From assembly GCA_947073495.1 (NCBI GenBank), contig CAMTMX010000016.1, positions 1-44,764 on the forward strand: a DNA stretch of 44,764 nucleotides. The letters run 5' to 3'. Below, in pieces: positions 1-44,764 of this stretch. Source of the DNA: an uncultured Porphyromonadaceae bacterium (lineage in GTDB: Bacteria; Bacteroidota; Bacteroidia; Bacteroidales; Muribaculaceae). The translations under genes were made by a program, and so were the position numbers. The notes under the pieces were generated by a model that saw nothing but the letters and a program-made list of their open reading frames with translations, was not told where the DNA came from and searched no databases. Positions within the stretch are counted from its first letter, which is position 1, and the number at the start of each line of letters is the position of its first letter.

Positions 1-294
1 GACAGACTGTTGGTTGCCGATCAAAATAATGTTCTTGACGATATCACAGAAAAGGATTTGATGTATTTTGGAGTTGTCAAATTGCTTGAGATAATAGGAG
101 AGGCTTCCTACAAGCTCACCAATGAATTCAAGGAATCACATAGGCAAACTCCTTGGAAATACGTCATCGGAATGCGTCATATCCTTGTACATGGCTATTA
201 TCAAATAAATAGAGAAGACGTATTGAAGACTATTCGTGAAGATCTTCCCACTCTTCAAACACAAATAAAATCCTACCTCCTCGAATTCGAATAA
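1..294 (+). CDS. HepT-like ribonuclease toxin, 5' end outside window
   Basis: The frame is open to the left edge, so the gene starts outside the window and only about 97 C-terminal residues are visible. The protein is helical and contains RHILVHGY, which fits the RX4HXY signature of HepT (DUF86) toxins. In that family the toxin is an HEPN ribonuclease, normally encoded beside a MNT nucleotidyltransferase antitoxin that inactivates it by AMPylation at the Tyr of this motif. The antitoxin would be expected just upstream, outside the window. A TTG at position 10 could serve as a start, but family length (about 110 residues) argues for an upstream one. Assignment to HepT is fairly secure; toxicity is inferred from the family. 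Confidence 0.75.
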   Translation, partial: DRLLVADQNNVLDDITEKDLMYFGVVKLLEIIGEASYKLTNEFKESHRQTPWKYVIGMRHILVHGYYQINREDVLKTIREDLPTLQTQIKSYLLEFE

Positions 295-914
295 ATCCAA
301 AGAACAAAGGAAAGACCAAGTCTTATAGAACGGTGGGATAGATCAAGTCCATAGAATGAGAGGAAAGACCACAGTCCCATAGACCAGGTTAAGGAACAAG
401 GCAATTACTAATTGCTAATTACTCATTGCTAATTGAATTAGAGTCCCATAGAACCAATTCAAAATCCAAAATTCAACATTCAACACTACCTTGGTTTTGT
501 GTTCCATCCAACGGGCGGAAAAACAATCCCGCTATGCAAACCAAATACTACACCTACGGCAACATAATCCGCATCCTCACCCTCGACGATGCCGATTTCA
601 GTAAATCCAAGATGGTCGATGTCAACACCGAAGACGAGACCATCCTCAGCACATTCGATGCGAGCCGACCCTTCGATGCCGCCTTCATCCGCAGCTAACT
701 CAACATCCTCACCCAATCCACCGTCGGCTTCCATCCCACTACCTCTCCTACAATTCTTTCAAAAGCCAACTATATCCTCCTAATCAACAATATTCAAACA
801 TATCCTGATAAATAATAATGGCTCTAAGCTTTCCAATAAGTTACCAACCATAGCAGATCTGCATGCTATTCTCAAATATCGTAAATAATTAACAACCTAC
901 AACTTCCATATTGC
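295..914. other. Gene-poor spacer with short repeats
   Basis: This 620-bp stretch has no gene I can defend. Positions 318-450 contain loosely repeated words around 'agaccaagtc' and 'cccatagaac', followed by an AT-rich run of 'attgctaattactcattg' type. The same run recurs at about 15485-15520 and 15860-15905. A 54-codon open frame at 534-698 starts with ATG and has plausible composition (MQTKYYTYGNIIRILTLD). It ends at a TAA after which the frame stays open for some 30 more codons, so it may be the remnant of a gene with a nonsense mutation. I do not recognise it. Confidence 0.4.
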
Positions 915-1697
915 ATGAAAAAGATTTTCTTAATCGTTTCATTACTTTTATCGTTTAACATTCTACCCTCCTTTGCCAACGATACATTAGAAATGCCGGA
1001 TGCAAAGAATAACTGGGGTGGGAAATTGATCAAATCCCCGTTCGGACTCGGTCTTGATATTCAGACCAAATATATCTGGAGGGGTATGGAAATGATGCCT
1101 GAAGATTCGGCACCTGTACTTTTTCCTTCTGTCAATTATTCTTGGAAAGGTCTTTATATCTATTTCATGGGTGGCTATGCCATAAACGGTAAATATGCTG
1201 AAGTGGATGCCGGGATAAGCTATACATGGAACGGTTTTACGCTTGGTGTCTATGATTACTATTATCCTACCGTCGACAGTAAGGAGGATCAATATATAAA
1301 AGGTGGAAGGCACACTGGTCACTGGCTTGAGGCGTGCCTTACATACTCACCTGAAAAGGTGCCTGTATGGGCGTCGCTCAGCAATTTCTTTTATGGCGCA
1401 GACAAATATACTGATGCTTCTGGAAAAGAGAAACAGGCATATTCCACCTATCTTGAAGTAGGCACATATTACGATTTCCTTCAAAACAACCGTATATCAT
1501 TAGCGGCAGGTGCGACGTTCAACAAGTCATGTTACAACGGATATGAACATGATTTCTCTGTTTGTAACCTTGAATTGAAATATACCTACAACGTACTGTT
1601 CAACAGCGGATGGACCCTTCCGCTCAATGTTGCGTATATTTATAACCCTGTGTTTGATAAATCGTTTGTAAACTTCACGGCAAATTTTGCATTTTGA
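915..1697 (+). CDS. TorF-like putative outer-membrane porin
   Basis: This 260-residue protein begins with a typical signal peptide (MKKIFLIVSLLLSFNILPSFA). The mature part alternates aromatic and polar residues in short strands and ends in Phe (VNFTANFAF), as expected for an outer-membrane beta barrel. The segment DIQTKYIWRGMEM resembles the conserved Y.WRG motif near the N-terminus of TorF-family (Gcw_chp) putative porins. It overlaps the next gene by 4 bp and probably shares an operon with the downstream nucleotidyltransferases and BCCT transporter. It could therefore supply an outer-membrane pore for the same substrate, possibly choline; that role is inference. No promoter upstream is convincing. 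Confidence 0.65.
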   Translation: MKKIFLIVSLLLSFNILPSFANDTLEMPDAKNNWGGKLIKSPFGLGLDIQTKYIWRGMEMMPEDSAPVLFPSVNYSWKGLYIYFMGGYAINGKYAEVDAGISYTWNGFTLGVYDYYYPTVDSKEDQYIKGGRHTGHWLEACLTYSPEKVPVWASLSNFFYGADKYTDASGKEKQAYSTYLEVGTYYDFLQNNRISLAAGATFNKSCYNGYEHDFSVCNLELKYTYNVLFNSGWTLPLNVAYIYNPVFDKSFVNFTANFAF

Positions 1698-2572
1698 ATC
1701 AGACTGCAAACAGGCGTAACGCCATCATAATGGCGGCGGGGACTTCATCCCGGTTTGTACCCCTTTCAGCCGAAACCCCGAAAGGTCTTTTGGAAGTCAA
1801 GGGCGAGATACTTATAGAACGTCAGATCAGGCAACTTAATGAAGCTGGAATCCATGATATAACAGTAGTTGTCGGCTTCATGGCAGAAAAGTTCCTATAT
1901 CTCAAAGATTTGTTCGGAGTGGATATTGTGCTTAATGAGGATTATGCAAGATATAACAATACGTCTTCCATAATAAGAGTGCTTGACAGACTCGGTGACA
2001 CATATATTTGCTCTTCAGACAACTATTTCCCTAAAAATGTCTTTAAGGGGAATCCGGAACAGAGTTTCTACAGTGCTCTCTATGCTTCAGGAGAAACAGA
2101 TGAATATTGCCTTACTGTAAATGACAAAGACAATATAACTTCTGTCACGGTCGGAGGATGCGATTCATGGTTCATGATCGGCCATGTCTATTTCTCGAAA
2201 GATTTCAGCAACAAGTTCCGGGAAATAATGGCAAAGGAATACGACCATGGGGCAACAAGACTCGGTTATTGGGAAGATGTTTATATAAGGCATATCGCAG
2301 ATCTCCCCTCCATGCGGATCATGAGATATGCTGATCATGAGATAGAAGAATTCGATTCGCTGGATGAGTTGCGGATGTTTGATGATTCATACCGTGACAA
2401 CACGAGATCCTCTGTGATAAAATCCATAGCATCCATTTTAAAATGTCCCGAATCGCAACTTTCAGAATTCAAAAAAATACCACATAAAGGGGATCATCTT
2501 CTATTTTCTTTTATGAATGGAGAGAAAGAGTATGTCTATAACGGTATGGACAAAACTATAGCCGAGGCATGA
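1694..2572 (+). CDS. LicC-like sugar/phosphocholine nucleotidyltransferase with kinase-lobe remnant
   Basis: Residues 9-230 form an NTP-transferase domain. The signature NAIIMAAGTSSRFVPLS carries the glycine-rich nucleotide loop, PKGLLEVKG the substrate lysine, and CSSDNYF the metal-binding region. This fits CTP:phosphocholine cytidylyltransferases of the LicC type. The start is TTG, overlapping the porin stop (TTGA); the first ATG at 1730 would remove the first beta strand, so the upstream start is preferred. The last 60 residues (VIKSIASILKC to EKEYVYNGMD) align by eye with the start of the choline-kinase N-lobe of the next gene (LRQHLKVIF to KSYVLRVPG) but stop there. This suggests a truncated former fusion. 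Substrate assignment is inference from the neighbours. Confidence 0.7.
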   Translation: MNQTANRRNAIIMAAGTSSRFVPLSAETPKGLLEVKGEILIERQIRQLNEAGIHDITVVVGFMAEKFLYLKDLFGVDIVLNEDYARYNNTSSIIRVLDRLGDTYICSSDNYFPKNVFKGNPEQSFYSALYASGETDEYCLTVNDKDNITSVTVGGCDSWFMIGHVYFSKDFSNKFREIMAKEYDHGATRLGYWEDVYIRHIADLPSMRIMRYADHEIEEFDSLDELRMFDDSYRDNTRSSVIKSIASILKCPESQLSEFKKIPHKGDHLLFSFMNGEKEYVYNGMDKTIAEA

Positions 2573-4149
2573 AAACAGCAGTTATTCTTACAGCAAGGAA
2601 AGAACGGGACTCGGAACTTCCATATCCGCTCATGCCGTTTACAGACGGGATATGCCTTATGGACAGGAATCTGTCCATCCTTCGGGAATACGGTTATGAA
2701 AGGATATTTATTGTAGCAGGGTTCAGAGGAGAACTGTTCAGGAAGTACGAAGCCCCCGATGTTACACTTGTTTTCAATAAGGATTATGAGTTCACCTCTT
2801 CAATGGGATCTCTTGCATTATGCAATGGTCTGATCGATAGTGATTTTATTCTTGTTGAGGGCGACACATTTTTTGAAAAAGCAATAATCGGGAAGATGTC
2901 GGTTATCCCCGATGGCAACTGCATATCCATGACGGAGGAGAGTGGATCCGGAGATGAATGTTTTGTGGAGACAAAGCATGGTTTTGTCACTAAAATTACA
3001 AAAGACAAACATCGGGTCTGTAATTTTGAAGGGGAAATGATTGGTGTGACAAGAATCTCTCTAAGCACATATAACAAACTCATTGAAGCGTGGGAAAAAT
3101 CTACAAACCCATACCTCAATTATGAATATCTTCTAATGGATGTCACGGACTCCCTTGACCGGCCTTACATCAGGTTCAAGAATGTAATCTGGGGAGATGT
3201 GGACTGTAAAGAAGATTTCAAAAGACTTCAGAATTCTTTATACAGGGCTTTAAGGAGAAAAGAGAATCCGTTTGATGAGGAGAATCTCCGTCAACATTTG
3301 AAAGTTATTTTCCCGGATAAAGATACTTCCAAAGCACAGATAACCCAGATCGGGGGAATGAGCAACAAAAATTTCAAAATTACCCTTGATAATAAAAGTT
3401 ATGTTCTGAGAGTCCCGGGTAACGGTTCTGAAGGAATGGTTGAACGCTCCAATGAGGAATTTAATGCAATAGAGGCTTGTAAACTCGGAATAAACCCTGA
3501 GATAAGGTATTTTGATTCAAAAAGCGGGGTCAAGCTTGCAGATTTCATAGAAAATGCAGAAACCCTCAATGCCGCTACCATACAACGGCACGGAAACATG
3601 CGAAAGATTGCCTCAATTTATAAGACTATTCATGATTCACATATCAGGCTCAAAAATGAGTTCAATATTTTTCAGGAAATAGAAAAATATGACAGGCTGA
3701 TTTCATGTGCCGATGCAAGAATGTATGAAGGATGGGAATCGGTCCGTCCTAAAGTAATGGCATTAGAAGGATATCTGAACTCATTAGGAGTTGATTTAAA
3801 ACCTTGTCACAATGATGCCCTCTATGAAAATTTCATAAAGGCAACCGACGGCACCATATTCCTGATCGATTGGGAATATTCAGGCATGAACGACCCGATG
3901 GCTGATTTTGCAGCCTTGTTTATAGAGGCAGGATTTGAAAAGGAGAATGAGGACTATATACTTGACAAATATTTCGAAGGTGTCGTGCCGGAGAACGCCC
4001 GTGAAAAGATATTGTGCTATGAGATACTCTGGGACTATCTTTGGGCGCAATGGACTGTCATAAAGGAAGCCAAGGGGGACGATTTCGGCACATATGGTAT
4101 TGATAGGTTTAACAGGGCTATATCTAACTTGAAACGAATAAAAAAATAA
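2569..4149 (+). CDS. Bifunctional nucleotidyltransferase-choline kinase (LicC-LicA type)
   Basis: This 526-residue protein has two domains. Residues 1-225 are a second NTP-transferase (MKTAVILTARKERDSELPYP, VEGDTFF for the metal site). Residues 240-525 are an APH/choline-kinase fold: GGMSNKNFKI and YVLRVPG in the N-lobe, HNDALYENF (H414-N421) as catalytic loop, and LIDWEYSG (Asp434) as metal-binding motif. Such fusions convert choline to phosphocholine and then CDP-choline for decorating surface glycans. It overlaps the previous stop (ATGA) and is followed 1 bp later by a BCCT transporter, which strongly suggests choline as substrate. The NTP loop of this copy is less canonical (TARKERD in place of AAGTSSR), so it may depend on the upstream LicC-like protein. 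Confidence 0.75.
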   Translation: MKTAVILTARKERDSELPYPLMPFTDGICLMDRNLSILREYGYERIFIVAGFRGELFRKYEAPDVTLVFNKDYEFTSSMGSLALCNGLIDSDFILVEGDTFFEKAIIGKMSVIPDGNCISMTEESGSGDECFVETKHGFVTKITKDKHRVCNFEGEMIGVTRISLSTYNKLIEAWEKSTNPYLNYEYLLMDVTDSLDRPYIRFKNVIWGDVDCKEDFKRLQNSLYRALRRKENPFDEENLRQHLKVIFPDKDTSKAQITQIGGMSNKNFKITLDNKSYVLRVPGNGSEGMVERSNEEFNAIEACKLGINPEIRYFDSKSGVKLADFIENAETLNAATIQRHGNMRKIASIYKTIHDSHIRLKNEFNIFQEIEKYDRLISCADARMYEGWESVRPKVMALEGYLNSLGVDLKPCHNDALYENFIKATDGTIFLIDWEYSGMNDPMADFAALFIEAGFEKENEDYILDKYFEGVVPENAREKILCYEILWDYLWAQWTVIKEAKGDDFGTYGIDRFNRAISNLKRIKK

Positions 4150-4150
4150 T

Positions 4151-5662
4151 ATGACTACTGAAAAAAGAAACATAGATTGGGCAACGATGTTAGTGCCTTT
4201 TGCAATAGTGATTGCAATGATGGCAGTGTTTATGATTGCTCCGGATCAATCTAAAAATGTTGTGGATACCCTTCGCGGATTCTTTGGTGACACTATAGGC
4301 ATATATTATCCAATACTTGCAATCGGGTGTGTACTATGCGCTCTGTATCTTGCATTGACTCCTAAATACGGAAATGTAAAGTTGGGAAATGTTGATAAAC
4401 CGGCATATTCAAATTTTAAATGGGGAACCATGATATTCACATCCACAATGGCTGCGGATATTTTGTTTTATTCCCTGATAGAATGGGCGCTCTATGGAGG
4501 CGAGCAGCATGTACAGGATTTAGGTGGCACACAGATGTGGGCGCCGACTTTCACACTGTTCCACTGGGGACCACTCGCTTGGGGATTCTATGTCATACTT
4601 GCCGTGTGCTTTGCCTTTATGATTCACGTAAGACGCCGCAACCGTCAGCGTTTCTCAGAGGCGTGCCGACCATTGCTTGGTAAATATGTTGACGGATTCT
4701 GGGGTAAGGTCATAGATGTTACAGCCATCTTCGCCATAGTATGTGCAACCGCCACAACCTTCACGCTTGCTACCCCGCTCCTCACTAATGCAATGGGCTC
4801 TGTGTTCGGGTTCGAACCGACCACTACAGTTACAATACTTGTGTTGTTGCTGATATGTACTGTTTACACCATTACAGTGCTGTTTGGATTGTCAGGAATA
4901 AGCAAACTTGCAGGAATATGCTCATACCTTTTCTTTGCGATACTGCTATATTTCCTTTTCCTTGGAGGTGAAACCGGATATATCATAGAAACCGGTGTGC
5001 AGTCAATCGGTAATATGGTTCAGAATTTCATCGGGCTTTCAACGTACATGGATCCCCTAAGGGAAAACGGATTTGCACAGAACTGGACTATATATTATTG
5101 GGCATACTGGCTCGTATGGTGCGTGGCAACTCCATTCTTTATCGCACTGATTTCAAAAGGACGTACAATCCGGAACGTTGTATTCGGGTCTTTTGGCTGG
5201 GGTCTTGCCGGGACATATCTTTCATTTATAATCCTCGGCAATTACGGTCTCGCCCAACAGATGAAACACGGGGTGGACGCTATTGGGTACATTGGTAACG
5301 GTGGTGAGATGTATGAGGCGATACTCATGATTTTCGATACCCTTCCACTACCATGGTTAGCTCTAATTCTACTCACAATCACAATGATTGCTTTCTATAG
5401 CACGACACTTGACGGCATCACATACGTGACATCCTCATACAGCTACAAACAGATCTCTCCTGACGAGGAACCGTCAAGAGGTATCCGTGGTTTCTGGAGC
5501 ATAATGCTGATCCTTCTTCCGATAGCCCTACTGTTCGCTCAAAACTCTCTCTACAGCCTTCAGGGGGTGACAATCATCGCAGCCTTCCCGGTAGGAATAC
5601 TTTTGATTCTGATAGTCATTAGTTTTTTCAAAGACTTCAAAACCTGGAGCAAACATACTTAA
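4151..5662 (+). CDS. BCCT-family choline/betaine/carnitine transporter
   Basis: This 503-residue integral membrane protein has about 12 hydrophobic segments. LFHWGPLAWGFYV and IEWALYG match the conserved Trp-rich segments of the BCCT family, secondary transporters for quaternary amines such as choline, betaine and carnitine. There is no long regulatory C-terminal tail; the protein ends shortly after the last membrane span (FKDFKTWSKHT). It is the last gene of the 915-5662 run and starts 1 bp after the choline-kinase fusion stop. The simplest reading is that it imports choline for the two upstream activation enzymes. Exact substrate and coupling ion cannot be read from the sequence. Confidence 0.85.
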   Translation: MTTEKRNIDWATMLVPFAIVIAMMAVFMIAPDQSKNVVDTLRGFFGDTIGIYYPILAIGCVLCALYLALTPKYGNVKLGNVDKPAYSNFKWGTMIFTSTMAADILFYSLIEWALYGGEQHVQDLGGTQMWAPTFTLFHWGPLAWGFYVILAVCFAFMIHVRRRNRQRFSEACRPLLGKYVDGFWGKVIDVTAIFAIVCATATTFTLATPLLTNAMGSVFGFEPTTTVTILVLLLICTVYTITVLFGLSGISKLAGICSYLFFAILLYFLFLGGETGYIIETGVQSIGNMVQNFIGLSTYMDPLRENGFAQNWTIYYWAYWLVWCVATPFFIALISKGRTIRNVVFGSFGWGLAGTYLSFIILGNYGLAQQMKHGVDAIGYIGNGGEMYEAILMIFDTLPLPWLALILLTITMIAFYSTTLDGITYVTSSYSYKQISPDEEPSRGIRGFWSIMLILLPIALLFAQNSLYSLQGVTIIAAFPVGILLILIVISFFKDFKTWSKHT

Positions 5663-5718
5663 AAAAGAAAAACGTTTATACTAATTCATCTAGGTATATA
5701 TTACATTGTTATAATGAT

Positions 5719-5738
5719 CGTATATATGTATATATACG
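5719..5738. repeat. AT-rich inverted repeat before the glycan cluster
   Basis: CGTATATAT and ATATATACG form a 9-bp inverted repeat with a 2-nt centre, 21 bp before the flippase start. It could be an operator or simply AT-rich sequence; it lies at the boundary where base composition drops sharply. Confidence 0.4.
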
Positions 5739-5759
5739 TTAAACTGAATCAGTTAACCG

Positions 5760-7280
5760 ATGAATCAGATTAGGGCAGGAGCAATACTAAACTACTTAAT
5801 AATAGGTCTCAATACTATAGTAGGACTTGCGTACACACCTTACATGTTAAGATGTTTAGGTCAGACCGAATATGGGTTGTACTCTCTTGTCGCCTCTATA
5901 ATTGCGTACCTAACAATTCTTGATTTTGGATTTGGGAATGCAATAGTAAGATATACTGCAAAATATAGAGCTGAGGAGAAACATGAAGAACAATGGAGAA
6001 TGTTTGGAATGTTTCTTATAGTATTTACTATCATTGGAGTAATTGCCTTAAGTATAGGACTTATATTATATTATAAAATAGATCTATTATTTGATAATAC
6101 AATGACTGCTTTTGAAATAAAGCAGGCTCAAATAATGATGCTCCTCCTTAGTATAAATATGGCTTTTACTTTTCCATTGAGCATCTTTGGTTCTATAATA
6201 ACTGCTTATGAAGATTTTATTTTTCAAAAAATATTACAAATTACAAGGCTTCTATTATGTACCGGTACAATTGTTGTATTGCTTGGATATGGTTACAAAG
6301 CGATCTCTATGGTAGTAGTGCAAACTGTATTCAATTTAGGTGTGTTAATAGCCAACTACGTTTATTGCAAGAAAAATATTAAGATAAAAATATCATTTAA
6401 GGGAATTAAATGGACATTCTTAAAGGAAATCGGAGTATATTCATTTTGGATTTTTCTTAGTTCTATAATAGATAGAATATATTGGAGTACAGGGCAATTT
6501 GTTTTAGGAGCTATTTCTGGGACTTTGGCTGTAGCAGTATTTTCAGTAGCAATAACTCTGCAACAAATGTATATGACGTTCTCTGGTGCAATTTCAAATG
6601 TTTTATTACCAAGAATCGTAAAAATAGTACATAACAACAAATCAACTTCGGAGTTGTCATCCATTTTTATCAAAGCAGGCCGCCTTCAAGCAATTATCAT
6701 GCTATTGGTTTTGTTTGGATTTATAGTCTTTGGTAAAAAATTCATTGAATACTGGGCAGGCGATGGTTATATAGAATCATTTTATATAGCATTACTCTTC
6801 TTCTTCAGTCTCTTCATTCCCCTTGTTCAAAGTGTTGGATTTTGCATATTACAAGCAAAAAATTGTCTAAAATTCCGTTCCTTAAGCTATCTTATTATTG
6901 CGATTGTAAGCTTACTAGGACAGATAATACTATCTAAAGAATATGGCGCAATAGGATGTAGTATCGCTATTTCTTTTGCTTTATTGTTGGGACAAGGATT
7001 AATAATGAATTTTTATTATCAAAAATATCAACAACTTAATATAATTTCATTCTGGAAAGAAATTCTAAAGTTAGCAATTTTCCCATTTATGTTATCATTT
7101 TTATGGGTTATTCTCGATTTAAATAAATTCCTGGTTCATTCAATTGGTACTTTACTTGTTGGTATGTCGATTTTTACTTTAATATATTTCATAGGGCAAT
7201 ATTACATCAGTATGAATAAAGATGAACAATATTATATAATAAGTGCAGGTAAGTATTTGAAGAAAAAATATGCAAAATAA
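5760..7280 (+). CDS. Polysaccharide flippase (Wzx/RfbX-like)
   Basis: This 506-residue protein has about 12-14 hydrophobic segments. Its N-terminus (AGAILNYLIIGLNTIVGLAY, then YMLRCLGQTEYGLYSL) is typical of the oligosaccharide flippase branch of the MOP superfamily. It would move lipid-linked repeat units across the inner membrane. It is the first gene of an AT-rich cluster running to 14925 and overlaps the next gene by 11 bp. The EpsG-like protein at 9484-10638 would be the matching polymerase, together pointing to a Wzx/Wzy-dependent capsule, O-antigen or exopolysaccharide. Glycan identity cannot be deduced. Confidence 0.88.
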   Translation: MNQIRAGAILNYLIIGLNTIVGLAYTPYMLRCLGQTEYGLYSLVASIIAYLTILDFGFGNAIVRYTAKYRAEEKHEEQWRMFGMFLIVFTIIGVIALSIGLILYYKIDLLFDNTMTAFEIKQAQIMMLLLSINMAFTFPLSIFGSIITAYEDFIFQKILQITRLLLCTGTIVVLLGYGYKAISMVVVQTVFNLGVLIANYVYCKKNIKIKISFKGIKWTFLKEIGVYSFWIFLSSIIDRIYWSTGQFVLGAISGTLAVAVFSVAITLQQMYMTFSGAISNVLLPRIVKIVHNNKSTSELSSIFIKAGRLQAIIMLLVLFGFIVFGKKFIEYWAGDGYIESFYIALLFFFSLFIPLVQSVGFCILQAKNCLKFRSLSYLIIAIVSLLGQIILSKEYGAIGCSIAISFALLLGQGLIMNFYYQKYQQLNIISFWKEILKLAIFPFMLSFLWVILDLNKFLVHSIGTLLVGMSIFTLIYFIGQYYISMNKDEQYYIISAGKYLKKKYAK

Positions 7281-8388
7281 AAACATCCTCTTAGTTGGAG
7301 AATGGTATTCTGCTAATCTTGGAGATCAAATTCTTTGTTCTTGTGTGCAGAATATTATTTTAAAAAACTCTAAAAGAGTAAATACAATTAAGTTTGATAC
7401 CACTTACGGAAATGGTATGTCATGGAAAAAGAAAATCAGTGTTTTGCCTCATAGAATACGCTATAAATTTAATAAAGATGTTAAACAACGTACAGACGAT
7501 TATAATCGATTAAAATGTAATTGGATTAAATCAGATTTAAGAAGTTTAAATGAAAATATTGATATAATCATAGTCTGCGGTGGACAGATATTTCTTGATT
7601 ATTTTGTCGACAATATCCGCTTGATTGTTAATTATGCGCACCTCAATTCTATACCTATTATTTGGAATGCTGTAGGAGCAGGTAAATGTACTGATAAAAC
7701 TATTGGAATTTTCAAAGAATGCCTTGAATCAAAATTAAATAAAACTATAACAGTTAGAGATAATTTACCATTCTTTGTTAATAAACTTAATGTAATACCA
7801 AAACTAATTCCTGATACTGCTATTACTGTCTCTGATTTTATAACTGTTGATAAAAACAATGAAAATTTGATTGGGCTTGGTGTAATGAATCCAAATGACT
7901 TCAAGGATTTTAATATTCCAAGCCATGTAATTGAATTTTTTTGGATAAATCTTACTAAGAAATTGGATGAAAACAATATAAATTGGGAATTTTTTACAAA
8001 TGGAGCTGCGTCAGATATAGATTTCCTACAGAGGTTATTAACTAAACTAGATAATACCAAAATCAAAGTGGCGCCAAGACCAAGGAATCCGATTGATCTC
8101 ACAACTATTATTAATAAATATAATAAAATTGTCTCATTCAGATTACATTCTCATATTATAGCTTATTCGTATCGCATACCAAGTCTCGGGCTTAAATGGG
8201 ATTATAAAGTATCCGATTTTTTTAAAATGACACAAAATGAAGAAAATGTCATAACGCTGGATAATATTAATATTCAAAACGTTGTGACTTTCATAAAAAA
8301 GGGTAATAGTAATTTTGAATATTTGAACAATTTAAAGAAAGAAATAACTGATTCAATTATCTCTAATCTTAATAGATATTTAGCATAA
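7270..8388 (+). CDS. Polysaccharide pyruvyltransferase-family protein
   Basis: This 372-residue protein matches the PS_pyruv_trans family. The N-terminus NILLVGEWYSANLGDQILC has the G..Y..NLGD motif, then VCGGQIFLDYF in the middle and a C-terminal region with FRLHSHIIAYSYRIPSLGL (R.H..I.A...P). Family members such as CsaB or WcaK add ketal pyruvate to sugars of surface polysaccharides from phosphoenolpyruvate. It overlaps the flippase by 11 bp and precedes a GT4 gene by 2 bp, so it belongs to the same operon. Pyruvate transfer itself is inferred from family membership. Codon use is strongly AT-rich like the rest of the cluster. Confidence 0.8.
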   Translation: MQNKNILLVGEWYSANLGDQILCSCVQNIILKNSKRVNTIKFDTTYGNGMSWKKKISVLPHRIRYKFNKDVKQRTDDYNRLKCNWIKSDLRSLNENIDIIIVCGGQIFLDYFVDNIRLIVNYAHLNSIPIIWNAVGAGKCTDKTIGIFKECLESKLNKTITVRDNLPFFVNKLNVIPKLIPDTAITVSDFITVDKNNENLIGLGVMNPNDFKDFNIPSHVIEFFWINLTKKLDENNINWEFFTNGAASDIDFLQRLLTKLDNTKIKVAPRPRNPIDLTTIINKYNKIVSFRLHSHIIAYSYRIPSLGLKWDYKVSDFFKMTQNEENVITLDNINIQNVVTFIKKGNSNFEYLNNLKKEITDSIISNLNRYLA

Positions 8389-8390
8389 GA

Positions 8391-9491
8391 ATGAAAAGAA
8401 TATTGCATGTCGTATCTTGTATGGATAGAGCCGGGCAAGAGTCGTTAATAATGAATTTCTATCGTAATATAGATCGTGATAAAATCCAATTTGATTTTCT
8501 ATGCACTGTAGAAAAAAAAGGAGATTATGACGATGAAATTAAAGCGCTAGGTGGGAAGATTCACTATCTACCTGAATCTTCAATCAGAATTCCTCATTTA
8601 CACAACATCGGAACAATTCTTGATTATAAATCATTCTTCAAGTCTTATCCAGAATACCAGATCGTCCATTTTCATAATTATCATGCATTTAGTGTTTTGA
8701 TTCAAGTAATGGGAGCTAAATTTGGAAAAGTGAATGACATTATAGTGCATTCACATAACAATAATGCACCTAATCCCAAATTCCATAATATTATCAGACC
8801 GATTCTTAAGTATTTCAAGTTAACAAGATTGGCATGTTCATTATCAGCGGGGAAGTGGATGTTCGGTAATTCGTCATTCAAGGTTATAAAAAATGGAATA
8901 GAATCAGATAAGTACATATTTAATTCTGCTCATAGATTAGATAAACGTAATGAATTTAAGATCTCTGAAAAAGATAAATTGATTTGTCATATTGGAAGAT
9001 TTAACTATCAGAAAAATCATAAATTTATTCTTTCTGTATTTAAGGAAGTGCTTAGTATAGATGATAATTATAAGCTTCTATTGATAGGTAAGGGTGAGCT
9101 CGAAAATGAGATACGCGAATTATCTTCATCCTTAGGTCTTTGTGATAAAGTAATTTTTGCAGGTACGAGGGATGATATTCCTAAAATTTTATCGGCAAGC
9201 GATGTTTTCTTTTTTCCCTCACTATTTGAGGGATTAGGAATTGTTATGATTGAAGCACAAGCTAATAATCTTCCAATTGTATGCAGTGATGTTATCCCTA
9301 ATGAGGCTATTTTGAGCAATGATGTAAGTCAATTGTCTTTAACGGAAAATTCTGTAACGGACTGGGCGAATGCACTTATAAAACAAGCTAACACAAAGCG
9401 AAATTCCAATGGATTATTGTTGGTAAGACAATCAGGCTTTGATATATTTAATTCAATTAAGGAGATAACTTCACTTTATAAAAATGTTTGA
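8391..9491 (+). CDS. GT4-family glycosyltransferase
   Basis: This 366-residue cytosolic glycosyltransferase has a two-Rossmann (GT-B) layout. The N-terminal acceptor domain begins MKRILHVVSCMDRAGQESLI. The C-terminal donor domain contains CHIGRFNYQKNHKFIL, LLIGKGEL and the E(x7)E motif EGLGIVMIE. These features place it in retaining family GT4 (EpsF-like). It adds one sugar to the lipid-linked repeat unit at the inner face of the inner membrane. It overlaps the following polymerase gene by 8 bp. Donor and linkage cannot be predicted. Confidence 0.88.
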   Translation: MKRILHVVSCMDRAGQESLIMNFYRNIDRDKIQFDFLCTVEKKGDYDDEIKALGGKIHYLPESSIRIPHLHNIGTILDYKSFFKSYPEYQIVHFHNYHAFSVLIQVMGAKFGKVNDIIVHSHNNNAPNPKFHNIIRPILKYFKLTRLACSLSAGKWMFGNSSFKVIKNGIESDKYIFNSAHRLDKRNEFKISEKDKLICHIGRFNYQKNHKFILSVFKEVLSIDDNYKLLLIGKGELENEIRELSSSLGLCDKVIFAGTRDDIPKILSASDVFFFPSLFEGLGIVMIEAQANNLPIVCSDVIPNEAILSNDVSQLSLTENSVTDWANALIKQANTKRNSNGLLLVRQSGFDIFNSIKEITSLYKNV

Positions 9492-10638
9492 TAAAATTAT
9501 CAGACATTATAGTGGATATTCCAATTGGGATACAAATACATTGTACCTCTATTTTGGTATTTTAATATTAACAGGAATATTGGGATACCTATCCCAATAT
9601 TCTAAACCATTTACAAATTATCAGAAGATATCCTGTAATAAACATCATAGATTTAATTATACCATTTTAATATCATTATTTCTATTTTTACTCACAATTT
9701 CGGGATTAAGAATTGCAGGAACTGATTATCCCAATTATAAAAACATTTATTATTCATCAAATTCAGTCAATGAATCATATTTTGGCATAGAACCAGGGTT
9801 TCTGATTATCAATAAAATTTTTAATTATATTGGTTTTAGCTTTGAATTTGTTGTCTTTATATTTTCATTCATAACTATCTATTTAGTATTCCGAACTATT
9901 CTAGATTATTCTGGAAAAATTAATTTATCATTGGCCGTATTTGCATATGTTTCATTGTACTATTTGCCAGGATTTAATATGATTAGAATGTATTTAGCTG
10001 CTTCTATTGTTTTATACTCATACAAATACTTCATACAAGAAAAATTATTAAAATTTTACATAATCCTTTCATTATGCGTGTTCGTTCATTTTTCTGTAAT
10101 TTTATTCTTTATACCGACACTTGGTTTATTGATTTATAAAAAAAACAGAATCGCATTCGCAATATTATACCTGATTATTTTTATCGTATCGTTTAAGATT
10201 GTTTCTTCTTTTTCTGAATTGACATTAATAGACCGATATACTCATTACATTGAAAATAGTGAAAGTGAGATTAATAACAATATAGGTCTTTTTCATTGGA
10301 TTATAAATATTCCCATAATATTATTATATGTATATTCGATCAAAATAATACCAAATAATAAATATTTATCATCATTAATTGTATTAACTCTTTGTGAATT
10401 ATTAATTGGATTGTTAAGTTACAAGATTACTATATTAGGTCGTAGTTTAGTCTATTATAATATGGTGTTTATTATTATCATTCCGATTATAATTCAACAA
10501 CTTAAAAGACATAAAGCTCGCTGGATTAATATTATTATAATTTTTTATTACATTTATCTGTTCTACAGATTTTATAATTATTTGGCGGAGTACTTGTATC
10601 TTGATGGTATTATGCCATATAAAACTTTTTTTGAATGA
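9484..10638 (+). CDS. EpsG-like polysaccharide polymerase (Wzy role)
   Basis: This 384-residue membrane protein has roughly 10-11 hydrophobic segments and a periplasmic-loop motif LRIAGTDYPNYKNIY. That motif resembles the R...GtDY.nY signature of EpsG-family proteins, which take the place of Wzy polymerases in many Bacteroidetes and Firmicutes clusters. The spacing of a conserved Arg and Asp-Tyr early in the protein and a long membrane-spanning C-terminus agree. It is flanked and overlapped by GT4 genes on both sides (8 bp and 4 bp). Its likely role is to polymerise repeat units after flipping. Confidence 0.78.
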   Translation: MFDKIIRHYSGYSNWDTNTLYLYFGILILTGILGYLSQYSKPFTNYQKISCNKHHRFNYTILISLFLFLLTISGLRIAGTDYPNYKNIYYSSNSVNESYFGIEPGFLIINKIFNYIGFSFEFVVFIFSFITIYLVFRTILDYSGKINLSLAVFAYVSLYYLPGFNMIRMYLAASIVLYSYKYFIQEKLLKFYIILSLCVFVHFSVILFFIPTLGLLIYKKNRIAFAILYLIIFIVSFKIVSSFSELTLIDRYTHYIENSESEINNNIGLFHWIINIPIILLYVYSIKIIPNNKYLSSLIVLTLCELLIGLLSYKITILGRSLVYYNMVFIIIIPIIIQQLKRHKARWINIIIIFYYIYLFYRFYNYLAEYLYLDGIMPYKTFFE

Positions 10639-11792
10639 AAAAGATTCTATTCGTTACTCACACTATTTCCATGGGGGGAGGAGCTGAGAAGGTCCTTAAC
10701 ACATTGATTGATGAACTTAAAGAAGATTATCAAATTGACGTGTTGGAATGGCTGGAAGATACAGCTTGCCCATTTTGGGAAAGAGATAAAAATGTAAACT
10801 ATCTTGGTTCGATTGCATATACCGACAGAAAGGCTTCCTCGTTAGGTAAATTTATATTTTTAAATAGGTTGAAACATAAGTTTTGGGTAATTACAAATAC
10901 ATTCTTCCCCGGATTAATGCACCATTTGTTTATAAAAGACAAATACGATTACGAAATATCTTTTAATTACCTTTACACATCTGCTTTAGTCAACCATTCT
11001 TGGAATCATAAAAGTAAAAAAATAAATTGGATTCACAGTTCTATTGATGATCTATATGAAAGAGGGCATAAATATAATCTAAAGTATATTCTATATAGGT
11101 TTATTCAACATAGAGCCTTTTTAAAGAGCAATGCAATCGTAGCTATATCCAAACGTACACACGATTCTATAATTCATTTTCAATCAGATGTCAAAGACCG
11201 AGTGTATGATATTTATAATGGATACAATTTTGATGATATTATAAAGCAATCACAGATCCATTCTGTAGACAATACATGCACATTCAGGCTAATCTCATTA
11301 GGAAGATTATCTAATGTCAAGAATGTAATCTTACAGCTTGAGGCAATTGAATTACTTAGGGCAAGAAATATTGAAGTAGAGCTACTAATTCTAGGGGAGG
11401 GAGAACAAAAAGGAATAATTGAGGAGTATGCTACTCGTAATCATAGAATCAAGATATTGGGATTCAGATCCAATCCGTATCCTTACATTGCTGCATCAGA
11501 CGGACTAATTATAACCTCTTTCTCAGAAGGCTTCCCAACAATTGCCGTTGAAGCCATGGCATTGGGCAAACCGGTTATTTCAACACCTGTTGCCGGGACA
11601 GAAGAATTAATTACTAAAGATACAGGTATTATTGTAAACTGGAACGCGGAGGATGTAGCATCTGGTATAAAAAAATTAATGTCATCTTATTATGATAGCG
11701 ATACTATCAAACAACATGTATCTCAATATACAAAAGAAAGATGGGCTGAAAATGTAAAATGTCTTTTAAATTCCCTTGATGATGGAAAATAA
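10635..11792 (+). CDS. GT4-family glycosyltransferase
   Basis: This 385-residue GT-B glycosyltransferase starts MKKILFVTHTISMGGGAEKVL, with the N-terminal glycine-rich loop common in GT4. Its donor domain carries SLGRLSNVKNVILQLEAIE, LLILGEGEQ and EGFPTIAVE (E(x7)E). N-terminal IHSSIDDLYERG and ALVNHSWNHKSKKINWIHS are typical of capsule GT4 enzymes. It overlaps the EpsG-like gene by 4 bp and the sulfotransferase-like gene by 17 bp. Sugar specificity cannot be inferred. Confidence 0.88.
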   Translation: MKKILFVTHTISMGGGAEKVLNTLIDELKEDYQIDVLEWLEDTACPFWERDKNVNYLGSIAYTDRKASSLGKFIFLNRLKHKFWVITNTFFPGLMHHLFIKDKYDYEISFNYLYTSALVNHSWNHKSKKINWIHSSIDDLYERGHKYNLKYILYRFIQHRAFLKSNAIVAISKRTHDSIIHFQSDVKDRVYDIYNGYNFDDIIKQSQIHSVDNTCTFRLISLGRLSNVKNVILQLEAIELLRARNIEVELLILGEGEQKGIIEEYATRNHRIKILGFRSNPYPYIAASDGLIITSFSEGFPTIAVEAMALGKPVISTPVAGTEELITKDTGIIVNWNAEDVASGIKKLMSSYYDSDTIKQHVSQYTKERWAENVKCLLNSLDDGK

Positions 11793-12801
11793 ATATAACA
11801 TTGTTTCATGCGCAAGTTATGGGTCTTCTGGATCCAGTGTCGTTACTGATTATTTATCAGAATATGATAATATTAAGAATCTCGGAACTTATGAGTTCCG
11901 GTTCGTTCAAGACTATATGGGGATATCTACGCTTGAAGATGCCTTAGTGACATCTCCACATAGATTGAATTCTGATATTGCAATTCAAAATTTTCTTAAA
12001 TATGTAGATAGACAATGTGGAAATATTTTAAAGCGGAGATATCAGGAGTTTTTTAATAATAGATGGAAAGAGATTTCATATAACTATATCGATTGTTTGA
12101 TAGATGCAAAGTGGCAAGGGTATTGGGAAGAATATCAAATAATAGAGCCTAAAATTCAAAGTGTTCTCAAATATCAGATATTCCCGAGATTAAAAAGATT
12201 AATGTCATTCCCAAGAAAATATATTGCAAATTATATACCAACGAAACCAATGTTTTTTTCTTTCCCATCCGAAGAAAAATTTCTCAAGTGCACAAGAAAT
12301 TATATTAACGACTTATGTAACGAATTGGATCCGAAACATGAGTTCCAATATTTAATGTTTGATCAACTTATGCCCCCTGCAAACATTGGAAAATATGAAA
12401 GATACTTTGATTCTATAAAGACAATTGTGGTTGATAGGGATCCTCGCGATTATTACCTTGAAAATGTTTTAAGGTGGGGTGAAAAATGGGTCCCAGCTGA
12501 TGTGGAAAGTTTTGCTATTTTATATCGTAAACAAAGGGAGCAGGCAAAAGCATATCCTGATTCAGAAAACGTTCTTAGAATTCAATTTGAAGATTCGATA
12601 TTCCATTATGATAAATTTGAAGAGCAAGTTCAAAATTTTTTAGAGTTGAATTCTGATAATCATTTGCATCCTAAATCAAAATTTAATCCTTTAAAATCAG
12701 TTAAAAATACCAAGCTGTGGGAAAGGAGAAATGTAGATCCTACAGTTATTAGAAAAATTGAAAATTTTTTGCCAGAGTTTCTATATCAATTTGATAATTA
12801 A
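11776..12801 (+). CDS. Sulfotransferase-like protein in glycan cluster
   Basis: This 341-residue protein has features of PAPS-dependent sulfotransferases. SYGSSGSSVVTDYL near the N-terminus fits the 5'-phosphosulfate loop, and VVDRDPRDYYLEN near residue 220 fits the 3'-phosphate binding motif with its RDPRD core. The middle is divergent and I cannot assign a subfamily. If active it would add sulfate to the glycan made by this cluster, which would be notable because the neighbours also predict pyruvate. The first ATG at 11776 overlaps the upstream GT4 gene by 17 bp; a second ATG follows 3 bp later. The alternative is a non-sulfating P-loop enzyme of the same fold. Confidence 0.6.
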   Translation: MMMENKYNIVSCASYGSSGSSVVTDYLSEYDNIKNLGTYEFRFVQDYMGISTLEDALVTSPHRLNSDIAIQNFLKYVDRQCGNILKRRYQEFFNNRWKEISYNYIDCLIDAKWQGYWEEYQIIEPKIQSVLKYQIFPRLKRLMSFPRKYIANYIPTKPMFFSFPSEEKFLKCTRNYINDLCNELDPKHEFQYLMFDQLMPPANIGKYERYFDSIKTIVVDRDPRDYYLENVLRWGEKWVPADVESFAILYRKQREQAKAYPDSENVLRIQFEDSIFHYDKFEEQVQNFLELNSDNHLHPKSKFNPLKSVKNTKLWERRNVDPTVIRKIENFLPEFLYQFDN

Positions 12802-12831
12802 TGAATATAGTTTTCTATCTAAAGAGATAAT

Positions 12832-13785
12832 ATGCTTCCTAAAGTTTCTGTAACTGTTCCGGTATACAATACTTCCAAGTATTTAAAAAAATGTCTGGAT
12901 AGTCTTTCTCTTCAAACCCTTATAGAGATTGAGTTCATCCTCGTAGATGATGGGGCAAATGATGGAAGCGGGGAAATTTGTGATCAATATGCCAAAAAAG
13001 ATTCACGGTTTAAAGTTATCCATCAATCTAATGGAGGTTTATCGAAGGCACGACAAACAGGATTGAATAATGCTAAGGGGGAATACGTGATTGTATGCGA
13101 CAGTGACGATTGGGTTGAACCGGAAATATATGAGAAATTATATAATGCTGCCAATAATAATAATGCTGACATTGCTGTTTGTGGCTTTATTTCCGAATAT
13201 GACAACGGACAATCAATTCCTTCCCAAATTGTTTTCAAAGAAAATAATGGCATTGTAGACAGTTTTGATTTTATTGCTCGTGGAGCAGGTAGTTCGTGGA
13301 TAAAACTTGTAAAGCGTGATTTGTTTGTAAAAACAGGAACTATTTATGAGCCGGGTATTAATATGAGTGAGGATTCTCTGCTTGTTTACAAATTATGTAA
13401 GGGAAATCCCAAGGTTATACAAATAGAAGAGAATTTATATCATTATAGAAGAGAATATGGAGGACAATCATATACCAATAATATAAAAATGGCTCATATC
13501 CATCAATTATATTATACATACAATTGGCTAAAAAATAATTATATTGGCGATATATATAAAGGAATTATATACAAGCGGGCAGTTGATTTGGCATTTGCTT
13601 GTTTAAGAGTTAATGATCTTGATAAGACTTTTCTTTCTAAATTTATGAAAGAAGAATTACCTTGGAATAAAATACTTTCAAACCAGTCAAACCCTAAAAC
13701 ATTAATTATTATTATTGAAAAATGTCTGCCTTTATTCATAACGCAGACTATTGTAAAGCATTTATATAGGTTGGTCTATAAATAA
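12832..13785 (+). CDS. GT2-family glycosyltransferase
   Basis: This 317-residue protein has a GT-A fold of family GT2. PKVSVTVPVYNTSKYLKKCL opens the nucleotide-sugar domain, EFILVDDGANDGSGEIC carries the DD motif, SNGGLSKARQTGLNNAKGEY the acceptor-side loop, and VCDSDDWVEPEIYEKL the DXD metal-binding motif. It is an inverting sugar transferase acting in the cytosol on the lipid-linked repeat unit. A 30-bp gap separates it from the sulfotransferase-like gene and 58 bp from the next GT. Confidence 0.9.
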   Translation: MLPKVSVTVPVYNTSKYLKKCLDSLSLQTLIEIEFILVDDGANDGSGEICDQYAKKDSRFKVIHQSNGGLSKARQTGLNNAKGEYVIVCDSDDWVEPEIYEKLYNAANNNNADIAVCGFISEYDNGQSIPSQIVFKENNGIVDSFDFIARGAGSSWIKLVKRDLFVKTGTIYEPGINMSEDSLLVYKLCKGNPKVIQIEENLYHYRREYGGQSYTNNIKMAHIHQLYYTYNWLKNNYIGDIYKGIIYKRAVDLAFACLRVNDLDKTFLSKFMKEELPWNKILSNQSNPKTLIIIIEKCLPLFITQTIVKHLYRLVYK

Positions 13786-13843
13786 GCTTACAGATTGAAT
13801 TCTATCCTGATTTAAAAGCCGTCTCATTGTTTTTTACGTTATT

Positions 13844-14925
13844 ATGAAAATTGTTTTTTGTGATAATTCTCTTAAGGAGTTAATTAATTTCAGAGGAGAA
13901 ATCATTAATCATTTCCGTCTAAATGGTCATGATGTGGTATTATTAGCCCCTGATAATTTAGCTAATAAAGACAAAATAAGATCCTTAAAGCTATATTCAT
14001 TACATTTGCAAAGAAGTGGTATGAATCCTTTTAAAGATTTAGGATATCTCATAAATTTGTATAAAATTTATATTCATGAAAAACCCGATATTATTTTCCA
14101 TTATACCATTAAACCTAATATTTATGGATCCATTGCAGCCTTTTTTGCAAAAATTCCATCTATAGCAATGATAACCGGACTTGGATATGCATTCAACCAT
14201 TCCGGGGTTAAAACGAAATTGGCTCGGATGATGTATAAATTCGCTATGAAATTTCCGAAAAAAGTTATTGTGCTAAATGAGACAAATAAAGATATTTTAA
14301 TAAAAAACAATATTGTTTCAATTGAAAAAATTATCCTTCTAAAAGGTGGCGAAGGAATTAATTTAAGTTGTTTCAAATGATTAAATTTTTGACAATCGCA
14401 AGAGTTCTGTATGATAAAGGATTTAGTGAACTTATTGAGTGTGCATCATATTTCCATGATAGTGATCAAAATATAGAATTTCAATGGCTTGGAGATATAG
14501 ACGAAGGGTATTCTCAATTTGTATCGAGGTCAGAAGTTGAAAAATACCATAATGATGGCATAATTAATTATCTTGGATTCCAACCAGACGTACGTAAATA
14601 CATAAGAGAGGCGGATTGTATAATATTGCCTTCATATCATGAAGGTATGTCAAGGGTTTTAATGGAAAGCTTAGCAATGTATAAGCCAATTATAACCAGC
14701 AATATACCGGGTTGCAAAGAGACGGTTATGAATGGGATAAATGGTTTCTTATGTGAACCCCAAGATGCAAAATCATTAATTTGTGCGGTAAATAATTTTT
14801 TATCTCTTTCAGAAGATGAAAAGATATTGATGGGGGAAAAAAGTAGGGAATATGCAGAATCTCGATTTGATGTAAGAAATGTTATTAAAGTGTACGATCA
14901 AATTTTGAATGAAATAAAAAAATAA
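13844..14925 (+). pseudogene. GT4-family glycosyltransferase split by a frameshift
   Basis: Two overlapping frames together make one GT4 enzyme. The first (13844-14380, 178 aa) is the N-terminal acceptor domain (MKIVFCDNSLKELINFRGE, KPDIIFHYTIKPNIYGS, KGGEGINLSCFK). The second (14368-14925) is the donor domain (KFLTIARVLYDKGFSEL, FQWLGDIDEGY, EGMSRVLMESLA with E(x7)E). The break lies at about 14377-14383, in 'caaatg'. One additional A there would join FK directly to MIKFLTIARV. The domain junction still looks somewhat short. It may be a true inactivating deletion, a slippage site, or a sequencing error in a short A-run. Both halves are otherwise intact, so any damage is recent. Confidence 0.75.
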
Positions 14926-15131
14926 TAGGTCCATGTCCAATTGCAAATTAGATCAAAATCTATAACTTGATTCATATTGAGTTGTTTTTCAATAAAATTT
15001 GTAAGCGGTCAAGTGTGAATTAAATCAATAACTTATCTCAGATTGAGTCATTTTTATAGGGCTTCATCAATTTACCAATTCAGAATTGTAATATAACAAA
15101 CGGATTCACTTTAAAAGTAATAGGATAGTTT

Positions 15132-15255
15132 GCGACAGGTGAGTGCAAAACTCATCTCGCTTAGTATTGCCGAACGATAAGCGAATACCAATTGCAGCGG
15201 AACGGACTTTGTGTTGAATTTTTCACCAACACTTACTGAAGTCAGTTCCGCTGCA
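15132..15255. other. Candidate structured element with three nested/alternative hairpins
   Basis: Three pairings are visible. GCGA(15132-15135)...TCGC(15157-15160) closes a stem whose inner part pairs GGTGAGT with ACTCATC. TCGCTTA (15157-15163) pairs perfectly with TAAGCGA (15178-15184) and therefore competes with the first. GCAGCGGAAC (15194-15203) pairs with GTTCCGCTGC (15245-15254), continuing past one mismatch through GACTT/AAGTC, with an inner GTGTTG/CAACAC stem. There is no T-run, so it is not an obvious terminator. It could be a small RNA, the end of a lost mobile element, or a REP-like hairpin. Confidence 0.4.
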
Positions 15256-15549
15256 TTGTTTATGAATGGCAAGCAAAATTAAGTCAGAAGTCGTCAGTCA
15301 TTAGTTAGTTGGTTGGTCATTAGTTCTCTGGATCATAATCTTCACACAGTTCTCTGGTTCTCTGGTCAAAAAGGTTAAGTCAACTTTCCTTAGCGATTAC
15401 GATAGCCGGGTCAACTTTTTGAAGGGTTAGGCTTTAATCCGAGTCAACCAAAATCAGGAAAATGCGCTCTTCACTTCCTGTCAAATTGCTAATTACTAAT
15501 TACTCATTGTCAATTGAATAAGGATTACTCTTGCTAATTGTATAAGGGT

Positions 15550-15609
15550 AGAACACTTTCTGAAAAAATAGAACACTTTCTGAAAAAGTAGAACACTTTC
15601 TCACAAATA
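15550..15609. repeat. 20-bp tandem repeat, iteron-like
   Basis: AGAACACTTTCTGAAAAA recurs with a 20-bp period at 15550, 15570 and (diverging after CTTTCT) 15590. Weaker relatives of the core TAGAACACTTT follow at about 15719, 15738 and 15762. Reverse-oriented TGTTCTA words occur near 15640 and 15811. The regular spacing of two helical turns resembles protein-binding iterons. There is no adjacent replication gene in view. Confidence 0.5.
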
Positions 15610-16170
15610 ACTAAGCGCCAATGAATTATTAATCCAACCTGTTCTACTTTTTACTCTTCTTTCCTAATTTTTTTATCAATTACTAATTACAAACTACTAA
15701 TTACTAATTGATTAAAAGTAGAACACTTTTGAAATTTTTAGAACGTTTCATATTTTTATTTTAGAACATTTTGTAATCTTTTGATTATCAAATATCATTC
15801 TAAATGCTCTGTTCTATTTTGTTTCATTTTCGATAAAATCATCAATTATCCAATCTTATCCAATTACAAATCCAATTACTAATTACTAATTGCTTATTAC
15901 TAATTGATCAAGGATTCTCTGGATCCTGGTCTGGTTATAGTCATTAGTCAATTAGTCATTAGGTCTCTGGTTTTTGGCCGTAAGTGTCCTGGGAACAGAA
16001 TGATACTGAACTGACATTGTCATTTACTGACACAGGTTCACATAGCGATCTATTTGAATAAGTATCAAATAGGGATTGAATAATATTGTCGGGGGCGGTT
16101 TTGAATCGCCCCCGCTTGTTTGATTGACTCTTTGCCCATTTTTGAGGCAATTTAAATTTATTGTGTGGGT

Positions 16171-16204
16171 CTTGTATCGGTAACCTCAAAATGATTATCT
16201 TTGC
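16171..16204 (+). promoter_or_regulatory. Bacteroidetes-type promoter for the nucleotidyltransferase-kinase gene
   Basis: TATCTTTGC at 16196-16204 is an excellent match to the Bacteroidetes -7 box (TAnnTTTG). CTTG at 16171-16174 sits 21 bp upstream as a -33 element. Transcription would start near 16210, about 85 nt before the preferred ATG at 16297. Confidence 0.7.
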
Positions 16205-16296
16205 AAGATAAGTATCTTTTGATAATTAGCAAACGTATAATCGCGAGGTATCCCTGAGGGATTGTGTTGCTAATTGTTATGTCACATGATATAATT

Positions 16297-17457
16297 ATGA
16301 ATAAGAAAGTATTTGTCTCCGGATGCTACGACATGCTCCATTCCGGGCATGTGGCATTCTTCAAGGAGGCATCCCGATATGGCGACCTTTATGTGGGTAT
16401 CGGTTCCGACAAGACTATTCTGGAACTGAAGAACCGCAAAGCGGTCTATTCCGAGAAGGAACGTCTCTACATGGTCAAGGCGATCCGCTATGTCACCGAT
16501 GCCTATATAAATCCCGGCAGCGGCATGCTCGACTTCCTTGACACGCTCGACATAGTAAAGCCGGATGTATTCGTTGTCAACTCTGACGGCGGCAGTGACC
16601 TGAAGCGCAAGCTTTGCGCCGACCGAGGCATCGAGTACGTAGAGCTTGAACGCGTGCCTGAGGCGGGACTCGACGCCCGCTCCACGACGTCGCTGCGCAC
16701 CAATGTGAAATCTCATCTCCCTTACCGGATTGACATCGCGGGAACCTGGATTGACCAGCCTTACGTTTCGCAATACGGCGCCGGCTGGGCGCTTACAGCC
16801 TCCATCGAACCGACAGTGGAGTTCATGGAGCGAGGCGGCATGTCGACATCGACTCGCAACGCCGCAAAGAAGATCTGGCCTTACGAGCTCCCGAACTACA
16901 ACGAGGAGATGCTCGCAAGGCTTCTGTTCTGCTTCGAGAACGACCCGGAGAACAAGGGTCACGTTTCAGGAGCACAGGATGCGATAGGGATCTGCATGTC
17001 GGGTCTGACGCGTCATTATTACGACGGGCGTTACTGGCCCGAGAGGATAGAGTCCTGTCATGACGAGGAGATACTGACATGGCTTGAGAGTCATATCGCG
17101 CTTGTGCCGATGTTCCCTCGGCGTCCGGGTTGCTCGGTTGTTGAGGGGAAGGATATCACGCCGGAGAAGGTGAGGGCTCTCACCGATGCGGCAGGCAGGT
17201 GCTGGGATGCGATCATGAAGAAAGACCTGACGGAATTTGCCGAGGCGTTCCGTGATTCGTTCAACGCCCAGGTGGCAATGTTCCCGGCGATGATGCAGCC
17301 GGGGGTTGCGGACTGGATCGACAAGATACGCGACAAGGCACTCGCATGGAAGATGCTCGGCGCCGGAGGAGGCGGCCACCTCGCACTTGTCCTTCCCGAC
17401 AACGCAACCCTGACAGAAGAAATGATCCCCGTAAAGATTCGCCGCCGTGGATTTTAG
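16297..17457 (+). CDS. Cytidylyltransferase-like / GHMP kinase-like fusion protein
   Basis: The preferred ATG at 16297 gives MNKKVFVSGCYDMLHSGHVA, a cytidylyltransferase-like fold whose DMLHSGH is the HXGH-type nucleotide motif (about residues 12-18). NRKAVYSEKERLYMVKAI and ARSTTSLR complete the N-terminal 140 residues. The remainder is GHMP-kinase-like: SHLPYRIDIAGTWIDQPYV at the start, SGAQDAIGICMSGLTR in the middle, and WKMLGAGGGGHLAL near the C-terminus. The canonical P.GLGSS phosphate loop is replaced by GGMSTSTRNAAK. Together this suggests phosphorylation and nucleotide activation of a sugar-like substrate, comparable in logic to HldE or Fkp, but the substrate is unknown. Upstream in-frame starts at 16264 (GTG) and 16279 (ATG) exist but would add residues outside the fold. 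Confidence 0.7.
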   Translation: MNKKVFVSGCYDMLHSGHVAFFKEASRYGDLYVGIGSDKTILELKNRKAVYSEKERLYMVKAIRYVTDAYINPGSGMLDFLDTLDIVKPDVFVVNSDGGSDLKRKLCADRGIEYVELERVPEAGLDARSTTSLRTNVKSHLPYRIDIAGTWIDQPYVSQYGAGWALTASIEPTVEFMERGGMSTSTRNAAKKIWPYELPNYNEEMLARLLFCFENDPENKGHVSGAQDAIGICMSGLTRHYYDGRYWPERIESCHDEEILTWLESHIALVPMFPRRPGCSVVEGKDITPEKVRALTDAAGRCWDAIMKKDLTEFAEAFRDSFNAQVAMFPAMMQPGVADWIDKIRDKALAWKMLGAGGGGHLALVLPDNATLTEEMIPVKIRRRGF

Positions 17458-17554
17458 CTGCAGTGCAGCTGCAAGAGTCAAGGGATAAGGGTGTAAAATT
17501 GATAATTGAGCAAAGCCATTAGCGATAGAAAATGGTAGGGTTAAGGGTAATATT

Positions 17555-18613
17555 TTATTTGGGGATCAGCTTGGTAAGGTAGGCGGTTAGTTCATCTGCC
17601 ATTTTTTGAGCCTGTCGTGCGGAGGGGTGGTAGTCGGCTCCGTAGCCAAGGTCGCCCGTCTGCGGCGACATGTCGAAACGGTAGAAGTTGCTGTCTTCAG
17701 ACGCAAGGCGGTCGAGAACAGTCTTTACTTTGTTCAGGTCTTCTCCCTGAAGCATCGACCCTGTAAGCAATACGATTTTTGTATCGGGATATACTTCACG
17801 AAGATGTTTAAGAAAATTACGATAGTGCCTTTCAAACAAATCGATGTCGTAATTGCCTTCAGACATGTCGTTGGTACCGAGGTTGATGCATACGATATCC
17901 GGAATAAATTTTGAGAAGTCCCATTTGTGGTTGTGATTGTAGAGCAATGTATAGTCATATTCAAGAGGCATTGTCTTTACGTCTCCTTCTTTCGGGCTCC
18001 CGTAATTACGATATATGCCAATGCCTGAGCGTGACACAACATTGAAATCCGCATTAAGAGCCTGCGCTGTCTTATATGCGTAAGACAGAGTATGGTTTTC
18101 AGTGCCGTATGAAAATCCTTTTTGCGGATCGTTTTCCTCCACGCCGTAACCACAAGTGATAGAGTTTCCGATAAATTCAATCTTAAGGTCAGGTCTTTTA
18201 TCGTTAGAAGTGATTTTACCATCAGTGTAGAATGCCCTGAATTGAGGGTGGAATTCGTATCCCTCTATAGCATAGACAATTTTTACTCTGTGGATTGTGT
18301 CGGCAAGATTGTCGGCAAGAAGCATTATTGAATCTGATGGCGTGAAGTTTATTGGTAAGGGCTTTTTGTCGTCGATTTTAATCATAAATTTACCGCTTCC
18401 TGGGGAGGTTGCCATTTTTAGCGATGTGCCTTTAAAATTGAATAAGGCGCATGTTCCCGGGAATGTGAAAGACCCGTTTCCATTTTCATCCCAATGTATT
18501 CTACCCATATAGTTGATCTCAGGGTGGGATGCCGGTATCCGGTTTTCTTCCGCTGACATGCCGGAAGATACCAATAAAGTCAATGACGCAGTGAGGATTT
18601 GTAGATTATTCAT
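17555..18613 (-). CDS. Secreted CE2-type SGNH esterase
   Basis: The 352-residue protein starts at MNNLQILTASLTLLVSSGMSA, a signal peptide; an upstream in-frame extension to 18847 covers non-coding-like sequence and is rejected. Residues 25-140 form a beta-sandwich carbohydrate-binding-like domain. The rest is an SGNH hydrolase: GNSITCGYG with nucleophile Ser151, LGTNDMS with the oxyanion Asn, and DYHPS with Asp327 and His329. This order matches carbohydrate esterase family 2, which removes acetyl groups from plant or mucin glycans in the periplasm or outside. It is a single gene facing the nucleotidyltransferase-kinase gene, with a 97-bp gap between the two stops. Confidence 0.85.
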   Translation of the reverse strand: MNNLQILTASLTLLVSSGMSAEENRIPASHPEINYMGRIHWDENGNGSFTFPGTCALFNFKGTSLKMATSPGSGKFMIKIDDKKPLPINFTPSDSIMLLADNLADTIHRVKIVYAIEGYEFHPQFRAFYTDGKITSNDKRPDLKIEFIGNSITCGYGVEENDPQKGFSYGTENHTLSYAYKTAQALNADFNVVSRSGIGIYRNYGSPKEGDVKTMPLEYDYTLLYNHNHKWDFSKFIPDIVCINLGTNDMSEGNYDIDLFERHYRNFLKHLREVYPDTKIVLLTGSMLQGEDLNKVKTVLDRLASEDSNFYRFDMSPQTGDLGYGADYHPSARQAQKMADELTAYLTKLIPK

Positions 18614-18800
18614 AAAAGGATAATTGCTTTGCGCAAAATTAATAAATAATAAGCACCGAAGATGCTTGAAGTGATTATTGTGCAAGTAATTGGTAATATA
18701 GTTCAAGAAGGGGGAGGGGTTAGGGTGAAGGACTTGGGGATTTAATTTGGGGGTGGCTGCGCGGAGGATGCGACCCAAGGGTCGCATAGGGAACAACTCG

Positions 18801-18871
18801 GCTTGATTGACCCGGGGGAGAGGAACTTGATTGGCAGAGGGAAGCAAATCTGCTTGATTGACCCGGGGGAG
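18801..18871. repeat. Two 20-bp GC-rich direct repeats, 51-bp period
   Basis: GCTTGATTGACCCGGGGGAG occurs at 18801-18820 and again, identical, at 18852-18871. Each copy is preceded by similar short sequence and contains the palindromic core CCCGGG. They lie between two divergent genes. Confidence 0.7.
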
Positions 18872-18957
18872 CGGGGCTTGGCTGCGCCTGCAATTGATCC
18901 GTTATATAGTTATTGCCGAATGTTATCGCTGAAGAGGAGGAAGTTGATACTTTCAGA

Positions 18958-18990
18958 ATTGTTCTTTATTAAATTTTTTTATTAACTTTG
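18958..18990 (+). promoter_or_regulatory. Promoter of alkaline phosphatase gene
   Basis: TAACTTTG at 18983-18990 fits the Bacteroidetes -7 box and ATTG at 18958-18961 lies 21 bp upstream as the -33 element. The start codon follows about 70 bp downstream. I see no obvious Pho-box-like direct repeat. Confidence 0.6.
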
Positions 18991-19062
18991 TGGTTAGATA
19001 GTGATGGGGAAATATGTTTTTGATGTTATATAGTAAACCTTTAATATTCTAACTGATACAGC

Positions 19063-20436
19063 ATGAAATTTTTTAATTTGTCGCGCAAGGCTTTGCTCGC
19101 AGGAGCGGCATTGCTACTCTCTTCATCGATTTCTTACGGAGCTAACCTGAAGTATATCTTCTATTTTATTGGAGACGGTATGGGGAGCGCGGAGGTTACT
19201 AATGCCCAGTTGTTTAACAAGAAGGTTCTGGGTAACGATGAACCGTTGTTGATGACCACGTTCCCGGTAGTGTCGCTCATCACGACACATTCTGCAAGTT
19301 CAGATGTAACAGATTCCGCAGCCGCCGGAACAGCCCTCTCCACCGGACACAAGACTAAAAACGGAATGCTCGGCATGGACGCGGACACAGTTGCCGTCAC
19401 TTCCATAGCCCGCACTTTGTTTGAAAGCGGTTATGGAGTAGGTCTTGTTACCACAGTCGCTATCGACGACGCAACTCCGGGTGCATTCTATACTCATGTT
19501 CCGCATAGAAGCATGTTTTACGAGATTGGCAAAGATCTTGCCGAATCGGGTTATCAGTTTGCAGCAGGCGCTTCATTGAGAGGGACAAAAGACAAGGATG
19601 GCAATGACAACGGTCTTATGGATCTCTTCAAGAAAAATAATGTTGCCATCAGCTACGGACTCGATGGTATCGACAAAAAAGCAAAGAAGCAGCTGGTGCT
19701 TAGCCCGTTCCACGACAAAATGAGCAATGAGGTAGGTCTTGCGGTAGATTCACTTGAAAATGCACTGACCCTCCCTGAAATGACTAAGGCATGTCTTGAC
19801 CATCTTATGCGCACAAATCCTAAAAAGTTTTTCATGATGGTGGAAGGAGGTAGCATCGACCATAACGGACACAGCAACGATGGTGGCGCGTCTGTCAGAG
19901 AGGTAAAGAACTTTGACAACGCCCTCAAGATTGCATACGATTTCTATCTCAAGCACCCCAACGAGACATTGATCCTTGTCACTGCCGATCATGAGACCGG
20001 AGGAATGTCTGTAGGTTGCAAGACCACCGGCTACAGCGCACGCCCCGAAGTGGCTCGTGCCCAAAGAATTTCAAAAGATAAATTCAATGAATATTGCAAT
20101 GAACTCGTGAAAGAAGGAAAAACACCTTCATGGGACGAGATGCAGGCATTCCTTGCAGAGAAACTCGGTTTCGGCACAGCTGTGAAATTGAGCGAAGGTG
20201 AATTGAACGAATTGCGAGATTCATACGCTATCGCATTCATGAAGAAAAGTCCTTGGGAATTTGTTGACCAGGCATTTTCTCTTTTGAATTCCAAGAGCGG
20301 TTTCGGCTGGACCACCGGTAGTCATACCGGGCATCCTGTGCCTGTGTATGCCATAGGTGTTGGCGCAAATAAGTTTACCAATTTCAATGACAACACAGAT
20401 CTTCCGAAGAAGATCCTTAAGCTTACCGGGAAATGA
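19063..20436 (+). CDS. Alkaline phosphatase, secreted
   Basis: This 457-residue protein has a signal peptide (MKFFNLSRKALLAGAALLLSSSISYG) and an alkaline phosphatase domain. FIGDGMGSAEV carries the first metal-binding Asp, DVTDSAAAGTALSTG holds the nucleophile Ser85, VEGGSIDHNGHSND and TADHETGGM supply zinc ligands, and GSHTGHPVPV the last His. It hydrolyses phosphate monoesters in the periplasm. It is monocistronic: its own promoter lies upstream and a strong terminator follows at 20528. A small hairpin (TCGTCAGTC/GACTGACGA, 20441-20461) follows the stop codon closely. Confidence 0.93.
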   Translation: MKFFNLSRKALLAGAALLLSSSISYGANLKYIFYFIGDGMGSAEVTNAQLFNKKVLGNDEPLLMTTFPVVSLITTHSASSDVTDSAAAGTALSTGHKTKNGMLGMDADTVAVTSIARTLFESGYGVGLVTTVAIDDATPGAFYTHVPHRSMFYEIGKDLAESGYQFAAGASLRGTKDKDGNDNGLMDLFKKNNVAISYGLDGIDKKAKKQLVLSPFHDKMSNEVGLAVDSLENALTLPEMTKACLDHLMRTNPKKFFMMVEGGSIDHNGHSNDGGASVREVKNFDNALKIAYDFYLKHPNETLILVTADHETGGMSVGCKTTGYSARPEVARAQRISKDKFNEYCNELVKEGKTPSWDEMQAFLAEKLGFGTAVKLSEGELNELRDSYAIAFMKKSPWEFVDQAFSLLNSKSGFGWTTGSHTGHPVPVYAIGVGANKFTNFNDNTDLPKKILKLTGK

Positions 20437-20527
20437 AAATTCGTCAGTCTTTGACTGACGAGGGTTAAGGGGTTATGAGGTTAATGGTTAATCCCGTCAG
20501 TCATAGACTGCCGGAATTTCAGAAAAA

Positions 20528-20567
20528 ATGCACCCTCTTGCGTTTGAGCAAGAGGGTGCATCTTTTT
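20528..20567. terminator. Bidirectional intrinsic terminator
   Basis: TGCACCCTCTTGC (20529-20541) pairs perfectly with GCAAGAGGGTGCA (20548-20560) around a 6-nt loop. The plus strand continues TCTTTTT and the minus strand also ends in a T-run (from AAAAAA upstream). It serves both the alkaline phosphatase and the convergent minus-strand operon ending at 20594. Confidence 0.9.
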
Positions 20568-20593
20568 AGGGGAATTTATATCCGTAATGATGG

Positions 20594-20899
20594 TCAGGGG
20601 AGCGGCACAAGCGGTCCTTTCACGTAGAGCATTTCTGTGCGTCGGGCGCATGTTTCGCAAGCAGGGAAAACGTAGCGAGACTTATCTGCGGAAAATGCAC
20701 GGGTTGCAATAGCCCCTTCCGTTGCCTGACGGTTGCATATTTCATGAGCGCATTCGGTTGCCTTCCTGCCACTGGCCTTTTCCCAATATTCAAGCAGCGA
20801 AGACGATCCATCAGGAGCATTATAAGAGAATGCCGCCATCACATTTTTCACTATTACAGTGGCACCGTCTCCTATAGTTTCAGGTTTATTATTATCCAT
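20594..20899 (-). CDS. Small cysteine-rich hypothetical protein
   Basis: This 101-residue protein begins MDNNKPETIGDGATVIVKNV. Its second half has C-x4-C-type and CETC cysteine pairs (ECAHEICNRQA and FPACETCARR), suggesting a small zinc-binding fold. A similar arrangement (a Cys pair, a histidine/aromatic stretch, then C..C) occurs in small Bacteroidetes proteins related to zinc ribbons, but I cannot name a family. It lies 15 bp downstream of lysA on the same strand and is probably cotranscribed. Function unknown. Confidence 0.6.
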   Translation of the reverse strand: MDNNKPETIGDGATVIVKNVMAAFSYNAPDGSSSLLEYWEKASGRKATECAHEICNRQATEGAIATRAFSADKSRYVFPACETCARRTEMLYVKGPLVPLP

Positions 20900-20914
20900 T
20901 TTGCCAGACGAAAT

Positions 20915-22063
20915 TTAACGGCTGAAAAGAGAGCCCGGGAGCGCGCGACAGTTATATCCCGACGCCATCACTTCACCATATGCACCGGCTGAACGCATGG
21001 CAATCAGATCACCGCGTTTGGTCAGCGGTAGCAATTCATCAGTCCCGAAAGTGTCAGACGACTCACATATCGGACCCACCACATCATATCTTTCCTCCTC
21101 TGGAGAGGTGGAGGTAAGGTTTTCAATCTTATGATGTGCCTGATAAAGAGCCGGACGGATGAGAGCCGTCATACCGCCGTCGACGATGATGAATTTTTTG
21201 TCTACACCCTCCTTGACGTATGTGACGCGGGTGATTAGGGAGCCGCATTGAGCCACGATCGCCCTCCCAAGTTCAAAGTGCACCTGTTGCCCGGGACGGA
21301 GTTTCAGATTTTCGTGGAAAATTTTGAAATACTCCTCAAAATCGGGAATCGGATGCTTGTCTGGGTCATCATAATCGATGCCGAGACCGCCCCCCACATT
21401 TATTGACGGAATCTCCAGGGCGTTATATTTTTTCTGAAGATCGTTGATCCTATCGCAGAGAATCCTGAAAGGGGCGAGGTCTGTCACTTGCGAACCGATA
21501 TGGAAATGAAGACCTTTGAAATCAATCCATTCTGACTCTACACAGAGTTCGATAGCTTTATCCAACATCGACATGGCGATACCGAATTTGTTTTCGGCGA
21601 GTCCGGTTGTGATGTAATGATGGGTGTGCGCGTCGATTTCCGGATTGACACGCAGAGCCACTGGCGCCTTTTTACCCAGTTTTTTTGCGATTGTCTCGAT
21701 TGCCTCGATTTCCGGTTCAGATTCGGCATTGAAGCATCCGATGCCATATTCAAGCGCCACGGAAATTTCCTCATCGGTTTTGCCGACTCCGGCAAAAACA
21801 ATTTTCGGAGCTGGAAACCCGGCATCGATTGCCGCCTTGATTTCACCGAGGCTTACAGTGTCGGCACCCAGACCTGATGCGGCTATGCGTTTTAGAATCT
21901 CCGGATTGGAGTTAGCCTTCACTGCATAATGCACATGAAATCCGGGGAAATTAGAAGACTGTTTAACCGAGTCGATTGTGGCATCGAGGAGTTTTACGTC
22001 GTAATAATAGAATGGCGTGGCTTCCGCGCGCATCCTGTCTAATGGGAAATAAGTTTTTTCCAT
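20915..22063 (-). CDS. lysA: Diaminopimelate decarboxylase
   Basis: This 382-residue PLP enzyme of the alanine racemase-like fold III group catalyses the last step of lysine synthesis, meso-diaminopimelate to L-lysine. HVHYAVKANSN holds the PLP lysine (Lys49), LHFHIGSQ and INVGGGLGIDYD bind the cofactor phosphate, and GPICESSDTFG contains the catalytic Cys and substrate-binding residues. The protein ends GYNCRALPGSLFSR, a little shorter than many homologues but with all active-site segments. It follows lysC by 12 bp on the minus strand, forming a lysine operon. Confidence 0.95.
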   Translation of the reverse strand: MEKTYFPLDRMRAEATPFYYYDVKLLDATIDSVKQSSNFPGFHVHYAVKANSNPEILKRIAASGLGADTVSLGEIKAAIDAGFPAPKIVFAGVGKTDEEISVALEYGIGCFNAESEPEIEAIETIAKKLGKKAPVALRVNPEIDAHTHHYITTGLAENKFGIAMSMLDKAIELCVESEWIDFKGLHFHIGSQVTDLAPFRILCDRINDLQKKYNALEIPSINVGGGLGIDYDDPDKHPIPDFEEYFKIFHENLKLRPGQQVHFELGRAIVAQCGSLITRVTYVKEGVDKKFIIVDGGMTALIRPALYQAHHKIENLTSTSPEEERYDVVGPICESSDTFGTDELLPLTKRGDLIAMRSAGAYGEVMASGYNCRALPGSLFSR

Positions 22064-22075
22064 TAAAAGCAGTTT

Positions 22076-23386
22076 TCAGAAAAGGTTTTCGCTAAGGAGT
22101 TTGAGAGCGTTGATTTTGTCTTCTTTGCGCACGAGAAGGGAGATGTTGTAGTTGCTGCCGCCATAAGAGATCATTCTTACAGGCACATCTTTGAGGGCAT
22201 TGACAACAGCCGCCTCAAATCCACGGTTTCTCCATTCGAGATCACCTACGACGCATACGATAACCATGTCGTGGTCTACGGTTACATCTCCGAGTTCGGA
22301 AAGCTCCTTCACTATATCATCAAGACATCGTTCGTTGTCGATAGTGACCGACACGCCCACCTCTGATGTGGTGATCATATCGATGGGGGTGTGGTATTTC
22401 TCAAAAATTTCAAACACCTTGCGGAGGAAACCGTAGGCAAGGAGCATGTGGCTGCTCTTGATTTTGATAGCTGTGATATTGTCTTTCGCCGCGACAGCCT
22501 TAATCGTGTGGGTAGGCTCGGCATTAAAGATAGTTGTGCCGGGAGCCTCCGGTTCCATGGTGTTGAGGAGTCTTACCGGGATGTTGGCATGTTTTGCCGG
22601 GAGCACGCATGTGGGGTGGAGAATCTTGGCTCCGAAATAAGCGAGCTCGGCAGCCTCTTCAAAGTGAAGTTCGCTGACGGGGCTTGTGCCATCCACAAAA
22701 CGTGGGTCGTTGTTGTGCATGCCGTCGATATCAGTCCAGATCTGAATTTCATCGGCATTGATTGCCGCGCCAAGCAAAGATGCGGTATAGTCGCTGCCGC
22801 CACGCTGCAGATTGTCGATATCCCCATCCATGTTGCGGCATATGAAACCCTGGGTGAGATAGATTGTATGTCCGGGATTCGCCTCAAGAGCTGCGGTTGC
22901 TTTCTCTTTTATAAATTTCTGGTCGGGTTCGCCATTGCGGTCGATTCTGACAAATTCAGTGGCATCGAGCAGAACGGCATCAAGACCCAGTTGCTCCATG
23001 TAGAGGATCACAAGATTGGTGGAAAGCTTTTCTCCAAATGCCACAATCTCCTTTTCCTCCTTAAAGGAGAAAGGACGGTCTACATAGCTGCGGAGATCTG
23101 TGAAAACCTTATTGATGTAGGCGTCTGCCTTGCCGAGGAGGCTTGCGTCAGAAAGGAGCTGCGCTGCAGTGTCTTTATATTTTGTTTCGAGGTCGTCGAT
23201 CTGTTTTCGGGCATTGCCGAATTCAGCATCCTTGATGCTTTGTGAGATACTTATGAGGCTGTTAGTTGTGCCGGACATGGCGCTAAGCACCACAAGCACA
23301 TTGCCTTCGGCGGCTACGAGCGCCACCATGTTCTTCATTCTCTGGGCGCTTCCCACGGAAGTGCCTCCAAATTTCATTACCTTCAT
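22076..23386 (-). CDS. lysC: Aspartate kinase (monofunctional)
   Basis: This 436-residue protein starts MKVMKFGGTSVGSAQRMKNM, the kinase signature. The catalytic domain continues with VLSAMSGTTNSL, FGEKLSTNL and RGGSDYTASLLGAA. Residues from about 300 form two ACT domains (AIKIKSSHMLLAYGFLRKVF, SEVGVSVTIDN, then VVGDLEWRNRG), the usual allosteric part sensing lysine or threonine. It phosphorylates aspartate to start lysine, threonine and methionine synthesis. Coupling with lysA 12 bp downstream suggests a lysine-dedicated isoenzyme. No lysine riboswitch is evident upstream; instead a large palindrome occupies 23422-23584. Confidence 0.95.
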   Translation of the reverse strand: MKVMKFGGTSVGSAQRMKNMVALVAAEGNVLVVLSAMSGTTNSLISISQSIKDAEFGNARKQIDDLETKYKDTAAQLLSDASLLGKADAYINKVFTDLRSYVDRPFSFKEEKEIVAFGEKLSTNLVILYMEQLGLDAVLLDATEFVRIDRNGEPDQKFIKEKATAALEANPGHTIYLTQGFICRNMDGDIDNLQRGGSDYTASLLGAAINADEIQIWTDIDGMHNNDPRFVDGTSPVSELHFEEAAELAYFGAKILHPTCVLPAKHANIPVRLLNTMEPEAPGTTIFNAEPTHTIKAVAAKDNITAIKIKSSHMLLAYGFLRKVFEIFEKYHTPIDMITTSEVGVSVTIDNERCLDDIVKELSELGDVTVDHDMVIVCVVGDLEWRNRGFEAAVVNALKDVPVRMISYGGSNYNISLLVRKEDKINALKLLSENLF

Positions 23387-23421
23387 AATTTTTAGCGAGA
23401 TCGAATTAACAGTTGAATCTC

Positions 23422-23584
23422 AGAAACTGTTTAAAATTTATTTTGCCTTGCCATTGAGGTCTTTGTCAGCATCTTTATGATATTTATTCAGTCATTATGG
23501 AACCCCATAACTCCATCATAAATATCAAAAATCTACATGACAAATCCTCTCAATTACTTCGGCAAATAAATTTAAACAGTTTCT
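23422..23584. repeat. 163-bp near-palindromic element (MITE-like or long hairpin)
   Basis: The ends AGAAACTGTTTAAAATTTAT and ATAAATTTAAACAGTTTCT are inverted repeats. Symmetry continues inward: TTTGTCA/TGACAAA, GATATTTAT/ATAAATATC and TTATGG/CCATAA around the loop AACC (23501-23504). The symmetry centre (23503) coincides with the midpoint of the arms. It occupies most of the gap between the GH13 gene and lysC. No transposase lies inside. Confidence 0.75.
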
Positions 23585-23625
23585 AAGAGTATGTTTACTT
23601 TTACATTCTCTTAAACAATCGGATA

Positions 23626-25068
23626 CTATTTCAACTGAACAAAAACCGGCATCCATGCCTTGACGGAAACCGGACGAGAAACACCATCAACAGGAACTTC
23701 TGCGTCAATGTCGCTGAAAACGATAGCAACCTTGTTGGAACTTTCAGGATCCTGTTTGGTGACCACCAACACGTTTCCTCCATCTTTTGTCTTGATCCGG
23801 TCAAATTTGGATTCACCTCTCCACATGGCAGGATTCTTGGAGCGGAACCTCATAGCATTTGAAATATAGCCTGCAAGACGGCGCTCTCCTTCATTTCTTG
23901 GTGTGAGATGACCTGTGGTGCGTGCAATGTTATCTTTTTGAGCACCTACGGCATCGCGGGTATTGTCTGCAAATTCATCACCATAATAAAGTGTCACCGG
24001 ACCGGAATATGCTGCAAGGATAGCATTTCTTGTCATCATCTTCTCATAATAGTAAGGATCGGCGGGATCAAAATGATCAGCCAGCCTATAGCCGTCATGA
24101 TTGGAAAGGAAAAGATTTGGCATAACTTCATCATTCAAATATCCTCTGGCAGTCGGGGCCGACAATACAGTCTCTATGTCTGTCCATCCGTTCTCCAAAC
24201 CTTCGGAAGAAGTCTCCTGCATGGCGCCACTGATAAGATTCTTGCCGTCGAAGTCGAAAGCACTTAAAAGACCTCCGTCTCTATACACTCCTTTATTGAT
24301 GACTTCTGCAGTTCCCCAATCTTCTCCGACCATATATCCGAGTGTACCCCATTTTTCTCCGCGAGCCTTACGCTTCGCGGTAAGATCTTCCACTGCTCCT
24401 CTGATTTCATTCCAATAGTTATGACCGCCTTGTGTTGCCTGGTAAGCCTGATCAAGACGCCAGCCATCTATCCCGAACTTATCAATCCAATAAGTAGCCA
24501 CTTCTTTAATATAGTCAAGTGACCCTGGATAAGATATGTTTCCCGTTCCACCTTCAGCGCCACGATCACATTCAGTGACGGTCACATCAAGCTTATATCC
24601 TGATGGTGATGGTTCTGTCACACCGCCATGATGCCCGAACACACCATCAAGAATCACATAAATTCCCCTTTTATGCGCTTCGTCGACTAATTCTTTGAGA
24701 TCTTCCTCCGTGCCGAAATGTGGATCCACCGCAAAGAAATTATTAGTAAAATATCCCGTTGATTGCAATTTTTCACCACCGGATGCAGTTGAACTGTCGA
24801 AGATCGGGGTCATCCAGATAGCGTTCGCCCCAAGATCCTTGATATGGTCAAGTGAATTTATAATGCCCCTGAGATTTCCGTTTTTCATTGCATTATCCGG
24901 ACCCCACATAGCAGAATAACCCTGTGCACCATCCGGATCATGTTGAAATGATGCAACCATAATCTGATAGATTGTCAGTTCCCGAGGATCACCTGTCAAT
25001 CCATAGGCGTGCTCCACCCCAAACAGGCTTGCAAGCATCGCCAACAAAAAGAATTTGAATTTTTTCAT
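23626..25068 (-). CDS. Secreted GH13 alpha-amylase-family enzyme
   Basis: This 480-residue protein has a signal peptide (MKKFKFFLLAMLASLFGVEHAYG) followed by a TIM-barrel GH13 domain. The conserved regions are present: ILDGVFGHHG (region I), GIDGWRLDQAY (region II with the nucleophile Asp), MVGEDWGT (region III with the acid/base Glu) and LSNHDGY (region IV with the transition-state Asp). It should cleave alpha-glucosidic bonds of starch-like glycans in the periplasm or outside. It is isolated from any SusC/D pair in this window. The C-terminal beta domain is short (about 80 residues). Confidence 0.9.
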   Translation of the reverse strand: MKKFKFFLLAMLASLFGVEHAYGLTGDPRELTIYQIMVASFQHDPDGAQGYSAMWGPDNAMKNGNLRGIINSLDHIKDLGANAIWMTPIFDSSTASGGEKLQSTGYFTNNFFAVDPHFGTEEDLKELVDEAHKRGIYVILDGVFGHHGGVTEPSPSGYKLDVTVTECDRGAEGGTGNISYPGSLDYIKEVATYWIDKFGIDGWRLDQAYQATQGGHNYWNEIRGAVEDLTAKRKARGEKWGTLGYMVGEDWGTAEVINKGVYRDGGLLSAFDFDGKNLISGAMQETSSEGLENGWTDIETVLSAPTARGYLNDEVMPNLFLSNHDGYRLADHFDPADPYYYEKMMTRNAILAAYSGPVTLYYGDEFADNTRDAVGAQKDNIARTTGHLTPRNEGERRLAGYISNAMRFRSKNPAMWRGESKFDRIKTKDGGNVLVVTKQDPESSNKVAIVFSDIDAEVPVDGVSRPVSVKAWMPVFVQLK

Positions 25069-25280
25069 ATCTGGTTAAGCAAAAAAATTAAGTTTTCATG
25101 ATGATTTTTCACATACAAGGATTCAAAGAATCCCTGCCCGACAGTTTCATGAATTTTATAAAAATGTTTTTCATTTGCAAATTTAAAATATCTTTTCGAT
25201 AAAATCCAAATATTTAATTATGATTTAACAACCCACTGATCTTTTATATCCTAAATGTGATTAAATATGAAAAAAAGTAT

Positions 25281-25289
25281 TATATTTGC
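25281..25289 (+). promoter_or_regulatory. -7 box upstream of the Rpn-type nuclease
   Basis: TATATTTGC at 25281-25289 fits the Bacteroidetes -7 consensus and lies 26 bp before the preferred ATG at 25315. The -33 position (around 25256-25260, TGTGA) is a weak match. Confidence 0.5.
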
Positions 25290-25314
25290 ATTATAATTCA
25301 ACGCATTGAAAAAT

Positions 25315-26238
25315 ATGTCTCCAAATCATTTCTCTACAAATGGCACGTATATAGATCCCACAACAGATCCGGGATTTAAAATCCTCTTCGGGAGGGAGGC
25401 TCATAAGGAAGTTCTTATCGACTTTCTTAATGCCTTAATCTTACGCAATGGAGATGACCCAATTGTAGATATCTATTATCTGGATAAAGAAAAGGTCAAA
25501 GAAAGAGAAGAGGAACGCACTTTGCTTTATGACATTCACTGCGAAACAAAATGCGGCAAGCGTTTCATTGTAGAGATGCAAAACGGGAAGCAAGCGTTCT
25601 TTGTCAATAGAAGTCTCTATTACACTTCCAGAGCCGTTACAGAGCAAGGTAAAACTGATCGGTGGGACTTTTCATTTATGCCGGTATATGGAGTCTTCCT
25701 GATGAATTTCACACTTCCCGAACTCGGAGAATCTGCCATAGTCGACTGTTTGATCTGGAATAAATCAACCGGCAAACAATTAACTAAATCCATGTGTTGG
25801 ACATATATACAGCTCCCAAATTTCACAAAACAGTCCCCGGAAGAATGTGAAACCGATATCGACAAATGGTTGTATAACATTAAATATATGAATACTATGA
25901 CCACAATGCCTTTTACAGTAGCTCAAGCTTTCCAACGACTTGAAAAGGTAAGCCGTGTGGAAAACCTCTCCGCTACAGAGCGGAGACAATATGAACGCGA
26001 TTTAAAATTTTTCAGAGACTACGAGAACCGCATGAATTATGCCGAGACTCAAGGTCGTGCCCAAGGCATTGCGGAAGGCCGCGCGGAAGGACTCGCGGAA
26101 GGGCGTGCAGAAGGGCGTGCAGAAGGGCGTGCAGAAATCGTTATCACCTTGCGAAATAATGGAATGTCAGAATCAGATATTGCAAAATTCACAGGTATGA
26201 CAATCTCCGACATTCAAAAAATATGCAGCAATACTTAG
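25315..26238 (+). CDS. Rpn-family recombination-promoting nuclease / PD-(D/E)XK transposase-like
   Basis: Starting at ATG 25315 (a TTG at 25306 is less likely), this 307-residue protein has YIDPTTDPGFKILFG at the N-terminus and DIHCETKCGKRFIVEMQ, whose D...E.Q arrangement matches the PD-(D/E)XK nuclease core. A C-terminal tail holds repeated AEGRAEG units followed by a short helix-turn-helix-like end (SESDIAKFTGMTISDIQKIC). This is the architecture of Bacteroidetes Rpn proteins, DNA endonucleases linked to RecA-independent recombination. The AEGRAEG codons form a 12-bp tandem DNA repeat (about 26090-26137) that could vary in copy number. No terminal inverted repeats flank it. Confidence 0.85.
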   Translation: MSPNHFSTNGTYIDPTTDPGFKILFGREAHKEVLIDFLNALILRNGDDPIVDIYYLDKEKVKEREEERTLLYDIHCETKCGKRFIVEMQNGKQAFFVNRSLYYTSRAVTEQGKTDRWDFSFMPVYGVFLMNFTLPELGESAIVDCLIWNKSTGKQLTKSMCWTYIQLPNFTKQSPEECETDIDKWLYNIKYMNTMTTMPFTVAQAFQRLEKVSRVENLSATERRQYERDLKFFRDYENRMNYAETQGRAQGIAEGRAEGLAEGRAEGRAEGRAEIVITLRNNGMSESDIAKFTGMTISDIQKICSNT

Positions 26239-26277
26239 AGTTCGTTCCTTAAAATTTCAAGAGATTCAAGATTATTA

Positions 26278-26309
26278 TTGCGGATTTAAGTATTTTTTGC
26301 TAACTTTGC
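26278..26309 (+). promoter_or_regulatory. Promoter of the pyr operon leader
   Basis: TAACTTTGC at 26301-26309 is a good -7 box and TTG at 26278-26280 lies 20 bp upstream. Transcription would begin near 26315 and run through a 200-nt leader before pyrC. Confidence 0.65.
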
Positions 26310-26325
26310 ATGCAAAATAAATGAA

Positions 26326-26526
26326 ATGACGGCATCACACAAAAGTCGAAAATCGTTTGTAATGCACTCTCAGAAGTCAATGCAAAACGGAAGCATCTGC
26401 CTCCCGGCAACTTCCTTTTTTAGATATTTAGGCAACTCATTGGTGAGTTGCCTTTTTTTATATCCAAACTTTTTCAGCTTTTTATTTCAATGCCAACAAA
26501 AAAATACATTAATCTATGAGTTCTAA
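26326..26526 (+). CDS. Possible leader peptide overlapping the pyrC start
   Basis: A 66-codon frame starts at ATG 26326, shortly after the predicted transcription start. It reads through both leader hairpins and ends at 26526, overlapping the pyrC start codon (26516) by 11 nt. The sequence (MTASHKSRKSFVMHSQKSMQ...) has no known homologue I recognise and composition is unremarkable, so it may be incidental. Its arrangement, however, matches the logic of enterobacterial pyrBI leader peptides, where a ribosome following polymerase prevents the attenuator from forming. Confidence 0.3.
   Translation: MTASHKSRKSFVMHSQKSMQNGSICLPATSFFRYLGNSLVSCLFLYPNFFSFLFQCQQKNTLIYEF
26389..26421 (+). promoter_or_regulatory. 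Leader hairpin with T-run, possible pause site
   Basis: GGAAG (26389-26393) pairs with CTTCC (26411-26415) and an inner GCC/GGC pair closes a TCCC loop. It is followed by TTTTTT (26416-26421). The stem is imperfect, so it could act as a pause hairpin or weak terminator ahead of the stronger hairpin at 26430. Confidence 0.5.
26430..26459 (+). terminator. Intrinsic terminator / attenuator upstream of pyrC
   Basis: AGGCAACTCA (26430-26439) pairs perfectly with TGAGTTGCCT (26444-26453) around TTGG, followed by a run of T to 26459. It lies downstream of the promoter at 26278-26309 and 57 bp before pyrC, so it is positioned to attenuate the operon. GGCAAC at 26406-26411 could pair alternatively with GTTGCC of this stem. 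Confidence 0.75.
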
Positions 26527-27796
26527 AAACGCCCTCTTTATCACAAATGCCAATATATGGACAAATGGCAAGTTCCAACTCTCCCACGTTGCAATCCGCG
26601 ACGGTAAAATAATTGAAGTGGGTGAGAAATCAGCATACTTTGAATCTGATTTTGATAATCATATAAACGCCGAAGGAAAGTATCTGGTGCCCGGACTTGT
26701 AGATATGCACGTGCATTTCCGTGAACCCGGATATTCATATAAAGAGACCATCAAAGACGGCAGCCGCGCTGCCGCTGCCGGAGGGTTCACAACTGTCTGC
26801 ACAATGCCAAATCTAAACCCGGCTCCCGATTCAGTTGAGAATCTTCAGAAACAACTCGATATTATCAACAGGGATGCAGAAGTGAATGTGATTCCATACG
26901 CAACTATCACTACAATGCGTATGGGGCATGAACTTGTGGATTACGCAGCCCTCGCCCCAATGGTTGCAGGCTTTTCAGACGATGGCACCGGAGTTCAGGA
27001 TGAAGAAGTGATGCGTGCCGCCATGAAAGGGATCGCGCCTACAGGTAAGATTCTTGCTGCACATTGCGAAGTAGAGGCATTACTAAACCGTGGATATATC
27101 CACGACGGGGAATACGCACATCAACATGGGCACCGGGGAATTTGCTCGGAATCTGAATGGAAAGAAATTGAACGAGACATTCGTCTTGCAGAGGAAACAC
27201 ACTGCCGACTGCATGTATGCCACATATCAACCAAAGAAAGTGTAGATTTGATTCGCGATGCAAAAGCCCGTGGAGTATTGGTGACTTGTGAAACAGGTCC
27301 GCATTACCTCACATTCTGCGACGAGGATCTAAAGGAAGAGGGACGATTCAAAATGAATCCACCAATCAGATCAAAAGCTGACCGTGACGCACTCCGTCAG
27401 GGCATAATGGATGGAACTATTGATGTCATAGCAACAGATCATGCCCCACATTCAGCTGAAGAGAAGGCAAAAGGTCTCGAAAAAAGTGCAATGGGAGTGG
27501 TAGGTCTTGAGACGGCATTCGCAGCAGTATATACCACAATGGTTAAAACAGGACTGATTTCTATGGAAAGGCTCATAGAAATAATGTCTATAAATCCTCG
27601 CCGGATTCTCGGACTCCCGGCTACCGACGGAATCAGAGTTGGAATGCAGGCAGACCTTACCCTGCTCGATACGGATACCGAATGGGTGATAAATCCGGAA
27701 ACATTCCGCACAAAAGGAAGAGCCACTCCTTATGAAGGCATGCTGTTGCAAGGAAGTGTGGCAACCACGATTCATAAAGGCAAAGTGGTTTTCTAA
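26516..27796 (+). CDS. pyrC: Dihydroorotase, class I
   Basis: This 426-residue amidohydrolase catalyses ring closure of carbamoyl-aspartate to dihydroorotate. DMHVHFREPGYSYKET carries the metal-binding His65 and His67 and substrate Arg. LAAHCEV, CHISTKESV and VIATDHAPHS supply the remaining metal and catalytic residues (Asp in TDHAP). Length and motifs fit class I dihydroorotase. By recollection the sequence reads most like clostridial PyrC (for example SYKETIKDGS and HRGICSESEWK). It is the first gene of the pyr cluster. Confidence 0.95.
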   Translation: MSSKNALFITNANIWTNGKFQLSHVAIRDGKIIEVGEKSAYFESDFDNHINAEGKYLVPGLVDMHVHFREPGYSYKETIKDGSRAAAAGGFTTVCTMPNLNPAPDSVENLQKQLDIINRDAEVNVIPYATITTMRMGHELVDYAALAPMVAGFSDDGTGVQDEEVMRAAMKGIAPTGKILAAHCEVEALLNRGYIHDGEYAHQHGHRGICSESEWKEIERDIRLAEETHCRLHVCHISTKESVDLIRDAKARGVLVTCETGPHYLTFCDEDLKEEGRFKMNPPIRSKADRDALRQGIMDGTIDVIATDHAPHSAEEKAKGLEKSAMGVVGLETAFAAVYTTMVKTGLISMERLIEIMSINPRRILGLPATDGIRVGMQADLTLLDTDTEWVINPETFRTKGRATPYEGMLLQGSVATTIHKGKVVF

Positions 27797-27828
27797 TTAC
27801 TCCACCCTTGTATTGGGGAATACGTTAT

Positions 27829-27904
27829 GAAGTCATTTAAACTTTTTTCTTTTTAAGAAAAAACATAAGAAAATCAATCTCCGCAAAAAAGTTTAAATGG
27901 CTTC
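27829..27904. repeat. 20-bp-arm hairpin between pyrC and carA
   Basis: GAAGTCATTTAAACTTTTTT (27829-27848) and AAAAAAGTTTAAATGGCTTC (27885-27904) are inverted repeats with only one non-Watson-Crick (G-U capable) position. A smaller TTTTT/AAAAA stem lies in the loop. It fills half of the 161-bp gap. It may be a mobile hairpin or a processing/termination signal inside the operon. Confidence 0.75.
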
Positions 27905-27957
27905 AAAAAACGCAAAACAATCGGTCTACAGTAAAAAAGATTATATAAGCTAAAAAG

Positions 27958-29046
27958 ATGAAGCCTTACACAAAAAAACTTGTGCTTGAAGACGGACGGG
28001 AGTTCCCCGGAATCGGATTCGCGTCTGACTCTGAAAGGGTTGGAGAATTGGTATTCAACACCTCCATGGTTGGATATCAAGAAATTTTGTCTGACCCTTC
28101 TTATGCCGATCAAATTATCGTGATGACATATCCTCTCATCGGTAACTACGGCATAACCGATGAAGATTATGAAACGAAATTCCCTTCAATCGGCGGCATG
28201 ATTGTGAAGGAAAACAATGATTCACCTTCAAACTTCCGATACACAAAAACACTCGCGGAAGTGCTTGAAGAAAACAACATTCCTGCCATCAGCGGCATTG
28301 ACACAAGAATGCTTACCCGCATTCTTCGGGATGCCCAAGGAATGAGGGCGATCATAACAGACATCGACACTCCTACCGAAGAAGCGGTTAAGAAAATCAA
28401 ATCGGTTGAAAGACCGACAAACCTTGTCAGCAAAGTGAGCTGCAAGAAACGCTGGTTCGCACGTACAGCCAATTACAAATATGACATCGTGGCGATCGAC
28501 TGCGGAATGAAGTATAACATGGTCAGAAGCCTTAACGCACATAATTGCAACGTGACAGTCGTGCCCTGGAACACTACAGCCGAACAAATCATGGCGTTCA
28601 ATCCAGACGGCGTCTTGATATCAAACGGTCCGGGGTCGCCGGAAGATGTGCCTGAAGTAGTGGAGACAATACGACAGTTGCGCGGCAAAGTACCCATGTT
28701 TGGCATTTGTCTCGGACATCAGCTTATAGTGCTCGCATATGGTGCAAAAATCGGCATAATCAATCCGGGGCATCGAGGAGGCAATCATCCTGTCAAAGAA
28801 TTAAAGACAGGGAAAGTGCTCATCACTTCCCAAAATCATGGATATGCAGTGGAAGAGGAATCTGTAATACAGACACCCCTCTCAATCACCCACGTCAATC
28901 TTCTTGACAATACGGTAGAGGGTTGCGAATGTCTTGACGACAAGGTGATTTCCGTGCAGTTTCATCCGGAAAGCGCACCCGGTCCTCAAGATACAATCTA
29001 CCTCTTCGACCAGTTTATAAAAATGATTCCCGAAGTCAAGAAATGA
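27958..29046 (+). CDS. carA: Carbamoyl-phosphate synthase, glutaminase subunit
   Basis: This 362-residue protein hydrolyses glutamine to feed ammonia to CarB. Its N-terminal domain (KLVLEDGREFPGIGFAS, NTSMVGYQEILSDPSY, GIDTRMLTRILR) is followed by a class I glutamine amidotransferase domain. That domain has the nucleophile in MFGICLGHQL and the His-Glu pair in VQFHPESAPG. It is followed 42 bp later by carB. The enzyme supplies carbamoyl phosphate for pyrimidines here and arginine elsewhere. Confidence 0.95.
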   Translation: MKPYTKKLVLEDGREFPGIGFASDSERVGELVFNTSMVGYQEILSDPSYADQIIVMTYPLIGNYGITDEDYETKFPSIGGMIVKENNDSPSNFRYTKTLAEVLEENNIPAISGIDTRMLTRILRDAQGMRAIITDIDTPTEEAVKKIKSVERPTNLVSKVSCKKRWFARTANYKYDIVAIDCGMKYNMVRSLNAHNCNVTVVPWNTTAEQIMAFNPDGVLISNGPGSPEDVPEVVETIRQLRGKVPMFGICLGHQLIVLAYGAKIGIINPGHRGGNHPVKELKTGKVLITSQNHGYAVEEESVIQTPLSITHVNLLDNTVEGCECLDDKVISVQFHPESAPGPQDTIYLFDQFIKMIPEVKK

Positions 29047-29088
29047 CTAAAGGGACGTAGACATTAATTATTTAAAAGGAAAAAGACA

Positions 29089-32000
29089 ATGCCGAAACGT
29101 AAGGATATAAAGAAAGTAATGGTTATCGGATCCGGTCCGATTGTTGTCGGACAGGCTGCCGAATTTGACTATGCCGGCACTCAAGCCTGCACTGCACTGA
29201 AGGAAGAAGGGTATGAAGTTGTTCTTGTCAATTCAAACCCCGCCACTATAATGACCGACCCGGAGATAGCTCATAAAGTATATATGGAGCCTCTCACCCT
29301 TGAATATGTGGCAAAGATAGTGCGATATGAACGTCCCGACGCAATCGTACCCGGACTCGGAGGTCAGACCGGTCTTAATCTTGCGGTGCAACTTGCAAAA
29401 AAAGGCGTCCTTGAGGAATGTGGAGTCGAGATCCTCGGCACGTCGTTTGAAAGTATTGAACGTGCGGAAGACCGTGAACTTTTTAAGGAACTCTGTGAAA
29501 GTATAGGCGAACCGGTGCTTCCAAGCGACGTGGCAAACAGTATAGAACATGCCGTGGAGATTGCCAATAAAATCGGTTACCCGGTTATTCTACGACCTGC
29601 CTTCACCCTGGGAGGGACAGGAGGTGGTTTTGCTGACAACGAGGAGGAACTTCGTGAACTCATGCGCACGGCACTCGACTTATCTCCGGTGCATCAAGTG
29701 CTTGTTGAAAAAAGTATCAAGGGATTCAAAGAAATTGAATTTGAAGTGATGAGGGATGCCAACGATACTGTCATCGCCATCTGCTCAATGGAAAATCTTG
29801 ATCCTGTGGGAGTACATACCGGAGATTCCATCGTTGTAGCCCCGGCACAGACTCTTTCCAATAAAGAATATCAACTGTTGCGCGACAGTGCCCTCAAACT
29901 CATTCGCGCCCTCAAAATCGAAGGTGGCTGCAATGTGCAGTTTGCGCTCGATCCCTTGTCTTTCGACTATTATCTTATTGAGGTGAACCCTCGGGTATCC
30001 CGATCTTCCGCTCTTGCATCAAAAGCTGCAGGATATCCGATCGCCAGAGTGAGTGCAAAAATAGCAGTAGGTCTTCACCTTGATGAAATAGATCTCGGTC
30101 ACGTTCCGGCAAGTTTTGAACCGACAATTGATTATGTGGTTTCAAAAATAGCCCGTTTCCCATTCGACAAATTTGCAGACGCCTCCAACGAACTCGGCAC
30201 CCAGATGAAAGCTACAGGAGAAGTGATGAGCATAGGAAGGACAATGGAGGAATCGCTTCTTAAAGCCGCGCGTTCTCTTGAAACAGGTGTGTGTCATCTG
30301 TATCACAAGAAATTCGACCTGATGACCACTGAAGAGATGCTCGACTATATCCAAAAGGCGACCGACGACCGGATCTATGCACTTGCAGAACTGCTCCGTC
30401 GTGATGTCGATGCCGGAATTATATACAACCGCACCAAAATCGACATGTTCTTCCTTGATAAAATCAAGAACATCGTTGACTTCGAAAAAGTGGTCAAGGC
30501 AAATCCCATGGATGAAACGGTTTTGCGCGATGCAAAGGTGATGGGATTCAGCGATAAATTCATCGGTCAGCTATGGCATAAATCTGAATCTGAAATATAT
30601 CTGCTGAGAAAAAAATATGGCATCCGTCCGGTCTATAAAATGATAGATTCCTGCGGCGCGGAGTTTCATGCCAAGACAAATTATTTTTATTCTTCTTACG
30701 AATGGGAAAACGAATCGATACCTACCGATCGTAAAAAGATAGTGGTTCTCGGATCAGGACCAATCAGAATCGGACAAGGTGTGGAATTCGATTATTCCAC
30801 AGTCCATGCCATCTGGTCAATACGCAAAGCCGGCTACGAGGCAATTATTATAAACAATAATCCGGAAACCGTATCTACCGACCACACTACGGGCGACAAG
30901 CTATACTTCGAACCGCTCACTGTTGAAGACGTGATGAACGTGCTTGACCTTGAAAAACCCGATGGTGTGATTGTATCGCTCGGAGGTCAGACTGCTATAA
31001 ATCTTGCAGAACCGCTTGCCGCTCTCGGGGCACCGATCATCGGCACAAATATAGATGCCATCCGAAATGCCGAAGACCGTGGATGTTTCGAGGCTATCAT
31101 GGAAAAACTTCAGATTCCGCAACCGGAAGGTGTGGCTGTCACTCACATTGAAGACGGAGTGAAAGCAGCTGAAAGAATCGGTTATCCTGTGCTCGTCCGT
31201 CCAAGCTACGTTTTGGGCGGAAGGGCAATGCAGATTGTAAGCAATGAGGAGCAGCTTCGACATTATCTCCACACTGCTGTTGAAATCAATGTCGAACATC
31301 CTGTGCTTGTCGATAAATATATCATGGGCAAAGAACTCGAAGTCGACGCCATATGCGACGGAGAGAATGTATTTGTGCCCGGGATCATGGAGCATGTGGA
31401 ACACACCGGTGTACACTCAGGTGACTCGATCAGCGTCTATCCCACTTTTAGCGTGAGCCAGAAAGCGAAACAGACAATTCTTGATTATACCGTCCGTCTT
31501 GGCAAGGAAATCGGCATAAAAGGACTTTATAATATACAATTTATTGTAGATAGCAAGGAAGATGTATACGTGATTGAGGTAAATCCACGTTCTTCTCGTA
31601 CAGTACCTTTCATTTCGAAGGCAACCGGAGTGCCTCTAGCACACATCGCCACCCAGGTGATGCTCGGACAATCTTTACCTGAACAAGGCATCGACCGTCT
31701 GTATCCGGAAGAGAAGAAACGATGGTTTGTAAAGACTCCCGCGTTCTCTTTTGCGAAACTTCGCGGCATGGACTCTTATCTCTCCCCTGAGATGAAGTCT
31801 ACCGGTGAAGCTATCGGATATGACAAGTCGCTTAAGCGTGCCCTTTACAAATCGCTTCAGGCTTCCGGGATGACAGTCGCAAACTATGGAACTGTCTTCG
31901 TCACTATAGGAGATTCCGACAAACAACGTGCCCTTCCATTGATCAGACGTTTCTATCAACTCGGATTCAACATTGAAGCGACAAGAGGCACTGCGGAATT

Positions 32001-32274
32001 CCTGCGGTCTCACGGGATACGCACCCGTTTGCTACGCAAGTTGAGCGAAGGATGCTCTGATATTGTCGATTCCTTGCGTCAGGGTCACGTGAATTATGTG
32101 ATCAACACAATGGAATTGAGCGCTGACCACTCGCACCGTGACGGATATTATATCCGAAGGGCAGCCGTCGACAACAACATAACGGTTTTCACTTCTCTCG
32201 AGACTGTAGAGGTACTGCTCGATGTGCTTGAAGACATAACCATGAAAGTCTCAACCATCGATGCTGAAGATTAA
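29089..32274 (+). CDS. carB: Carbamoyl-phosphate synthase, large subunit
   Basis: This 1061-residue protein has the duplicated ATP-grasp architecture of CarB. The first half begins [20 protein letters not shown] and contains [16 protein letters not shown]; the second begins [20 protein letters not shown] and contains [14 protein letters not shown]. The C-terminal 140 residues form the MGS-like regulatory domain ([19 protein letters not shown]), where UMP or ornithine bind in homologues. Length is close to the family norm (about 1070). It assembles carbamoyl phosphate from bicarbonate, ammonia and two ATP with CarA. It lies 9 bp before pyrK. Confidence 0.96.
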
Positions 32275-32283
32275 CCTTAGATT

Positions 32284-33036
32284 ATGAAAATAAAAGGCAA
32301 CTACACCATCATCAGCAACCGTCGTCTCACCCACAAGACCTGGGTGATGACGCTCGGTGGCGACACAAGTGCGATTACCGCACCGGGACAATTTGTAAAC
32401 ATCGAAATCCCCGGCAAATACCTTCGCCGACCCATCTCGATATGTGATTATTCACACGAGAGGGGCGAGATTGTGCTTTTATATGACGTGGTAGGTGACG
32501 GCACCTCAGCCATGAGTAAAATGAATCAGGGAGATTCTGTCGATATGCTCATCGGTCTTGGCAACGGATTTTCCCTTGAATCCGGAGCTGAACGCCCACT
32601 CCTTCTCGGGGGTGGCATCGGATGCGCCCCACTCCTGAATCTTGCACGTGCACTGAAACGTATCGGCAAAAATCCAATTGCCATACTTGGATACAACAAC
32701 GCCGCCGACAGCTTCGGTATGGACAAATGGTTTGAAGAAATCGGAGTCGAGGCTTATATCGCTACGGTTGACGGCTCTGTCGGCACAAAAGGATTTGTGA
32801 CAGACGTTATCCGTGAGAAGAATATAAATGGAGATTATTTCCATGCCTGTGGTCCGATGCCCATGCTTAAGGCGCTATGCAATGGGCTTGACATTCCGGG
32901 GGAAGTAAGTATAGAAAGCCGTATGGGGTGCGGATTCGGGGCTTGCATGTGCTGCAGCGTCGAGACCCGCGACGGTTCTAAGAGGATTTGCAAAGACGGT
33001 CCTATATTCAGAAAGGAGGAATTGATATGGAAATAA
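32284..33036 (+). CDS. pyrK: Dihydroorotate dehydrogenase electron-transfer subunit
   Basis: This 250-residue FAD and [2Fe-2S] protein passes electrons from PyrD (class 1B) to NAD+. FVNIEIPGKYLRRPISICDY is the RxYS-like FAD motif, LLLGGGIGCAPLL binds NAD, and GCGFGACMCCSVE plus the later ICKDGP supply four Cys in CX4CX2C...C spacing for the cluster. It overlaps the pyrD start by 10 bp, consistent with stoichiometric complex formation. Confidence 0.93.
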   Translation: MKIKGNYTIISNRRLTHKTWVMTLGGDTSAITAPGQFVNIEIPGKYLRRPISICDYSHERGEIVLLYDVVGDGTSAMSKMNQGDSVDMLIGLGNGFSLESGAERPLLLGGGIGCAPLLNLARALKRIGKNPIAILGYNNAADSFGMDKWFEEIGVEAYIATVDGSVGTKGFVTDVIREKNINGDYFHACGPMPMLKALCNGLDIPGEVSIESRMGCGFGACMCCSVETRDGSKRICKDGPIFRKEELIWK

Positions 33037-33953
33037 ATAAATCTTCACTCAACCTTTCAGTCTCTCTAAGCGGAGTTACTCTTCAGAATCCGGTCGTGCC
33101 TGCCTCAGGATGTTTCGGATTCGGCTACGGGATGGCGGAGTTCTACGACATTGACATCCTGGGGTCTATATCATTTAAAGGGACTACGCGCGATTCCCGG
33201 TTCGGCAACCCACTTCCACGTGTGGCTGAGTGCAGCTCAGGTCTGATAAATTCAGTAGGTCTTCAAAACCCCGGCATCGACACTGTGATTGCAGAAGAAC
33301 TCCCAAAAATGCGGGAAGTTTTTCATCAGCCGATCATTGCCAACATCAGTGGTTTCTCTATCGATGAGTATGTGGAATGCTGTGAGAAAATCGATAAGGA
33401 AGAGCAGGTGGCGATTATTGAGCTGAATGTCAGCTGTCCGAACGTACACGGAGGTGGTATGAGTTTCGGCACCTGTTGCGATTCTGTGGCAGAGGTCGTC
33501 AAGGAAGTAAAAAAGGTTGTCACCAAACCTCTTTATGTAAAGCTCACTCCAAATGTGACAGACATTGTTTCTATCGGCAAATCCGCGGTAGAGGCAGGTG
33601 CTGACGGGCTATGCCTTATCAACACGCTTCTCGGAATGCGTATCGACATAAAGACTCGCCGTCCCGTGGTCGCCAACCGCATGGGAGGGTTCTCCGGTCC
33701 GGCAGTGTTCCCGGTAGCCGTAAGGATGGTCAATCAGGTAGCTCACTCTTGTGGTGTGCCGGTAATAGGATGTGGAGGCGTATCCTCCGCAGCGGATGTG
33801 ATCGAAATGATGATGGCGGGAGCGACCGCAGTGGAAGTCGGCGCAGCCAATCTTGTAAATCCCTACGCCTGCAAGGAGATAGTGGAGAACCTTCCAAAAG
33901 AGATGGAGCGTCTCGGGATCAATTCCCTCTCCGAAATCATCGGCATAGTCTGA
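33027..33953 (+). CDS. pyrD: Dihydroorotate dehydrogenase, class 1B catalytic subunit
   Basis: The preferred ATG at 33027 gives a 308-residue protein (MEINKSSLNLSVSLSGV); the upstream non-ATG extension from 32988 lies inside pyrK. It is an FMN TIM barrel: PASGCFGFGYGMAE, KGTTRDSRFGNPLPR, ELNVSCPNVHGGG with the active-site Cys of class 1 enzymes, and GCGGVSSAADVIEM for FMN phosphate. The adjacent pyrK makes it class 1B, NAD-linked. It oxidises dihydroorotate to orotate in the cytosol. Confidence 0.95.
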   Translation: MEINKSSLNLSVSLSGVTLQNPVVPASGCFGFGYGMAEFYDIDILGSISFKGTTRDSRFGNPLPRVAECSSGLINSVGLQNPGIDTVIAEELPKMREVFHQPIIANISGFSIDEYVECCEKIDKEEQVAIIELNVSCPNVHGGGMSFGTCCDSVAEVVKEVKKVVTKPLYVKLTPNVTDIVSIGKSAVEAGADGLCLINTLLGMRIDIKTRRPVVANRMGGFSGPAVFPVAVRMVNQVAHSCGVPVIGCGGVSSAADVIEMMMAGATAVEVGAANLVNPYACKEIVENLPKEMERLGINSLSEIIGIV

Positions 33954-34034
33954 CAACCAATAAAAAAGGAGCCTTTGACTGGAACCTTTAATAATAATAA
34001 TAATTTCGAAACAAAAACTCCCAACTAACAAGAT

Positions 34035-34745
34035 ATGAATGCAAAAGACGTTATAATCGCATGCGATTTCGGCTCTGCCGACGCCTGTCTCGCTTTTCTC
34101 GACAAATTCAAAGACGAGGAGCGTAAACCTTTTTTGAAGATCGGCATGGAGCTATATTATGCCGCCGGTCCTGAAATCGTGAAAGAACTCAAAAAGCGCG
34201 GTTTCAAAATTTTTCTCGACCTCAAGCTTCATGACATACCAAACACCGTGAAGAAAGCTATGAAGGTGCTTTCAAATCTTGATGTGGATATGGTCAATGT
34301 GCATGCCGCCGGCACAATCGAGATGATGCGCGCCGCTCTTGAAGGGCTTACTCGTGAAGATGGCACCCGTCCGCTTCTTATAGCTGTAACCCAACTCACC
34401 TCCACCTCTGAAAAGGCTATGCGTGAACAACTTTTGATTGATGCATCAATCAACGACACCATTGCCAAATATGCCCGTAATGCAAAGGAAGCCGGTCTTG
34501 ACGGCGTAGTTTGCTCTCCCCTTGAGGCAAGCCTTGTAAAAGAGGCATGCGGCAACGAATTCATGACAATCACTCCGGGAATACGATTCGCCGATTCCAA
34601 GGCAGATGACCAGGTCCGTATCACCGACCCTGCGAAAGCCCGAGAAATAGGATCTGACTATATCGTTGTAGGTCGTCCTATCACGGCTGCGGAAGATCCT
34701 GTCGCAGCCTACAAACGTTGCGTGAAGGATTTCCTCGCGCTTTAA
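34035..34745 (+). CDS. pyrF: Orotidine-5'-phosphate decarboxylase
   Basis: This 236-residue TIM-barrel enzyme makes UMP from [23 protein letters not shown] opens the barrel, [16 protein letters not shown] holds the catalytic Lys-Asp tetrad, and [14 protein letters not shown] binds phosphate. It belongs to the short PyrF class rather than the longer (about 270-residue) form I associate with many Bacteroidetes, in keeping with the clostridial look of this operon. An 81-bp gap precedes it. Confidence 0.94.
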
Positions 34746-34855
34746 CCTGTAAAATAGTTTAGGGTTGAAGGTTTATAGTTTATGCTTTAAGAGTAATCTT
34801 ACAACATACAACATTAAACCCACAACCCACAACCTCACATCTCAAAACATACAAC

Positions 34856-35491
34856 ATGGAAACTGCAAAAAAAGTAGCCGCCGAACTTCTCGGCATCAAG
34901 GCTGTATTTCTCAGCCCCGCAAAGCCGTTCACTTGGGCAAGCGGTATAAAAAGCCCTATCTACTGCGACAATCGCCTCATCCTCACAGCACCCAAAGCTC
35001 GTAAGGTTGTTGAAGAGGCTATTGCAAAAACCGTACAGGAAAAGTTCCCTGAAGCTGAAGTGCTCATGGGCACAAGCACTGCAGGTATCGCACATGCAGC
35101 TATCGCAGCCTGGATTCTTGACAAACCAATGGGATATGTCCGCGGCGGCAACAAAGACCATGGACGCGGCAACCGTATAGAGGGGAAACTCGAACCCGGG
35201 CAGAAAGTAGTTGTCATTGAAGATCTCATCTCTACTGCCGGCAGCTGTATCGAGGTTGTTGAAGCTCTTCGTGAGGCAGGGGCAGATGTGCTTGGAGTAG
35301 TAAGCATCTTCACTTACGGAATGCAGAAAGGTCTTGATCGTCTTGCAGCTGCAAACGTGACCAACTACTCGCTCTCTAATTTCAACACTCTTTGTGAGGT
35401 GGCTGTAGAAGAGAAATACATCACCCCGGAGGAGGAAGTACGCTTGAAAAAATTCATGGCGAATCCTTCAGATGAATCCTGGATGGCATAA
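34856..35491 (+). CDS. pyrE: Orotate phosphoribosyltransferase
   Basis: This 211-residue type I phosphoribosyltransferase joins orotate and PRPP to OMP. FTWASGIKSPIYCDNRLI is the N-terminal substrate region, GYVRGGNKDHGRGN the catalytic flexible loop, and VVVIEDLISTAGS the PRPP-binding motif. It sits 18 bp before pyrB. A 110-bp gap before it contains repeated 'acaac' words but no recognisable terminator. Confidence 0.95.
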   Translation: METAKKVAAELLGIKAVFLSPAKPFTWASGIKSPIYCDNRLILTAPKARKVVEEAIAKTVQEKFPEAEVLMGTSTAGIAHAAIAAWILDKPMGYVRGGNKDHGRGNRIEGKLEPGQKVVVIEDLISTAGSCIEVVEALREAGADVLGVVSIFTYGMQKGLDRLAAANVTNYSLSNFNTLCEVAVEEKYITPEEEVRLKKFMANPSDESWMA

Positions 35492-35509
35492 ATCCTAAAT
35501 ATCAAAACA

Positions 35510-36598
35510 ATGAAGCATCTTATCGATCCCACCGATCTCTCCAAGCAAGAGCTTGAAGAAATCATCGACCTCGCGCTCGACATAATCGACAACAGGGAGA
35601 AGTATTCAGAAGTGTGCAAGGGCAAGAAACTCGCCACTCTCTTCTATGAGCCTTCCACCCGCACAAGACTCAGCTTCACTTCCGCCATGATGGAGTTAGG
35701 TGGAAACGTGCTTGGGTTTTCAGATGCGAAAAACACGTCTGTAAGCAAGGGTGAGACTTGTGCCGACACCACTAAAGTGATCAACTGTTTCGCCGATATT
35801 ATCGCCATGCGTCACTTTGAGGAAGGTGCCGCGACTGTTTCTGCAATGAATTCCAGGATTCCGGTGATCAATGCCGGTGACGGCAGCCACAGCCATCCCA
35901 CCCAGACTCTAACCGACCTCCTCACTATCAAACGTGAGATCGGACGCTTCGACAACATCACAATCGGTTTTTGCGGCGACCTTAAATTCGGTCGTACTGT
36001 CCACTCCCTAATCAAGGCTCTTTCCCGCTATAAAGGAGTGAAGGTGGTTCTTATCGCTCCGGAACAGCTTCGTCTTCCCGACTATATGAAACAGGAAGTG
36101 TGTGAGATGAACGGAGTGCCTTACAAAGAGGTAGACACTATGGAAGAAGTTATGGGAGAGCTCGATGTCCTCTATATGACCCGCGTCCAAAAAGAGCGTT
36201 TCTTCGACGAAGACGAATACGACCGCGTAAAAGACTTCTTTATCCTTGATGCGGAGAAACTTAAAGATGCACGCCCCGAGATGCGCATTCTTCATCCCCT
36301 TCCCCGTGTCAACGAGATCAGCACAGACGTAGACTCTGATCCGCGTGCAGCCTATTTCCGTCAGGTTGAGAATGGTAAGTTTGTACGCATGGCACTCATT
36401 GTCAAACTTCTCGAATGGGCAAAAGATCCGAATAAGACAACAGAATTGGTTCCGGCAGATGCTGTCCGCAACAAATACATTTGCCGCAACAAACGCTGCA
36501 TTTCCAACATGGAAGTCGGCGTAGACAGCCTCTTCCGTCCTGCACACGACCATTCCGGCGACTACCGCTGCGTCTACTGCGAATCCAAACCGAAATAA
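35510..36598 (+). CDS. pyrB: Aspartate carbamoyltransferase fused to a PyrI-type zinc domain
   Basis: Residues 1-310 are a full catalytic chain. [12 protein letters not shown] is the carbamoyl-phosphate loop, SVSKGET the 80s loop, [14 protein letters not shown] the substrate site, and [16 protein letters not shown] the 240s-type segment. Residues 320-362 add YICRNKRC (Cys325, Cys330) and CVYC (Cys354, Cys357). The CX4C-23-CX2C spacing is exactly that of the zinc domain of E. coli PyrI, the regulatory subunit. The allosteric nucleotide-binding domain of PyrI is missing. No separate pyrI lies in the window. The fusion could let the zinc domain hold catalytic trimers together without effector control. 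Confidence 0.93.
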
Positions 36599-36640
36599 TT
36601 CCGCAATTTAAACTCAATTAAAGAGATTCAATTAAGGATT

Positions 36641-36707
36641 ATAAGGTGGTTAAGGTGATTAAAGTGTAGAACGACAATTCTCTCCTTAATCACTTTAACC
36701 ACCTTAT
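36641..36707. repeat. 22-bp-arm hairpin after pyrB
   Basis: ATAAGGTGGTTAAGGTGATT at 36641-36660 (arm to 36662) mirrors the arm 36686-36707 (begins TTAATCACTTTAACC), with one G-U-capable position. A third copy of the word TTAATCACTTTA follows at about 36713-36724. It lies 43 bp after the pyrB stop and may stop or process operon mRNA, though no strong T-run follows. Confidence 0.65.
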
Positions 36708-36791
36708 CCTCATTAATCACTTTACCCTCCTTAAACCAAATCCTGCCCTGAGTTATTCAGATTCCCTTATCCAAAGTGGTGATGACCCTAA

Positions 36792-36986
36792 AAACTCTTA
36801 AGTTATCAAAAGACAGACACTATTTTTCGAACAACATATTATTTTGCCACTCATTATATCTCCAGAGGAGATCGGACTGCAGATCAGATGATTCAGGCTG
36901 CAAGAAGCGGTAAACAAAATATCATTGAAGGTTGTGCCGCTGCATCTACGTCTACTAAAACCGAAATTCATCTTCTTAGAGAATGT
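36792..36986 (+). pseudogene. Truncated four-helix-bundle (S23-like) gene remnant
   Basis: The open frame reads LLSYQKTDTIFRTTYYFATH, then SRGDRTADQMIQAARSGKQN and EGCAAASTSTKTEIHLL. This clearly matches the N-terminal two-thirds of Bacteroidetes four-helix-bundle proteins (the 23S rRNA-intervening-sequence/Avd-like family). A stop directly precedes it with no start codon in frame. Similarity ends near 36986, before the tracrRNA terminator begins at 37020. It appears broken at its 3' side by the event that brought the CRISPR locus here. Confidence 0.65.
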
Positions 36987-37019
36987 TTGGATTTGACTTA
37001 TGTTAAGAGCGCGTTCCTT

Positions 37020-37113
37020 AAAAAGACAAGAGAGAAAACCTTTCGGTTCTCCCTCTTCAAATGTTTTCACAACGGAATAATCCTTATTGTGATTTGCATA
37101 GAATTATTTTTGC
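37020..37113 (-). ncRNA. Predicted tracrRNA of the type II-C system
   Basis: Read on the minus strand, 37113-37086 (GCAAAAATAATTCTATGCAA then ATCACAAT) is an anti-repeat. It pairs with the first 32 nt of the repeat in minus-strand orientation through about 28 base pairs with one mismatch and one 4-nt bulge. It is followed by a small GGA/UCC nexus-like hairpin, then AAGAGGGAGAACC-GAAA-GGTTTTCTCTCTT and GTCTTTTT, a rho-independent terminator ending near 37020. Upstream, TTTG (37146-37149 on this strand) and TAACTTAG (37118-37125) sit 20 bp apart, placing the start at about 37113, exactly at the anti-repeat. Length is about 94 nt. It is divergent from cas9. Confidence 0.85.
37035..37082. repeat. 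48-bp direct repeat, left copy (tracrRNA tail)
   Basis: This segment starts AAAACCTTTCGGTTCTCCCT and ends ACGGAATAATC. It recurs at 43454-43501 with a single difference (TTTCGG versus TTCCGG). In this copy it is the central and 3' part of the tracrRNA. The two copies are in the same orientation and bracket cas9-cas1-cas2 and the array. Confidence 0.95.
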
Positions 37114-37163
37114 GCTGCTAAGTTAGTCAATTCTTGTCATTTTACCAAATTTATTGATAATTA

Positions 37164-37195
37164 TTTGTAAAATTGATGTAAAAACTTTATCTTTG
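37164..37195 (+). promoter_or_regulatory. cas9 operon promoter
   Basis: TTTG at 37164-37167, 20 bp, then TATCTTTG at 37188-37195 is a near-ideal Bacteroidetes promoter. The cas9 ATG lies about 65 nt downstream of the predicted start. It diverges from the tracrRNA promoter, which overlaps 37118-37149. Confidence 0.8.
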
Positions 37196-37264
37196 AGGAT
37201 AATTACGGTTTTAAAGCAATAACTTAGTAACTAATTACAAATTATTTTAAAATAAAATAACATC

Positions 37265-40200
37265 ATGAAAATTCTCGGACTTGATCTTGGCGTTGCTTCG
37301 ATAGGATGGGCACTGATAGTAACGGATGAAAATGACATTCCTGTAGAAATTAAAGGATTGGGTAGTAGAATAATTCCATTTGAGTCAGATAAGATCGCTA
37401 CAGAATTTTCTAAAGGAAAAGGCGAGACTGCCTGCAGTGTTCGTACGGGATACCGGCAATTGCGCCGTCAAATTGACAGATGGCAGCTTAGAAGGGAACA
37501 ATTGAAAGGATATCTGCAAAAAAACGGTATCCTTGAAAATGGGGATGGTTGCTTTTCTCATAAAAATCCGTTGGAAATATGGGGAATGAGGGCATCTGCA
37601 GCAAATAAAGATATTGCATTGAGTCTTAATGACCTTGCCGGAGTATTGTTGCATATTAACCAACGCAGGGGATATAAGCATGCGAAATCTGATATAGGTG
37701 ATTCCAAACAGACTGACTATGTCCAAAAGGTAAACGACAGATATAACGAGATACAAAGCCTCGGGATGACAGTGGGGGAATATTTTTATTCGGAGTTGAA
37801 AAAAACTGAAAAGGTATCTTTGTCCGGTAAAAAGCATTATACTTTCCGGATTAAAGAAAAGGTGTTCCCAAGAAAAGCCTACGAAGAAGAGGTTGACCGG
37901 ATTTTATCCGCCCGGCAGTTACATTATCCGGAGATACTGACAGATGAGGTGGTTGCAGAAATAAAGAGAATAATGTTTTATCAGCGACCGTTGAAATCAT
38001 GCAAGAATCTTGTCTCATATTGTGATTTTGAAAGAAGACAATTTAAAAACGGTCAGGGGATATTGGTTGACAGTGGACCCAAGGTCAGTCCCCGTACCTC
38101 TCCGCTTTCACAGGTGTGTAAAATATATGAATCCATCAACAATATATCATTGATAAATCAAAGATATAGGAACAGAAAGGAATTTGACAGTTTATTTTCG
38201 GATCTGGAGGGAGGTATGCTTTCAATGGATGCACGCAAACATGCCTACAAATATCAGTTTACCGACGAGGAGAGGGAAAGAGTGTTTGAATTTTTAAACA
38301 CACATGACAAAATGTCGGAAACCGATCTCTTGAAATTATTGGGATTGAAAAAATCAGATGGATTTAAGAGTGATAAATCATTAGGGAAAGGGATACAGGG
38401 AAACACCACCAGGATGGCGATTGCAAATGCATTTGCCGGCGATGAAAAATATGAATCTTTGTTGCGCTTTGATATTGTAACGGAAAATAAGGTTGATTCC
38501 CTGACAGGGGAAATCAAGGAAGAAATATCTCCGGAATATCAGAAAGAACCACTTTATATGTTATGGCATACGTTGTATTCCATTGATGACAAAGAGGAAT
38601 TGTTTCACACTTTACGTGAAAAGTATGGCATTAAGGATGATGCCATACTCGAACGTCTGTATGGGCTCGATTTTGTCAAGGCTGGATATGCCAACAAATC
38701 AGCAAAATTCATGAGAAAACTGTTACCTTGGCTTATGAAAGGCTGCATGTATAGCGAGGCATGTAAGAATATAGGTGTCAACCACAGCAACTCTCTGACA
38801 AAGGAAGAAAATTCAGACAGGGCACTTTTGGCACGGCTTGAACCGGTATTAAAAGGGGAATTACGCCAGCCGATAGTTGAAAAAATTCTCAATCAGATGG
38901 TGAACCTGGTAAACACCTTGATCGACCGGTATGGTGAAATTGATGAGGTGCGTGTAGAACTTGCCCGCGAGCTGAAACAGAACAAGGAGCAAAGGGAAAA
39001 GACGAGCAGCGCGCTTAAAACGCGTGAGGACGATAATAAGAAGTTGGCAGAAGAGATAAGTCAGCTCAATATTCTTCCTACCAAACGCCGCATACAGAAA
39101 ATGCGTATGCTCAAGGAGTCGGGATATAAATGTATATATTGCGGCGCTCAAGTGTCGCCATATCAGTTTATAGAGGGACACGGGTATGACATAGAGCATA
39201 TTATCCCGCGATCAAGATTGTTTGACGATAGTTTTTCCAATAAAGTGTGCTCTTGTCGTGAATGTAATGCAGCCAAGGGCGGGAGCACTGCTTATGATTT
39301 CATGAAGGGGCGCTCCGGACAGGATTTTTCCTCCTATTGTGAAAGAGTGGAAACATTATATAAGGATGGCAGCATATCGAAAGGGAAGAGAGACAGGCTT
39401 TTTATGTCGGCAGAAGAGATTCCGACCGATTTTATTGAACGCGATCTACGTCAGACGCAATATATCTCTAAAAAAGCGATGGAGATTCTACGCCAGTCTA
39501 TACGGAATGTCTATGCGTCATCCGGATCGGTTACTGATTTCTTTCGTCATGCATGGGGATACGACTCAATTCTCCAAGACCTTAACTTTACAAAATATGA
39601 GAAAGCAGGTCTGACAGAGAGTGTCAAATACGAGCATCACGGGCAGCAACATGAAACAGTCAGGATCAAGGAATGGTCAAAACGTAAAGACCACCGCCAT
39701 CATGCCATAGATGCTCTTGTAGTGGCGTTGACCAGGCAAGGTTATGTTCAGAGATTGAACAGCTTGAACGCTAAATCAATGGAGAGCCGAGAAAAAGGAG
39801 AGGAGAAAGTGGGTCTTGACAAGTGGGCTGCAAGGCAGCCTCATTTCCAGTATTCGCATGTGAAGGATAAAGTGGATGAGATTTCCATATCATTCAAAGC
39901 AGGGAAGAAAGTCAGTACCCCCGGAAAAAGATATGTAAAAAGAGGAGGCAAACGTATATGCGTTCAGACAGGAGTGTCTGTCCCGAGGGCAGCTCTTCAC
40001 AAAGAGACTGTCTATGGGTGTATCAATGTATACGACGGGAAAAAAACATTGAAGTTCGCTCTTCAGAATCTGGATCTTATTGTAGATAAGGAAACCGTAA
40101 ATATTCTAACGAGGGCTCTGGAAGAGAACGGCAACGATGTGGCAAAAACAATGAAGTCGTTTAAGAAAAATCCTCCCATGGTTCATGGAAAAGAGATTGC

Positions 40201-40996
40201 AGATGTGGGTTGTTACAGAAAGGAAATAGTTGTGAAATATCCCATAGAGACAATCCGTAAAAAGGATTTGAAGAGCATTGTCGATCCCCGGATACGGGAA
40301 ATAGTCGGAGAACGGTTTAAGACTGTGGCGAATGACAAGGAGTTTGAGAGGAGCCTTAAGACTGAGCCGCTTTACTCAGATCCTGACAGAACCATGGAAA
40401 TCCGCACAGTGAGATGCTTTACCGGTATTCAACCTGAAACACTTGCTCCTGTCAGAAAGAATGATAAAAATGAAAACATCGGTTTTTCTCAAACCAGAAA
40501 CAATCATCATGTGGCGTTCTATAAGACTCCGGATGGTAAGGATTTGCCTATCGTTGTCAGCCTTTGGGAATGCGTGAAACGTAAACGTTTTGGTTTGCCA
40601 TTGATTGTAACAGACCCGGATAAGGCATGGGACAAAGTCCTGGCGTTGAAAAATCAGAAAGACATAGATGAGCTTGCTGTAAGCTTGCCTCCGGCAGGGA
40701 GTGAATTTGTAACGTCTCTTCAAAGAAATGAAATGGTTGTTCTGGGCATGTCGGATGATGAATGGAGAGATGCCGTTGAATCAAAAGATTATGCAGCATT
40801 GAACCGACATTTGTATAGGGTCTGGAAATTGAGTGGTCCAGTGTATGCTTTTAGATTTCATACGGATACAAATGTAGAGACATCGGAAGAAGGCAGGAGT
40901 ATGAATTTATATTATTTGTTGGCTTCGGTTAAGGCTTTACAGTCAATGAATCCACATAAAGTGAAAATAGATATTCTTGGAAACATAATACTTTAG
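37265..40996 (+). CDS. cas9: CRISPR-associated endonuclease Cas9, type II-C
   Basis: This 1243-residue RNA-guided DNA nuclease has all expected catalytic parts. RuvC-I is MKILGLDLGVASIGW with Asp7. The Arg-rich bridge helix spans residues 57-85 (RQLRRQIDRWQLRREQL). RuvC-II is VRVELAREL with Glu565. HNH is YDIEHIIPRS with His645, framed by cysteines Cys623/Cys626 and Cys662/Cys664/Cys667 that probably bind zinc. RuvC-III is HRHHAIDALVVAL with His813 and Asp816. The HNH residue before His645 is Glu where Asp is common. The neighbours cas1 and cas2, without csn2 or cas4, define subtype II-C. Size is intermediate for II-C. Its C-terminal region should recognise the PAM, which cannot be predicted here. 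Confidence 0.97.
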   Translation: MKILGLDLGVASIGWALIVTDENDIPVEIKGLGSRIIPFESDKIATEFSKGKGETACSVRTGYRQLRRQIDRWQLRREQLKGYLQKNGILENGDGCFSHKNPLEIWGMRASAANKDIALSLNDLAGVLLHINQRRGYKHAKSDIGDSKQTDYVQKVNDRYNEIQSLGMTVGEYFYSELKKTEKVSLSGKKHYTFRIKEKVFPRKAYEEEVDRILSARQLHYPEILTDEVVAEIKRIMFYQRPLKSCKNLVSYCDFERRQFKNGQGILVDSGPKVSPRTSPLSQVCKIYESINNISLINQRYRNRKEFDSLFSDLEGGMLSMDARKHAYKYQFTDEERERVFEFLNTHDKMSETDLLKLLGLKKSDGFKSDKSLGKGIQGNTTRMAIANAFAGDEKYESLLRFDIVTENKVDSLTGEIKEEISPEYQKEPLYMLWHTLYSIDDKEELFHTLREKYGIKDDAILERLYGLDFVKAGYANKSAKFMRKLLPWLMKGCMYSEACKNIGVNHSNSLTKEENSDRALLARLEPVLKGELRQPIVEKILNQMVNLVNTLIDRYGEIDEVRVELARELKQNKEQREKTSSALKTREDDNKKLAEEISQLNILPTKRRIQKMRMLKESGYKCIYCGAQVSPYQFIEGHGYDIEHIIPRSRLFDDSFSNKVCSCRECNAAKGGSTAYDFMKGRSGQDFSSYCERVETLYKDGSISKGKRDRLFMSAEEIPTDFIERDLRQTQYISKKAMEILRQSIRNVYASSGSVTDFFRHAWGYDSILQDLNFTKYEKAGLTESVKYEHHGQQHETVRIKEWSKRKDHRHHAIDALVVALTRQGYVQRLNSLNAKSMESREKGEEKVGLDKWAARQPHFQYSHVKDKVDEISISFKAGKKVSTPGKRYVKRGGKRICVQTGVSVPRAALHKETVYGCINVYDGKKTLKFALQNLDLIVDKETVNILTRALEENGNDVAKTMKSFKKNPPMVHGKEIADVGCYRKEIVVKYPIETIRKKDLKSIVDPRIREIVGERFKTVANDKEFERSLKTEPLYSDPDRTMEIRTVRCFTGIQPETLAPVRKNDKNENIGFSQTRNNHHVAFYKTPDGKDLPIVVSLWECVKRKRFGLPLIVTDPDKAWDKVLALKNQKDIDELAVSLPPAGSEFVTSLQRNEMVVLGMSDDEWRDAVESKDYAALNRHLYRVWKLSGPVYAFRFHTDTNVETSEEGRSMNLYYLLASVKALQSMNPHKVKIDILGNIIL

Positions 40997-40997
40997 C

Positions 40998-41915
40998 ATG
41001 ATTAAGAAGACGATATGTTTCAGCAACAGAGCATTTCTTTCATGTCGGCTGGATCAATTGAAAATAAAAGTTTTTGATCCCGTAACCGGAAAGGAGCAGG
41101 AATTGACAAGACCGATAGAAGATATCGGGGTGATTATTGTGGAAAGTGAGCAGGTCTCGCTCACTTCCGCTTTGATTACAAAACTGATGGAAAATAATGT
41201 TGCCCTGATATTTTGCGATAAAAAACATATGCCGTCAGGACTTGTCTTGCCTCTGGAGGGAAACACTTTGCAATCTGAAAGATTTTCATCTCAAATAAAT
41301 TCGTCGCTCCCGCTAAAGAAACAGTTGTGGCAACAGACAGTAAGTATGAAAATCCGAAATCAGGCAGCGGTGCTGAGTAAAACTTCCGGATGTGAAACCG
41401 GCAACATGTTGTCGTGGGCAAACAGTGTAAAAAGCGGCGATCCGGATAACCTCGAAGGGAGGGCGGCAGCATATTATTGGAAGAATTTGTTTCCTGAATA
41501 TCCTGATTTTAAAAGGGATCGGGAAGATGATGGCATTAATTCACTTCTTAACTACGGATATGCCATATTGCGAGCCATCATAGCAAGAAGCCTTGTAGGG
41601 AGTGGATTGTTGCCTACATTAGGGATTCATCACAAGAACCGTTATAATGCGTATTGCCTTGCAGACGATATAATGGAACCTTTTCGCCCTTATGTCGATC
41701 TTATGGTTATTGATATTTTGAGGAACAAGAAATTGCCGTTGGAAATAAATAAGGAAACCAAGCGATTTCTTCTAACCCTGCCCACAGTAGACGTCAGAAT
41801 GCAGAAAGTGAAGCGTCCGCTCCTTGTGGGAGCATCCATGACAACAGCATCCTTGTCGAAATGCTATATGGGAGAGATAAGAAAAATATCCTATCCTGAG
41901 ATAGATGCGTCATGA
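40998..41915 (+). CDS. cas1: CRISPR integrase Cas1 (type II)
   Basis: This 305-residue protein is the catalytic subunit of the spacer integrase. The metal-binding triad is visible as Glu153 in LEGRAAAYYW, His211 in LGIHHKNRYN and Glu227 in DDIMEPFRPYVD. The N-terminal beta domain precedes (KTICFSNRAFLSCRLDQLKI). It starts 1 bp after the cas9 stop and overlaps cas2 by 4 bp (ATGA). It inserts new spacers into the array at 42369-43259 together with Cas2. Confidence 0.96.
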   Translation: MIKKTICFSNRAFLSCRLDQLKIKVFDPVTGKEQELTRPIEDIGVIIVESEQVSLTSALITKLMENNVALIFCDKKHMPSGLVLPLEGNTLQSERFSSQINSSLPLKKQLWQQTVSMKIRNQAAVLSKTSGCETGNMLSWANSVKSGDPDNLEGRAAAYYWKNLFPEYPDFKRDREDDGINSLLNYGYAILRAIIARSLVGSGLLPTLGIHHKNRYNAYCLADDIMEPFRPYVDLMVIDILRNKKLPLEINKETKRFLLTLPTVDVRMQKVKRPLLVGASMTTASLSKCYMGEIRKISYPEIDAS

Positions 41916-42262
41916 TTGATTATGTATCATATAAACGGGTGAGTTCCTATCAGCTTATGTGGATACTTGTGATGTTTGATTTGCCAACAGAAACGAAAAT
42001 CCAAAGAAAGTTGGCGTCAGATTTCCGGAAATGTCTATTAAAGGATGGATTTACGATGTTTCAATTTTCGATATATGTAAGGAATTGTGCATCGCGGGAG
42101 AATACGAAAGTTCATATAGAAAGGATAAGGAATATAATACCGGAAGAGGGTAAGGTATGTATAATTTCAATAACGGAACGTCAATTTCAAGAAATTTTGA
42201 CATTTGAAGGAAGCCGTCGTTCTTCCAAGATCCCGGATGCCATCCAGCTTGAATTGTTCTAA
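41912..42262 (+). CDS. cas2: CRISPR adaptation protein Cas2
   Basis: This 116-residue protein has the Cas2 ferredoxin-like fold, with ILVMFDLPTETKIQRK at the first strand (conserved Asp) and GFTMFQFSIYVRNC in the middle. The start used (MIDYVSYKRVSSYQLMW) adds a short N-terminal extension typical of type II Cas2. It scaffolds Cas1 dimers during spacer integration. It ends 25 bp before a bidirectional terminator. Confidence 0.95.
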   Translation: MIDYVSYKRVSSYQLMWILVMFDLPTETKIQRKLASDFRKCLLKDGFTMFQFSIYVRNCASRENTKVHIERIRNIIPEEGKVCIISITERQFQEILTFEGSRRSSKIPDAIQLELF

Positions 42263-42286
42263 ATAGAAATAGACAAATAATACCAT

Positions 42287-42316
42287 AAAAAAAGACCGTT
42301 TTCACGGTCTTTTTTT
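42287..42316. terminator. Bidirectional terminator between cas2 and array
   Basis: AAAAAAAGACCGT (42287-42299) and ACGGTCTTTTTTT (42304-42316) are perfectly complementary around TTTC. Seven A on one side and seven T on the other make it work in both directions. It would end the cas operon on the plus strand and array transcripts arriving on the minus strand. Confidence 0.92.
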
Positions 42317-42368
42317 AATTCTACAAATCGCCATAATATGCTTATTATCATATTAATATGCATATCGT

Positions 42369-43259
42369 GGTGTGATTCATAATGCAAAAATAATAAATTC
42401 TAAGCAAATCACAACAAAGCGGTGTTGGCGGCAATCGTATTGAGGGGTGTGATTCATAATGCAAAAATAATAAATTCTAAGCAAATCACAACAAAGCCTT
42501 CCTTGCATTCGCATGACAGAAAGGTGTGATTCATAATGCAAAAATAATAAATTCTAAGCAAATCACAACTCAAGCTCTTTTGAAGAAACTTCCTGTTTAG
42601 GTGTGATTCATAATGCAAAAATAATAAATTCTAAGCAAATCACAACGACGTTTTCAATTTGGATATAATCGGGGTGGTGTGATTCATAATGCAAAAATAA
42701 TAAATTCTAAGCAAATCACAACGCACAATCTCTCATTGACACAGCAAGGTCGGTGTGATTCATAATGCAAAAATAATAAATTCTAAGCAAATCACAACAA
42801 GACGCACCTCTATATTTCAGTTTCCGCAGGTGTGATTCATAATGCAAAAATAATAAATTCTAAGCAAATCACAACGCCCTGCTTCCAATACTCGACGGCT
42901 TCGGCGGTGTGATTCATAATGCAAAAATAATAAATTCTAAGCAAATCACAACGAAAGTTACGACTAACCAAGTGTGCAAGTTGGTGTGATTCATAATGCA
43001 AAAATAATAAATTCTAAGCAAATCACAACGAGCGTCGTGCCGTTGGTGGTACTCGCTATGGTGTGATTCATAATGCAAAAATAATAAATTCTAAGCAAAT
43101 CACAACGAAATTGCTTGCCATGTCGTTGGCGTAGCTGGTGTGATTCATAATGCAAAAATAATAAATTCTAAGCAAATCACAACTTCTCTTATGGTTTATA
43201 AAATAATTTACGGGTGTGATTCATAATGCAAAAATAATAAATTCTAAACAAATCACAAC
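42369..43259 (-). CRISPR. Type II-C CRISPR array, 12 repeats and 11 spacers
   Basis: Twelve 47-bp repeats start at 42369, 42446, 42523, 42600, 42676, 42752, 42829, 42906, 42983, 43060, 43137 and 43213. On the plus strand each starts GGTGTGATTCATAATGCAAA and ends AAGCAAATCACAAC. Spacers are 30 nt except the fourth, fifth and eleventh (29 nt). All repeats are identical but the last, which has AAACAAATC in place of AAGCAAATC. The minus strand is given as transcribed because the anti-repeat at 37086-37113 pairs with GTTGTGATTTGC... on that strand, and repeats of known Bacteroidetes II-C arrays begin this way. The repeat on that strand contains GTTG, 19 nt, TATTTTTGC, a promoter-like pair. No spacer matches anything I noticed in the window. 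Confidence 0.98.
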
Positions 43260-43453
43260 GAGGGCACGATCACAAAAATATGGTCTACTTATTCTATGTC
43301 CCAATATGAAAGGATTGCGAGGTTTATCCATACATTAATTTTTTCAAAAGTAACGTGTTTATTTTAATTATGCAAATCGCATAATGCGATTTGCATAATT
43401 AAAATAATATCTCTGAAAGCCGTTCAAAAAATGAGGGTTCACCACACAAATAT
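43260..43453. other. Array-flanking region with perfect palindrome
   Basis: Between the last repeat and the second tracrRNA-tail copy there is no gene. Positions 43359-43407 form a perfect palindrome with 24-bp arms and a 1-nt centre (TTATTTTAATTATGCAAATC at its left end). Its ATGCAAATC core resembles the tracrRNA anti-repeat. If the array is transcribed on the minus strand this region is its leader side. Confidence 0.7.
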
Positions 43454-43501
43454 AAAACCTTCCGGTTCTCCCTCTTCAAATGTTTTCACAACGGAATAAT
43501 C
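43454..43501. repeat. 48-bp direct repeat, right copy (orphan tracrRNA tail)
   Basis: This copy is 47/48 identical to 37035-37082. On the minus strand it has the nexus region and 5' arm of the terminator, but the anti-repeat is absent and the 3' arm of the terminator is replaced by TTTTATATTTGTG. It therefore should not make a working tracrRNA. It lies 9 bp from the stop codon of the GH127-like gene. Confidence 0.95.
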
Positions 43502-43510
43502 TATAACTCG

Positions 43511-44764
43511 TTATCTCGATTGGTCAGGGTTGTAGACAGGGAAAGTTGTCAATCTTAACGTGGTGCTTCCATAGGGATACAACCTGATCATAGAATGTAT
43601 TGTCTCACCTGATTCGGGATCAGATTCGGCAACAATTTTTGAAGGTAAAGATGGAGTGAATCTATTCTCTACCAAGCCCCAGTCTTTTACTCCGACCACA
43701 GGCACATCTATACTTATCGGAGACTCCCCTTCGTCAAAAGGAAAAGATGAATTTATATGAGAATTGACTTTAACCTTATCAATCGCTCCCATATCTAATG
43801 CATAATTCCATTTTCCTACAGGGACCATATTCCAACTTTTGAAATCGGGGTTACGGGAAACCTTCCCAGCCAGATTATCATATATTGCCGTATCCTCTTC
43901 CATGCTGTAAGGGATGGGGAATGAATATAATATCGGACCTCTTTCCACATATACACCCCCTCCTGCAGATTCTTTGATATTCAAACCCATCGGTAAAGAC
44001 ACTGAAAATGTCTCGCCATTTTTCCACACTTTGCTCACAGTCTTAAACGATGACTTGTCGCCACTAACCCATCCCGGGATTCGATAACTGAATTCCATGG
44101 GGACCTCTCCATCAATCAATTCTCCATTTTTATAGAATTTAAATATAAAATCTATCTTCTCTTCAAACGGATAAGAGGTGCGTTCTTCTATGGATACAGA
44201 CACCCCGTCTTTCAAATCAAACTCTACACTGCTTGGACCATAGAGGGCGGCGACCGGATTCCCGTTTCTATCTTTCATCCACATTCTGGCTGCATAATTA
44301 GGCATATATCTATGCAAATTTCCTATGCAACACTCAGTTTCATGAATCGGGCGATATGCCATCCATGTCAGACCATGCTTGAAATCATTATGATTGGAAT
44401 TTCCGGTGGCAATAAACTGATTAGGGCATGAGAAATATTGCATCGACTTGAAATCTTTTGTAATCGCACCGAAAGCAGCATTGAAAATAGCCTTCTCTAT
44501 GCGATCCGCCCATTCGGCGCCACCTGTAGCCATAAGGTAATAGCCCATAGTCCAGGTGTAATCGCCTATATCGCACGTCTCATGACTGGCAAGGGGATCG
44601 TTACCCGCAAGCGCCTCCGAACTGGAATTCACTCCATCTATAAGCATGTGGTCTCTTTCCATCTTATAGTCAGCTTTAAGGGCAGCTTTAAGACCCCATT
44701 CCCCAATATTTGTTAACGCTGGGGCGGTCAAGCGTCGTGCAGATGTGTTCGCGCAGTGAGGGAG
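43511..44764 (-). CDS. GH127-like beta-L-arabinofuranosidase family protein, 5' end outside window
   Basis: The frame is open through the right edge (an upstream HCANTSARR segment is in frame with LTAPALTNIGEWGLKAAL), so about 417 C-terminal residues are visible and roughly a third of the protein is missing. HETCDIGDYTWTMGYYLMAT and ETECCIGNLHRYMP match DUF1680/GH127-type glycosidases; the adjacent cysteines in ECCIGN are where the catalytic Cys nucleophile and a zinc ligand lie in HypBA1. The C-terminal half is beta-rich (LPMGLNIKES, VYVERGPILYSF). It probably removes arabinose or related sugars from plant glycans. GH146 and other DUF1680 branches are alternatives. Confidence 0.85.
   Translation of the reverse strand, partial: LPHCANTSARRLTAPALTNIGEWGLKAALKADYKMERDHMLIDGVNSSSEALAGNDPLASHETCDIGDYTWTMGYYLMATGGAEWADRIEKAIFNAAFGAITKDFKSMQYFSCPNQFIATGNSNHNDFKHGLTWMAYRPIHETECCIGNLHRYMPNYAARMWMKDRNGNPVAALYGPSSVEFDLKDGVSVSIEERTSYPFEEKIDFIFKFYKNGELIDGEVPMEFSYRIPGWVSGDKSSFKTVSKVWKNGETFSVSLPMGLNIKESAGGGVYVERGPILYSFPIPYSMEEDTAIYDNLAGKVSRNPDFKSWNMVPVGKWNYALDMGAIDKVKVNSHINSSFPFDEGESPISIDVPVVGVKDWGLVENRFTPSLPSKIVAESDPESGETIHSMIRLYPYGSTTLRLTTFPVYNPDQSR

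What the first reader, a model, noticed from the sequence alone, without database searches (positions are those of the whole stretch)
37035..43501. CRISPR-Cas locus bracketed by 48-bp direct repeats of tracrRNA tail
Seen: 37035-37082 and 43454-43501 are in the same orientation and differ at one of 48 positions. The left copy is the body and terminator 5' arm of the predicted tracrRNA; the right copy lacks an anti-repeat and the terminator 3' arm. Everything between them is cas9-cas1-cas2, the array and short flanks, about 6.4 kb. Inference: the copy is the footprint of a duplication, a recombination junction or integration of the whole locus. Homologous recombination between the copies could delete the system in one step, leaving a single tail. 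This gives a concrete mechanism for gain or loss of a II-C locus.
Basis: partly seen in the sequence, partly recalled or inferred. Interest (0 to 1): 0.72.

Follow-up and report, generated by a model that had tools for sequence, protein, structure and literature searches.

The report
Stray tracrRNA tail beside CRISPR locus
A bacterium carries a spare 48-base piece of its CRISPR helper-RNA gene just past the far end of the CRISPR locus; it is most likely a scar of a local DNA rearrangement, not the edge of a mobile unit.

Summary
In detail: 37035-37082 and 43454-43501 are direct repeats, 47 of 48 identical, bracketing a type II-C locus. The left copy is the native tracrRNA tail (RNA on the minus strand). 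The right copy lacks the anti-repeat, lies 9 nt past the stop codon of a GH127-like gene and sits where gene order differs from one relative. The word occurs only twice in this draft genome. The tail core is in 42 of 397 family genomes, once in each except this one. Of 11 relatives' loci with sequence beyond the array, 0 have a second tail. The closest Cas9 found (G228, identical repeat) comes with one tail in its draft, but its contig stops inside the array. Best reading: a scar, private to this genome as far as sampled, of local duplication or template switching at a rearrangement junction. Integration of the locus as a unit is not supported; no empty site for this locus was found; deletion between the copies is plausible but unshown. 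In another family (G531) a tail without anti-repeat lies beside an inserted segment, and G630 shows that site without CRISPR. Of about 155 tails viewed, 5 lack the anti-repeat; one, in a phage contig, resembles a single-guide RNA and is the most interesting lead.

The parts
37020..37034 (-). 3' arm and T-run of the native tracrRNA terminator
   Evidence: fold; sequence
37035..37082 (-). left copy: native tracrRNA tail and terminator 5' arm
37087..37113 (-). tracrRNA anti-repeat (best match to the array repeat outside the array)
37265..40996 (+). cas9, 1243 aa, RuvC_III and HNH domains
40998..41915 (+). cas1, type II (TIGR03639)
41912..42262 (+). cas2
42369..43259 (-). CRISPR array, 12 repeats of 47 nt; the consensus repeat holds TTG-N19-TAnnTTTG on the minus strand; the only variant repeat is the last on the right
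43359..43407 (.). perfect 24-bp inverted repeat in the flank after the array
43426..43437 (-). possible replacement terminator arm (CCCTC then ATTTTTT) for the right copy; weak
   Evidence: fold; not flagged
43454..43501 (-). right copy: tracrRNA tail without anti-repeat
43511..44731 (-). GH127-like gene, its 5' part cut by the contig end; stop codon 9 nt from the right copy
36975..37008 (.). 34 nt of a MITE-like element (by eye) with longer copies in contigs C33 and C55 of the same genome; marks the left edge as another junction

Best explanation
The right copy is a scar, private to this genome as far as sampled. A 48-bp piece of the native tracrRNA gene, from the nexus loop into the terminator stem, was copied 6.4 kb away in the same orientation when the right edge of the locus was joined to the GH127 gene. 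Two routes give the same result: one-step template switching at the junction, or tandem duplication of the locus followed by deletion of nearly all of the second copy. It is not a boundary of a mobile unit and probably has no CRISPR function. Shown: the repeat, its restriction to this genome in the scans made, the lack of an anti-repeat, its place at a gene-order difference. Inferred: the direction of copying and the mechanism. Recombination between the copies could delete the locus, rarely, given 48 bp (inference); no product was seen.
For: Two copies only in the own draft genome. Core in 42 of 397 family genomes, two copies only in this one. Second tail in 0 of 11 relatives' loci with at least 200 nt beyond the array. 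G228, Cas9 76% identical and identical repeat, has one tail in its draft, with anti-repeat and nearly the same terminator, so the left copy is the native one. Of the 68 other distinct 48-nt tails then held, the left copy is nearest (1 difference; G228's next with 3). G336 has the GH127 homologue at the other end of the block collinear with window 23906-36594, facing the other way, with no tail after it. The left edge is a mosaic too: a gene fragment cut by 34 nt of a MITE-like element, neither of which is in the roughly 180 nt seen left of G228's tracrRNA.
Against: The G228 contig ends inside its array (L034), so its right flank was not seen, and a tail could be missing from its draft (about 140 contigs, 96% complete). 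GH127 matched 2 of 111 genus genomes including this one, so the gene-order difference rests on one comparison. No microhomology at the edges singles out template switching. For duplication-then-deletion, no stray repeat remains: the end of the repeat (24 nt, 3 mismatches allowed) occurs in this genome only in the 12 array repeats. The contig ends 1263 bp beyond the copy.
Confidence: 0.6

Rival explanations
1. The locus entered as a unit: a circle carrying cas9-cas1-cas2 and array recombined with a tail already present beside the GH127 gene, leaving direct tail repeats at both ends; the reverse reaction would excise it.
For: Geometry fits (direct repeats exactly bracketing the locus). In G531 a tail is also duplicated, apparently in the same orientation, around another segment (orientation and order inferred across contigs), and G630 has that site without locus or tail.
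Against: No ORF of 90 aa or more between the copies except cas genes and frames overlapping them. 0 of 11 relatives show the second copy. G228 has near-identical tracrRNA and identical repeat with one tail in its draft. GH127's one other genus homologue found has no tail after it.
Confidence: 0.13
2. The right copy is kept for a function: it ends transcription of the GH127 gene, or its RNA binds Cas9 as a decoy or regulator.
For: It lies 9 nt past the stop codon in the gene's orientation, 47 of 48 bases are kept, and a terminator-like stem followed by ATTTTTT can form. Tails without anti-repeat also occur in G531, G442, G826 and a phage contig.
Against: Stem weaker than the native one and not flagged by the consensus scan. 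No promoter of the Bacteroidales type on the minus strand of 43401-43700. Not seen elsewhere at this place.
Confidence: 0.12
3. Assembly artefact: a false join at the tail word, or strain mixture in the source sample.
For: Fragmented draft (183 contigs); the copy is 1.3 kb from the contig end.
Against: The two copies differ by one base, and the right flank is a gene whose homologue lies next to the same gene block in a genus relative.
Confidence: 0.1

Closest known systems
Type II-C CRISPR-Cas locus (cas9-cas1-cas2, tracrRNA upstream of cas9, 47-nt repeats), as in Riemerella anatipestifer (PMC5006608, passages seen)
   Same: Gene set, 47-nt repeat, anti-repeat upstream of cas9
   Different: A second, anti-repeat-less tracrRNA tail after the array; that paper reports no potential promoters in its repeats, whereas the 20 repeats tested here all hold a Bacteroidales-type promoter word
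Remodelled tandem duplications and template-switch junctions with short templated inserts (recalled, no paper seen)
   Same: Short direct copy of nearby DNA at a rearrangement junction
   Different: The copied piece is tracrRNA; the event itself is inferred
Integration at the 3' end of a tRNA gene, leaving a partial 3' copy (recalled, no paper seen)
   Same: Intact small-RNA gene at one end, 3' fragment without its 5' part at the other
   Different: In the window the DNA between is on the 5', cas9 side and no ORF for an integrase was found there; copy edges differ among genomes
Phage-encoded Cas9 with tracrRNA as a proposed anti-CRISPR (PMC10910872, one passage seen)
   Same: tracrRNA outside a host CRISPR locus
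   Different: There a Cas9 homologue is present; for the phage element seen here (L182) no match to the window's Cas9 was found in its record, which may be a fragment

Membership tests
[quoted passage not shown] no csn2 or cas4 | tested here: met
   three cas genes; no other ORF of 90 aa or more between cas2 and the GH127 gene
[quoted passage not shown]
[quoted passage not shown]
   activity needs experiment; catalytic residues were not examined
Mobile unit bracketed by direct repeats | recombinase or transposase inside | tested here: not met
   ORFs of 90 aa or more between the copies are the cas genes and frames overlapping them; name the three as cas proteins; shorter ORFs not examined
Mobile unit bracketed by direct repeats | same bracketing repeats around the unit in relatives | tested here: not met
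   0 of 11 loci; two copies in 1 of the 42 family genomes with the core, this one
Mobile unit bracketed by direct repeats | empty site with one repeat between the same flanks | tested here: inconclusive
   pyrBI neighbours differ in most of seven genomes viewed; GH127 homologue in one other genus genome
Integration at a small-RNA 3' end | element on the 3' side of the intact gene, partial copy at its far end | tested here: not met
   the partial copy lies on the cas9 side
Common intergenic terminator | many copies in the genome | tested here: not met
   two copies only
Functional tracrRNA paralogue | anti-repeat and own promoter | tested here: not met
   no anti-repeat end before it; no promoter word on the minus strand of 43401-43700

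The most novel reading that the evidence does not exclude
Anti-repeat-less tracrRNA tails form a rare recurring class (5 of about 155 tails viewed: this copy, three other bacterial genomes and a phage contig) that are transcribed and bind Cas9 without a normal crRNA, as decoys or, in the phage, as a single-guide RNA; the right copy, in the 3' untranslated region of the GH127 gene, would be a host-borne example.
Probability: 0.08. Interest if true: 0.75.

Novelty: new variant of a known kind. Interest (0 to 1): 0.38.

Why it matters
Tail-sized and repeat-sized scars (this window; G531 and G813 beside one gene, with G630 as the site without the locus) could give a sequence marker of past rearrangement or loss of II-C loci that can be searched in draft genomes. 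For this window itself the result is modest: a probable local duplication scar with a possible, unshown role in deletion of the locus.

Tried and rejected
Scattered terminator: rejected, two copies in the genome. Copy conserved in relatives: not seen in 11 of 11 loci with post-array flank. Of the 27 loci oriented, seven (L039, L046, L050, L055, L017, L005, L026) gave no usable array and were dropped; of the other 20, L034, L038, L043, L048, L051 and L054 were run but have 0-42 nt beyond the array, L045 and L057 have flank but were not run because the script found no tracrRNA anti-repeat, and L047 (17 nt) was not run. Empty site: 94 of 111 genus genomes, this one included, have some match to the left flank, mostly to pyrBI, but among seven downstream regions compared only G213 and G421 share the next genes. 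GH127 matched 2 of 111 genus genomes, one of them this one, at E<=1e-60.

Tail as an attachment site like a tRNA 3' end: considered because G531 and the window share nearly the same 5' edge of the copy; given little weight because my search word starts at that edge, because G442 and G826 have other edges, and because the window's geometry does not fit.

Palindrome 43359-43407 as a relic anti-repeat: 82 of 2000 Markov shuffles of the flank score as well; not convincing.

Other scans: Rfam at gathering thresholds gave nothing. The search for related loci with Cas9 in genome contigs: 59 pattern matches, none confirmed; a 38-mer in genome contigs: none; both may leave out very near records. Plasmid collection: 3 records match the tracrRNA, not followed up. 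Phage collection: no credible match to the tail and none to the L182 stretch. Paper searches, listings only except the passages: I saw no paper on tracrRNA tail copies flanking a locus; the library holds open-licence papers only.
Full report
OBSERVATION. A 22-base core occurs twice in the window and in 0 of 100 shuffles, with 3 mismatches allowed. In the 3.5-Mb draft genome only these two copies are found.

ANATOMY. The locus is type II-C: cas9 (1243 aa), cas1, cas2, then 12 repeats of 47 nt. The anti-repeat is at 37087-37113, and the tracrRNA runs leftward on the minus strand through the left copy into a 13-bp terminator stem. The only variant repeat is the last one on the right, so the right end is probably the old (trailer) end (inference). 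The 20 consensus repeats tested (this one and 19 from relatives) all carry TTG-N19/20-TAnnTTTG on the minus strand, against a mean of 0.05 of 20, largest 2, in 500 mononucleotide shuffles. The repeats are related, so these are not 20 independent cases. The word fits the recalled Bacteroides promoter consensus and suggests promoters inside repeats.

THE RIGHT COPY. In RNA sense it is preceded by the end and stop codon of a GH127-like gene and 9 nt, not by an anti-repeat. It lacks the native 3' terminator arm; a weaker stem with CCCTC and ATTTTTT downstream is possible, but the stricter scan finds no terminator there. Of the 68 other distinct 48-nt tails then held, the nearest is the left copy (1 difference), then G228's (3).

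RELATIVES. Cas9 relatives were found in 51 of 397 family genomes at E<=1e-50 and 14 of 111 genus genomes, this one included in both. Of the loci fetched, 11 with a recognised tracrRNA have at least 200 nt beyond the array; none has a second tail (scores at most 32, against 92 in the window). The tail core (2 mismatches allowed) is in 42 of 397 family genomes, two copies only in this one; in 116 of 393 order genomes, two copies in five (this one, G442, G531, G644, G686); and, with the word one base shorter, in 59 of 395 class genomes, two copies in four (this one, G442, G501, G1066). The samples overlap. The only other genome with two hits on one contig is G501: two-mismatch hits on opposite strands 164 kb apart, of which the one viewed has no tail features. 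Pairs on separate contigs of drafts cannot be placed; those of G644, G686 and G1066 have ordinary anti-repeats.

ANTI-REPEAT-LESS TAILS. Among 159 distinct sites in the loci held by then (not all places listed; a few sites near locus ends may count twice), 150 have the anti-repeat end and 9 do not. Four of the nine look like chance hits by eye (L198, L214, L216, L217). The other five are the window's right copy, G531:C27, G442:C81, G826:C26 and the phage contig L182.

GENE ORDER. G336 is collinear with window 23906-36594, but its GH127 homologue lies at the other end of that block and faces the other way, with no tail after it. The right copy is thus at a gene-order difference, resting on one genome. 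In G228 the pyrBI contig ends, and the CRISPR contig begins, in the same kind of repeat, which suggests but does not prove that the locus was already beside pyrBI.

A PARALLEL CASE. In G531 a tail with terminator and flank, 77 bp and 90% identical to that genome's own tracrRNA tail but without anti-repeat, lies after a winged-helix-like gene (my label, recalled; no family search). In G630 that gene is followed by DNA that in G531 lies just after the array (76% over 1325 bp), so in G531 the CRISPR locus lies between the two, and other DNA now separates the gene from the locus, with the tail on both sides. This assumes that G531's contigs C27 and C4 belong to one region, which is inferred. In G813 the same gene is followed by a single CRISPR repeat, 46 of 47 identical to G531's once its insert is left out of the count. 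G811, G812, G814 and G712 show no relic there; G775 and G815 gave no match to that gene. Scars of tail or repeat size thus occur at sites where II-C loci have changed.

TRACRRNA WITHOUT A LOCUS. G212, G023 and G042 carry a tracrRNA (G042 with a decayed anti-repeat) but no cas match or array in the 19.0, 11.0 and 10.0 kb around it, and are not among the 51 genomes with Cas9. If these are remnants, loss of the system can leave the anti-repeat too, which recombination between tails would not.

MECHANISM. The evidence supports a local duplication scar at a rearrangement junction. One-step template switching and tandem duplication with later deletion cannot be told apart; that no stray repeat is left in this genome leans slightly against the second.

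VERDICT. Observation confirmed; footprint idea supported; integration of the locus as a unit not supported; deletion untested. Modest in itself, useful as a pointer to searchable scars.

Noticed in passing
L182:8109-8294 (viral contig IMGVR_UViG_2903131571_000001): About 1 kb from terminase genes: a repeat-like word, about 25 nt of possible guide, then a fused short repeat and anti-repeat hairpin, a nexus with two extra hairpins, a tracrRNA tail and a terminator: a candidate phage single-guide RNA. No match to the window's Cas9 in the 53-kb record nor to the cas queries in the part held. The last 10 nt of the guide match beside one tracrRNA (L130), one of 8 hits in the held loci, so this may be chance.
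   Followed up: partly
G531:C27 and C4, G813:C25, G630:C6 (L166, L167, L193, L172): One gene is followed by a lone tracrRNA tail in G531, a lone interrupted CRISPR repeat in G813, and no CRISPR relic in G630.
   Followed up: partly
L162, L192, L194 (G042, G023, G212): tracrRNA genes with no cas match or array in the 10-19 kb held around them.
   Followed up: partly
window 42369-43259 and 19 related repeats: Bacteroidales-type promoter word inside each repeat tested (20 of 20).
   Followed up: partly
window 36975-37008; G000 C33 and C55; G413 C537: MITE-like element of about 170 bp with inverted ends (by eye); 34 nt of it remain at the left edge of the locus.
   Followed up: partly
L088 (viral contig IMGVR_UViG_3300013936_000003): tracrRNA with anti-repeat about 200 nt from an integrase gene; no match to the window's Cas9 in the record.
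   Followed up: partly
L168 (G442:C81) and L239 (G826:C26): Tails with terminator and no clear anti-repeat; G442's lies near genes matching phage transcription-regulator families.
   Followed up: no
window 43359-43407: Perfect 24-bp palindrome after the array with weak likeness to the anti-repeat.
   Followed up: partly
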